Positions 1 to 47,300 of a DNA stretch of 47,300 bases are shown here, in pieces. The stretch's first letter is position 1. Each line of letters opens with the position of its first letter. The notes beneath the pieces are model-generated. The model was given only the letters and a program-made list of their open reading frames with translations, was not told the origin of the DNA and ran no database searches. Origin of the DNA: Spartinivicinus poritis (GTDB lineage Bacteria > Pseudomonadota > Gammaproteobacteria > Pseudomonadales > Zooshikellaceae); NCBI RefSeq assembly GCF_028858535.1, contig NZ_JAPMOU010000042.1:1-47300 (forward strand), given 5' to 3'. The position numbers and the translations under genes are program-made.

Positions 1-208
1 ACAGCATCGCTGTGATGATATAGACAAGTTATTTATACAGCATCTTCAATATGCCACTTTATAATTTTCTAGCTATAACACTAATTATGAATATATTCGT
101 GAAGCAAAGAAACAATTAAATCAGTGGCTTGAAGGAGCGTTTATTCAAGCGCCAAAGTCTGTTTCCGGCCTTAGGAAGTCATTAAGTGAGCAAGAGGAAG
201 AGTTCCTG

Positions 209-868
209 TTGGGCAGCTTAGATCCTTCTAGTCCAAGCTCAATGGGAAGTGTTGCAGCTGTTAAATATAGAAACTATATATCGGTTTGCATAATGCTTTA
301 CTGTGGCCTTAGACCAGGAGAGTTATTGAGCCTGAAGGTTGAGGATGTACAAATTGGCTCAATTTCTTCACTTAGGGTTGTAAGAAGGCCTCCAGACCCA
401 AGTGATGCCAGGAAGCCAAGACCACAAATAAAAAGAAATGGGAGAGTTTTGCCAATAAACAGCAGAGAATTTGTTCGGTGTTTGAATGAGTATATTGTGA
501 AGTGGAGGGATATCCTCGAATTAAACTCAAGCCAGGAAACTGACTATCTTATTCTAAGCGATGAAGGTCAGCCACTATCTTATGCTACTCTAACTCAGCT
601 GTTTAATCGGCTGAGAGCTAAATATCCAAAAAATCTTCCTTCACATCTTACCCCTAAAGCACTTCGGCATACTTTTTCAGCGAGAATGGAACGGGCATTG
701 AGAGTTGCAGGGCTTGATGAAGGTAGGAGAAGTCAGGCATTAGCATTACTTAGGGGAGACTCTAGTCTTGAATCCCAATCAGTATATATTGCTCAGGAAA
801 TAGAGGAAATTGCAAATAAAGCATTAGTTTCATATCAGAAAGGGCTGGTTAAGGGAGATCTGATTTGA
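209..868 (+). CDS. Tyrosine recombinase/integrase, probably 5'-damaged (first of trio)
   Basis: C-terminal catalytic half of a tyrosine site-specific recombinase (DNA cutting and rejoining through a tyrosine). Visible from the TTG at 209: box-I arginine R35 in GLRPGE, box-II arginine R153 in KALRHTF, and a candidate nucleophile Y193 in SVYIA. Two usual positions are altered: K150 where the HxxR histidine normally sits, and RGD (182-184) where LGH is usual. The reading frame stays open and protein-like back to 65, with no ATG/GTG/TTG before 209 (that stretch reads like a core-binding helix, YEYIREAKKQLNQWLEG). An in-frame TAA lies at 62-64. Hence the 209 start is doubtful and the gene is probably a nonsense-truncated copy of a longer integrase extending left of the window. 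Its stop overlaps the next start, as in an operon. The family is clear; integrity is not. Confidence 0.7.
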   Translation: MGSLDPSSPSSMGSVAAVKYRNYISVCIMLYCGLRPGELLSLKVEDVQIGSISSLRVVRRPPDPSDARKPRPQIKRNGRVLPINSREFVRCLNEYIVKWRDILELNSSQETDYLILSDEGQPLSYATLTQLFNRLRAKYPKNLPSHLTPKALRHTFSARMERALRVAGLDEGRRSQALALLRGDSSLESQSVYIAQEIEEIANKALVSYQKGLVKGDLI

Positions 869-2466
869 GTGCAGCAGCTAATGTCAAAGAACTAGTTAAG
901 CAGAAAGGGTGGACTCCATTAGCTGACACTATTGTATCTAGAGAGGGTGTGGCAATTGACACAAGTGGAGATAGGTGGGTACTACCTGTGGTTTATCGGT
1001 ATAGTACTCTTAATTTTTCACGAGTAAAAAGTGTCTATCTAAAGTGGTCTATTAAAAAATGTATTATTGATCAAGTTAAGCGTGTTTCATCTCATTCAGG
1101 CTGTGTTTATTGGAGTGATATTTCTGCTGCGGTTGTAGCAAGAGAAAGAGAGTTTAAGCTCGATGAGGTGACTAGTCCTTCTGAGTTTGAAGAAAAACTA
1201 ATTACTCTTTTTGAAACAATAATATCAGTTGCAAGGCTTAAGCATAGACTTTGGGCGCTATATCGGCCTATTCAATGGTACTTATGGTGCGCAGAAAATT
1301 ACCCTGAATTAGGCTTTTCTTTGGTTTATGCCCAAGAGCTTGAAGGGATGGTTATTCCTGGAAATCCAAAGGGGGAAGCCGTGAGGGAGGAAGATCCGGG
1401 AAGGGGTCCTCTCCATCGATCTTTAGAGCAGCCTTTGCTAATTAAAGCATTAAAAGAAGATAAAAGTTCGGTGTATTCCCATTTGCAGCAGAAAGTAGCT
1501 GTTGCTCTTTCTATAGCTTTTGGTCGCAATCCCGCCAACTTAACTTATTTAAAGCAAAAAGATTTGTCGAATATTGCAATGGCCAGCTCCGAACCATGTT
1601 ATGTGTTGAAAATGCCCAGAATTAAAAAGCGCCAGTTAGACCCTAGAGATGACATGTTAGATGAATACCTTGAGCCAGCATTTGCAGTGCATTTACTAAA
1701 TCTAATTGAGGCATCTAAGTCCTTCTCACTTTCAGTGAATACTGGTGAAAAAATATTGGAAATTGAAAAACCATTATTTATAAAAAATGCTAAAAATAGC
1801 GCTGCAGTTGCTACCAAACAATGGAAAAGTGCTTTCAATATGGCCTCAAAAGAAATTAGTGGATTGCTTCAGGCATTTGTTAAGCGGCATAACATAATTT
1901 CCCCATTAACTGGTGAGCTGATGCATGTTACTCCCCGTAGATTGCGTTATACACTGGCTACAGGTCTAGTAGCGGAAGGTATCAGCAAGCGTGAGTTAGC
2001 TAGAATTTTGGATCATACAGATACCCAGCATGTTCAGGTATATTTTGAAATGGCCGGTAACATAGTTGAGCATCTTGATAAGGCTTCCGCCAAAACATTT
2101 TCTAAATATATTAATTTTTTTAAAGGAAAAGTTATTAATGATAATTTAGAGGCTATCAATGGTGACAGAGATGATAAGCATCTTATATTTGTAGATGAGG
2201 CAAACCCCAGAGAACAATCTGATATTGGTGTTTGTGGTGAAACGAAAGTTTGCCACTTAGACCCACCTTACTCATGTTATCTCTGCCCCAAGTTTCAACC
2301 TTATCGCTATGCTGATCATGAGCATGTATTAGAGTGTTTGCTGGAGGGGAGACAGGAAAGGATTAAAAAGTACGAAAGTGCTAGGCTGGGAGTCCAGCTT
2401 GATGAGGTGATAGCTGCAGTCGCCCAGGTTGCTGATATTTGTGCCAAGGAGATTGCTCATGGCTGA
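865..2466 (+). CDS. Tyrosine recombinase/integrase (second of trio, 533 aa)
   Basis: Large integrase-like protein, probably a DNA strand-exchange subunit of the mobile element. It starts at TTG 865, overlapping the stop of the previous gene; the Shine-Dalgarno AAGGGAG (851-857) is 7 nt upstream and supports this start. A tyrosine-recombinase core lies near residues 205-400: R221 (FGRNP), R361 in TPRRLRYTL (R358 replaces the usual HxxR histidine), H384 (LDHTD) and candidate nucleophile Y393 (QVYFE). After the catalytic core a cysteine/histidine-rich tail (about 465-490, including CYLCPKF) could bind zinc, as in TnpB-type recombinases of Tn554-like elements. The N-terminal 200 residues are not recognised; they may be a DNA-arm or core-binding region. 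Translation is coupled to both neighbours. GmtY of gamma-mobile-trio elements is an alternative label I cannot confirm. Confidence 0.72.
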   Translation: MSAAANVKELVKQKGWTPLADTIVSREGVAIDTSGDRWVLPVVYRYSTLNFSRVKSVYLKWSIKKCIIDQVKRVSSHSGCVYWSDISAAVVAREREFKLDEVTSPSEFEEKLITLFETIISVARLKHRLWALYRPIQWYLWCAENYPELGFSLVYAQELEGMVIPGNPKGEAVREEDPGRGPLHRSLEQPLLIKALKEDKSSVYSHLQQKVAVALSIAFGRNPANLTYLKQKDLSNIAMASSEPCYVLKMPRIKKRQLDPRDDMLDEYLEPAFAVHLLNLIEASKSFSLSVNTGEKILEIEKPLFIKNAKNSAAVATKQWKSAFNMASKEISGLLQAFVKRHNIISPLTGELMHVTPRRLRYTLATGLVAEGISKRELARILDHTDTQHVQVYFEMAGNIVEHLDKASAKTFSKYINFFKGKVINDNLEAINGDRDDKHLIFVDEANPREQSDIGVCGETKVCHLDPPYSCYLCPKFQPYRYADHEHVLECLLEGRQERIKKYESARLGVQLDEVIAAVAQVADICAKEIAHG

Positions 2467-4468
2467 TGGGCGCTCCAATAGGAAAGCTAAGGTTGTGCCA
2501 TTTATTGATCAAATGGAACGCGACAGACAGGCTAATCTTAATGCTTTGATCAAAAAAGCTAAGCTCATGAAGCCAGATGGTTTTGAGTTTATTGATTGGC
2601 AAAGCCCACTATGGCGGATCGTTTCGGGTCGGCTAACCAAGTTAACTGGTAAAAATGCAGGGCCGGTATCAATTAACTTTTTGTATTCACAGAAGCTGGG
2701 TAGTGAGCCTTTACAGGGAGAGTGGGATGATCTTACTAAGAGTTTATTTGTACTTCGTTTTCACAGGAAGCATCAGGCTGTACCTAATCAACGTAACTTT
2801 ACCACCGCAGTGGGATATGTAGCCTATGCAGCAAATCAGTTAGGCCTCAGATTATCCCAGTTAACTCCAGAAGTGTTAGACAATGCTTGTCGTTTGGTCA
2901 CTCAACACTACAGTGACGGTACTGCATATAATCTGCATAAACATATCGCGGAATTTGCAGCTCATTGCGATGCAAATGGTTTATGTCGAGTATTGCTGCA
3001 ATATAAATATTCAAAAATGAAGCGACCAGAAAACACGGGTGGTCTTGGTCATAAACGACTAGATGATCCTGAAACGACTAAAAACAAGTCTGATAAGCTA
3101 GTTGAACCGTTAGTATTTAAAGTAGTTGGAGAGCTATATCAAAATATACCACAAAATCATAAATACCGTTTTTATGTTCTTATACTAACGTTGCTTGCTT
3201 GTACGGGGCGACGTTTTAGTGAAATATCGCTCCTTCCAGACCAAATTCTTTCTTCTGATCTAAATGGTAAACGCTATTTGGAGTATTTCCCAAGAAAGGC
3301 AAGTCGAGGTGATGTGTTTACACCGAAGCGAAAGCTTTATTTACCCTCTGAAGTGGTTTCTATCGTTGAAAGTGTTGTCAATGAGCTTAAATTAATTACT
3401 TCAGCACCTAGGCGAACTGCTGTGGAAATGTGTCGTGTAAAAGGACCAGACTTAACCTTTATGGAGCACATTGGGAAAGAGCATAAGCTTTATAAAGCAG
3501 ACCTTATCGGCTTGGGAATAAACCCGCAAGTAATTCATAGTCATGGATGGATTCGAAAAAATGGCTTTGCATGGGCTGATGAAGATGCAGTTACTTGCCA
3601 AGGAATAAAGCCTGCTAACCCCATTTATTTTACTACTAAAGAAGGGGTTGAAGCATATTGTAAAAAGAACTTTTTCGAGGCGTGCTTGCAGCCAATACAT
3701 ATTGATCAGCAAGGCAAGGAATACTATCTCAAAGACTTGTTATTGATAAGGTTTCAGGGACTATCTAGCGGTGCTTACTCTAAATGGACTGCCACCCAGT
3801 GCACCCATGCTATGTTCAGAACGTTCCTACGTTATTTTCCTGATCTTGCAGATGAGTATGCTTCTAGCAGCATCGAAGTCGATTTCACAAGCCACCACTT
3901 TCGCCACACTCTAAACACGTTACTTGATGAAGGGGGGCTAAGTGACCTTCTACAAACAGAATGGTTTGGAAGAACAAATCCTCGTGATACAAAAGCTTAC
4001 CAGCATACATCCAGAGAAAAACGGGCTCTGATGTTAAGGGAAGATATTAAAAAAGGGCTTGTGGGTGGTCAACTGGCTGATCAGATAAAAGTCCTACCAG
4101 TCAATGTGCAAGATGCCATTTTGCAAGCTCGCATTCAGGCAGTTCATGATGTTGGTACAGGTATTTGTATTCATAACTTCTCTCAAATACCTTGTGAGCG
4201 CCATCTGCAGTGTTCAGCTGACTGTATGGATTACGTATGGGCCAAGGACGACAAGGGCCGTCTGAATGAGCAGAAACGCCAATATGCACTAACAGAAATT
4301 TCAAGAGAGGCTGCGGAGCAGCGAATGTCTTCTAATAAGCCTAAAAAAAGCAGTGACTGGTTGTTGCACAATGAAAAAAAGCTAAAAACATTGAAAACAC
4401 AACTGGCTGACAATGGCGTGGTAGAATTTAATGCGAAGGAATTTTTAAAAGAGGTAGATCATGGTTAA
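2459..4468 (+). CDS. Tyrosine recombinase/integrase (third of trio, 669 aa)
   Basis: Largest recombinase of the operon. I choose ATG 2459 over an upstream in-frame ATG at 2429 because AAGGAG (2446-2451) sits 7 nt before it and it overlaps the preceding stop by 8 nt. Catalytic features: R252 in TGRRFSEI, a full HxxR box H479-x-x-R482 (SHHFRHT) and candidate nucleophile Y514 (KAYQH). The usual LGH is FGR here. A Cys-rich C-terminal segment (around residues 560-585, GICIHN, CERHLQCSADC) suggests a zinc-binding domain, and the end is lysine-rich and helical. Length and order resemble the long recombinase of Tn554-type TnpABC sets or GmtZ of gamma-mobile-trio islands; which is closer cannot be settled by eye. 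Probable role: integration and excision of the island together with genes 1, 2 and 4. Confidence 0.74.
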   Translation: MADGRSNRKAKVVPFIDQMERDRQANLNALIKKAKLMKPDGFEFIDWQSPLWRIVSGRLTKLTGKNAGPVSINFLYSQKLGSEPLQGEWDDLTKSLFVLRFHRKHQAVPNQRNFTTAVGYVAYAANQLGLRLSQLTPEVLDNACRLVTQHYSDGTAYNLHKHIAEFAAHCDANGLCRVLLQYKYSKMKRPENTGGLGHKRLDDPETTKNKSDKLVEPLVFKVVGELYQNIPQNHKYRFYVLILTLLACTGRRFSEISLLPDQILSSDLNGKRYLEYFPRKASRGDVFTPKRKLYLPSEVVSIVESVVNELKLITSAPRRTAVEMCRVKGPDLTFMEHIGKEHKLYKADLIGLGINPQVIHSHGWIRKNGFAWADEDAVTCQGIKPANPIYFTTKEGVEAYCKKNFFEACLQPIHIDQQGKEYYLKDLLLIRFQGLSSGAYSKWTATQCTHAMFRTFLRYFPDLADEYASSSIEVDFTSHHFRHTLNTLLDEGGLSDLLQTEWFGRTNPRDTKAYQHTSREKRALMLREDIKKGLVGGQLADQIKVLPVNVQDAILQARIQAVHDVGTGICIHNFSQIPCERHLQCSADCMDYVWAKDDKGRLNEQKRQYALTEISREAAEQRMSSNKPKKSSDWLLHNEKKLKTLKTQLADNGVVEFNAKEFLKEVDHG

Positions 4469-4937
4469 GCGGTTCAGACGTATGGCTGAAAGTGACATTT
4501 CCATTATTGTTAGAGATCTGGATCGATGGGCCATGGGGCAGTTAGGCTCAAAACTCACCTGGGCTATTTTAGAGGAGCGCTTTGGTTTTAGCCGACAGTC
4601 GTTACAGGCAAAACCTGAAATTAAGGCAGGTTATGATAATGCTAAGAGGGCTTTATCAGGTGGACTGGTTAAAACTAAAGAACAGGCGACTAAAGAAAAT
4701 GAAGAGCTGGTTGTTGAAATTGAGCGGTTGAAGACTGAAATTGAAGCTTTCAAGCGAAAGGAAGTGCTCTGGATGCAGCGCTGGCAGAGAATAGCATTTC
4801 ATATTAGGCAAAAAGGCATTCAAGTTTCTAGCGTAGATAAGCCAACACTGCCTAGTGCTGACCTGCCTTCTAATACAGAGTCAGCTCAGATTCTTAGGCC
4901 TTTTGATAAGGATATTCCAGCATCAGGGAGAGTATAA
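4461..4937 (+). CDS. Small coiled-coil protein of integrase operon (TnpC-like position)
   Basis: 158-residue protein whose ATG lies inside the end of the upstream integrase (8-nt overlap), so it is almost certainly co-translated. Residues 1-55 look like a small helical DNA-binding segment (WAILEERFGFSRQSLQ has helix-turn-helix character). Residues about 68-105 form a charged heptad-like coiled coil (KENEELVVEIERLKTEIEAF), followed by a Trp-rich amphipathic stretch and a disordered tail. No enzyme motif is seen. In Tn554-like elements a short third gene (TnpC) in the same position influences orientation and frequency of transposition; an analogous accessory role is inferred from position and architecture only. 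A second in-frame ATG at 4482 is a possible alternative start. Confidence 0.6.
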   Translation: MVKRFRRMAESDISIIVRDLDRWAMGQLGSKLTWAILEERFGFSRQSLQAKPEIKAGYDNAKRALSGGLVKTKEQATKENEELVVEIERLKTEIEAFKRKEVLWMQRWQRIAFHIRQKGIQVSSVDKPTLPSADLPSNTESAQILRPFDKDIPASGRV

Positions 4938-5039
4938 AGAGTGCAGGTAGAATCAGGTCCTGTGAAAATATTTACGCTGGACTGTTGTTGCATCATAGAT
5001 TTTGACGACAAGAGTGGCAATCTCAGAGCAAGAATATAT

Positions 5040-5300
5040 TAAAATGCCTAGGACGCCGAAAGGGTTGGATATGGCGAGACTGGGAGGGCGTGATGGTTAC
5101 TCCTGACCAGTTAAACATATTGACACTGCACTACAGTACAAGGAGAAGAACTTAAGGAGAGTCGTCGCTTATTTTACGTTGGACTTACTCGTGCTGAGAA
5201 TGAAGTATTTATGTTGTATTCAGGCTGGAATGAAAACAAACAAAAGGGTCGCCGCTACTATTCTGGGCGGTTACGTTTTCTTGATGAGCTGAGTATTTAA
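5040..5300 (+). pseudogene. UvrD/Rep-type DNA helicase, C-terminal remnant
   Basis: A gene end without a beginning. From 5124 to the TAA at 5298-5300 the frame reads through ESRRLFYVGLTRAENEV, the motif VI signature of superfamily 1A helicases (UvrD/PcrA/Rep), followed by a typical basic tail and stop. About 80 nt further left, in other frames, PKGLD and PDQLNI are compatible with a decayed motif V region (AKGLEW...). No start codon, Walker A or other helicase motifs are present, so this is a fragment left by deletion or recombination. It lies just downstream of the recombinase operon, where cargo turnover would be expected. The helicase family call is firm; which helicase (for example one from a defence system) cannot be said. 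Confidence 0.65.
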
Positions 5301-5374
5301 AGAGCAGTTACACAATTAAAATTACAGACTCACACTCAACTGAATTACACACTCTTAAAAAATTAGACTGTCTA

Positions 5375-5746
5375 TTATTTATAAACTCTCAGTCGTTTAA
5401 TTGTATTAGTATTAGCAGCAGTTGGGAAAATTACTATGCCCGTATGGGTGTTAGCTTCTACAAAGTTATACCCTGAATCAACAATGTCATAGCAGTAGAA
5501 GCCGTTGTTTACTAACTTTTCCTTTAAGCTGGTCAATTTCTCGAGTGATTTAACTTCTAACACAATTTTTCGTCTATCACCCTGCTTGGAATCAAGCCAT
5601 GCATTGAATGAAGCTTGATCAATAATTTGGTGTTGCCATATCATGTCTGTACCATGACCTATCTGCACAGCAAGCTTGGCTGGATTAAGTTCTAAATCAC
5701 TTCGTATAACAAAATAAGCTTTTGGGGTATCCATAAAAATGCTCAA
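5375..5746 (-). CDS. Pth2-family peptidyl-tRNA hydrolase
   Basis: About 120 residues, the usual size of the PTH2 domain, which in archaea and eukaryotes releases peptides from peptidyl-tRNA. N-terminal KAYFVIRSDLELNPAKLAVQIGHG matches the family pattern (hydrophobic strand, R.DL, then the K..AQ..H helix). The central LEVKSLEKL and the C-terminal DSGY..V...T.TGIVI also fit the fold. The longest frame begins at a TTG (5746). The ATG at 5734 (MDTPKAYF) is a more natural start, though no good Shine-Dalgarno precedes either. Most bacteria rely on the unrelated Pth1, so a bacterial Pth2 is usually accessory and often phage- or island-borne, in keeping with its isolated position between gene remnants. 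Moderately sure of the family; substrate not tested. Confidence 0.68.
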   Translation of the reverse strand: MSIFMDTPKAYFVIRSDLELNPAKLAVQIGHGTDMIWQHQIIDQASFNAWLDSKQGDRRKIVLEVKSLEKLTSLKEKLVNNGFYCYDIVDSGYNFVEANTHTGIVIFPTAANTNTIKRLRVYK

Positions 5747-5929
5747 GGAGTTTGGCCATCAGACTATTTTTAAGCTCTGTTAAATCTATTATAAACTGAG
5801 CAGTTGACAGAGAGAACTTACAGAACCAAAAATATGATAGGGGGTCATATACCGACTGAGGATAGGAAGTCAGTTAGGACAAGAATTCTATTCCCAACGG
5901 ACATCTGTCATTAGGAATTTAGGTGCATA

Positions 5930-5998
5930 GCTGCCTCACACTATGGTGATATTCGTGCTGATCTAGAACGCAAAGGTACACCGACCGATTGGTGTTAA
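5930..5998 (+). pseudogene. VapC-type PIN-domain toxin, C-terminal remnant
   Basis: A 22-codon run, from HYGDIRADLERKGTPT to a TAA, matches the conserved C-terminal stretch of VapC PIN ribonucleases (…YG.IRA.LE..GTPIG..D…), where the final catalytic aspartate normally follows. Here the frame stops three codons after GTPT and nothing upstream continues the domain. It is therefore a toxin fragment that has lost both ends, directly before an unrelated antitoxin gene. The match is short but distinctive. Confidence 0.5.
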
Positions 5999-6001
5999 AA
6001 T

Positions 6002-6331
6002 ATGGCTATTCAACAACATAATCCTATCCACCCTGGTGAATTTATTAAAAGGGTGTATCTAGACGAATTTGATATTGGTTCTAATGAATTAGCCAGACAT
6101 CTTCATGTCAGCTCAAGCATCATCAGTCGTCTACTAAATGGAAAGTCTGATGTTTCCCCTGCAATGGCTCTGAAACTATCTAAAGTGCTTGGCCGGTCAC
6201 CTGAAAGCTGGCTGCAAATGCAAGATAATTACAACTTATGGCAAGCCAGGAAATTAGTTAATCTAGACGAATTTACACCTTTTGACTTCTCTTCAAAAGC
6301 GGTGGGCAATGACGCCATTAATCATGTGTAA
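6002..6331 (+). CDS. higA: HigA-family XRE antitoxin, orphan
   Basis: 109-residue protein with the characteristic HigA opening (NPIHPGEFIKRVYLDEF) and an XRE helix-turn-helix (about residues 24-62: SNELARHLHVSSSIISRLLNGKSDVSPAMALKLSKVLG). Family members bind their own promoter and neutralise the RelE-like ribonuclease HigB, normally encoded just upstream. Here no HigB is present: the 3 nt upstream follow the stop of a VapC-like fragment, and downstream is non-coding. The start at 6002 has only a weak ribosome-binding site. It may act as a solitary regulator or an anti-addiction gene, or be a leftover. Family assignment is firm; function is inferred. Confidence 0.85.
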   Translation: MAIQQHNPIHPGEFIKRVYLDEFDIGSNELARHLHVSSSIISRLLNGKSDVSPAMALKLSKVLGRSPESWLQMQDNYNLWQARKLVNLDEFTPFDFSSKAVGNDAINHV

Positions 6332-6674
6332 AGAATAAGTATTGACTGTTAATAAAATATCTTTTGTCTTGTCATATTTTTAAACAGATCGCGCCTAATA
6401 CAGATTAGCCAGAAGACCCTATACTGCCGTTTATGGCGGTCCAGAAAGTGTAGTTTTACAACTAAAGTATCTAACTGAGTCTAACGCTAGCCGTTGATTT
6501 TTGGTTGGTGTTAGCGACATACCTGAAAATAATGTAGTTAACAACTTTATGCTGATGTTTAAATCATAGCCTAAAGCTGGAGAATAAAGTTGTTGTCGTT
6601 AAACAAATAAGTTTGTATCCCTAGGCTAATCCGTTAGCCCAAGGATACAAACTTTAATACTCTCTCACACCTTT
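6332..6674 (+). other. Structured non-coding spacer with palindromic repeats
   Basis: No credible gene. It contains a copy of the tatactgccgtttat-rgcgg motif (6420-6442), an imperfect stem-loop around 6480-6517 (taacgctagcc … ggttggtgttagcg), an 11-bp inverted repeat (6540-6550 with 6584-6594, aacaactttat/ataaagttgtt) and the strong hairpin annotated separately at 6611-6652. Related words recur at 15.55-15.70 kb. Confidence 0.6.
6611..6652 (+). repeat. Long hairpin (10-bp + 6-bp stem)
   Basis: gtttgtatcc (6611-6620) pairs perfectly with ggatacaaac (6643-6652), and inside it ggctaa pairs with ttagcc around a tccg loop. The left arm belongs to an 18-nt word (6600-6617) that reappears in reverse orientation at 15678-15695. 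It could also act as a bidirectional terminator, but there is no clean U-tract. Confidence 0.7.
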
Positions 6675-7087
6675 ATGTTCTATCGATTCCCCGCCGGGAC
6701 AGGACTCGACATCTCAACTGCTTGGTTCGCTCCCCGGACTTTCTCTACGAGCAGGGACCGATCGCCTCCTATCTCGAAGCGGTCACTTAGGCTGGCTATC
6801 TGTGGAAGACGACCGACAACGAGTTCGATTGCGCAACGTTGCCATCACCGGCTGAGCTAGGTTCGGGCCCGCAGTTCACCGATCTCGCTGGGGACGGTCA
6901 GCTCTATCTGGTGAAGTACTTGCCACCGCTGCCGGGGTACTTCACACGGACTCAAGAAGGAGACTGTAATTTAATCGACATTCCTGCTGGCCACTGTCAA
7001 TCCGTGGTTCCAGGACAAATACTCCTGTTATTGGCCTGCAAGCTCCTCTCCAACAACGCCTCTTTGCAATTCAGCACCGTAATCTGA
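6675..7087 (+). pseudogene. SpvB/Tc-toxin-like fragment (degenerate, foreign composition)
   Basis: A visibly more GC-rich island than its flanks. In the frame of 6839-7087, continuing left through a TAG near 6790, it reads YEQGPIASYLEA, YLWKTTDNEF, then FTDLAGDGQLYLVKY and PGYFTRTQEGD. The DLAGDGQLDLV-type FG-GAP-like motif followed by PG.YERT..G is characteristic of SpvB/TcB-type insecticidal toxin proteins. The rest of such a protein (well over 1000 residues) is absent and an in-frame stop interrupts it, so this is a decayed fragment. The short ORFs here are not genes in their own right. The toxin family is a motif-level call. Confidence 0.45.
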
Positions 7088-7117
7088 ACGCACTTAGAAT
7101 ACAAAAAAGTTCTCTGA

Positions 7118-7137
7118 ATATACATTATAGTGTATAT
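7118..7137 (+). promoter_or_regulatory. Candidate operator palindrome upstream of HTH gene
   Basis: atatacattatagtgtatat is a near-perfect 20-bp inverted repeat 45 nt before the HTH start codon. A second imperfect repeat (tatgtag…ctatacata) follows at 7139-7164. Its position and symmetry suit autoregulation by the adjacent DNA-binding protein; binding is inferred. Confidence 0.4.
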
Positions 7138-7182
7138 AGTATGTAGAATATTGAACTATACATACATTTTATACAGTAATTT

Positions 7183-7506
7183 ATGCATCAGAAAGAAGAG
7201 AGTCTTCAGAATACGTTAATGAAGCTCAAACTTCACCTTTCTGTTCACGCAGGAAAGCAGCTTACATACGATGAGCTGGCGTCTATAGCAGGTGTTGGAT
7301 CTCGATCATTTGGCGAATGGATGAGAGGGACTACAGTGCCTCCAGGGATGTTGGCTCTTTTGAGGTTGATGTCTTTGCTTCCTCAAGACGAGCTTTCGTC
7401 GATTCTGAGTAACTGGAAGCAAGAAGAAGTTAAAACCTTAGTCAGTACAACTCCACCGAGGAAAAAACGTAATGGCAAAACGAGCAGAAGAAGCAACAGT
7501 AAATGA
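7183..7506 (+). CDS. Small HTH DNA-binding protein
   Basis: 107 residues. A helix-turn-helix is visible around residues 26-62 (KQLTYDELASIAGVGSRSFGEWMRGTTVPPGMLALLRLMSLL), of the Cro/XRE-like kind, followed by an acidic linker and a very basic C-terminus (PPRKKRNGKTSRRSNSK). Probably a transcription factor controlling itself and the overlapping NADAR gene; the palindrome at 7118-7137 could be its operator. No convincing Shine-Dalgarno precedes ATG 7183. The gene overlaps the next one by 35 nt, indicating co-transcription. It may also control the facing PRTase operon, although that operon's promoter is 8 kb away. Confidence 0.62.
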   Translation: MHQKEESLQNTLMKLKLHLSVHAGKQLTYDELASIAGVGSRSFGEWMRGTTVPPGMLALLRLMSLLPQDELSSILSNWKQEEVKTLVSTTPPRKKRNGKTSRRSNSK

Positions 7507-7987
7507 GATACGATTTTACCGAGCGAACGAGAAGCCGTACGGTGTTTTCAGCAACCTATACAAGCGGGAAATTGAGTTTGAAGGTAGGGTTTACCCAACT
7601 TCTGAACATGCATATCAAGCAGGAAAACCTCGTAAGGACTCTGTCAGGGATTGGGTATTAAGTGCACCGTCGCCTTCCTTAGTAGCGATGGCTGCTCATG
7701 GGTTGTACTGGTGGGATGTTCGCCCTGGTTGGTCAAAAATTAAATTTGATCGCATGAAAGCTATATTACTGGCCAAATTCACACAGCACATCGACCTCCT
7801 AGATATCCTCCTATCAACCGGTGACGCCAGATTGGTTGAATCGGCCACTGTAGACAACGACGTCAATCGAACTTGGGGCGAGGTCAATGGTAAAGGCCGA
7901 AATATGCTTGGAGTATTACTAATGGAAGTAAGAGAGGAGCTACGAGCCAAAGAGACCACAAGTAAGAAAAGCGTCCGCAGGGCTTGA
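7472..7987 (+). CDS. NADAR (YbiA-like) N-glycosidase-family protein
   Basis: 171 residues containing a complete NADAR domain (about 14-158). Signatures are FYRANEKPYGVFSNLY, the FEGRVYPTSEHAYQA box with conserved E45, and the C-terminal NRTWGEVNGKGRNMLGVLLMEVREEL. Known NADAR proteins cleave N-glycosidic bonds: YbiA acts on phosphoribosylated riboflavin intermediates, and others remove ADP-ribose from guanine bases as antitoxins to DarT-type toxins. ATG 7472 lies inside the HTH gene with GAGG about 10 nt upstream. It ends 19 nt from the convergent PfkB gene, so it physically belongs with the PRTase cassette. No DarT toxin is in the window. A role in reversing or processing a ribosyl modification made by the neighbouring operon is an inference. 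Confidence 0.82.
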   Translation: MAKRAEEATVNEIRFYRANEKPYGVFSNLYKREIEFEGRVYPTSEHAYQAGKPRKDSVRDWVLSAPSPSLVAMAAHGLYWWDVRPGWSKIKFDRMKAILLAKFTQHIDLLDILLSTGDARLVESATVDNDVNRTWGEVNGKGRNMLGVLLMEVREELRAKETTSKKSVRRA

Positions 7988-8006
7988 AAGGTGAAAGGCA
8001 TACGTG

Positions 8007-9095
8007 TCACGATCCGCAACACTCGAAGGACTGCAGTACCGATAAATCGGGAGAAGGCCTGTACTTTCGAGACCTTTTAGTATAGAGATAATCGTACAGG
8101 CCCTCTTGATACACTACACCTGAAAGATAATCTTGAAGTTCAGACATCTCCGAGAATCGCGATTTGGTAAGTCTGGTAGCGGCTGTAGTGATGTTCTTCG
8201 TTGAGTACTCCGATAAAAGGCCTCTAGCCCCTACTGTCATACAGTTAAATGTCGATAGTACCTGCCCATATGCCAAAGCATGGGCAATACAGGTATAAGT
8301 TATGCCTTTCTGCAATGACGTTCTGTGAAGTAAGGAATGTATAAAACCTGCCGTACACCAATCACCCGCACCTGAGGTATCTTTGATAGTCGGGAGTTTA
8401 TATGCCCCCATAGAAACCCAATCTTTAGTTAGGGAAGACGCTCTAAATTTGAGTCCATCAGCCCCTTTGGTTTGAATTTCTATATCCACTTTACTTAGGT
8501 CAAAAACGTCTAGATCCGGTATACGATCATCTGCATACTTCAACACATTGGTATATTTTAGGATACGTTCAAATAGCTCAGGATCATCTCCCACTGCAGA
8601 CGGCTCAAATACTATAAAAACGCCTTTCTGAGAATACCTTTCAGCAAGCTTATATCCTAGCCTGGTAGGACGATCCAGGAAAAACACATCCGCGTCAGGT
8701 GCAGAGCGAACTTTACCATCGATTACACGTTCGTCGATGCAGAAATTTGGCTTGTGCTTTGTTCCGCATTGAGGACATGTAAAGCTAAATCTATGAGTGG
8801 GGCCGTCATTTCCAGACAACTGGTGCTGATATACTACTGGAGTGCGAAAATGCTTAGACTGCTTTAGGTAAGACGTATTAGCGTTAACCAAACGAAACTC
8901 TTGAAGAAGCCTTTCTCCTGCATGGTCTTTTCCAATGACAGAAATAGGTGTTGCGCCCCAGCCCAGGGAAGCAAGAATGGATAACACATTGCCTGCAGAG
9001 CCACCAAGGGCTGAAGAAACAGCTTCCCCTCTCTGATCGATTAAGATGTCGAGGGCAATTAACCCTGTTCCAACTACTCTTCTATTACTGCGCAT
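8007..9095 (-). CDS. PfkB/ribokinase-family kinase with CxxC insertion
   Basis: 362-residue sugar/nucleoside kinase of the PfkB superfamily. The N-terminal substrate-side motif GGSAGN (31-36) and the ATP/anion-hole signature DTSGAGD (239-245, catalytic base D245) are both intact, so it should be active. Unusually, between the lid strands it carries CPQCGTKHKPNFC (107-119), a CxxC-x8-C cluster with a neighbouring H114 that resembles a zinc ribbon. The C-terminus (about 290-362) extends past the usual domain. It is the last gene of the five-gene minus-strand operon, 24 nt after the preceding stop. PfkB enzymes phosphorylate ribose, adenosine, fructose-phosphates and similar; the true substrate is unknown. 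In context a ribosyl or nucleoside compound linked to the PRTase is a reasonable guess. Confidence 0.8.
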   Translation of the reverse strand: MRSNRRVVGTGLIALDILIDQRGEAVSSALGGSAGNVLSILASLGWGATPISVIGKDHAGERLLQEFRLVNANTSYLKQSKHFRTPVVYQHQLSGNDGPTHRFSFTCPQCGTKHKPNFCIDERVIDGKVRSAPDADVFFLDRPTRLGYKLAERYSQKGVFIVFEPSAVGDDPELFERILKYTNVLKYADDRIPDLDVFDLSKVDIEIQTKGADGLKFRASSLTKDWVSMGAYKLPTIKDTSGAGDWCTAGFIHSLLHRTSLQKGITYTCIAHALAYGQVLSTFNCMTVGARGLLSEYSTKNITTAATRLTKSRFSEMSELQDYLSGVVYQEGLYDYLYTKRSRKYRPSPDLSVLQSFECCGS

Positions 9096-9119
9096 GATTA
9101 GTTACTCTGAGGCAAAGGA

Positions 9120-10205
9120 TTACGCATTAGGCTTTTCAACCAGCCAATTGTGCCACATTTTTATTGGCTCGCTTATAGGTATATCTGGCACATCTTGTGC
9201 CGTACATTGATAACCCATTGTTTCCGTATACATCACTGGAAGATCAAGATCTATAGCCGCAAATAGCATCCCCAGACTTCCGATTTTTCGTCCGGTGGGA
9301 GACAAAATCATCCTCGTTGGATGCTCTGGATACGATTTCAAGGCCTCTGTGCGCCCTTTTTCTATTCGTTTTATAGATTCAAAAACGTCTGTTGGATCCG
9401 ATTCATGAGCATAAATAAAGTCTAGTAGATTCGTGTCCCATTCCTTAACTATCGGTTCATGAAACTTGATTAGAAGATCATCTGCCCGACGAGGATTGCT
9501 CGAGGGAAATGGTAAAATTGGTGCTACTTCTTCCGCATGAATTTTTGAATGGATTTTTCTGAGAGAAGAAAGGTTGTCTTCAGACAACTGAGGTAACCAA
9601 AGCTTTATAGACTGAGTTGCTCCGTCAGTTTCCATATCTTTCTGGAATCCGTGCATATACTCCGCGGAATCACTCGACATAGAGCTAACGTTCAAGGGGA
9701 AGCCCTGATCTTCAGCAATAACTACATGAACATCCATACTAGAAACTTTCTTCTTTTGTTCAAAAACATATTTCACCACTGGGAAGCAGACACCTCTCGA
9801 CATAGTTGTGGCATCAACAATTACATCCGTATAGCTACTCCCATTCATTAAGTTCCCAAGTATTCGGATAGCATTTCGGCCAGCCACGTTTGCTGTATCA
9901 TCAGCTACGATCTGAAGCTCAGGAAACGAAAGTGCACCGTGATTTATCAATTCTTCCAGGCGTGCCTTATTACGAGAAGCAGTTTGATTTAATACAGGAG
10001 AGACTTCTGGTCTGATTTCATTCAAAAATATGTATTTAGGAGGAAGAAACTTGTTTATGGATGAAATCAACTTAGGGAAGTGCAAACATGCGCTATTAAA
10101 TCCTAGTGTACCGATAAATAGGACATTCTTATTTTTATTGCAAAAATACGACTCAAAGAAAGTCTGACACTCTTCTCGATTTTGATGGCTTATTATTTCT
10201 AGCAT
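9120..10205 (-). CDS. Unrecognised Rossmann-like protein of PRTase operon
   Basis: 361 residues, no family recognised with confidence. What can be seen: an N-terminal alternating strand/helix pattern beginning VLFIGTLGFNSACLHFPKL (about 29-47), then DVIVDATTMSRG (about 136-147), and a C-terminal ILSPTGRKIGSLGMLFAA…YTETMGY (299-331). Strand-loop-helix segments with TTxSRG and TGxKxxSxG loops recall nucleotide-sensing CARF-type Rossmann domains (whose motif is TGGTK-M), but this is only a resemblance. No signal peptide or membrane segment. ATG 10205 has AGGA 7 nt upstream and starts 8 nt after the ATPase gene. Likely a nucleotide-binding sensor or effector within the cassette. Confidence 0.6.
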   Translation of the reverse strand: MLEIISHQNREECQTFFESYFCNKNKNVLFIGTLGFNSACLHFPKLISSINKFLPPKYIFLNEIRPEVSPVLNQTASRNKARLEELINHGALSFPELQIVADDTANVAGRNAIRILGNLMNGSSYTDVIVDATTMSRGVCFPVVKYVFEQKKKVSSMDVHVVIAEDQGFPLNVSSMSSDSAEYMHGFQKDMETDGATQSIKLWLPQLSEDNLSSLRKIHSKIHAEEVAPILPFPSSNPRRADDLLIKFHEPIVKEWDTNLLDFIYAHESDPTDVFESIKRIEKGRTEALKSYPEHPTRMILSPTGRKIGSLGMLFAAIDLDLPVMYTETMGYQCTAQDVPDIPISEPIKMWHNWLVEKPNA

Positions 10206-10213
10206 TGCGGATC

Positions 10214-12109
10214 CTATTCTGACACTGCGGACTGAAGACCAGATAAGGTATCTTCAATGAAGCCACCTCTACCTAGCGTTAGGCCATGTGCAATACATGG
10301 AACACCACCAAGTTCTAATAGACACCATTCTTCTTTTTTACATTTGTAGTTGGGAATAAATATTATGGCTTTATACGCAAAAGCAAAATGCAATATTCGC
10401 GTTAACCTTTCTGACCTGTCTAATACTGCATTAAACTCCCTCTGTGGAATTCCTATTGCGTTAGGGCCATCATCCAACGGAGCGTTAGGTGCCATGGTTC
10501 TCTCGACACAACGACTTGCGATAAATTGCACCAGATTCCGCACAGCTGCATGATACGGAAAATCCCATTCGCTAATTATTTTTCTGGCCCTATTCACCAA
10601 AGCTTTATGCTGGGTTAAAGGCGAAAGCTGTGGCTTCTTCCCTCTAATTAGCTGAGCCAAAAGTTCATCTATTAATGCGCCAGAAAGATTTATAAATTGT
10701 TCAATATTGGAGTTGCTTGCATCAGCTAACTTTTCCATACCAAAATAATACGGACGTCCAAAATCATGGAGGAGCTGTATTCTTGCGCCATCAATAACTG
10801 CTGTCCGAGCTTTACGATCTTCTGTAATTGGCTCTTCCCTAAAAACATCTTCACCAAGCAGCGAGAGCTGAGGGGTTTTATTCTTTTCTCGGTTAAGCAA
10901 AATCTTTAAAGCTGCTAAGCTCTCATCCTCAGGAAGGTCCCTGGGGACCCGTTTCTTTATAGCTTCCACTAACGAATCTGAAAATTGCGCTTCGCCTTGA
11001 ATTTTATTAACAATTTTTCGCAACTTATCGATATCTGTTTTACGTAGTGCAGAAGCCTTTGTATCCAGCAACAGCCTCAGATCGTCTATAGATCGCCGTG
11101 AAAACTCAGGAATCCTGGGGATATATCGCTTACATATGTCTCGAGCAATCTTCCTAAATTCTTTTTTCTGATTACTCGAAAGCTGAACTAACTTTAGGAA
11201 ATAGTCGCGGCCAGATGAGGTACCAAACTTAGATTCCACTACGGCATCTGAGGCTAAAACATCTCTGTAGTCTTCAGGGGATACTACATCAGGTCTACAC
11301 ATTACCCAACGGGATATCTGAATATTCCGTTTCTTCAGCCATTCCCTTAACGATACATACTGACTAGGATGGAGTTCATGAGCATCGTCTACGATGATCA
11401 TCGGCTTAAGGGTCACACTACCTTTTCCGTTCCACGATTCTTTATTTGAAACTCGAAAACCTACAATATTTTCGAAGACATCGTATTTTTCGTTAATAAA
11501 ATCAGATGCTAAGGTATTTTCGTCAGGCGCAATTAAAGAAGTCACGGTGCGAAATATTGCAAGCTCTACCTCACGAGCGTGTTCCCTAAATTCAATTGGA
11601 GAACGAGCTCCCATTGAAATGTGCGCAGACTCTGAATCTTCACTAAATAGAACTTCAATATCCTCAATTGGAATCTCAGCCTTTTCTAATTGCCGAAACC
11701 AACCAAGTACCGCTTTTGACTGTACAAATCCTCTTAATAAACTGGATCGGAGTTGCTCCGAGTAGGGTAGTTCCCAGATGCTCCGAAAATTGGAACTCAT
11801 TGGCAGCCGGTAAGCCAACAATACTGGTACAAGGTCTGACAGAAGCTTTAAATCACTTAAAACACCAGCTAACTCGCCGTTAATTTGCTTTGGATTCCGT
11901 GAAATCTCATCCAAAGCATCAAATTCTAATATTCTAGCAATAGTGGTCTTACCGCAACCAGGTGTTCCAACCACAATTGTTAATTTTTCTAGCAATGCTC
12001 CTTGCTCGCTTAGAAAAAACTCGCGTATAGGAGTAGGGCTGACTAAGGGAAGTAGCGCGCTGGCTTCCGGAACATATTCAGTAGCACGTTTAATGAAAGG
12101 ATTATCCAT
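10214..12109 (-). CDS. P-loop ATPase, ORC/CDC6-like AAA+ appearance
   Basis: About 631 residues from the preferred ATG at 12109; an in-frame TTG at 12136 would add nine. The ATG overlaps the PRTase stop by 8 nt and has AAGG about 10 nt upstream. Walker A is GTPGCGKTT (about 48-56) and Walker B is MIIVDDAHEL (about 237-246), separated by a long insertion, with RWVMCRPD downstream in the sensor region. The DD(A)HE Walker B and helical C-terminal half suit the STAND/AAA+ ATPases often called ORC-CDC6-like in predicted prokaryotic conflict systems. No recognisable effector domain is fused. It likely serves as an ATP-driven switch or DNA/RNA-engaging scaffold for the PRTase and kinase. Confidence 0.72.
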   Translation of the reverse strand: MDNPFIKRATEYVPEASALLPLVSPTPIREFFLSEQGALLEKLTIVVGTPGCGKTTIARILEFDALDEISRNPKQINGELAGVLSDLKLLSDLVPVLLAYRLPMSSNFRSIWELPYSEQLRSSLLRGFVQSKAVLGWFRQLEKAEIPIEDIEVLFSEDSESAHISMGARSPIEFREHAREVELAIFRTVTSLIAPDENTLASDFINEKYDVFENIVGFRVSNKESWNGKGSVTLKPMIIVDDAHELHPSQYVSLREWLKKRNIQISRWVMCRPDVVSPEDYRDVLASDAVVESKFGTSSGRDYFLKLVQLSSNQKKEFRKIARDICKRYIPRIPEFSRRSIDDLRLLLDTKASALRKTDIDKLRKIVNKIQGEAQFSDSLVEAIKKRVPRDLPEDESLAALKILLNREKNKTPQLSLLGEDVFREEPITEDRKARTAVIDGARIQLLHDFGRPYYFGMEKLADASNSNIEQFINLSGALIDELLAQLIRGKKPQLSPLTQHKALVNRARKIISEWDFPYHAAVRNLVQFIASRCVERTMAPNAPLDDGPNAIGIPQREFNAVLDRSERLTRILHFAFAYKAIIFIPNYKCKKEEWCLLELGGVPCIAHGLTLGRGGFIEDTLSGLQSAVSE

Positions 12110-13220
12110 CACTAGAATGCCTTTCTCTTCTGACAAACAAAGGTTTCATCACGTGCCCTTTTTTAGTTCCAATGCCAGATTGAGCCCACAAAATTGCAAC
12201 CGTGTTATTTGGCGTATTGTGATCCAGTACTAGCGGCAAACCGCACTGTTTATAACCGTACCAAATTCCTGCCTTCTTATGATTATCTTCAATACCGGGG
12301 TCGTAGCAGTTTGCCAGCATATCTTTTAATTCATCGTCATCTATCTCATCACTAATTACTATGTGATCCGGCAACACATAAGAAAATGAGGAAATATACT
12401 CGAACTCAGACTGCTCTTCCTTGTACTTTCTTAGACTCTCGTCGATTGTCTGTTGTGCTTGACTTGAGGCGAGGTGATGATGAATGAATATCGTACAGTT
12501 TTTTTTCAGCTGGTTTCCAATTCGCTCCATATTTGTTTTATAAAAGCGTGGAATTTTACCCTTCCAAACATTCTTTTGTTCATCATCAGGTCGAATTAAC
12601 GACGACCCCGACCCTGAAAAATCGTCAACTAAACAGACAGCTTCAAATTGCGCTGGTTCATTAGTATAACCTTTCTTTTCTAGCCATTTTTGTAGCTCAG
12701 ACTTAAGGTCATTCCATTTATCTTCTGAAATTTCACTATAGGGAACGACTTGTTCATTTGAAACAGTTCCCTCATTGTATCGTCTAAAAACATCGATTCT
12801 CGCACCATCACTCAATCCAACAAATAGAGTTTTTCTTCTTGATATCTTTAAACGCTCAGTTGCTTCAGAATTAAACCAAGTCTCATAGAATTTAATTCCC
12901 AAAGCTTCTGCTATGCGTGTCCTCATTATCCGTTCTAGAGCTGGCATCATCAAACTTACCAAATGATACATTTCTCGTTGGCTGACAAAAACCAACCTTT
13001 CCTTCACAAATGCATAGGCTTTTCGCTTTCTTCCAAGGGTATCAAATTGGCTAAGCCAATTAAGAAAGGCTATGTGAAATTTAGTCGCGGGCTGAAAGCC
13101 CTGATAGCGATCATACTTAAGGTTAATTAAAAGTTGTAACGCCGGAAATTCTTGGCTAAGTTCCGCATCAGTCCATTCCAGTTGACTCGCAATAAGCCTC
13201 CAAGCGGTCTCTTTCTTCAT
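12102..13220 (-). CDS. Phosphoribosyltransferase-like protein (PRTase-CE type)
   Basis: 372 residues. The diagnostic element is a PRPP-binding loop, AVCLVDDFSGSGSSL (about 194-208), matching the hhhhDDxxxSGxT motif of type I phosphoribosyltransferases: two acidic residues after a hydrophobic strand, then a Ser/Gly-rich loop. VGLSDGARIDVFRRYN (134-149) would provide the partner strand. Residues 1-110 are a helical extension, unlike housekeeping purine/pyrimidine PRTases (about 180-220 aa). Long PRTases next to an ORC/CDC6-like ATPase were described computationally as PRTase-CE in conflict systems (from memory of Aravind-group work). Expected chemistry is transfer of 5-phosphoribose from PRPP to an unknown acceptor, possibly a nucleotide, RNA or protein. 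Start ATG 13220 with AGGG close upstream, 32 nt after the SIS-HAD gene. Confidence 0.75.
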   Translation of the reverse strand: MKKETAWRLIASQLEWTDAELSQEFPALQLLINLKYDRYQGFQPATKFHIAFLNWLSQFDTLGRKRKAYAFVKERLVFVSQREMYHLVSLMMPALERIMRTRIAEALGIKFYETWFNSEATERLKISRRKTLFVGLSDGARIDVFRRYNEGTVSNEQVVPYSEISEDKWNDLKSELQKWLEKKGYTNEPAQFEAVCLVDDFSGSGSSLIRPDDEQKNVWKGKIPRFYKTNMERIGNQLKKNCTIFIHHHLASSQAQQTIDESLRKYKEEQSEFEYISSFSYVLPDHIVISDEIDDDELKDMLANCYDPGIEDNHKKAGIWYGYKQCGLPLVLDHNTPNNTVAILWAQSGIGTKKGHVMKPLFVRRERHSSDG

Positions 13221-13252
13221 CGGCCCTGATTTCCCTATAAGCTATTCAAAGG

Positions 13253-15181
13253 CTATATCAATTGGCTAATTCGATGCCCATCTTTGAATTTAGTAAGATG
13301 TTTTAAATATGACAAGGTGGCTCGAGCCTGTCTATTACCAGGCGGAGCGTAATTCCAGCAGGAAAGCAGAGATGAAGTGACCTTGTCCGCACTTAGCGAA
13401 AGACCACCAGAAAGGAGTTCAAAGTCGTTCCCCTCTTCGTGTCCACTGTCTCCTAATCGTAGGATTTCACTTTTTGGGCACAAGTTAAAATTTTCAGCAA
13501 CAAACTCGATAACGTTTCTTTTTGATGTATTACTATCTAATACATCTACAGAATGACCAGAGCTGAAGACTCGCCATCCAATTTTATCAGTATCAATAAA
13601 CCAGGAACGGATTGCCATGAGAAGCTTTTGTGCTTGAGCGTTACTTTCCAGCCTTATAGTAAACTGGCCCCCCTTCGCCATATCTTCTAAGGGCCTTTTG
13701 GAATGGTATATTGCTATTGAATTAAGCCATTCATATATTTCCTGAAAACCTATATTTGCGGGAGGGGGTTGAACATCTACATTTAACTTCTCTATTACAG
13801 ACCCCCCATAGTAACCAACCCAAATAGAATCATGGTATTTTGTATCAATGGCTTGTCGTAGACATCTTTGAAGAGAGTCTCCTCTCCCAGATGCAACGAC
13901 CAATGTAATCCCTTCTCGCAATAACCTAGAGAGCTCCTCTCTTATTTCTGGGCACATCCCGTCATACCTACCTTCGGTATTGCATAGAGTTCCATCAAAA
14001 TCACTTACAATTGCCTTGATACTAGCGCTACACAACTTCGAATAATAGCGGTGGGATGCATCGACAACTTTAGAGAATTGCTCAGAGTTCGAAGTCGTTC
14101 TACCAATCTTTCGATAAGCAGCTAAACCGTGAGCATCTTCGATGCAAATATCACTATGTAAGTCTTTACTTGGATCCAATTTGTGTATGTCCCGGCCAAA
14201 TTGGGGAATAGTAGGCTGGCCAGGATCTACATCAGATGCCTTTGCAATCGATTCTGTGGCAAATGATGCCATTAACAAACTGGTTATCAATATCTCTTGC
14301 GGTGTTTGTCCTGAAACTCTAAAGACTGCGACAGGGACACCCGCCGGCACTAGTTTCAAAGTCTCCGTAGCGATATTTTCACCAGTGTAACTATTTACTG
14401 AAATAATCAAGGGGGCCTTACTAATATTCACTAATCTCAGGTGTCTGCCATGAGCAAATTGTCTATAGTCTGCAATCTCCACATTTGCCAATGCAGATTC
14501 TGCGAGCTTGGACTCCAGATCGATTGCAAATGGCTTTGTCAGAGTGTCATGGAGTACTAATATCGGTCGAGTTGGGTATTCTAAAATAGCTCTGCAGGTT
14601 AACCACTGATTACGATATTTGCGTAACGAACCAGCATTAAACTCTCGACTTATAAGCTGGTCTGTTTCTTCCGGCCCAAACAATGCTTTATAGAAGAGAA
14701 TGACCGTCGCTATCAGGCTATTAGTAGCAAGATAGCCGTCCTTCTCCCATGGCATGTCATAAGAATAAGTTCTAACAGATCCAGTTTGCTCACTGTATTC
14801 CACAAGAGGGCTATTTTTTTTTAGAGTAACGGCCGCGCACGAGATATCTGCCATAGCCGCCGTTTTAGCCGACGCTAATATGTCAGTATTCTTTCCTTCA
14901 GCAGATAAAAGCATGATTTTAGTGGATTCAAATCTTGCCCCTTTTGTGGCAAACTCCATCGGAGTCATTGCTATAGTGGGAACCCTTTGAGCATATTCTC
15001 TTAGTTCCGCAACGGTATATGCTGCGGAATACGACCCTCCAGACCCCACAACGGCTATATAGTCCTCCACCCAAGAGGCCATGAGCCGTTCTAGTAAACT
15101 AACATTCTGATTGAATGCCCATTTAACTGAGTCTTGGAAAGAATCTAATTCGCTGGAATATGGTTTCCCCAAGGTTTTCAC
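13253..15181 (-). CDS. SIS-HAD fusion protein
   Basis: 642 residues, first gene of the operon. The N-terminal SIS (sugar isomerase) domain has YIAVVGSGGSYSAAY (41-55), the phosphosugar-binding loop, then LLSAEGKNTD (91-100). A second SIS-like half contains DYRQFAHGRH (238-247), comparable with the His-containing active-site loop of GlmS/AgaS-type isomerases. The C-terminal HAD phosphatase of the Cof/sucrose-phosphatase kind has DFDGT (394-398, nucleophile D394), ASGRG (430-434), K554 and GDSGHEEGND (577-586). Together they could interconvert and dephosphorylate a sugar phosphate. Start: the frame opens at GTG 15181, but AAGGGAG is almost adjacent to it; an in-frame TTG at 15172 is better spaced (about 8 nt), so the true start may be there. 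Fusion of SIS and HAD next to a PRTase is unusual. Confidence 0.82.
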   Translation of the reverse strand: MKTLGKPYSSELDSFQDSVKWAFNQNVSLLERLMASWVEDYIAVVGSGGSYSAAYTVAELREYAQRVPTIAMTPMEFATKGARFESTKIMLLSAEGKNTDILASAKTAAMADISCAAVTLKKNSPLVEYSEQTGSVRTYSYDMPWEKDGYLATNSLIATVILFYKALFGPEETDQLISREFNAGSLRKYRNQWLTCRAILEYPTRPILVLHDTLTKPFAIDLESKLAESALANVEIADYRQFAHGRHLRLVNISKAPLIISVNSYTGENIATETLKLVPAGVPVAVFRVSGQTPQEILITSLLMASFATESIAKASDVDPGQPTIPQFGRDIHKLDPSKDLHSDICIEDAHGLAAYRKIGRTTSNSEQFSKVVDASHRYYSKLCSASIKAIVSDFDGTLCNTEGRYDGMCPEIREELSRLLREGITLVVASGRGDSLQRCLRQAIDTKYHDSIWVGYYGGSVIEKLNVDVQPPPANIGFQEIYEWLNSIAIYHSKRPLEDMAKGGQFTIRLESNAQAQKLLMAIRSWFIDTDKIGWRVFSSGHSVDVLDSNTSKRNVIEFVAENFNLCPKSEILRLGDSGHEEGNDFELLSGGLSLSADKVTSSLLSCWNYAPPGNRQARATLSYLKHLTKFKDGHRISQLI

Positions 15182-15250
15182 TCCCTTCTAAAATCAAGTT
15201 TAGGCATTAACCACATTACTTTTCCGCTTCAACTGTCTGCCGACAATCAA

Positions 15251-15466
15251 TGTAGTGGTCCAGTAAAACCCAACAATTTTTTAAGAGGCTTTTTTCAATT
15301 GATGAGCTCTCTCAAATTCCATCGGTGTTTAATAGTTTAAAGCTGAATGTTTTCGTTCGCTGTTATAGTATGTAATGTAGTCCCAGATCGCTTGGCGTGC
15401 TTCATGCTTGGTTTGAAAGCGAATGCGGTGTAACCACTCTGAATTAAGTTTTCGAAATACTCTTTC
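15251..15466 (-). mobile_element. IS3-family insertion sequence remnant (orfB 3' end and one terminus)
   Basis: Read on the minus strand, 15466-15281 encodes ERVFRKLNSEWL, then YYNSERKHSALNY and TPMEFERAH, the classic end of IS3-family OrfB (DDE) transposases. An in-frame TAA interrupts HSALNY/TPMEFE, so even this piece is dead. The outer sequence starting tgtagtggtccagtaaaacc (15251) looks like the terminal inverted repeat. Just inside the coding fragment a run of seven G (15471-15477) ends the similarity; the left two-thirds of the IS is missing. Confidence 0.75.
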
Positions 15467-15552
15467 TGTAGGGGGGGATCCCAGAATTGCCTTTTCTGCT
15501 CATACTTTGGATCATATTATAGCACTTAAGTTGGTTACTGTCGGTAAGCTCT

Positions 15553-15696
15553 TATACTGCCGTTTATAGCGGCTCCGGCTACAAAATAAGTTTGTAACTA
15601 GGTTAGTCTGCAAGGCTGATTCTATCGTTAGGAGCGCTTAGAAAAGAGCCTCAACCCCAACAAATAAAGCTCTTGGTTACAAACTTATTTGTTTAC
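15553..15696 (+). repeat. Palindromic repeat element related to 6.42-6.65 kb
   Basis: It begins with tatactgccgtttatagcgg (15553-15572), nearly identical to 6420-6439. It contains a perfect 14-bp inverted repeat aataagtttgtaac (15585-15598) / gttacaaacttatt (15676-15689) and an inner aagagc…gctctt stem. The right arm shares 18 nt (15678-15695) in reverse orientation with 6600-6617. The two copies bracket the PRTase cassette. No coding capacity. Confidence 0.65.
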
Positions 15697-15899
15697 CTAC
15701 ACCAACATCTTTACAATTAAGGTGAAGTAATCATCTATATTCAATTATAATTCTTGATGAAATTGAGATTAACTTGACAGTTTTTGAATGTTATGTTTTA
15801 GAAATCAATATTTATAGGGTGTTTGGCAGTGCTTTTGTGTATTTATACGAACTACCGTTTTAAATTCCACTATAGAGCAGTTATGTAAAGAATGTTAGT

Positions 15900-15931
15900 T
15901 AAACCTCTGATTATTCAGAGGTTTTTTTATT
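15900..15931 (+). terminator. Rho-independent terminator
   Basis: aaacctctga (15901-15910) pairs with tcagaggttt (15915-15924) around a four-base ttat loop, followed by a run of T. Strong intrinsic terminator for plus-strand transcription; it insulates the NRPS locus from the region to the left. The gene it once served is not evident. Confidence 0.8.
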
Positions 15932-16584
15932 GTGCTGCAAGAGGTAATTGTAAAAAATATCTTTGGAAAAGTAAGGTATATTACACCTTACCAGCTGGTA
16001 AAAAATTAGAGTCGGCTAGTTGATAGTTTTCTGTTGAATCCAGTTGTGTCTAGGGATAGTAGATTTTTAAGTTATCATATTAATTATTTTTAAAATTACA
16101 GCATAATTAAAATAAAAAAATTATAAATGCATCAGTGTCTAAATTTTTTTGCTAAAGGCAATGCTTTGCCCGTTTAAATTAAACCCAAAAAATACAGAGA
16201 TCAAAAGTAGCATGGTTGTCTGTATTGTCTTTGGTGCTATATGTTTTTGGTATAGTTTTCACTATTATTTTTTTATCAAAATTATAGGTTAATCATAAAT
16301 AATTCTCTTTTCTGGTAAAGCAGTAATTATCCGCAGTGTCAGTCAGTACATCAATTATTGGGTTCTACATAAAGGTTGTAAGTTTGTGTTTCTGTAACTA
16401 AGTATTTTTCGTATAAAAAGCAAAAGCTTGATTATTTGTGTATTGAAGAAAAGGATATTAATAAGTCATGCTTGCTTGCATATATCCAATACGTTAGGTA
16501 CGGCCTTTGAGTGATTAGATCTCATGAGCCTAGAAATTATTCGAAAGGGTTTAAAAAGATTAAAAAATAGATTTTTTGTATGGT

Positions 16585-16613
16585 TTTACTGATTTTTACA
16601 CTGGTCTTATAGT
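16585..16613 (+). promoter_or_regulatory. Candidate sigma70 promoter for NRPS operon (distal)
   Basis: TTTACT (16585-16590) and TATAGT (16608-16613) are separated by exactly 17 nt, about 400 nt before the NRPS start codon. Good spacing and a 5/6 match at -10; in AT-rich DNA chance matches are common. Confidence 0.3.
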
Positions 16614-16901
16614 GGTGTTGGTGTGCTGACTATATCTGACTAATTTAAAATTATTAATTTTGTTGTGGATGATAGTTATTGCAAACTAACAAAAATAATA
16701 ACACAAACTCTATGTAATAAAATTTACAGGAACTTTGGCGAGTGTTTTTTTTCTAACCATTGAGCGAGAAATTGTATCAATAGATTTGTAAGTAAAAATT
16801 TACTCTGGCAAGAAAGGACTGGTTTTGTGTTTGTAAATATTTACTGTAATTCGTTTTGCCTACTTAGAAAGTCTGCTTGTAAAAAAATATAGCTTTCTTG
16901 T

Positions 16902-16928
16902 TTGAATTTGTATTATAAGAGTTATAAT
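16902..16928 (+). promoter_or_regulatory. Candidate sigma70 promoter for NRPS operon (proximal)
   Basis: A perfect TATAAT (16923-16928) lies 92 nt before the ATG, with TTGAAT (16902-16907) upstream at a short 15-nt spacing. Could be the main promoter if the short spacer is tolerated. Chance occurrence cannot be excluded. Confidence 0.3.
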
Positions 16929-17020
16929 GTATATATTATTCATTACTAGATTTCATTTAAATGGTTTGTTAGCGCTTGCTATTTAAATTAATTCTGTTAA
17001 GAGCTTTTTAAGGAATAATA

Positions 17021-20000
17021 ATGAAATTAATATGGGATTACTTATTGTCTCAGGGATACGGCTGTTTTGCTGAAATAGAAAGTAAATTACAGGAAGGTGT
17101 TTTTATAAGAAATAGCCTGTTTGAAATAAGTAATGAAATTGATAGGAATTTGCTGTTAAAAGCTGCTAAGTTGTGTTTTGATCAGGTAAGTTGTTTCTTT
17201 TTTAATAAAAATAAACAGAAAATTGCTTGTGATTTGATGCCATTAAACCTTTGGTTTGACGATTTTTCAAATGATGAAAACCCTCAAGGAAAATTGAAGA
17301 AACGAGCTGGCGAAGATGTAAGCCAGCTTTCGAATGTTTCAGAAGCGACATATTCTATTAATTTTCAATTGATTAAGCTTAATGCCGATAGCTATCAGAT
17401 TACACTTCAGACTAATGCAGCGCTATTTTCAGAAAATTTTTGTGCTCATTATATAAGCAATGTGTTTACAATATATGAGAAGCTACTTATAAATGAAAAG
17501 TATAACTTGCATAAATGTATAATTGAAATCAACTTGAATGACAGCCTTAATAACTGGCTGGATAAAGTGAGCCCTATAAATAAAACTGAGCTAGATGCTG
17601 ATCAGTATAATTATTTGAATAACAAAGCGCTTCAATATAAGTCGTTTTCAGAAAATCAGGAGCTCAATGTATTACATTATTCACTGGTTGATAACGTGAA
17701 TGATAAGTTGCATAAAGCAGCCTTTCAGTTGGGATTAACTATTCAGCAGCTAACAGCTGTAGCGTTAGCTGTTTATTTGTATAAGATCAATAATCAGCAA
17801 GAGTTTTCTATAGGTGTCCAAAAAAACTGCAAAAAAGACAGTTCAGTATTGGGTAGTGTGTATGAAAACAATTCAGAAATAGCTACTTATACTCCAAAAA
17901 TAGATATAAACTCGACCAATTTGCAAACGCTTGTTGATCAAGTATTGAACAGCAAAAAAGATGCATTTCGTTTACGAGATGAACAATATGAAACAGTTAT
18001 TTTTGAAACAGCAGAATTAGCTTCTCATCAGTATCAAAGTATTTGTGTAAAAGAAATTAGTCGAAGTATTTTTAGTAATAAAGTACCACTTCAACTGCAA
18101 TGGAATATAGATCAAAGCTCATCCAATTCTACATTAATGGTTTGTTTTAGATCAGATGTGTTTAACACATTTGAAGCAGAGTTATTTGCAGAGAGAATAG
18201 TAAGCTTTATTAGCCTTATTCAAAATAATATCGATCAACAGCTGGATATGATCAATATTGTTACAAATACAGAGATAGACTTATTTAAAAAGTGGAATGA
18301 TACAACGTCACCTTATCCTAAAGAGCTAGCTATTCATCACCTCTTTGAAAAGCAAGCAGCTCTTACTCCAAATTCAATCGCTGTTGTTGCAGGTAATGAG
18401 GAGCTTAGTTATCAACAGCTGAATGAACAAGCGAATCAGCTAGCAAAATACCTAGTTTCTCAAGGAGTCTCTTCAAGAAAGCTGGTTGGACTTTGTTTAG
18501 ATCGGTCAGTTGATTTTGTCGTATCAATGTTGGCTATTCTAAAAGCGGGTTGTGCTTATGTACCCCTGGATTCTGGCTATCCTGAGGATAGGCTGAACTA
18601 TTTGATTAAAGATTGTCAACTGCAATGGGTATTAACTAAAGAGTCATTGCAATGCTGCTTGCCCGAATCAGGGCAAAAGAATATTTGTGTTGATTCTATT
18701 GAAATTCAAAAGGCCTTGACTAATAGCAGTAAATTTAAAGATATAGAGTTACCTGTAGTTGCTGGCTCTGAAAGAGTTTATGTTATCTATACATCAGGTT
18801 CTACAGGTAAGCCGAAAGGGGTATCCGTTCCTCATCATGGCGTGAGCCGGTTAGTTATCAATAACGAACAGGTTCCTGTTAGCTCTGATACAGTCATTCT
18901 TCAGGTATGTTCCATTAATTTTGACGTAGCAACGTTTGAGCTATGGGGTCCATTATTAAATGGTGGTCGTCTTGTTCTATATCCTCATGCGTTAATTGAG
19001 CCGGCACTAATTGCTGAGAGTGTTAATAGTTATAATGTTAATACATTATGGCTGACGTCCGGATTATTTGATCAATGGTCAGCGACTGTTTTACCAAAGA
19101 TGCCAACACTTAAGTATTTATTAGTTGGCGGTGATGTTGTGTCACCAAAATCAGTGAGATCGCAGTATGAGAATAATCCAAATTTAACCTTGATAAATGG
19201 CTATGGCCCTACAGAAAATACGGTATTTTCGAGTTGTTTTGTTATACCAAAAAATTGGCCTGTAAATCAGTCAGTACCGATAGGTAAGCCGCTAGCTAAT
19301 TCTCAAGTATATGTACTTGATAAAACTCAATCCTATGTGCCATTAGGGATTGTTGGTGAGTTATACACTGGTGGAGATGGCGTTGCATTAGGCTATGTTA
19401 ATAAGCCAGAGTTGACTGCTGAGCGATTTATTAAAAACCCTTTTAATGATGACCCGAATGATCTGCTTTACCGAACAGGTGACCTTGTTTACTGGCAGCC
19501 TGATGGAACATTAGCTTTTATCGGGCGAGCAGACAATCAAATAAAGCTCAGAGGCTTTCGTATTGAACTGGGTGAGATTGAGATAGCCTTACAAAATCAT
19601 GCTTCTGTGGCTGAAGGGGTAGTCACCGTTTTTGAGCCAACCCCTGGAAATAAGTTATTAGTTGCTTATGTGGCACTGCATTCAGGGTTAACCACATCCT
19701 CTCAAGAAATTCGTGAAGTACTGAAAACACAACTGCCAGAGTATATGGTGCCAAGTGCAGTTGTTATGCTTGATAACTTACCGTTAAATGCAAGTGGTAA
19801 AGTTGATCGGAAAGCGCTACCAACACCTGCCTATCAACAACTTGTGGGTTATGATGTTGATTATGTTGCTACAACAACGGATACTGAAAAAGTTATAGAA
19901 AGTGCTTGGCAGCAATTATTAGGTATTAATGATCCCATAAGTCTAGAGGCAAACTTCTTTCAATTGGGTGGTCACTCACTAACGGCTATGAGACTGCTTG

Positions 20001-20143
20001 CCCAATTAAAGCAAAAATTTTCAATTGACTTATCAATTCACGATGTATTTTTAGCAAAAAACTTACATGATCTAGCTAAATTGGTTGATGCTAGTGAAAA
20101 GCAAAAAACATCAACGCTTATTAAGAGGTTAGAAACAAGAGAC
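17021..20143 (+). other. NRPS module 1: degenerate C, A (Val-like), T
   Basis: Residues 1-1041. About 1-425 follow the condensation-fold pattern, but where HHxxxDG should be the sequence reads TNAALFSEN (131-139), so the domain cannot be a normal peptide-bond former. The A domain spans about 436-935. Pocket residues read by alignment to GrsA-PheA give D-V-F-W-L-G-G-V-F(-K), nearest the valine code DAFWIGGTFK. Carrier serine S986 is in LGGHSL. As no active starter C precedes it, this module probably starts the chain with a free amino acid. Confidence 0.8.
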
Positions 20144-23100
20144 AGGCTCCCGCTTTCTTTCTCTCAACAGCAAATGTGGACATTAGATCAGGTTGATGGC
20201 AGTAGTAGCCATTACAACATTCCTCTGATCTTGAGCTTAAATGGTAAATTAAATAAAGCGGCATTAACTAACGCACTTGTTGAAATAGCAAATCGTCACG
20301 AAAGCTTGCGAACTGTTTATCAAGATGATGGTAGGGGTGCCTATCAAAGTATTTTGCCAAAACTAAGTTCATTTACTTTAAATGAAACTGACCTCTCTTC
20401 AATTAATAAAGCTGAGCAACAACAAGCAACAATTGATATTCAGGATCAGGAAATCACAGCAGATTATGATTTGCAATCTGATCTAATGCTTCGGGGTAGA
20501 TTGATTAAATTTAGTCCAGTTTCATTTCAATTAATTTTGACAATTCATCATATTGCAGCAGATGGATGGTCACTGACAATATTCATAAAAGAGTTAAACC
20601 ATTTATATAACTGCTTAGTCGAAGCAAAAAAAACATCTTTGCAAGAATTATCAGTTCAATACGCTGACTATGCCTATTGGCAAAGATCTACGTTCACTGA
20701 AGCAGTGTTAGCTCAGCAGATAAATTATTGGAAAGAGCAACTTAATGGAATTCCTGAACTACATGGCTTACCCATCGATAAAGTTAGACCTAACAAACAA
20801 TCGTTTGCTGGTGGCCATTATTGTGTTGATGTTGATCAGTCTGATATAGATAAATTCAAGGCACTGTGTCAAGAACAGGGTGCAACTTTATTTATGGGGC
20901 TATTTGCTGTTTTATCAGCTCTTGTTAGCCGATACAGTAACGAAAGAGATGTTGTTATAGGTACGGTAACAGCTAATAGAGACACAACTGACATCTCTGA
21001 ATTAATCGGTTTCTTTGTTAATACTTTGGTGCTCCGTACCAATCTATCTGATTCTCCGTCATTTATTTCTTTGTTAAGCCAATGTAAAGAAAACACTTTA
21101 AATGCATTTTCAAATCATCAGCTTCCTTTTGAAAAGTTAGTAGAAGAAATCCAACCTGTTAGAAGCCTAAGCCATCATCCTCTTTTTCAAATTATGTTGG
21201 TATTGCAAAATACTGATCAGGAAAAGTATCAATTAACTGATTTGGAAATAGCGCAAGAGCAACCTCAAATAACCAAGGCTAAGTTTGATTTAGTTTTAAA
21301 TGCAATTGAAAGTGAAGGGAAACTAAGGCTTAGTTGGGAATACAGTGCAGACCTGTTTGAATATGAAACTATAGAAAGGTTTGCCAGCCACTTTATACAG
21401 TTAATGAAGGTATGTGTAGACAACCCTCAGACGGATATTTTGCAGTGCTCCTTGCTAACAGATGCAGAAAAGCAGCTGCTGGTTAATGAGTGGTCTAATG
21501 CAAATGAAAAAAAATACACACAAAGAAACCACCTTATTCATCAAATTTTTGAACAACAGGTAGAAGCGCGTCCTACAGCTAAAGCTATTAGCTTTAGGGA
21601 CCATTCACTGTCGTATAGCAAGTTAAATAAACAAGCTAATCAACTAGCGCATTTTTTAAAAGAGCATGGTGTCATGCCAGGTGACCTAGTAGGGGTATTT
21701 ATAGATCGTTCTATCGATTTATTTACTTCTATATTAGGTATATTGAAAGCCGGTGGGGCTTATTTACCTTTGGATATTGCTTATCCAAAGGAGCGGCTTC
21801 AACATATGGTTGAGGATAGTCGTTTATCATTAGTAATAACCAAAAATACGTTCAAAGAGTGTTTTCCTAAAACCAAGGCTGAATTACTATGTTTGGATAA
21901 CAAGCAAACAGCAAGTGGTATAGCTCAGTCAGCTGACACTAACATTGACGTTTCGCAAAATAACTTAACTGCAAAAAGCTTAGCGTACACTATATACACA
22001 TCTGGATCGACAGGTAAGCCAAAGGGTGTGTTATTAAACCATGAAGGGTTGGTAAACTTGGCTTTTGCTCAAAGAGAGCTGTTAAGTGTTAATCCAAGTA
22101 GTCGTGTTTTACAGTTTGCTTCGATTAGTTTTGATGCGGCAACTTGGGAGTGGGTGATGACGCTATCATCTGGCGCTCAGTTGTTTGTATATGATGAGGA
22201 CGTAATAAAATCTGGAGAGTTACTATCTACAGCCATAAAACAAGATAAAATTTCTCATGCAACACTTCCTCCCGCATTATTGCCAGCGCTTAATGTTGAT
22301 GATTGGAGTAACGTAAAAACATTGGTTGTTGCAGGTGAGAGCTGCTCTTCCGATATGGTCGCGTTATGGAGTAAAAATAGAGACTTCATCAACGCCTATG
22401 GGCCTACCGAAAGTACCGTATGTGCTTCATTAGGAAAAATTGACTCAAATTACCCTTTGATTCATATTGGAAAACCCTTGCCAGGTGTTCAAACCTATGT
22501 GCTTGACGAGTTTAAACAGCCTGTACCTATTGGTGTTTTAGGTGAGCTATATATTGGCGGTGTAGGTGTAGCCAATGGTTATTTAAACCAACCTGAATTG
22601 ACTGCTGAAAAATTTGTCGTTAGTCCATTTGGTAAAAATAATTATGATAAATTGTATCGTACAGGAGACTTAGTACGGTGGCTGCCTGATGGTAACTTAG
22701 AATTTGCTGGTCGTATTGATCATCAAATAAAAATACGAGGCTTTCGTATTGAGCTAGGTGAAATTGAAGCCTGCTTATTAAATATAGAAGCAATCAAAGA
22801 GTGTTATATTCTTGTAAGAGAGGACAAAACCAACCATAAAAAACTAGTTGCTTATGTTGCCTTAAACGAAAATGGACAGATAACAGAAACACAAATAAGT
22901 GAGATACTAAAGCAGCAATTACCAAGCTATATGGTGCCGAGCGCCATTGTTATTTTATCTGCCTTACCGTTAACATCAAATGGTAAAGTCAATCGTAAGG
23001 CTTTACCAACGCCCAATTATCAAGCGAATGAAAACTATGTAGCACCTAAGCATCTAGTTGAAAAGTTATTATGTGAAGTTTGGCAAGCGGTATTAAAACA

Positions 23101-26100
23101 AGAAAAAGTTGGAATTCATGATAACTTCTTTGCTATTGGCGGTGACTCGATATTAGCAATACAGGTTGCATCACGAGTACTTCGAAAAGGTTATCAGCTA
23201 AGTACCAGGAAAATATTTGAATATCAAACAATAGCCGAGTTATCCAGGCATATTAAACAAATCAATAATAAGCAAGAAGATAATAAAGCAATAACAGGTA
23301 CACAAGATCTACTGCCAATTCAGTATGCATTTCTTCACGAAGATAACGTTGATCAGCATTACTTTAATCAGGCAATGCGAATTCAATTGCTAGCTGCGGT
23401 GACTGAGCATCAATTACTACAGGCGTTAACGGCAGTATATAAACGCCATGCGGTATTCAGACTCAGTTTTCTCAAACAAAATGACAAATGGGTTGCCGAA
23501 TATAAAGATGATATAACGGTAGAGGCAATCAACAACAGTATAATTAGTCAGCAACATTCGGATGATTTTGAGGATTTAGTTAAGCAAGCACATAATAGTT
23601 TTGATCTAGCACATCCTCTATTGAGTAACGTTATATTGGGGAGTGTAGGTACAAACAGTCGTGAGATGCTATGGGTCATCCATCACTTAATTGTTGATGG
23701 CGTTTCCTGGCGTATATTACTACAGGACCTGTCAACTGCTCTGGACCAAATTCAAAATAATCAAGAAATTGATTTAGGGAAAAATACCAGTAGTTATCAA
23801 GCATGGGGTAATTGGCTACAAAGCTTTAGCCAGTCAGAGCAGTTACAAGCCGAATATCAGTATTGGCTTAACACAGCGAATACAAATATCCCCCGTTTAC
23901 CGGTTGATAAAGTAATCACTACTCCTGATGAAGATACATGTCATAACAGTCGTGTTATTTCAGTTAAACTTGGGGCAGCCGCTAGCCGTGTATTAATTCA
24001 ACAAGCTAACCAGTGCTACCATACACAAATCAACGACCTATTGTTAACCGCTTTGCTACTAACTATTGCTGAGTGGCAAGAGAGTGATGCAATTCGATTA
24101 GCACTTGAAGGGCATGGCAGAGAGGAACTCAACAGCCAGCTTGATTTAAGTGAAACAATTGGTTGGTTTACGACAACTTTTCCTGTGGTGTTAACCAGTG
24201 TTGATGGTGGCATTGGCCAACAAATTAAGTCAGTCAAAGAACAGTTAAGAGCAGTGCCTAATAAAGGACTGGGCTACGATGTGCTACGTTATCTCAATAA
24301 AGATGCAGATTTAAATTCAACTTCACCATTGGAGCTCATATTTAACTATTTAGGCCAATTTGAAAATAAACAGCTGGAAAATAAAGAGCTAAACTCTGAT
24401 AAAACAGATTCAGCCTTGATATTGGAGGGAAGTTTTGAGAATACGGGTGATTGGGTAAGCAATAATCGCCAGCGGAGTCATCGACTAAGTATTGTTGGGA
24501 TCATGACCAACGGTCAGTTGCAATTGGATTGGGACTATAATCGTTGTGAATATCATGATGCAACTATTGAAACAATTGCTAACCGTTATATAGAACACTT
24601 GAATTCAATTATTGAGCACTGCTTTAATTCACCTGCTCAAAGTACACCGAGTGATTTTCCTTTAGTCAATATTAATCAAGATCGACTTGATAGCCTACAA
24701 GCTAAGTATCAGATTCAAGATTTATATCCTTGCACGCCAATGCAGCAAGGAATGCTATTTCATAATCAATTAAATACAGCGTCAGGCATGTATATGACGC
24801 AAATGATTCTGAGGTTGGGGCAGGTTAACGCTTCAGCCTTAAAGCAAGCTTGGTGTCAGTTAATTGATCGACATGCTGTATTAAGAACTGCGTTTGTTCA
24901 CTTAGAGCAAGGACAACCGCTACAACTGGTTGAACATCATATAGAAGAGCTGCCTTGGCAAGAAATAGATTGGTCAGCATTGTCCGCTGCTGATTATCAA
25001 CAGCAGTGGGATAATTTATTGCTTGTTGAAAAACAGCAACAAATTAATGTGAGTCAAGCACCTTTGATGCGTTTTGTCTTGGTGAAGCAAGCAGATGAAA
25101 TGTTTCATCTGGTATGGACGCATTTTCATGCTTTACTTGATGGCTGGTGTATTCCTTTATTATTAAAAGATTTGTCTGCGTTGTATGAAGCAAATCAACT
25201 AAATAAAACGGCTGAACTTGCTCCTGTTGTTCCTTATCGACATTATATCAGCTGGCTCAACCAGCAAAATAAACATGAAGCGAAAAGCTACTGGCAAGCG
25301 TATTTAGCTGGATTTGCTGAGCCAACTTTGCTCAATATGCCCAGCTATTATCCATACGAACAGCCATACGAACAGCCATACGAACAGCCATACGAACAGT
25401 CATGCGAGCAAAATAAAGCTGCTGATGATTCGGGTCAGCAAATTAGCTTATTAAATGGTTCATTATCTGCGAGATTACAAGATGCTGCCAAACAAGCACA
25501 AGTCACATTAAGTAGTGTGTTTCAAAGTGCATGGGGAGCGTTATTAGCTCGTTATTGTAATACTGCTGATGTTGTGTATGGTACAACCCGTTCTGGGCGT
25601 ACAGACCAAATTTCAGATGTAGAAAGCATTGTTGGGCTATTTATAAATAGCTTACCCACTCGTATTACGATTCCAGAGGAGGAGTCAGCCGTAGAAAGCT
25701 GGTTGCAGAGTGTTCATGCCTCACAGATAAACCACGACCAATTCAGTCATTCATCGTTAACAGATATTCATAAGTGGAGTGAGATTGAAAATGAACAAAA
25801 ACTATTTAACTCAATTTTAGTTTTTGAAAACTACCCATTTGATGATTATCGCCAGTGGAGTGAAGGCGAGTCATATCAGCTTCCATTAAAGGATATTAAT
25901 GCAATAGAGCAAACGAATTACCCTATTGCAATAGTGATAATACCGGGTAAGCAAATCCAGGTAAAAGCACTATATGACACAGACCAATTAAGTGCTGGAT
26001 TTGTTAGGCAGTTACTTGATCACTTGGTACAGCTTTTAAATGCTATTGCAAAAGATGTTAGTCAGCCTGTACAGCAGCTGTCGTTACTATCAGATGAACA

Positions 26101-29100
26101 AGTGGATCAGCAGGTTAAACAGTGGAATAATACATCAACGACTTATCCTGCTCATAAATCCATTAATACTTTATTTGAAGATCAACTTAAATACAGTAAA
26201 CAAAAAACAGCCGTTGTATTTGGCGAAACACAACTGACTTATGCTGAGTTAAATTGCAAGGCAAATCAGCTTGCCAACTATTTAATTGAGCAAGGAGTTC
26301 ATGCTGAAACACTAGTAGGCATTTATCTTGATAGGTCTGTTGATTTAATTATTGCAATGCTGGCAATTATCAAAGCCGGTGGCGCTTATGTGCCATTAGA
26401 CCCTGAACAGGGAAGTGATCGTCTTGCCGATATAATTGCAGACTGTGGTACAAACATTATTTTAACCAGCTCGAATTTAGCAAAGCAGATTGTTAATAAT
26501 CAATCTGAACATTTAACGATATGTTTAGATGATGACTTAATAATTACTGAGTTAGAACAGCAGATATCAGATGAAGTAGTCAATCAACCTATTATAACAA
26601 GCCAAAACTTGGCTTATGTTATTTATACCTCGGGCTCAACAGGTAAGCCAAAAGGTGTAGCGGTTGAACAGCAGAGCATCTTACGACTGGTTTTAAACAG
26701 TGACTACGTGCCATTTAAATCAACAGATGTTGTCGCTCAAGCCTCAAACCATTCATTCGATGCAGCTACATTTGAAGTATGGGGAGCGTTGTTAAATGGT
26801 GCTCGATTAGTTTACGTTCCAAAAGCAACACTATTGTCGCCAGCAAAATTACAGCAACAGCTTATCAATGATCGAATCACAACGCTGTTTATCACCACCG
26901 CTTTATTCAATGTGATGGCTGAACAGAACCCTTGTGGTTTTAAATCGTTAAAATACTTGTTATTTGGTGGTGAAGCAGTTTCTGTTGCTCATGTCAATAA
27001 AGTGCTTGTAGCAGAGGGTAAGCCCAAACACTTGTTACATGTGTATGGCCCTACAGAAAATACAACGTTTAGTACCTATTATGAGGTTACACAAGCTCAA
27101 GATATCTATCCAATTGGTTCGCCAATTGCGAACTCTACAGCTTATGTGTTGGATAGGTGGTTAAATATACTGCCTTCAGGTGTAGTGGGCGAGCTGTATT
27201 TAGGTGGTGATGGTGTTGCTAGGGCTTATTTAAATCGGCCAGAACTAACAGCAGAGCGTTTTATTGATAGTCCATTTTCTGTCAGTAAAACTCATGAAAA
27301 GCTTTATAAAACTGGTGACTTAGTTTACTGGAATGATGAAGGTCAACTGATTTATGTTAATAGAATTGATAATCAGATAAAGCTTAGAGGCTTTCGAATA
27401 GAGCTTGATGACATTGCAACGGTATTAAGCCATATTTCGGGTATTGCTGATAATTATGTGATGCTGCGGGAAGATACCGTGGGTGATAAAAAACTTGTGG
27501 CTTATGTTGTATTGGATAATCAGAGTGAATTTTATAAGAGCACGTTAAATGAGAGTGCACTTGATAAAGACACGTTAAATATAAACGATGCTGTAGATGC
27601 TCAAGATGAATCCGTACGTAACAAAGTTCATGAAATAAAAGCAATACTTGCTGAAAAACTGCCTAGCTATATGCAGCCTTCTGCTATAGAAGTATTATCA
27701 GCACTGCCACTTAATGCTAATGGCAAAGTAGATTATCGTGCTTTACCTCAACCCAACTATTATGAGGACCAAACGAACTTTTCAGCCTTGACCACATTAA
27801 CAGAGGCTACATTAAGTACTATCTGGAGCAATTTGCTAAAAACAACCGTTAATAATGGTTCTGCAAGCTTCTTTAGTTTAGGTGGGCACTCATTACTAGC
27901 GATGCAGTTAGTGGCTGCTATTCGTAAGCAGTTTGCTATTGAAATAGCGATTAACCAGATTTTTGAGCATGCTATTCTTTGTGATCAAGCCAAATTAATT
28001 GATCAATTAATTGCACAGCAGCAAACCTGCTTACCTGAAATTCAGTCAAATGCCAGTCAGGATTTGTGCCAACTATCTTATGCGCAACAACGGCTTTGGT
28101 TTATTGATCAAATGGAGGGTGGTAGTGCTCATTATAATATGCCGCTTGCTTTCCGGCTTAAAGGGGATGTGAACCTTAGTGTATTAAACAAGGCATTAGC
28201 GACCATTATTGAGCGGCATGAGGTATTGCGAACCTGTTTTATTAATAAATCAGGGGACGTTTATCAGCAGGTACAGGCTATGCCTGAAAAATGGCAACTG
28301 CTATTGGTCGATTTACAAACTGTTGATAAATATAAACAGGAAAAGACAATACTTGATTTGCAACAAGAGGAAGCAGATAAACCTTTTAATTTATCGACGG
28401 ATTTATTACTAAGAGGGCTTTTGATAAAGCTTGATACTACAGACGTTGTATTATTGCTTACCATGCATCACATCGCGTCTGATGGCTGGTCGCTGGGTTT
28501 ATTAATGGATGAGATCAGTCAGTTATATCTAGCGTATAACAACAATAACGAAGCTGCACTGGCTAATTTGTCAATTCAATACCGAGATTATGCCTTATGG
28601 CAGCGTAGTTCTCAGGTCAGCCAATTGCTGGATACTCAACTCAGCTTCTGGAAAAAGCAATTAGCGAATTTACCCGCTGTACATAATTTACCGCTAGATA
28701 AACCACGTCCTGTTACGCAGAGTTATCAAGGTCAGTGGCATTATTGTCAGTTAACTAACCAAGTAACGGACCAGTTTAAAGGGCTATGTCAACAACAAGG
28801 CGTTACCTTATTTATGGGCTTGCATGCCGCTTTTTCAGTGCTGCTTGCCCGCTATAGCGGTGATAACGATATAGTTGTAGGCACCCCAATTGCCAACCGC
28901 GATCAGCAAAGCCTTGCTGAACTGATTGGTTTTTTTGTTAATACCTTGGTGTTGCGTTTGGATTTAGTCGATAACCCAAGTTATTTGCAGTTACTTGAAC
29001 AAACAAAAAATACGGCACTTAATGCCTATGCGAATCAGCAGGTGCCATTTGAGCAGTTGGTTGAAGTATTACAACCTGCTCGGGATTTAAGTTATCACCC

Positions 29101-32100
29101 GCTTTTCCAAGTCATGCTGGTACTTAATAGCCGTCAGCAGGCGATGCAACTAGAAAACATAAGTTGTACACCTATGCCGCTTACTGCCAGTCGAGCACAG
29201 TTTGATCTGATGTTGACGGTTGAAGAGCTGGAAGATGGCTTGGCGCTTGCCTGGGAATATAATACTGATCTGTTTCATGCTAATACGATTGAACAAATGG
29301 CGGTACAGTTTAATCGGTTGCTTGAAAGCATTATTCAGACACCTGAGCAACCGGTTTTATCACTTTCCCTATTAACGGAAGTCGCTGCGTGCCAAGTGTT
29401 AACGGAATGGAATAATACCGCCGTGGATTTCCCCGACCATAGTTGTATTCACCAGCTATTTGAAAAGCAGGTTGAGCAATCTCCTGATGCAGTGGCCATT
29501 CGATTTGAGCGACAGGCACTTACTTACCAAGCACTTAATGAGCGCGCTAATCAACTGGCAAATTATTTGGTGCAGCTTGAGGTTAAGCCGGATCAGTTAG
29601 TGGGCATTTGTCTCGAACGCTCTATTGATATGGTCGTTGCCATTTTAGCGGTGTTAAAAGCGGGTGGAGCCTATGTACCGCTAGACCCAAGCTACCCCAC
29701 AGACCGCTTGGCTTATATGCTAGAAGATAGCCAGGCAAGTGTGCTGATATCGCACTCAGGCCTGGTAAGCAAGTTGACCCTATCTGCAAATCAGCTTCTT
29801 TGTCTTGATGATGATCAGGTTCAGCAGCAGCTGACTTGTCAGCCTGTTGCAAACCCTGATATCCAGCGTATTGGCTTAACCGCGACACATTTGGCCTATG
29901 TGATTTATACCTCTGGTTCAACGGGTAAACCGAAAGGAGTGATGAATCAGCATCGCGGTCTAGTTAATCGAATTCACTGGATGCAAAAGCAGTTTGGTTT
30001 AAAGGCCACTGATAACGTCTTGCAGAAAACCCCATTTGGTTTCGATGTGTCCATTTGGGAGTACTGCTGGCCTCTGGTGACAGGTGCATCGGTGGTGATG
30101 GCAAAACCAGAAGGGCACAAAGACGTTGATTACTTGCTGGATACCATTGAGCAGGCAGGTATCACAGTCATGCACTTTGTGCCCCCGATGCTGGCGACTT
30201 TTATCGCTGATGGGCGCTATCAGCACCGAACTCCTAGCTTACGACTGGTGGTCTGTAGTGGTGAAGCGCTAGCGGTGGATGTGCAAAACCGTTTTCTGGC
30301 GAACCATCATGCTGAGCTTTACAACTTATATGGGCCCACAGAAGCAGCGATTGATGTGAGCTGCTGGCAGTGTCAGCCGAATTTTGTCGGGCGTTCAGTG
30401 CCCATCGGTAAGCCAATTGATAACACGCAACTGTATGTGTTGGATGCTCAGTTAAAACCGGTGCCCATCGGTGTTGTTGGTGAGCTGTTTATTGGTGGGA
30501 CTGGCCTGGCTAGAGGCTACTTTAACCGTGATGAGCTTACGGCTGAGCGGTTCTTGCCAAACCCCTTTGCCAAAGCAAACTCTGGCCAGGAGCCAAGAAT
30601 ATACCGGACAGGCGATCTTGCCCGCTGGTTGCCAGATGGCACGATTGAATACTTAGGTCGGATTGATCACCAGGTTAAATTGCGTGGCTTCCGGATTGAG
30701 CTGGGTGAAATTGAAACCCTATTGGGTAGTATCTCTGGTGTCAGCAATTGTGTGGTGATTGCCCGAGAAGATCAGCCAGGTGATAAGCGGCTGGTGGCTT
30801 ATGTAGTGCCCACAGCTAAAACGAAGGTGCCTACAGCCAAAATGAAGGTGCCCACAGCTCAATCACAGCACGAGCTTGCTGAAGGCGCTGCTGATGAAGC
30901 CGTTCTTGGTGAATCAGCTCTTAATGAAACAAAGTGGATTGCTTCACTGCAACAAACCCTGTCTGAACAGCTGCCAGATTATATGGTGCCAGTAGGCTGG
31001 GTTGTGCTAGATGCATTACCACTGACTCCCAATGGCAAGGTTGATCGAAAAGCGCTTCCTGCACCTAAGCTGCAAACAGCAACGCACTATGAAGCGCCAC
31101 AAACAACTACAGAAAAAGTGCTCGCCGCGCTGTGGCAACAGCTGCTTAACACTGAAGAACCAGTAGGGTGCCACGCTAATTTCTTTGCGTTGGGTGGTCA
31201 CTCTTTGCTCGCTATTCGCCTGATTGCTGAGCTGCGAGATCAATTCAAAAAAGAAGTTAATGTTCGGTGCATCTTTACTCATCCTACTCTCGCTTCACTC
31301 GCCCAGTTCATTGATAGCGCGCATCTGGATGAAGGTCAGGTACCTGCTATCACCAAAGTGGATCGCCAATCGCTGCTACCGCTGTCCTATGCGCAGCAAC
31401 GGCTCTGGTTTTTAACCCAACTGGAGGAAGACAGCAGCTTATACAATATGCCCATTGCTGTGCAGTTGTTGGGTGTGCTGAATATTGATGCACTAAATCA
31501 GGCATTGAATCAGTTGATCAGTAGGCATGAGAGTTTAAGAACCTGTTTCGCTGTTGAGGAGGGAGAGGCTTACCAGGTTATCCAGGCAGAGCTTGAAGCC
31601 TTTACCCTAAATCAGGTTGATCTTCAGCTGGCTGGGTGTGTAGACAAAGAGGGGACTGGCAAAGGTGGAGAGCAGCAGGCTCAACAGCTAGCCCAACTAC
31701 GATTGGCAGAGGCAGAGAAGCCGTTTGACTTACAACAAGGGCTAATGATTAGAGGGCAGTTAGTAGCCCTAGAACCTGAAAAACATGTGCTGCTGTTGAC
31801 ACTGCACCATATCGCAGGCGATGCCGTTTCACTGGATATTTTGATGGGTGAGCTTGAAAGCCTTTATCAAGCTTACTGCCTGGGAGAGGAAGCTCCATTG
31901 CCTGCTTTACCCATTCAATATGCAGACTATGCGGTTTGGCAGCGGAACTGGCTACAAGGTGACGTGCTACAGCAACAGCTAGATTACTGGGCAGCACAGC
32001 TCGTCGATCTTCCTGATGTGCACAGCCTGCCATTGGATATGCCTCGCCCGAAAGAACAAAGCTATGCGGGTGATATATATCAGCAAGCTGTACCTACGGA

Positions 32101-35100
32101 ATTAGCCGCATCTTTTAGAGATTTCTGCCAGGCTCAGAGCGTGACCCTATTTATGGGCTTACAAGCGGCTTTTGCCTTGCTACTCAGTCGCTACAGTGGT
32201 GAAACCGATATTGTAATGGGTACACCCGTTGCCAATCGTGAGCAGCTGGAGATTGAAGCGCTGGTTGGCTTCTTTGTGAATACCCTGGTGCTGCGCACTG
32301 ACCTGTCAGGTAATCCACAGTTCACTGAACTACTGGCCCGCTGCCGAGAAACGGCGTTGGATGCCTATGCCCATCAACAGGTGCCATTTGAACAGCTGGT
32401 TGAGGTGCTACAACCCAACCGTCACTTAAGTCACCATCCATTGTTCCAGGTGATGTTAGCGGTGCAAACCCAAGGTGCTGCCAAGCAACAGCTGGGTGAC
32501 TTGGTGCTAGAAGAGCTAGAGGAAACCAGCCCGACTGCTAAGTTTGATCTGACCTTGAATGTGCTGGATAGCCAGGCTGATGGGCAACTGACATTCTACT
32601 GGGAATACTGCACGGAGCTGTTTGCGGCAGACACCATTACCCGAATGTCTCAGCACTTAATCAACTTGTTGCAAAGCATCGTGAGTCAGCCAGCGCAAGC
32701 GATTCAGCAGTTGTCGATACTGACCCAAACAGAGCAGCAGGCACTGCTTGTCCAAGGACAAGCCGCTAAGCACTGGCCAATTAATCAGTGTATTCATGAG
32801 CAGGTAGAACAGCAGGCAGCGACAACTCCTGAAGCCATTGCCTTAGTGCTTGAAGGTGACACCCTGAGCTACGCTGAGCTCAACCAGCAGGCCAATCAGT
32901 TAGCCCATTGGCTGGTCCAGCAAGGAGTTGGCCCAGATGTATTGGTGGGCATGTGCTTAGAACGCTCCATGGCGATGATCGTCACTATCCTGGCGGTGCA
33001 TAAAGCGGGTGGAGCTTATGTGCCACTGGATGTCAGCTACCCAGTTGATCGTTTGAACTACATGGTTAGCGACAGCGGCTGTCAGCTGGTCATTACCGAA
33101 CGGGCTCAGCAAAGCAAACTGGAATCGGTAGAAGCTGACTCTGTGTACTGGGATGACTCTGCATTCCATAGCCAGCTGGCTGCACAGCCAGTCTCAAACT
33201 TGTCAGTGGCCCAAACGGGTGTCACGCCTAGCAACCTGGCTTATGTCATTTATACCTCAGGCTCTACGGGCAAGCCCAAAGGGGTAATGATTGAGCACCA
33301 GGCGTTGGTCAGCCATGTTCAAAGCATTGTGCAAGCCTATGGTATTACCGCCGAAGACCGGGTGCTGCAGTTCTCCAACATTGGCTTTGATGCGGCAGTG
33401 GAGCAGGTGTTTGAGGCACTCACAACAGGTGCCAGCCTTTATATTCGTCCTGCTGAGCTATGGACTTCGGCGGAGTTTGTCAGCTGGCTGCAAACTAACC
33501 CCATCACCATTACTGAATTCCCACCGATGTATGCCAAGGCACTGTTAGAGCCTGTGCTAACGGATACCGCTTTTTGGCAGGGAACCTCGCTGAGCCGATT
33601 AGTGGTCAGTGGTGATGTATTACCACCAGACTTTGCCGAAGGTTGGCTAACGGGCCCTGCCCAACAGCAATGCCAGTTAATCAATAACTACGGGCCGACG
33701 GAAACCACCATTTCATCGACGCTTTACTGGCTGAACGCAGGAAATGCGGATCAACCAGCAGGTGGTGGGGTGAGCGTGCCGATTGGTCGAGCCACTCTGG
33801 ATACTGAAGTGTATGTAGTGGATAGCCAGCAACAGCTAGTACCTGTTGGTGTACCCGGTGAGTTACTGATAGGCGGGGTTGGCCTGGCAAGGGGCTATTT
33901 GAATCGCCCTGAGCTGACGGCCGAGAAGTTTATGACGCATCCATTCAGTTCTGAGCCTGAAGCGCGTGTTTATCGCACGGGTGATCTGGTGCGCTGGCTA
34001 GCCAATGGTGAACTGGAGTTCTTTGGCCGACTGGATACCCAGGTCAAACTACGGGGCTTCCGGATTGAGCTGGGTGAGATTGAAACCGCGCTACGTCACC
34101 AGGACGCGGTGCATGATGCGGTGGTGTTGGTGCGTGAAGATGAGCCAGGCGATAAGCAGCTAGTAGCCTATGTGGTCCCAGCTGATGCAGCAACGATTAC
34201 CGCTGAACACTCGGCTTTTATCGACTTGTTGCGCCAGCAGCTCCAGGATCAGTTACCGGACTTTATGATTCCTGCCGCTTGGGTGGTATTGGCAGAGTTT
34301 CCGGTCAATGCAAACGGTAAATTGGATCGCAAAGCGTTACCGGCACCTGAGTATATGGCAGGTGATGATTATGTGGTACCAGCGACTGAAACGGAAGCGC
34401 AGCTGGCCGTGATCTGGCAGGAGGTATTGGAGCTCAATAATCCAGTCAGTGCTCAAGCCAACTTCTTTAAGTTAGGCGGGCACTCGTTGCTGGCTGTCAG
34501 GCTGGTGGCGAAGATAAGGGAGCTGTTTGGAGCCGAGTTATCCATTAAGCAGGTCTTTATCAGTGCCACGTTAGCCAATATGGCGAAAGAAATTGCCAGC
34601 CTAACGACTAGCTGTGCACCTGCGATTAAGCCTGTTGATCGCTCAGCGCCGCTACCCCTGTCCTTTGCTCAACAACGTCTCTGGTTTATTCAACAGCTGG
34701 AGGGTGGTGCTTTTTACAACATGCCTGGGGTGTATAAGCTGACTGGTCGTCTAAACAAACAGGCGCTATCAGATGCTTTAGCCACCATTGTTACTCGACA
34801 TGAAGTGCTGCGTACTTGTTTTATCGAGGAAAAAGGCCAAGCCCTCCAGCTGATTCAGGCAGCTCCTCAACAGCTGAACTTAAAGACGGTTGACTTAACC
34901 ACCCTGACGGCCAATCAGCGTGAATTGCAACTGAAGCGGCTGATTCAAATGGAAGCAGATAGACCTTTTGACCTTAGCCATGATCTGTTACTGCGTTGTC
35001 AGCTCATTAACCTGACTCAGAATGAGGCCGTTCTGTTGCTAACCATGCACCATATTGCCTCGGATGGCTGGTCTACCGATGTGCTATTGGCTGAGCTAAC

Positions 35101-38100
35101 CGCCTTATATCAAGCTTACTGTCAAGGTGAGTTAAGCCCATTACCTGCTTTACCCATTCAATACGCAGACTATGCGGTTTGGCAGCGAAACTGGCTACAA
35201 GGTGAAGTGCTACAGCAGCAGCTGGATTACTGGGCAGCACAGCTCGTTGGTCTTCCCGATGTGCACAGCCTGCCATTGGATAAACCTCGCCCTAAAGAAC
35301 AAAGCTATGTAGGTGCTTTGTGTCAGCAAGCCATCCCTGTGGAGTTGGCTTCTGCATTTAGAGAGTTTTGTCAGGCTCAGGGCGTGACCCTGTTTATGGG
35401 CTTACAAGCGGCTTTTGCCTTGCTACTCAGTCGCTACAGTGGTGAAACTGACATTGTGATGGGTACACCGGTAGCTAACCGTGAGCAGCTGGAGACTGAA
35501 GCGCTCATTGGCTTCTTTGTGAATACCCTGGTGCTGCGCACCGACCTGTCAGGCAACCCACAGTTCACTGAACTGTTGGCCCGCTGCCGAGAAACCGCTT
35601 TGGATGCCTATGCCCATCAGCAATTGCCATTTGAACAGCTGGTTGAGGTGCTACAACCCAGCCGTGAGTTAAGTCACCACCCTCTGTTTCAGGTTATGTT
35701 GCTGGTACAGGAGCAAGTAGTTGTAAAACAGCAGGTGGGAGAATTATTGGTAGAAGAGCTTGCTGAAGCAGCTCCTGTTGCAAAGTTTGATCTGAGCTTA
35801 AATATACTGGGTGATCAGGCCGGTGGGCTGGTTTGCTACTGGGAATATTGCATGGATTTATTTGAAGCGTCGACCATCGAGCGAATGGCAGCCAGCTTTA
35901 ATCAATTATTAATAAGCCTGTTAGCCAGCCCAGAACAAAATGTTTTTAGTTTACCGATGCTCAGTGCAGCGGAACAGCGGCGGTTATTAATGGATTATAA
36001 TAAGACAGCTGCTGAGTATCCAAAAGCAGTTAGTTTACCAGGGTTATTTGAAGCTCAAGTAGCCCGTACACCGGATGCCATTGCGGTGACCTTTAATAAT
36101 AAATCACTGACGTATGCCGCATTAAATCAACAGGCCAATCAATTAGCGGTTATTTTACAAGCTCAAGGGGTTGGGCCTGATCAGCTGGTTGGGGTGTATT
36201 TAGAGCGTTCTATCGACATGGTAGTGGCACTGTTAGCTACTGTGAAAGCGGGTGGGGCGTATGTGCCATTAGACCCCAACTATCCGCAGGATCGTATTCA
36301 ATACATGTTGGCAGATAGTGAGCCGGTGGTGGTGCTGACCAGTACAGCACTGCAAGCGACATTATCTGCAATGTCAGTCGCGGCCAACACCCTTTGCTTA
36401 GATGTCCCGACGATAAAGCAACAGCTCGGCAGCCAAGGATTTATCGAAAATCCAGTTGTGGCCGGTTTTACTGCACAACATTTGGCGTATGTGATTTATA
36501 CGTCAGGTTCTACTGGTAAACCAAAAGGGATTGCGATTGAGCACCAGTCACTGGTGAATTTTTTATTGTCCATGCAGCAACAACCAGGTTTAACCGTAGG
36601 CGATAGACTATTAGCGGTGACATCTATTTGTTTTGATATTCACACGTTAGAACTGTATTTACCGTTAATTACCGGTGGAGAATTAGTTGTCGCTGGCTCA
36701 GCCGATACGCTCAACCCTGATGCATTAACGAATTTATTAGAGCGTCATCAGGTCAATGTCATGCAAGCCACGCCAGCGACTTGGCAAATGCTAATTAGTA
36801 ACGGCTGGCAACCCAGTGTTAATTTAAAAATGATCTGTGGTGGTGAGGCATTAAATAGTGCGTTAAAAACCGCGCTACAGCCGGAAGATTCGATTGAATT
36901 ATGGAATGTATACGGTCCTACTGAAACGACAGTTTGGTCGTCGGTTCAGCGGTTAACAGCGAAACAAACGGCAATTACGATTGGCCATCCGATTGCTAAT
37001 ACCCAGTTTTATATCGTCAATTCGCAAATGCAGCCGGTACCTGAAGGAGTAACCGGTGAATTATATATTGGCGGGGATGGGCTAGCCCGTGGCTATTTAA
37101 ATCGACCGAAATTAACCGAAGAACGGTTTGTGCTAAATCCTTTTAATGATGACCCCAATAGTCGGTTATACCGCACCGGTGATGTGGCCCGTTGGCTGGC
37201 CAATGGTGAAGTAGACTATATCGGTCGTATTGATCACCAAGTAAAAATCCGCGGTTTTCGAATCGAACTGGGTGAGATTGAAGCGGCACTGTTATCCCAT
37301 GAAGCGGTCAGTGAAGCAGTCACCTGCGATGTACTGAATGAGGAACAAACAGATCGACAACTGGTGAGTTATCTTGTATTGGCCAGTACTGCTGATGGTG
37401 ATAAACAAGTAGTTGAAGCCTCTATATACGACCACGTAAAAGCACAGTTACCGGCCTATATGGTGCCATCAGCGTTGGTGGTATTGGATAAACTGCCATT
37501 AACGCCCAATGGTAAAGTGGATCGCAAGGCATTACCAAAACCAACGTTGCAGCAGGTTCAACAAGTCTATATTGCACCGGAAACAGCTACGGAAGAAAAA
37601 CTGGCAGGGCTTTGGGCTGATGTTTTAGGGATAAAAGAACCCATCAGTCGTGAAGCCAATTTCTTTGAGCTAGGCGGACACTCTCTAGTTGCGATACGTC
37701 TGCTGGCAGTTATTAGAGACGCTTTTGATCTCTCTTTAACCGTCAAATCTATATTTACTACACCAGTGTTACGTGATTTTGCAGCGCAGCTTGAAAAAGC
37801 CCAACCTGAAGCATTAGAAGTCCATAAGCTACCAACACTACAAGAGCAGGTTAGACCTTCCCAAATACCGTTGTCTTATGCCCAGCAGCGTTTATGGTTT
37901 GTCCATCAAATGGAAGGTGGCAGTCAGCAATATCACATGCCAGCGTCTTTGCAGCTTAAAGGTGTCACTCGCTCAGATATCTTAAGAACAGCGCTGACGT
38001 TGCTGGTTGATCGTCATGAGGTACTCAGAACCACATACCATAACAATGACAATGGTATCGCTTATCAAAAGGTTAACTCAGCACCTGAAGTATTCCCGCT

Positions 38101-41100
38101 TGTTGAAGTGGATTTATCAGGGCTTTCTGATACAGAGCAAGCACAAGAAGTGGCTTGCTATCAGCAGACATTTACAGAGAAGGGCTTTAACTTAAGTGAA
38201 GACCTGATGTTCCGTGTGGCCTGGCTGAAGCTCAGTGAGAGTGAGTCCGTGTTACTGTTTGTCATGCACCATATTGCCTCTGATGGGTGGTCTGCGGATG
38301 TATTTATTACTGAGCTTAGCCAGTGCTATAACGCCCTTTGTTTAGGCAGTCAGCCTCAGTTAGCACCACTACCCCTCCAATATGCTGATTATGCAATCTG
38401 GCAGCGAGCGTGGTTGCAGGGGGATTACCTTGATGATCATCTGACTTATTGGCGACAACAGCTGTCAGGTGCACCCGATATTCATAGTTTGCCATTAGAT
38501 AAACCACGGCCAGCGGTGCAGGTGTATACCGGTGATGTAGTTGAGACACAGCTAACCAGTCAATTGACTAGCCGCTTTGTTGAGTTGTGCCAGAAGCAGG
38601 GTGCTACCTTGTTTATGGGCTTGAATACAGTGCTTTCACTGTTGCTCAGTCGCTACAGTGGTGATCAGGATATTCTGATTGGTACACCCGTTGCCAACCG
38701 TGACCAATTAGAGCTCTCGTCGCTGGTTGGTTTCTTCGTCAATAACTTGGTTATTCGTACCCAAGTCGATCTTAATCACTCATTTATCGAGTTATTAACG
38801 CAAACCCGGACAACGGCACTAGAAGCTTATGAGCATCAGCAAGTGTCGTTTGAGCATTTGGTTGAAGCGATTCAGCCGAATCGGCACCTCAGTCATCATC
38901 CGTTGTTCCAAGTCATGTTGGCGGTGCAAAACACCCCAGCAGGTAAACTGGAGCTGAATGAGGTTGATTGGGAAAATATACCTGCCAAAACCACAGTAAC
39001 CGCATTTGATCTGACTCTGAATGTTGAGGAAACCGCCCAAGGTTTAGGATTGAGCTGGGAGTACAACACCAGCCTGTTTGAAAGATCAACCATTGCCAGA
39101 ATGGCAGAGCACTTCGCGGTGTTGCTGGAAAATATTGTGGTAGCCCCATCTGCACCAGCCCACCAGCTTCAATGTATCAATGTAGAGGAGCAGCAACAAC
39201 TGCTAGCCCTCGGTCATACTGAATTGACACCAGAGCATACTGGTGTCAGTGGGCTATGTATTCAGCAGTTATTTGAGCAGCAGGTTAAAGTCAGACCTGA
39301 TAGCACGGCCCTGCGCTTTGATACGCAAACGGTTAGTTATGCTGAGCTGAATCGTCGGGCTAACCAATTAGCGCATTACCTGGTTGAGCAGGGCATTAAA
39401 CCTGACAGTTTAGTGGGTATCTGCTGTGAGCGTTCGATTGAGCTTATCGTTTCACTGCTAGGTGTGTTGAAGGCAGGAGGTGCTTATGTGCCGCTTGATC
39501 CAACCTATCCAGAAGAGCGCCTGTCGTACATGATCAGTAATAGCGGACTATCACTGGTGATTACGCAGCAGCATCTCATTAAGCAGTTACCTGTGGAGCC
39601 ATCGCTTAACCTGTTGGTAATTGATCAATCTGATACGACTCAGCAACTGGAAAACTATCCACAAACCAATACTGCACCTGCCACCCTTGGTCTTGAGCCA
39701 AGTCATCTGGCCTATGTAATTTATACCTCTGGCTCAACTGGTAAGCCGAAGGGGGTGATGCTGCAGCATGCAGGGCTAGTCAACTTAGCTATTAGCCAGC
39801 AGCAGTTCTTTCAAATTAAAAACAGTAGCCGTGTATTGCAGTTTGCTTCCTTTAGTTTTGATGCTGCGACATTTGAGTGGGCAGGTGCTCTGAATGCTGG
39901 CGCTGAGTTGGTTCTAGTGAGCCAGGAAGTGGTTCAATCGGCAGAGTTATTAACCGAAGTTGTTAATCAACAGCAAGTCACTCATACCACACTCCCTCCC
40001 AGCCTATTGTCGGTATTGGATATTAATGAGTGGCAAGGGGTCGATCATTTATTGGTGGCCGGAGAACATTGCCCATTACCACTCGTACAGCAGTGGTCAG
40101 TTGGTCGTCACATGGTTAATGGCTATGGTCCATCTGAGTCAACAGTATGTACAACAGCTGCGGCACTGGCTCCGGAAAACATACAGGTTGCCATTGGCAG
40201 GCCTCTTCCTGGAATAAATGTCTATGTACTGGACTCACATCGTCAGCTAGTACCTCAGGGTGTGATTGGAGAGCTTTATATCAGTGGTACAGGCCTTGCC
40301 CGAGGCTATCTCAATAGATCAGATTTGACGGCAGAGCGCTTTATTCAAAGCCCGCTTGACCCTGATGTCACACTTTATCGGACTGGGGATTTAGTCCGCT
40401 GGCTACCGAGTGGCGAGCTAGAATTCCAGGGACGTGTTGACCATCAAGTGAAGTTGCGAGGCTTCCGGATTGAACTGGAAGAGGTAACGTCAGCGTTACT
40501 GAAGCAGCCTCTGGTGAAGGAAGCGTATGTGATGGTTAGAGAGGATCAGGCTGGGGATAAACGGCTTGTTGCTTACTGGACCAGCGCTGACGATGCAGCT
40601 GAAGAGAATGCAACAGCCACCTTACGACAATTACTTAAGCAACAGTTACCAGGGTATATGATTCCCTCGGCATTTGTTCCGCTGGATAAGCTGCCACTGA
40701 ACCCCAATGGTAAGGTTGAGCGAAAACAGTTACCTATTCCTGATTACAGCCTCATGAGTGATAACTATCAGGCCGCGCAAACCGCTGCTGAGATGGCGCT
40801 TTGTGAGGTTTGGCAAAATGTTTTAGGCATTAGCCAGGTTGGCGTTAACGATAATTTCTTTGCCTTAGGCGGTGATTCTATTTTAGCCATTCAGGTGGCC
40901 TCACAAGCTAAACAGGCAGGTTATCAGCTAGCAACGCGACAGTTATTTGAGCACCAAACAATTGCCGAGCTGGCACTGTATGTTGAAGAAGTCACCAATA
41001 CCGCTTCACAGCAATCAGTTAAAGGTGAGCAGCTGCTGTTACCGATTCAGCAGCACTTTTTTACGGGTGATCAGGCTGACCTATATCACTTCAACCAAGC

Positions 41101-44100
41101 TCAGTGGTTGACAGTACCCAGTGGTGTTAATGAGCCAGCACTGCTTCAGCTCTTAGCTGCTTTATACCAGCGTCATGATGTGCTGCGCCTGGCTTTTGTT
41201 CAGCAGGAGGGGCAATGGCAAGGTCATTATTTGGAAGACTATCAACACCGTATAACGGAGTCCCTATGGATAGAAGACTGCCGTGACTTAGCAGAAAGTG
41301 TGCTGCCAGACCATATAGCTGCTTTGGCAGAAAAAGCCCAAGCGAGCTTAAGCCTGGGGCAAGAAGGCACACTGTGTCGTTGGGTTTGGTGTCAGTTGCC
41401 GGAAGGGCTGCCAGATCAGCTGCTTTGGGTGATGCACCACTTGATTGTGGACGGAGTATCCTGGCGAATTCTGATTCAAGACTGGGAGCAAGGGCTGGAA
41501 AGGTGGCTTCAACAGCAACCCATTCAGCTGCTAGATAAAACCCATAGTTATCAACAGTGGGGACAGTTGCTTCATGACTACAGTGAGTCAGGAGTATTGG
41601 CTGATGAGCGGGATTATTGGCTGAAAGTGCTTAATACACCAGTTAAGCCATTGCCTCTGCATCAACACCTTCCTGAAGAATCGTTGGAGCAAAACCGCCA
41701 GACTGTAATGGTTAAACTGGATAGCTCCCTTACTAAACAACTGTTAGGTGAAGCTAACCAGTGCTATCACACCCAGATTAATGACTTGCTGCTGACGGCA
41801 TTGCTGGAGGCATTGACCATTTGGGATGGCGATAAGTCGATTCGTATTGATCTGGAAGGGCATGGCAGGGAAGTTGATCTACCTGGTTTAACTAAGAATA
41901 TTGATCTTAGTCAGACCGTGGGTTGGTTTACCAGCCTCTATCCAGTGGTATTAACCAAGGAGCCTTCTGTCAAAGACTTAAACCATAGTTGGGGCATGCT
42001 GATTCAGGGTGTTAAAGAGCAGCTAAGGGCAGTACCAAATAAAGGCATTGGTTTTGGTTTGTTGCGTTACCTTGCACACGACCCTGAAATTGTTAAAGCA
42101 CATGTTTCATCTGAAATCGTGTTTAACTACCTGGGTCAATTCACTGCTGACACTGACGAGCAGGCAGATGCCAGCCCGTTTAATCACCTGGGACGAGAGG
42201 TGAGTGCTCGCCGGGTCAGGGAGCATCGCTTAGAAATAACAGGCATCGTCGTTAACGATGAACTTGAGTTTAGCTTTGGCTTTGACCCGCGAGAATTGCC
42301 AGCTGACTTACCACAAAGCCTGGCCAACTATTATCTGGTTTGCTTAACCAAACTCATCAGCCACTGTCTTAACCGCAAGGGTGGGCATACGCCATCAGAC
42401 TTTGCCCTGGTTAATTTGAGTGCTGAACAAATAGGTTTGCTTGACAGTACTTACCCTGAGTTTGTTGATATCTATCCCAGTACGCCAATGCAGCAAGGGC
42501 TACTGATGCACAGCAGTCTGGAGTCTGCATCTGGGATGTATATGTGCCAACAGCAGCTAGTGTTTGAAGGCCTCAATAAACAACGGTTTAAACAGGCTTG
42601 GGAACGGTTGGTAGCACGCCATGATATCTTGCGTACAGGGTTTACCGAGATAAACGATGGCGAGCTGTTACAAGTGGTGCATCAGCAGGTTGATTTACCC
42701 TGGCAAGTGCTTGATTGGCGGCAAGCAACGGCAGAGCAACAAGCACAGCAACTGGGCGAACTACTTAAACTGGAGCGGACTACACCCTTTACCGTTGATC
42801 ACCCACCATTAATGCGCTTTGTCTTGGTGCAGGAGTCTGATAATCGTTGTCGGTTTATCTGGACTAACCATCATGCGCTCCTTGATGGCTGGTGTTTACC
42901 GATGGTGTTTGAGGAGGTGCTTAGCCATTACTTAGCACTAACTGCTGGTGAAGATGCTGTACTTCCGGCGGCTGTTCCATATCGGCACTATATAAGCTGG
43001 TTATCCAGTCAGACTCAAGATGAGGCAAAGGCCTACTGGCAGGATTATTTAGCTGAGTTTGCGGCACCCACTCAGCTTGATCTGATAACTGAACAGCCTG
43101 CAGGCAGTGTCACAGCTGAAGGTGCTGAGCTCAGTTGCCTGTTGAGTCAGCAGTTAAGTGAGCAACTGGTACAATTAGCCAAACAGGCACAAGTGACATT
43201 GAGCACTGTTGTTCAAGGTGCTTGGGCGTTGCTGATGAGCTGGTATAGCGGTGATCAGGATGTGGTATTTGGCTGCACCCGTTCTGGGCGTAACATCCAG
43301 TTGCCTGGTGTTGAACGAATGATGGGGCTGTTCATTAATAGTCTGCCAGTCAGAGTTGTTGTCGATGATCTCTCTCAGCCTGTCAAAGTATGGCTGCAAG
43401 CTATTCACCTGTCACAAAAGGATCACGATCGTTTTTGTCATAGTGCACTAACCGATATTCAGCAGTGGAGTGACCTCAGTTCTGGAGAGGCTTTATTCAA
43501 CACTTTGGTGGTTGTGGAAAACTACCCTGTCGAAAAAGCACTTGCACAAGATGAGCAAACGCCGCATCAACCAAAGCTGATTGAGTCGATTGGCGAAGAG
43601 CAAACCAGTTACCCCATTACGCTAACGGTAATGCCTGATGAAATTATTGAGGTTAAATGGCTTTATCAGCCTCAGCAGGTAGCAACGTCCAGCATTAAGC
43701 AGGTAGCTGAACACTTTGAACAGCTGTTGAAAGCGATGGTAGAAAATATTAACCAGCCTTTGGCAGCGCTTTCATTGCTGACTCAACAGGAGCAACAGCA
43801 ATTACATGACTGGAATCAAACCCGTAGGGAATACCCAAGGCAGCTTAATTTAGCTGAGCTGTTTGCTTTGGCGGTAAGCCAGTCACCAAGCCGTATTGCG
43901 CTGGTGTATAGAGAGCAGCAGCTTAGCTATCAAGTGCTTGATCAACAGGCTAACCAGCTGGCTAACTATCTGGTTAGCCAAGGTGTTCAGCTTGGGCAGT
44001 TAATCGGGTTATGTGTAGAACGATCTGTAGAATCTGTGGTTGCGCTACTGGCTATTGTAAAAGCCGGTGCAGCCTATGTGCCGCTGGACCCTGATTATCC

Positions 44101-45724
44101 AGCAGAGCGAATTGCTCATATGCTAAGTGATACCCAGCTGTCATTAGTACTTACCCAGCAACACCTGACGGCACAGCTACCAACTTATGAAGGGCAAGTT
44201 ATTTGCCTTGATAACCCTCATATTATGGCAGCGGTTGCAGGACAAGCTACCACTACGCCTGTGCTTGAACTTGAGCAATCCCCGGCAGATCAGCTGGCTT
44301 ATGTCATGTATACCTCTGGCTCCACTGGATTACCTAAAGGTGTTCAGGTTACCCAGCAAGGTGTGGCACGACTGGTGATGAATAATCAAAGTCTGCCCTT
44401 ATCAGCGGAAACAGTGATGTTGCAGTGTGCATCCGTGACATTTGATGCAGCCACGTTGGAAATGTGGGGACCACTGCTTAACGGTGGTCAATTAGTGCTT
44501 TATCCCGAAGCAATGGTTGATGCACTACAGTTGGCGGATGTGATTAACCAGTATCAGGTGAATATTTTATGGCTGACTTCTGGGCTATTTGATCAGTTTG
44601 TTGCCGCTAATGATGTGCCTTTGCCTGGCTTAAAATATCTCTTTACAGGGGGGGATGTGGTTAACCCCCGCTCGGTTTCGCAGTTTTATCAACAACAGCC
44701 TGGTGTGACAGTAGTTAATGGCTATGGGCCAACTGAAAATGTCACCTTTACCTGCTGTTTTGAAATTCCAAGAAACTGGCCTGCCACTCAACCAATTCCA
44801 ATTGGGCGGCCGATTTCAAATACTCAGGTATATGTTTTGGACTCACAGCAAAGACCGGTTCCTGTTGGTGTTGTAGGTGAGTTGTACGCAGGGGGTGATG
44901 GTGTTGCTAAAGGGTATTTCAATCGACCTGAGCTGACGGAAGAGCGCTTTATTGATAATCCATTTAACTTATTTAGCAATGAACCGAATCAACAGCTATA
45001 TAAGACAGGTGATTTAGTTCGTTGGCAATCTGATGGCACTTTGGTGTTTGTAGGTCGTGTGGATAATCAGGTGAAAATTCGGGGTTATCGTATCGAACTA
45101 GGTGAAATAGAAAATTGCCTGCTAAGTCATGAGCAAGTGATTAATGCCTTGGTAGTGATTAAAAACCTTGAAATAGATGGTGCTAGTAATAAACAAATCA
45201 TTGCTTATTTGGTGACTCAAGATCAAAACGATGCGACCAATGCTCAGCTGGAAACTTATATAAAAGCTCATTTACCTCGCTATATGAAACCTGATGCGTT
45301 GGTGTTGCTAGCATCTTTCCCACTAACAGCCAATGGCAAAATAGATCGTAAAGCACTGCCTGATCCTGTTTATATACACCAAGAAAAGTATGTTGCACCT
45401 GCTAATGAAACGGAGGAAATAATAGCCGAACTGTGGCAACAGTTGTTGGGTATTAATGAGCCAATAAGTACCACAACTAACTTCTTTGATGTTGGAGGCA
45501 ATTCGCTACTTATTATGCGGCTCAATGCAGTGGTTAAATCGACTTTCAGTGTTGACTTAGCCATTAGCTCTGTTTTTGAGCAACCCACCATCAGTCACTT
45601 AAGTGCCCTCGTTGACCAGCAACTTAAAACTGAAGATGACGAACTGCTAAATGAGATTTTGGATCAGGTTGAAGACCTGGAAATCGATGAGTTAGCACAA
45701 CTACTTGAAGACAAAGAACTATAA
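17021..45724 (+). CDS. Giant eight-module non-ribosomal peptide synthetase (9567 aa)
   Basis: Cytoplasmic assembly-line enzyme of about 1 MDa that activates amino acids as adenylates, tethers them to 4'-phosphopantetheine arms and condenses them. Module order by eye: C*-A-T, C-A-T-E, C-A-T, C-A-T, C-A-T, C-A-T, C-A-T-E, C-A-T. Adenylation motif Y-TSGSTGxPKG occurs eight times (Y590, 1659, 3202, 4296, 5411, 6493, 7568, 9097). Carrier serines are at 986, 2043, 3624, 4728, 5822, 6888, 7953 and 9495. ATG 17021 has TAAGGA (17008-17013) 7 nt upstream. There is no thioesterase; the acidic C-terminus (DELLNEILDQVEDLEIDELAQLL) is probably a docking tail to the next NRPS 11 nt downstream. Pockets suggest Val-like, D-Phe, Ile, Ser, cationic(?), Gly, D-aromatic, Val. 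The product is not identified. All domains except the first C keep core motifs. Confidence 0.97.
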   Translation: MKLIWDYLLSQGYGCFAEIESKLQEGVFIRNSLFEISNEIDRNLLLKAAKLCFDQVSCFFFNKNKQKIACDLMPLNLWFDDFSNDENPQGKLKKRAGEDVSQLSNVSEATYSINFQLIKLNADSYQITLQTNAALFSENFCAHYISNVFTIYEKLLINEKYNLHKCIIEINLNDSLNNWLDKVSPINKTELDADQYNYLNNKALQYKSFSENQELNVLHYSLVDNVNDKLHKAAFQLGLTIQQLTAVALAVYLYKINNQQEFSIGVQKNCKKDSSVLGSVYENNSEIATYTPKIDINSTNLQTLVDQVLNSKKDAFRLRDEQYETVIFETAELASHQYQSICVKEISRSIFSNKVPLQLQWNIDQSSSNSTLMVCFRSDVFNTFEAELFAERIVSFISLIQNNIDQQLDMINIVTNTEIDLFKKWNDTTSPYPKELAIHHLFEKQAALTPNSIAVVAGNEELSYQQLNEQANQLAKYLVSQGVSSRKLVGLCLDRSVDFVVSMLAILKAGCAYVPLDSGYPEDRLNYLIKDCQLQWVLTKESLQCCLPESGQKNICVDSIEIQKALTNSSKFKDIELPVVAGSERVYVIYTSGSTGKPKGVSVPHHGVSRLVINNEQVPVSSDTVILQVCSINFDVATFELWGPLLNGGRLVLYPHALIEPALIAESVNSYNVNTLWLTSGLFDQWSATVLPKMPTLKYLLVGGDVVSPKSVRSQYENNPNLTLINGYGPTENTVFSSCFVIPKNWPVNQSVPIGKPLANSQVYVLDKTQSYVPLGIVGELYTGGDGVALGYVNKPELTAERFIKNPFNDDPNDLLYRTGDLVYWQPDGTLAFIGRADNQIKLRGFRIELGEIEIALQNHASVAEGVVTVFEPTPGNKLLVAYVALHSGLTTSSQEIREVLKTQLPEYMVPSAVVMLDNLPLNASGKVDRKALPTPAYQQLVGYDVDYVATTTDTEKVIESAWQQLLGINDPISLEANFFQLGGHSLTAMRLLAQLKQKFSIDLSIHDVFLAKNLHDLAKLVDASEKQKTSTLIKRLETRDRLPLSFSQQQMWTLDQVDGSSSHYNIPLILSLNGKLNKAALTNALVEIANRHESLRTVYQDDGRGAYQSILPKLSSFTLNETDLSSINKAEQQQATIDIQDQEITADYDLQSDLMLRGRLIKFSPVSFQLILTIHHIAADGWSLTIFIKELNHLYNCLVEAKKTSLQELSVQYADYAYWQRSTFTEAVLAQQINYWKEQLNGIPELHGLPIDKVRPNKQSFAGGHYCVDVDQSDIDKFKALCQEQGATLFMGLFAVLSALVSRYSNERDVVIGTVTANRDTTDISELIGFFVNTLVLRTNLSDSPSFISLLSQCKENTLNAFSNHQLPFEKLVEEIQPVRSLSHHPLFQIMLVLQNTDQEKYQLTDLEIAQEQPQITKAKFDLVLNAIESEGKLRLSWEYSADLFEYETIERFASHFIQLMKVCVDNPQTDILQCSLLTDAEKQLLVNEWSNANEKKYTQRNHLIHQIFEQQVEARPTAKAISFRDHSLSYSKLNKQANQLAHFLKEHGVMPGDLVGVFIDRSIDLFTSILGILKAGGAYLPLDIAYPKERLQHMVEDSRLSLVITKNTFKECFPKTKAELLCLDNKQTASGIAQSADTNIDVSQNNLTAKSLAYTIYTSGSTGKPKGVLLNHEGLVNLAFAQRELLSVNPSSRVLQFASISFDAATWEWVMTLSSGAQLFVYDEDVIKSGELLSTAIKQDKISHATLPPALLPALNVDDWSNVKTLVVAGESCSSDMVALWSKNRDFINAYGPTESTVCASLGKIDSNYPLIHIGKPLPGVQTYVLDEFKQPVPIGVLGELYIGGVGVANGYLNQPELTAEKFVVSPFGKNNYDKLYRTGDLVRWLPDGNLEFAGRIDHQIKIRGFRIELGEIEACLLNIEAIKECYILVREDKTNHKKLVAYVALNENGQITETQISEILKQQLPSYMVPSAIVILSALPLTSNGKVNRKALPTPNYQANENYVAPKHLVEKLLCEVWQAVLKQEKVGIHDNFFAIGGDSILAIQVASRVLRKGYQLSTRKIFEYQTIAELSRHIKQINNKQEDNKAITGTQDLLPIQYAFLHEDNVDQHYFNQAMRIQLLAAVTEHQLLQALTAVYKRHAVFRLSFLKQNDKWVAEYKDDITVEAINNSIISQQHSDDFEDLVKQAHNSFDLAHPLLSNVILGSVGTNSREMLWVIHHLIVDGVSWRILLQDLSTALDQIQNNQEIDLGKNTSSYQAWGNWLQSFSQSEQLQAEYQYWLNTANTNIPRLPVDKVITTPDEDTCHNSRVISVKLGAAASRVLIQQANQCYHTQINDLLLTALLLTIAEWQESDAIRLALEGHGREELNSQLDLSETIGWFTTTFPVVLTSVDGGIGQQIKSVKEQLRAVPNKGLGYDVLRYLNKDADLNSTSPLELIFNYLGQFENKQLENKELNSDKTDSALILEGSFENTGDWVSNNRQRSHRLSIVGIMTNGQLQLDWDYNRCEYHDATIETIANRYIEHLNSIIEHCFNSPAQSTPSDFPLVNINQDRLDSLQAKYQIQDLYPCTPMQQGMLFHNQLNTASGMYMTQMILRLGQVNASALKQAWCQLIDRHAVLRTAFVHLEQGQPLQLVEHHIEELPWQEIDWSALSAADYQQQWDNLLLVEKQQQINVSQAPLMRFVLVKQADEMFHLVWTHFHALLDGWCIPLLLKDLSALYEANQLNKTAELAPVVPYRHYISWLNQQNKHEAKSYWQAYLAGFAEPTLLNMPSYYPYEQPYEQPYEQPYEQSCEQNKAADDSGQQISLLNGSLSARLQDAAKQAQVTLSSVFQSAWGALLARYCNTADVVYGTTRSGRTDQISDVESIVGLFINSLPTRITIPEEESAVESWLQSVHASQINHDQFSHSSLTDIHKWSEIENEQKLFNSILVFENYPFDDYRQWSEGESYQLPLKDINAIEQTNYPIAIVIIPGKQIQVKALYDTDQLSAGFVRQLLDHLVQLLNAIAKDVSQPVQQLSLLSDEQVDQQVKQWNNTSTTYPAHKSINTLFEDQLKYSKQKTAVVFGETQLTYAELNCKANQLANYLIEQGVHAETLVGIYLDRSVDLIIAMLAIIKAGGAYVPLDPEQGSDRLADIIADCGTNIILTSSNLAKQIVNNQSEHLTICLDDDLIITELEQQISDEVVNQPIITSQNLAYVIYTSGSTGKPKGVAVEQQSILRLVLNSDYVPFKSTDVVAQASNHSFDAATFEVWGALLNGARLVYVPKATLLSPAKLQQQLINDRITTLFITTALFNVMAEQNPCGFKSLKYLLFGGEAVSVAHVNKVLVAEGKPKHLLHVYGPTENTTFSTYYEVTQAQDIYPIGSPIANSTAYVLDRWLNILPSGVVGELYLGGDGVARAYLNRPELTAERFIDSPFSVSKTHEKLYKTGDLVYWNDEGQLIYVNRIDNQIKLRGFRIELDDIATVLSHISGIADNYVMLREDTVGDKKLVAYVVLDNQSEFYKSTLNESALDKDTLNINDAVDAQDESVRNKVHEIKAILAEKLPSYMQPSAIEVLSALPLNANGKVDYRALPQPNYYEDQTNFSALTTLTEATLSTIWSNLLKTTVNNGSASFFSLGGHSLLAMQLVAAIRKQFAIEIAINQIFEHAILCDQAKLIDQLIAQQQTCLPEIQSNASQDLCQLSYAQQRLWFIDQMEGGSAHYNMPLAFRLKGDVNLSVLNKALATIIERHEVLRTCFINKSGDVYQQVQAMPEKWQLLLVDLQTVDKYKQEKTILDLQQEEADKPFNLSTDLLLRGLLIKLDTTDVVLLLTMHHIASDGWSLGLLMDEISQLYLAYNNNNEAALANLSIQYRDYALWQRSSQVSQLLDTQLSFWKKQLANLPAVHNLPLDKPRPVTQSYQGQWHYCQLTNQVTDQFKGLCQQQGVTLFMGLHAAFSVLLARYSGDNDIVVGTPIANRDQQSLAELIGFFVNTLVLRLDLVDNPSYLQLLEQTKNTALNAYANQQVPFEQLVEVLQPARDLSYHPLFQVMLVLNSRQQAMQLENISCTPMPLTASRAQFDLMLTVEELEDGLALAWEYNTDLFHANTIEQMAVQFNRLLESIIQTPEQPVLSLSLLTEVAACQVLTEWNNTAVDFPDHSCIHQLFEKQVEQSPDAVAIRFERQALTYQALNERANQLANYLVQLEVKPDQLVGICLERSIDMVVAILAVLKAGGAYVPLDPSYPTDRLAYMLEDSQASVLISHSGLVSKLTLSANQLLCLDDDQVQQQLTCQPVANPDIQRIGLTATHLAYVIYTSGSTGKPKGVMNQHRGLVNRIHWMQKQFGLKATDNVLQKTPFGFDVSIWEYCWPLVTGASVVMAKPEGHKDVDYLLDTIEQAGITVMHFVPPMLATFIADGRYQHRTPSLRLVVCSGEALAVDVQNRFLANHHAELYNLYGPTEAAIDVSCWQCQPNFVGRSVPIGKPIDNTQLYVLDAQLKPVPIGVVGELFIGGTGLARGYFNRDELTAERFLPNPFAKANSGQEPRIYRTGDLARWLPDGTIEYLGRIDHQVKLRGFRIELGEIETLLGSISGVSNCVVIAREDQPGDKRLVAYVVPTAKTKVPTAKMKVPTAQSQHELAEGAADEAVLGESALNETKWIASLQQTLSEQLPDYMVPVGWVVLDALPLTPNGKVDRKALPAPKLQTATHYEAPQTTTEKVLAALWQQLLNTEEPVGCHANFFALGGHSLLAIRLIAELRDQFKKEVNVRCIFTHPTLASLAQFIDSAHLDEGQVPAITKVDRQSLLPLSYAQQRLWFLTQLEEDSSLYNMPIAVQLLGVLNIDALNQALNQLISRHESLRTCFAVEEGEAYQVIQAELEAFTLNQVDLQLAGCVDKEGTGKGGEQQAQQLAQLRLAEAEKPFDLQQGLMIRGQLVALEPEKHVLLLTLHHIAGDAVSLDILMGELESLYQAYCLGEEAPLPALPIQYADYAVWQRNWLQGDVLQQQLDYWAAQLVDLPDVHSLPLDMPRPKEQSYAGDIYQQAVPTELAASFRDFCQAQSVTLFMGLQAAFALLLSRYSGETDIVMGTPVANREQLEIEALVGFFVNTLVLRTDLSGNPQFTELLARCRETALDAYAHQQVPFEQLVEVLQPNRHLSHHPLFQVMLAVQTQGAAKQQLGDLVLEELEETSPTAKFDLTLNVLDSQADGQLTFYWEYCTELFAADTITRMSQHLINLLQSIVSQPAQAIQQLSILTQTEQQALLVQGQAAKHWPINQCIHEQVEQQAATTPEAIALVLEGDTLSYAELNQQANQLAHWLVQQGVGPDVLVGMCLERSMAMIVTILAVHKAGGAYVPLDVSYPVDRLNYMVSDSGCQLVITERAQQSKLESVEADSVYWDDSAFHSQLAAQPVSNLSVAQTGVTPSNLAYVIYTSGSTGKPKGVMIEHQALVSHVQSIVQAYGITAEDRVLQFSNIGFDAAVEQVFEALTTGASLYIRPAELWTSAEFVSWLQTNPITITEFPPMYAKALLEPVLTDTAFWQGTSLSRLVVSGDVLPPDFAEGWLTGPAQQQCQLINNYGPTETTISSTLYWLNAGNADQPAGGGVSVPIGRATLDTEVYVVDSQQQLVPVGVPGELLIGGVGLARGYLNRPELTAEKFMTHPFSSEPEARVYRTGDLVRWLANGELEFFGRLDTQVKLRGFRIELGEIETALRHQDAVHDAVVLVREDEPGDKQLVAYVVPADAATITAEHSAFIDLLRQQLQDQLPDFMIPAAWVVLAEFPVNANGKLDRKALPAPEYMAGDDYVVPATETEAQLAVIWQEVLELNNPVSAQANFFKLGGHSLLAVRLVAKIRELFGAELSIKQVFISATLANMAKEIASLTTSCAPAIKPVDRSAPLPLSFAQQRLWFIQQLEGGAFYNMPGVYKLTGRLNKQALSDALATIVTRHEVLRTCFIEEKGQALQLIQAAPQQLNLKTVDLTTLTANQRELQLKRLIQMEADRPFDLSHDLLLRCQLINLTQNEAVLLLTMHHIASDGWSTDVLLAELTALYQAYCQGELSPLPALPIQYADYAVWQRNWLQGEVLQQQLDYWAAQLVGLPDVHSLPLDKPRPKEQSYVGALCQQAIPVELASAFREFCQAQGVTLFMGLQAAFALLLSRYSGETDIVMGTPVANREQLETEALIGFFVNTLVLRTDLSGNPQFTELLARCRETALDAYAHQQLPFEQLVEVLQPSRELSHHPLFQVMLLVQEQVVVKQQVGELLVEELAEAAPVAKFDLSLNILGDQAGGLVCYWEYCMDLFEASTIERMAASFNQLLISLLASPEQNVFSLPMLSAAEQRRLLMDYNKTAAEYPKAVSLPGLFEAQVARTPDAIAVTFNNKSLTYAALNQQANQLAVILQAQGVGPDQLVGVYLERSIDMVVALLATVKAGGAYVPLDPNYPQDRIQYMLADSEPVVVLTSTALQATLSAMSVAANTLCLDVPTIKQQLGSQGFIENPVVAGFTAQHLAYVIYTSGSTGKPKGIAIEHQSLVNFLLSMQQQPGLTVGDRLLAVTSICFDIHTLELYLPLITGGELVVAGSADTLNPDALTNLLERHQVNVMQATPATWQMLISNGWQPSVNLKMICGGEALNSALKTALQPEDSIELWNVYGPTETTVWSSVQRLTAKQTAITIGHPIANTQFYIVNSQMQPVPEGVTGELYIGGDGLARGYLNRPKLTEERFVLNPFNDDPNSRLYRTGDVARWLANGEVDYIGRIDHQVKIRGFRIELGEIEAALLSHEAVSEAVTCDVLNEEQTDRQLVSYLVLASTADGDKQVVEASIYDHVKAQLPAYMVPSALVVLDKLPLTPNGKVDRKALPKPTLQQVQQVYIAPETATEEKLAGLWADVLGIKEPISREANFFELGGHSLVAIRLLAVIRDAFDLSLTVKSIFTTPVLRDFAAQLEKAQPEALEVHKLPTLQEQVRPSQIPLSYAQQRLWFVHQMEGGSQQYHMPASLQLKGVTRSDILRTALTLLVDRHEVLRTTYHNNDNGIAYQKVNSAPEVFPLVEVDLSGLSDTEQAQEVACYQQTFTEKGFNLSEDLMFRVAWLKLSESESVLLFVMHHIASDGWSADVFITELSQCYNALCLGSQPQLAPLPLQYADYAIWQRAWLQGDYLDDHLTYWRQQLSGAPDIHSLPLDKPRPAVQVYTGDVVETQLTSQLTSRFVELCQKQGATLFMGLNTVLSLLLSRYSGDQDILIGTPVANRDQLELSSLVGFFVNNLVIRTQVDLNHSFIELLTQTRTTALEAYEHQQVSFEHLVEAIQPNRHLSHHPLFQVMLAVQNTPAGKLELNEVDWENIPAKTTVTAFDLTLNVEETAQGLGLSWEYNTSLFERSTIARMAEHFAVLLENIVVAPSAPAHQLQCINVEEQQQLLALGHTELTPEHTGVSGLCIQQLFEQQVKVRPDSTALRFDTQTVSYAELNRRANQLAHYLVEQGIKPDSLVGICCERSIELIVSLLGVLKAGGAYVPLDPTYPEERLSYMISNSGLSLVITQQHLIKQLPVEPSLNLLVIDQSDTTQQLENYPQTNTAPATLGLEPSHLAYVIYTSGSTGKPKGVMLQHAGLVNLAISQQQFFQIKNSSRVLQFASFSFDAATFEWAGALNAGAELVLVSQEVVQSAELLTEVVNQQQVTHTTLPPSLLSVLDINEWQGVDHLLVAGEHCPLPLVQQWSVGRHMVNGYGPSESTVCTTAAALAPENIQVAIGRPLPGINVYVLDSHRQLVPQGVIGELYISGTGLARGYLNRSDLTAERFIQSPLDPDVTLYRTGDLVRWLPSGELEFQGRVDHQVKLRGFRIELEEVTSALLKQPLVKEAYVMVREDQAGDKRLVAYWTSADDAAEENATATLRQLLKQQLPGYMIPSAFVPLDKLPLNPNGKVERKQLPIPDYSLMSDNYQAAQTAAEMALCEVWQNVLGISQVGVNDNFFALGGDSILAIQVASQAKQAGYQLATRQLFEHQTIAELALYVEEVTNTASQQSVKGEQLLLPIQQHFFTGDQADLYHFNQAQWLTVPSGVNEPALLQLLAALYQRHDVLRLAFVQQEGQWQGHYLEDYQHRITESLWIEDCRDLAESVLPDHIAALAEKAQASLSLGQEGTLCRWVWCQLPEGLPDQLLWVMHHLIVDGVSWRILIQDWEQGLERWLQQQPIQLLDKTHSYQQWGQLLHDYSESGVLADERDYWLKVLNTPVKPLPLHQHLPEESLEQNRQTVMVKLDSSLTKQLLGEANQCYHTQINDLLLTALLEALTIWDGDKSIRIDLEGHGREVDLPGLTKNIDLSQTVGWFTSLYPVVLTKEPSVKDLNHSWGMLIQGVKEQLRAVPNKGIGFGLLRYLAHDPEIVKAHVSSEIVFNYLGQFTADTDEQADASPFNHLGREVSARRVREHRLEITGIVVNDELEFSFGFDPRELPADLPQSLANYYLVCLTKLISHCLNRKGGHTPSDFALVNLSAEQIGLLDSTYPEFVDIYPSTPMQQGLLMHSSLESASGMYMCQQQLVFEGLNKQRFKQAWERLVARHDILRTGFTEINDGELLQVVHQQVDLPWQVLDWRQATAEQQAQQLGELLKLERTTPFTVDHPPLMRFVLVQESDNRCRFIWTNHHALLDGWCLPMVFEEVLSHYLALTAGEDAVLPAAVPYRHYISWLSSQTQDEAKAYWQDYLAEFAAPTQLDLITEQPAGSVTAEGAELSCLLSQQLSEQLVQLAKQAQVTLSTVVQGAWALLMSWYSGDQDVVFGCTRSGRNIQLPGVERMMGLFINSLPVRVVVDDLSQPVKVWLQAIHLSQKDHDRFCHSALTDIQQWSDLSSGEALFNTLVVVENYPVEKALAQDEQTPHQPKLIESIGEEQTSYPITLTVMPDEIIEVKWLYQPQQVATSSIKQVAEHFEQLLKAMVENINQPLAALSLLTQQEQQQLHDWNQTRREYPRQLNLAELFALAVSQSPSRIALVYREQQLSYQVLDQQANQLANYLVSQGVQLGQLIGLCVERSVESVVALLAIVKAGAAYVPLDPDYPAERIAHMLSDTQLSLVLTQQHLTAQLPTYEGQVICLDNPHIMAAVAGQATTTPVLELEQSPADQLAYVMYTSGSTGLPKGVQVTQQGVARLVMNNQSLPLSAETVMLQCASVTFDAATLEMWGPLLNGGQLVLYPEAMVDALQLADVINQYQVNILWLTSGLFDQFVAANDVPLPGLKYLFTGGDVVNPRSVSQFYQQQPGVTVVNGYGPTENVTFTCCFEIPRNWPATQPIPIGRPISNTQVYVLDSQQRPVPVGVVGELYAGGDGVAKGYFNRPELTEERFIDNPFNLFSNEPNQQLYKTGDLVRWQSDGTLVFVGRVDNQVKIRGYRIELGEIENCLLSHEQVINALVVIKNLEIDGASNKQIIAYLVTQDQNDATNAQLETYIKAHLPRYMKPDALVLLASFPLTANGKIDRKALPDPVYIHQEKYVAPANETEEIIAELWQQLLGINEPISTTTNFFDVGGNSLLIMRLNAVVKSTFSVDLAISSVFEQPTISHLSALVDQQLKTEDDELLNEILDQVEDLEIDELAQLLEDKEL
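20144..24700 (+). other. NRPS module 2: C, A (Phe), T, E
   Basis: Residues 1042 to about 2560. The C domain has H1176-H1177xxxD1181-G (HHIAADGWS, LCL type). A-domain pocket D-A-W-T-V-A-A-V-C(-K) is a textbook phenylalanine code (GrsA/TycA-like). Carrier S2043 is in GGDSI, the form seen before epimerases. The epimerase (about 2095-2545) has H2221-H2222 in HHLIVDGVSWR plus EGHGRE, GWFTT and NYLGQF motifs, all intact. Predicted to add D-Phe. Confidence 0.88.
24701..28060 (+). other. NRPS module 3: C (DCL type), A (Ile), T
   Basis: Residues about 2561-3680. The condensation domain starts DLYPCTPMQQGML, as expected for a domain accepting a D-configured donor. Its motif is F2702-H2703-ALL-D2707-G, keeping the catalytic second histidine but with Phe for the first. 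A 12-bp tandem repeat is embedded in it. A pocket D-A-F-F-L-G-V-T-F(-K) resembles isoleucine codes. A long acidic/Ser-Asn insertion precedes the A10 motif (about 3505-3540). Carrier serine S3624. Confidence 0.82.
25352..25411 (+). repeat. 12-bp in-frame tandem repeat in NRPS C domain
   Basis: Four perfect copies of ccatacgaacag (25352-25399) followed by a degenerate one (25400-25411, tcatgcgagcaa), encoding PYEQ repeats in the linker between the two lobes of the module 3 condensation domain. Copy number may vary by slippage without breaking the frame. Confidence 0.95.
28061..31372 (+). other. NRPS module 4: C (LCL), A (Ser), T
   Basis: Residues 3681-4784. The C domain has H3816-H3817 in HHIASDGWS. 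A pocket reads D-V-W-H-V-S-L-I-D(-K), close to the serine code DVWHLSLIDK; FDVSIWEYCWPL and GPTEAAIDVS are typical of Ser-activating domains. A 21-bp tandem repeat (30806-30868) lies in a linker before A10. Carrier S4728. Confidence 0.85.
30806..30868 (+). repeat. 21-bp in-frame tandem repeat in NRPS A domain linker
   Basis: Three copies (30806-30826, 30827-30847, 30848-30868) of a 21-nt unit encoding VPTAKTK-like heptads, the last copy more diverged. It sits in an exposed linker between the A-domain core and the A10 motif of module 4. Confidence 0.9.
31373..34645 (+). other. NRPS module 5: C (LCL, HHxxxDA), A (unknown, acidic pocket), T
   Basis: Residues 4785-5875. C motif H4929-H4930-IAG-D4934-A: the usual final glycine is alanine. 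A pocket D-A-E-E-V-S-N-I-S(-K) matches no code I know; two glutamates in the pocket suggest a cationic side chain (Lys, Orn, Dab or Arg). Core A motifs are intact, carrier S5822. The second half of the C domain is nearly identical in DNA to that of module 6. Confidence 0.78.
34646..37858 (+). other. NRPS module 6: C (LCL), A (Gly), T
   Basis: Residues 5876-6946. C motif H6010-H6011-IAS-D6015-G. A pocket D-I-L-Q-I-G-V-V-W(-K) is close to the glycine code DILQLGLIWK. Carrier S6888. The C-A junction (35840-36057) reappears almost unchanged in the next NRPS gene. Confidence 0.83.
37859..42440 (+). other. NRPS module 7: C (LCL), A (aromatic), T, E
   Basis: Residues 6947 to about 8475. C motif H7083-H7084-IAS-D7088-G. 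A pocket D-A-F-T-L-A-G-V-C(-K) is related to Phe/Tyr codes. Carrier S7953 in GGDSI. The epimerase (about 8005-8460) has H8139-H8140LIVD8144G, EGHGRE, GWFTS and NYLGQF intact. The whole module is a sister of module 2. Predicted to add a D-aromatic residue. Confidence 0.83.
42441..45724 (+). other. NRPS module 8: C (DCL type), A (Val), T, docking tail
   Basis: Residues about 8475-9567. The C domain has VDIYPSTPMQQGLL and H8617-H8618-ALL-D8622-G, matching the upstream epimerase. A pocket D-A-L-W-F-G-G-T-F(-K) is valine-like. A3 is TSGSTGLPKG. The carrier has GGNS (S9495) rather than GGHS. It ends in an acidic helical tail of about 40 residues with no TE or E domain, so the chain passes to the next protein. 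Confidence 0.84.
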
Positions 45725-45735
45725 GGGGTACACGG

Positions 45736-47300
45736 ATGGACAAGGGTAGTAAAAGTGTATCAGTTGATGCTCAATTACAGCGTAAGTTAGAAGGCTTATC
45801 ACCTGAAAAGCGAGCTTTAGTTGAGAAACTACTAGCACAGAAAAAACAGCAGCGTAAAGCGCATACTCAAATATTGCCGACGACAAAAAGTGAGAATGAA
45901 ATCCCTGTTTCATTCTCTCAGCAACGGTTGTGGTTGCTGGATCAGCTAGAAGGTAGTAGCAGCCATTACAATATTCCTGTGGCACTCAAGTTAATAGGTG
46001 ATGTCAATGAAAAGGCATTAGAAAAAGCATTAAAGACAATTATTGACCGTCATCAGTCATTGCGTACTGTTTTTTATGGTACGACTGAACAAGCTTTTCA
46101 GAAAATAAAAAAATCATGTGACAACTTTTCTTTAGAGGTAAATCATTTACCTAATGAAAAAATAAATAACAAAAACGTAAAAGCACTTGTTGAAGAAGCA
46201 GCTGCTGCTTCATTTGATCTGTCAGCAGATACGTTATTGCGTGCACATTTATGGACATTAGCTGAAAATACGTCTGTTTTACTATTAGTTGTTCATCATA
46301 TTGCTGCTGATGGCTGGTCAATAGGCGTATTAGTTAATGAATTAAACTTGCTTTATCAGGCATTTATTAAAAATCAACTTAGCCCTTTACCAGAGTTACC
46401 CATCCAGTATTCGGATTATGCTATTTGGCAGCGTAAGTATTTATCCGGTGTTAACCTAGATGGTCAGCTGAATTACTGGAAACGTCAGCTATTAGATATT
46501 CCAAATTTACATAGTTTGCCACTTGATAAGCCAAGACCATCTGAGCAGTCTTACGCAGGTGCTGTTTATCAGACAAAAATTGATAAATACACCACCGATC
46601 AATTTAAACGTTTATGCCGTCAGCAAGATGCAACACTTTTTATGGGCATATATACGGTTTTAACCGTATTAATTGCTCGCTATAGTGGCGAAACAGATGT
46701 TGTGATTGGTACAACAACGGCAAACCGTGATCAACAAGAAGTCGCTGAGCTAATAGGCTTTTTTGTTAATATGCTGGTATTGCGTATTAATATTGATGAG
46801 CAGGCTTCATTTATTCAGTTGCTGGAAGGTTGTAAAAGCGTTGCATTAGGCGCCTTTCGGCATCAACAAACACCCTTTGAAAAGGTAGTTGAAGCGTTAA
46901 ATCCCAGTCGTGATTTAAGTTATCAGCCATTATTTCAAATAATGTTGGCTGTACAAAATAATCAAGAGGCACAACTTGATTTATCTGGTTTAACATTTTC
47001 TGAAATGCCAATAACGGCTCATACGGCAAAGTTTGACTTATCCTTAAATGTTGATGAAGAGGAAGGCCAACTTGTTATTGACTGGGAATATTGCACGGAT
47101 TTATTTGAAGCGTCGACCATTGAGCGAATGGCAGCCAGCTTTAATCAATTATTAATAAGTCTATTAGCCAACCCAGAACAAAATGTTTTTAGTTTACCGA
47201 TGCTCAGTGCAGCGGAGCAGCAACGGTTATTAATGGATTATAATAAGACAGCTGCTGAGTATCCAAAAGCAGTTAGTTTACCAGGGTTATTTGAAGCTCA
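45736..47300 (+). CDS. Second NRPS, N-terminal part (runs off window)
   Basis: An open frame from ATG 45736 to the window end (521 codons, no stop). AAGGGG (45723-45728) overlaps the previous stop and lies 7 nt before the ATG; the 11-nt gap shows an operon. Residues 1-50 are a charged helix (LSPEKRALVEKLLAQKKQQRK), the usual N-terminal linker or docking segment. A full condensation domain follows (VSFSQQRLW, H187-H188-IAA-D192-G in VHHIAADGWS, LCL type, as expected after module 8, which has no epimerase). The window ends at the first residues of an adenylation domain. Its last 218 bp are nearly identical to 35840-36057 of the preceding gene. It elongates the octapeptidyl chain; release domains presumably lie further right. 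Confidence 0.95.
   Translation, partial: MDKGSKSVSVDAQLQRKLEGLSPEKRALVEKLLAQKKQQRKAHTQILPTTKSENEIPVSFSQQRLWLLDQLEGSSSHYNIPVALKLIGDVNEKALEKALKTIIDRHQSLRTVFYGTTEQAFQKIKKSCDNFSLEVNHLPNEKINNKNVKALVEEAAAASFDLSADTLLRAHLWTLAENTSVLLLVVHHIAADGWSIGVLVNELNLLYQAFIKNQLSPLPELPIQYSDYAIWQRKYLSGVNLDGQLNYWKRQLLDIPNLHSLPLDKPRPSEQSYAGAVYQTKIDKYTTDQFKRLCRQQDATLFMGIYTVLTVLIARYSGETDVVIGTTTANRDQQEVAELIGFFVNMLVLRINIDEQASFIQLLEGCKSVALGAFRHQQTPFEKVVEALNPSRDLSYQPLFQIMLAVQNNQEAQLDLSGLTFSEMPITAHTAKFDLSLNVDEEEGQLVIDWEYCTDLFEASTIERMAASFNQLLISLLANPEQNVFSLPMLSAAEQQRLLMDYNKTAAEYPKAVSLPGLFEA

What the first reader, a model, noticed from the sequence alone, without database searches (positions are those of the whole stretch)
7183..15181. 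PRTase-SIS-HAD-ATPase-PfkB operon facing an HTH-NADAR pair: candidate PRPP-based conflict system
Seen: five minus-strand genes with 8-nt overlap or gaps of at most 32 nt, carrying SIS+HAD, a PRPP loop (LVDDFSGSGS), Walker A/B ATPase, an unknown Rossmann-like protein and PfkB, converging within 19 nt on a NADAR gene. Known: long PRTases with ORC/CDC6-like ATPases have been predicted as conflict-system parts, and NADAR enzymes cleave N-glycosidic or ADP-ribose bonds. Inference: the PRTase attaches phosphoribose to a target, NADAR may reverse it, and SIS/HAD/PfkB make or recycle the sugar. Location next to an integrase operon supports a defence cargo. I know of no experimental description of this exact set.
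Basis: partly seen in the sequence, partly recalled or inferred. Interest (0 to 1): 0.8.

Follow-up and report, generated by a model that had tools for sequence, protein, structure and literature searches.

The report
Mobile phosphoribosyltransferase-CARF defence-like gene cassette
A block of five bacterial genes, often with one or two more, is found as a unit in distant bacteria and probably protects them from viruses by acting on nucleotides or their sugar-phosphate building block, using a sensor protein usually associated with CRISPR but here mostly without CRISPR.

Summary
Five minus-strand genes (8007-15181) face an HTH-NADAR pair (7183-7987). The unknown Rossmann-like protein is a CARF6-family protein (PADLOC E 5e-135); PRTase and ATPase belong to PRTase-CE and ORC-CDC6-like. 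The set is a real cassette: all five genes in 50 of 50 genome loci (of the 80 best-matching) with 7 kb held on both sides; NADAR in only 27. In 299 genomes of the phylum, CARF6 and the SIS-HAD fusion occur in the same 5. It occurs on 18 of 72,556 plasmids, is absent from the 55 other relatives, and is not tied to type III CRISPR. Catalytic residues are nearly invariant. PRTase relatives are defence-linked (beside reverse transcriptases; DS-32, a PRTase-NADAR pair named anti-phage). I read it as a PRTase-CE conflict system with a CARF6/AAA+ switch and sugar-phosphate enzymes. NADAR as reverser of the PRTase is at most optional: of 22 searched genomes whose locus lacks NADAR, 17 have none over cut-off. 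Substrate, trigger and function are inferred. Structure prediction could not be run, and the key PRTase-CE paper could not be read, so the set may already be catalogued.

The parts
13253..15181 (-). SIS-HAD fusion (NagB-II/GlmS-like SIS part, then HAD-IIB phosphatase)
   Evidence: HAD Pfam E 4e-9; SIS profile to 8eol E 5e-8; E225, H241, D391, D393, K551, D575 in 91 of 91 rows; in a 299-genome sample found (E at most 1e-15) in the same 5 genomes as CARF6
12102..13220 (-). PRTase-CE phosphoribosyltransferase-like protein, proposed effector
   Evidence: PF24390 72.9 bits, cut-off 27; PADLOC PRTase_III-A E 9e-19; D200 and G205 in 95 of 95 rows, D199 in 92 (E in 3)
10214..12109 (-). ORC/CDC6-like AAA+ ATPase
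   Evidence: PF24389 65.9 bits, cut-off 27; Walker A G51, G53, K54 and Walker B D241 in 94 of 94 rows; ATG at 12109
9120..10205 (-). CARF6-family protein, proposed ligand sensor
   Evidence: PADLOC PDLC01916 E 5e-135 over residues 4-355; highest co-variation with the PRTase, r 0.956
8007..9095 (-). PfkB-family kinase
   Evidence: PF00294 E 4e-14; family profile to fructokinase chains, best E 4e-20; D245 of the GAGD motif in 83 of 83 rows
7472..7987 (+). NADAR (YbiA-type) N-glycosidase-like protein, optional part of the cassette
   Evidence: PF08719 E 5.5e-27; family profile to YbiA 2b3w E 2e-28; present in 27 of 50 full loci; 70% mean identity against 44.5% for the PRTase of the same 46 loci
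7183..7506 (+). small HTH protein, possible regulator of NADAR
   Evidence: weak HTH_31/MqsA matches below cut-off; relatives next to NADAR in other loci; regulation itself untested
209..4937 (+). recombinase operon beside the cassette (three recombinase-like ORFs by reading, plus a DUF6262-like small protein)
   Evidence: Phage_integrase E 1.5e-5 and DUF6262 E 0.0018, both below cut-offs, for the two of four ORFs scanned; 'Tn554-like' is recalled, not tested
6413..6620 (.). left flanking repeat segments
   Evidence: 27-nt direct match (85%) to 15546-15572 and 32-nt inverted match (88%) to 15675-15706; local alignment scores above the maximum of 200 shuffles
15546..15706 (.). right flanking repeat segments

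Best explanation
A mobile, mostly CRISPR-independent defence (conflict) cassette built around a PRTase-CE effector. The ORC/CDC6-like AAA+ ATPase and the CARF6 protein form the sensing and switching part (inferred). Once switched on, the PRTase acts at a phosphoribose glycosidic bond: it either strips bases from nucleotides or loads phosphoribose from PRPP onto a target, so that an infected cell is starved or poisoned (inferred; direction unknown). The SIS-HAD fusion and the PfkB kinase process the sugar-phosphate product, limiting damage or completing the reaction (inferred). NADAR, encoded on the opposite strand next to an HTH gene, is an optional N-glycosidase that protects from, or adds to, that chemistry (inferred). 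Shown here: conserved linkage, co-variation, intact active-site residues, plasmid carriage and patchy distribution, and homology to defence-linked PRTases.
For: All five genes in 50 of 50 full loci. CARF6 and SIS-HAD in the same 5 of 299 genomes. All 17 plasmid records with CARF6 are among the 18 with the PRTase. Co-variation of pairwise identities with the PRTase: CARF6 0.956, ATPase 0.914, SIS-HAD 0.850, PfkB 0.844, HTH 0.828, NADAR 0.645; 0 of 999 permutations reach any of them. Active-site residues invariant or nearly so. Other PRTase-CE proteins over cut-off in 398 genomes of the phylum: 9 of 18 beside a reverse transcriptase, 2 of 18 in DS-32-like PRTase-NADAR pairs (both in one genus), 1 of 18 beside an ORC-CDC6-like ATPase. 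A DprA-PRTase pair protected E. coli from T7 and lambda (PMC9122126, passage). A CARF-HAD fusion is a proven type III effector that dephosphorylates dATP, ATP and IMP (PMC12715507, abstract). ORC/CDC6 ATPases recur in conflict systems (PMC10853773, passages). Mobile setting: 8 conjugative, 1 mobilizable and 9 non-mobilizable of the 18 plasmids; absent from the 55 other relatives.
Against: No phage or enzyme assay of this set is known to me. No fold was predicted. The profile search of solved structures found nothing for the PRTase (E up to 1) and nothing credible for CARF6 (best E 0.27). The PRTase tree needs only 10 phylum changes where 9 is the least possible, so much of its descent stays within phyla. 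Another genome of the same order (G190) carries the cassette. Defence genes in the flanks had no control. A metabolic role for SIS, HAD and PfkB is not excluded.
Confidence: 0.5

Rival explanations
1. One reading: the PRTase attaches phosphoribose to a target as a toxin and NADAR is the cognate antitoxin that removes it; SIS/HAD/PfkB make or recycle the sugar.
For: NADARs are antitoxins for DarT1 and YarT (PMC11125620, abstract and passages). PRTase and NADAR also pair in DS-32-like loci. NADAR is encoded on the opposite strand and is strongly conserved.
Against: NADAR absent from 23 of 50 full loci; of 22 of those genomes searched, 17 have none over the cut-off. NADAR co-varies least with the PRTase of the six partners tested (r 0.645), though its low divergence alone could lower that value.
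Confidence: 0.15
2. Self-made messenger: the PRTase with SIS-HAD and PfkB makes a nucleotide or sugar-nucleotide signal that CARF6 reads to switch the ATPase; NADAR and HAD erase it.
For: CARF domains are thought to bind nucleotide ligands (PMC4012209, passages) and one binds cA4 (PMC12715507, abstract). Pfam assigns no effector domain to the CARF6 protein. No Cas10 over cut-off in the own genome, and a strong one in only 2 of 50 cassette genomes. CARF6-PRTase co-variation is the highest.
Against: No known cyclase or polymerase in the cassette; no ligand known; the basic residue of the CARF strand-4 signature is present in only 27 of 86 CARF6 rows. Other ligand makers (for example CBASS cyclases) were not searched for.
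Confidence: 0.2
3. A mobile sugar-phosphate salvage or repair operon (for example of glycated or phosphoribosylated amines), not defence.
For: SIS, HAD and PfkB are carbohydrate-enzyme families with intact active-site residues. SIS plus PfkB recalls fructosamine breakdown (recalled).
Against: The constant partners are an AAA+ ATPase, PRTase-CE and CARF6; patchy distribution. Transporters were not systematically searched for.
Confidence: 0.1
4. A nucleic-acid modification pathway that adds a sugar-derived group to DNA or RNA bases.
For: PRTase, N-glycosidase, phosphosugar enzymes and an ORC-like ATPase could together modify bases (inference).
Against: The five constant genes include no recognised methylase, nuclease or base-inserting enzyme.
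Confidence: 0.05

Closest known systems
DS-32 (NCBIfam NF053875/NF053876: PRTase-like and NADAR anti-phage proteins; DS names are those of DefensePredictor, PMC13092281)
   Same: A PRTase-CE-type protein beside a NADAR protein
   Different: Window NADAR scores 63.6 bits against a cut-off of 240 and the PRTase has no hit to NF053875. The DS-32-like loci read (L143, L144) have no hit to the cassette ATPase, CARF6, SIS-HAD or PfkB profiles.
Type III-A retrons
   Same: Homologous PRTase (PADLOC PRTase_III-A E 9e-19)
   Different: No reverse transcriptase found in the window or the 95 cassette loci
PRTase-CE / ORC-CDC6-like systems (Pfam PF24390/PF24389; Nicastro et al. 2023, title seen in reference lists, content recalled)
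   Same: Both families are over the Pfam cut-off; a PRTase plus ORC pair is seen in L146
   Different: Here CARF6, SIS-HAD and PfkB are constant extra parts; whether that paper already lists this set is unknown to me
CARF6 proteins as modelled in PADLOC
   Same: Full-length profile match
   Different: Usually no Cas10 in the genome; partners are PRTase and ATPase
DprA-PRTase system of P2-like phages (PMC9122126, passage)
   Same: A PRTase in a system that gave phage protection
   Different: Different partner gene; whether that PRTase is of the PRTase-CE family was not tested

Membership tests
PRTase-CE (PF24390) | profile match over the gathering score | tested here: met
   72.9 bits, cut-off 27; 0 of 14 control genomes over cut-off, 4 ring below it
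PRTase-CE (PF24390) | acidic PRPP-binding loop | tested here: met
   D200 95 of 95, D199 92 of 95 with E in 3, G205 95 of 95
PRTase-CE (PF24390) | type I PRTase fold | not testable with these tools
PRTase-CE (PF24390) | action on nucleotide glycosidic bonds (prediction recalled from Nicastro et al. 2023) | not testable with these tools
   needs enzymology
ORC-CDC6-like (PF24389) | profile match and intact Walker A and B | tested here: met
   65.9 bits, cut-off 27; Walker residues
CARF6 | match to the family model | tested here: met
   PADLOC PDLC01916 E 5e-135; three distant cassette members also match CARF6 models
CARF6 | CARF strand-4 signature [DN]x[ST]xxx[RK] (PMC4012209, passages) | tested here: inconclusive
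   [DN]x[ST] in 86 of 86 rows; basic residue at the last position in 27 of 86, the window among them
CARF6 | Rossmann-like CARF fold | not testable with these tools
   structure prediction not available; no credible PDB sequence match
CARF6 | cyclic oligoadenylate binding | not testable with these tools
   biochemical
Type III CRISPR accessory protein | Cas10 in the same genome | tested here: not met
   own genome: none over the cut-off (26.6 bits against 27); of 50 cassette genomes 16 are over the cut-off, 2 with E below 1e-28 and 14 at about 25-36 bits that are probably GGDEF cross-hits, not checked one by one
DS-32 | NF053875 PRTase and NF053876 NADAR over cut-off | tested here: not met
   NADAR 63.6 against 240 bits; no hit for the PRTase
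Type III-A retron | reverse transcriptase beside the PRTase | tested here: not met
   no hit at E 1e-10, with a two-sequence RT profile, in ORFs of the window and 95 cassette loci
NADAR (YbiA family) | profile match and glutamate in the last strand | tested here: met
   PF08719 E 5.5e-27; E131 in 46 of 47 rows; that E131 is that glutamate is judged by position, not by structure

The most novel reading that the evidence does not exclude
A CRISPR-independent CARF signalling system that makes its own messenger from PRPP: the PRTase with SIS-HAD and PfkB builds an unknown nucleotide-like signal, CARF6 reads it and drives the ORC-like ATPase, and NADAR or HAD erases it. That would be a new source of CARF ligands beside Cas10-type polymerases.
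Probability: 0.2. Interest if true: 0.85.

Novelty: new variant of a known kind. Interest (0 to 1): 0.62.

Why it matters
A fixed set of five genes with intact active-site residues, found in Pseudomonadota, Planctomycetota, Chloroflexota, Actinomycetota and Bacillota and on plasmids, links a CARF-family protein to a phosphoribosyltransferase mostly without CRISPR. It would make two open questions testable: what PRTase effectors do (their mode of action is described as unclear for retrons), and what ligand a CARF protein reads when there is no Cas10.

Tried and rejected
NADAR as obligatory antidote: not supported, given its absence from 23 of 50 full loci and the genome search. CARF6 as a partner of type III CRISPR: not supported. 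Retron: no RT. DS-32 membership: below cut-offs. Phage origin: no match of CARF6 or PRTase in 50,697 phage records; 4 IMG/VR contigs carry the cassette or most of it (L137 and L138 all five genes; L139 no SIS-HAD in the held DNA; L140 no PfkB) and may hold host DNA. Empty-site test: not possible, because the window is a whole contig and the 2.8 kb beside the cassette is not in the two sister genomes apart from one 134-nt match at 74%. Flanking proteins: of 150 ORFs picked nearest the cassette in 50 loci, 145 were scanned (5 dropped for the size limit). Some of the 145 are the cassette's own HTH gene and some may not be genes. Hits included 4 integrases, 2 TnsD, 2 TniQ, 2 IS110 transposases, 2 type I methylases and 2 AriA-like, but there was no control and only 25 of 99 (Pfam) and 25 of 170 (PADLOC) families were shown, so this is descriptive only. 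Profile comparison of the cassette PRTases with the DS-32-like PRTase of L144 aligned only the C-terminal HNTPNN/LFxRR part (35 columns, probability 64%, E 6.6e-5). Papers not held: the CARF classification, the rhodanese-phosphatase paper, the 2020 immune-components paper and the PRTase-CE paper. I do not claim that this exact set is undescribed: the listings shown by the literature searches (several of them capped lists) contained no paper that I recognised as describing it.
Full report
What is there. The window holds five minus-strand genes in tight succession (8007-15181): SIS-HAD, PRTase, AAA+ ATPase, CARF6, PfkB. They converge on NADAR (7472-7987), which follows a small HTH gene (7183-7506). 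Pfam places the PRTase in PRTase-CE and the ATPase in ORC-CDC6-like, both over cut-off. PADLOC identifies the 'unknown Rossmann-like' protein as CARF6 with E 5e-135 and matches the PRTase to the type III-A retron PRTase models with E 9e-19. By family profile the SIS part is like NagB-II/GlmS (8eol, E 5e-8), PfkB like fructokinases, NADAR like YbiA. Neither the PRTase nor CARF6 has a credible relative among solved structures by sequence.

It is a conserved cassette. A scan of one genome per species (84,980 species) found 325 PRTase relatives; only the best 80 were kept, so the more distant 245 were not examined. Of the 80 loci, the ATPase is found in 80, SIS-HAD in 79, CARF6 in 78, PfkB in 70, NADAR in 39 and HTH in 23; many contigs are short. 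Of the 50 loci with at least 7 kb held on both sides of the PRTase, each of the five genes is found in 50, NADAR in 27, HTH in 19. These counts include genes in pieces (L052, L057, L060). Two main orders occur: SIS-HAD first, or PRTase-ATPase-CARF6-SIS-HAD-PfkB followed by convergent NADAR and HTH. Fifteen of the 17 plasmid records with CARF6 were read: PRTase, ATPase and CARF6 in 15, SIS-HAD in 14, PfkB in 13, NADAR in 7, HTH in 5; one of them (L020) has several genes in pieces. In L016 the trio PRTase-ATPase-CARF6 stands without the sugar enzymes in the held 17 kb.

Two less biased tests agree. In 299 genomes drawn from the phylum, the own among them, the CARF6 query finds 5 genomes and the SIS-HAD query (E at most 1e-15) finds the same 5. 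The PRTase query finds 18 plasmid records of 72,556 and the CARF6 query 17, all among the 18. Pairwise identities of the partners follow those of the PRTase: CARF6 r 0.956 (86 loci), ATPase 0.914 (93), SIS-HAD 0.850 (91), PfkB 0.844 (82), HTH 0.828 (28), NADAR 0.645 (46); 0 of 999 permutations reached any value. NADAR is far better conserved (70% mean identity) than the PRTase of the same loci (44.5%).

The enzymes look active. Rows are one best copy per locus from the window, 15 plasmid and 80 genome loci; copies matching less than about 90% of the expected length were dropped before counting. PRTase: S137-D138-G139, D200, F201, G205, H334-N335 and P337-N338 in 95 of 95 rows. ATPase: G51, G53, K54 and D241 in 94 of 94, T55 in 93, D242 in 92. 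SIS-HAD: E225 and H241, which align with the Glu and His of the NagB-II chain (their catalytic role is recalled), and the HAD residues D391, D393, K551 and D575 in 91 of 91. PfkB: D245 in 83 of 83. NADAR: E131 in 46 of 47.

Mobility. The PRTase (E at most 0.001) is absent from the 55 other relatives, two genomes of the same genus among them; another genome of the same order, G190, does carry the cassette. Eight of the 18 plasmids are typed conjugative, one mobilizable and nine non-mobilizable; in L021 the cassette lies between conjugation genes. Four IMG/VR contigs carry it or most of it, but no record among 50,697 phages matches. Against frequent transfer between phyla: the PRTase tree (quick method) needs 10 phylum changes where 9 is the minimum, although single rows of Chlamydiota, Actinomycetota, Thermodesulfobacteriota and Poribacteria are drawn inside Pseudomonadota. 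Beside the window cassette lie recombinase-like genes (209-4937), and short repeats flank it.

What its relatives do. In 398 genomes of the phylum, 18 have a PRTase-CE over cut-off: 5 in this cassette (one of them, L157, without a PfkB found), 9 beside a reverse transcriptase (retron-like; the RNA was not tested), 1 beside an ORC-CDC6-like ATPase, 2 in DS-32-like PRTase-NADAR pairs, both in one genus, in an island with a DrmD-like helicase and DUF1156/DUF499 proteins that score below their NCBIfam cut-offs, and 1 other. NCBIfam calls the DS-32 proteins anti-phage. DefensePredictor names its experimentally validated systems DS (PMC13092281: abstract, sections 5, 7 and 15 and passages seen); DS-32 itself is not described in the text I saw, so the link rests on the NCBIfam names. 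DprA-PRTase protected against T7 and lambda (PMC9122126, passage). The window proteins do not pass the DS-32 cut-offs.

CARF without CRISPR. The own genome has no Cas10 over the cut-off. Of 50 cassette genomes (48 of the 50 full loci plus those of L048 and L092), 16 are over the Cas10 cut-off, but only 2 strongly (E below 1e-28); the other 14 are at about 25-36 bits and are probably GGDEF domains, since the E. coli control also rings (the GGDEF reading is inference and was not checked one by one). So the CARF6 ligand, if any, is usually not made by Cas10. Other cyclases were not searched for.

NADAR. Of 22 searched genomes whose locus lacks NADAR, 5 have one over cut-off elsewhere and 17 do not, one of these with a weaker match; some are draft bins. 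NADAR is therefore an optional part. The own genome has five NADAR genes over cut-off, that of the window included.

Mechanism. I think it most likely that ATPase and CARF6 sense infection and release the PRTase, which acts on a phosphoribose glycosidic bond of nucleotides or of a target, with SIS-HAD and PfkB processing the sugar phosphate. A HAD domain that dephosphorylates nucleotides is a known CARF-linked effector (PMC12715507, abstract). Nicastro et al. 2023 predicted PRTase-CE to degrade nucleotides (recalled; the paper was not held; its title was seen in the reference lists of PMC12839542, PMC10853773 and PMC12265719). Everything about trigger, substrate and outcome is inference.

Noticed in passing
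window 17021-45724: One 9567-aa open frame with repeated adenylation-type motifs: a giant non-ribosomal peptide synthetase by reading; not searched by profile.
   Followed up: no
window 209-4937: Recombinase-like ORFs plus a DUF6262-like protein, reminiscent of Tn554-type elements (recalled); a relative of the largest lies about 6 kb from the cassette in L028.
   Followed up: partly
window 15251-15538: A stretch with a 94% copy elsewhere in the genome (C87) and a shorter 99% copy (C125); reads like an IS3-type transposase relic (not tested).
   Followed up: partly
window 6413-6620 and 15546-15706: Paired direct and inverted repeats on both sides of the cassette, each in a stretch that can fold into hairpins; may mark a mobile unit.
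   Followed up: partly
window 5375-5746 and 6002-6331: A small protein that reads like peptidyl-tRNA hydrolase 2 and a HigA-like antitoxin (both by reading).
   Followed up: no
L143 and L144: DS-32-like PRTase-NADAR pair in an island with DrmD-like helicase, DUF1156 and DUF499 proteins.
   Followed up: partly
G000:C5:190726-191277 (L008, L161): A second, weak PRTase-CE match (25.6 bits, below cut-off) in a long co-directional gene cluster that may be a Ter-type cluster (guess from gene sizes).
   Followed up: no
L016, L018, L020: Doubled or decayed copies of the trio or cassette on rhizobial plasmids.
   Followed up: no
L023, L140, L157: Variant NADAR-SIS-HAD-PRTase-ATPase-CARF6 order with no PfkB found in the held DNA.
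   Followed up: no
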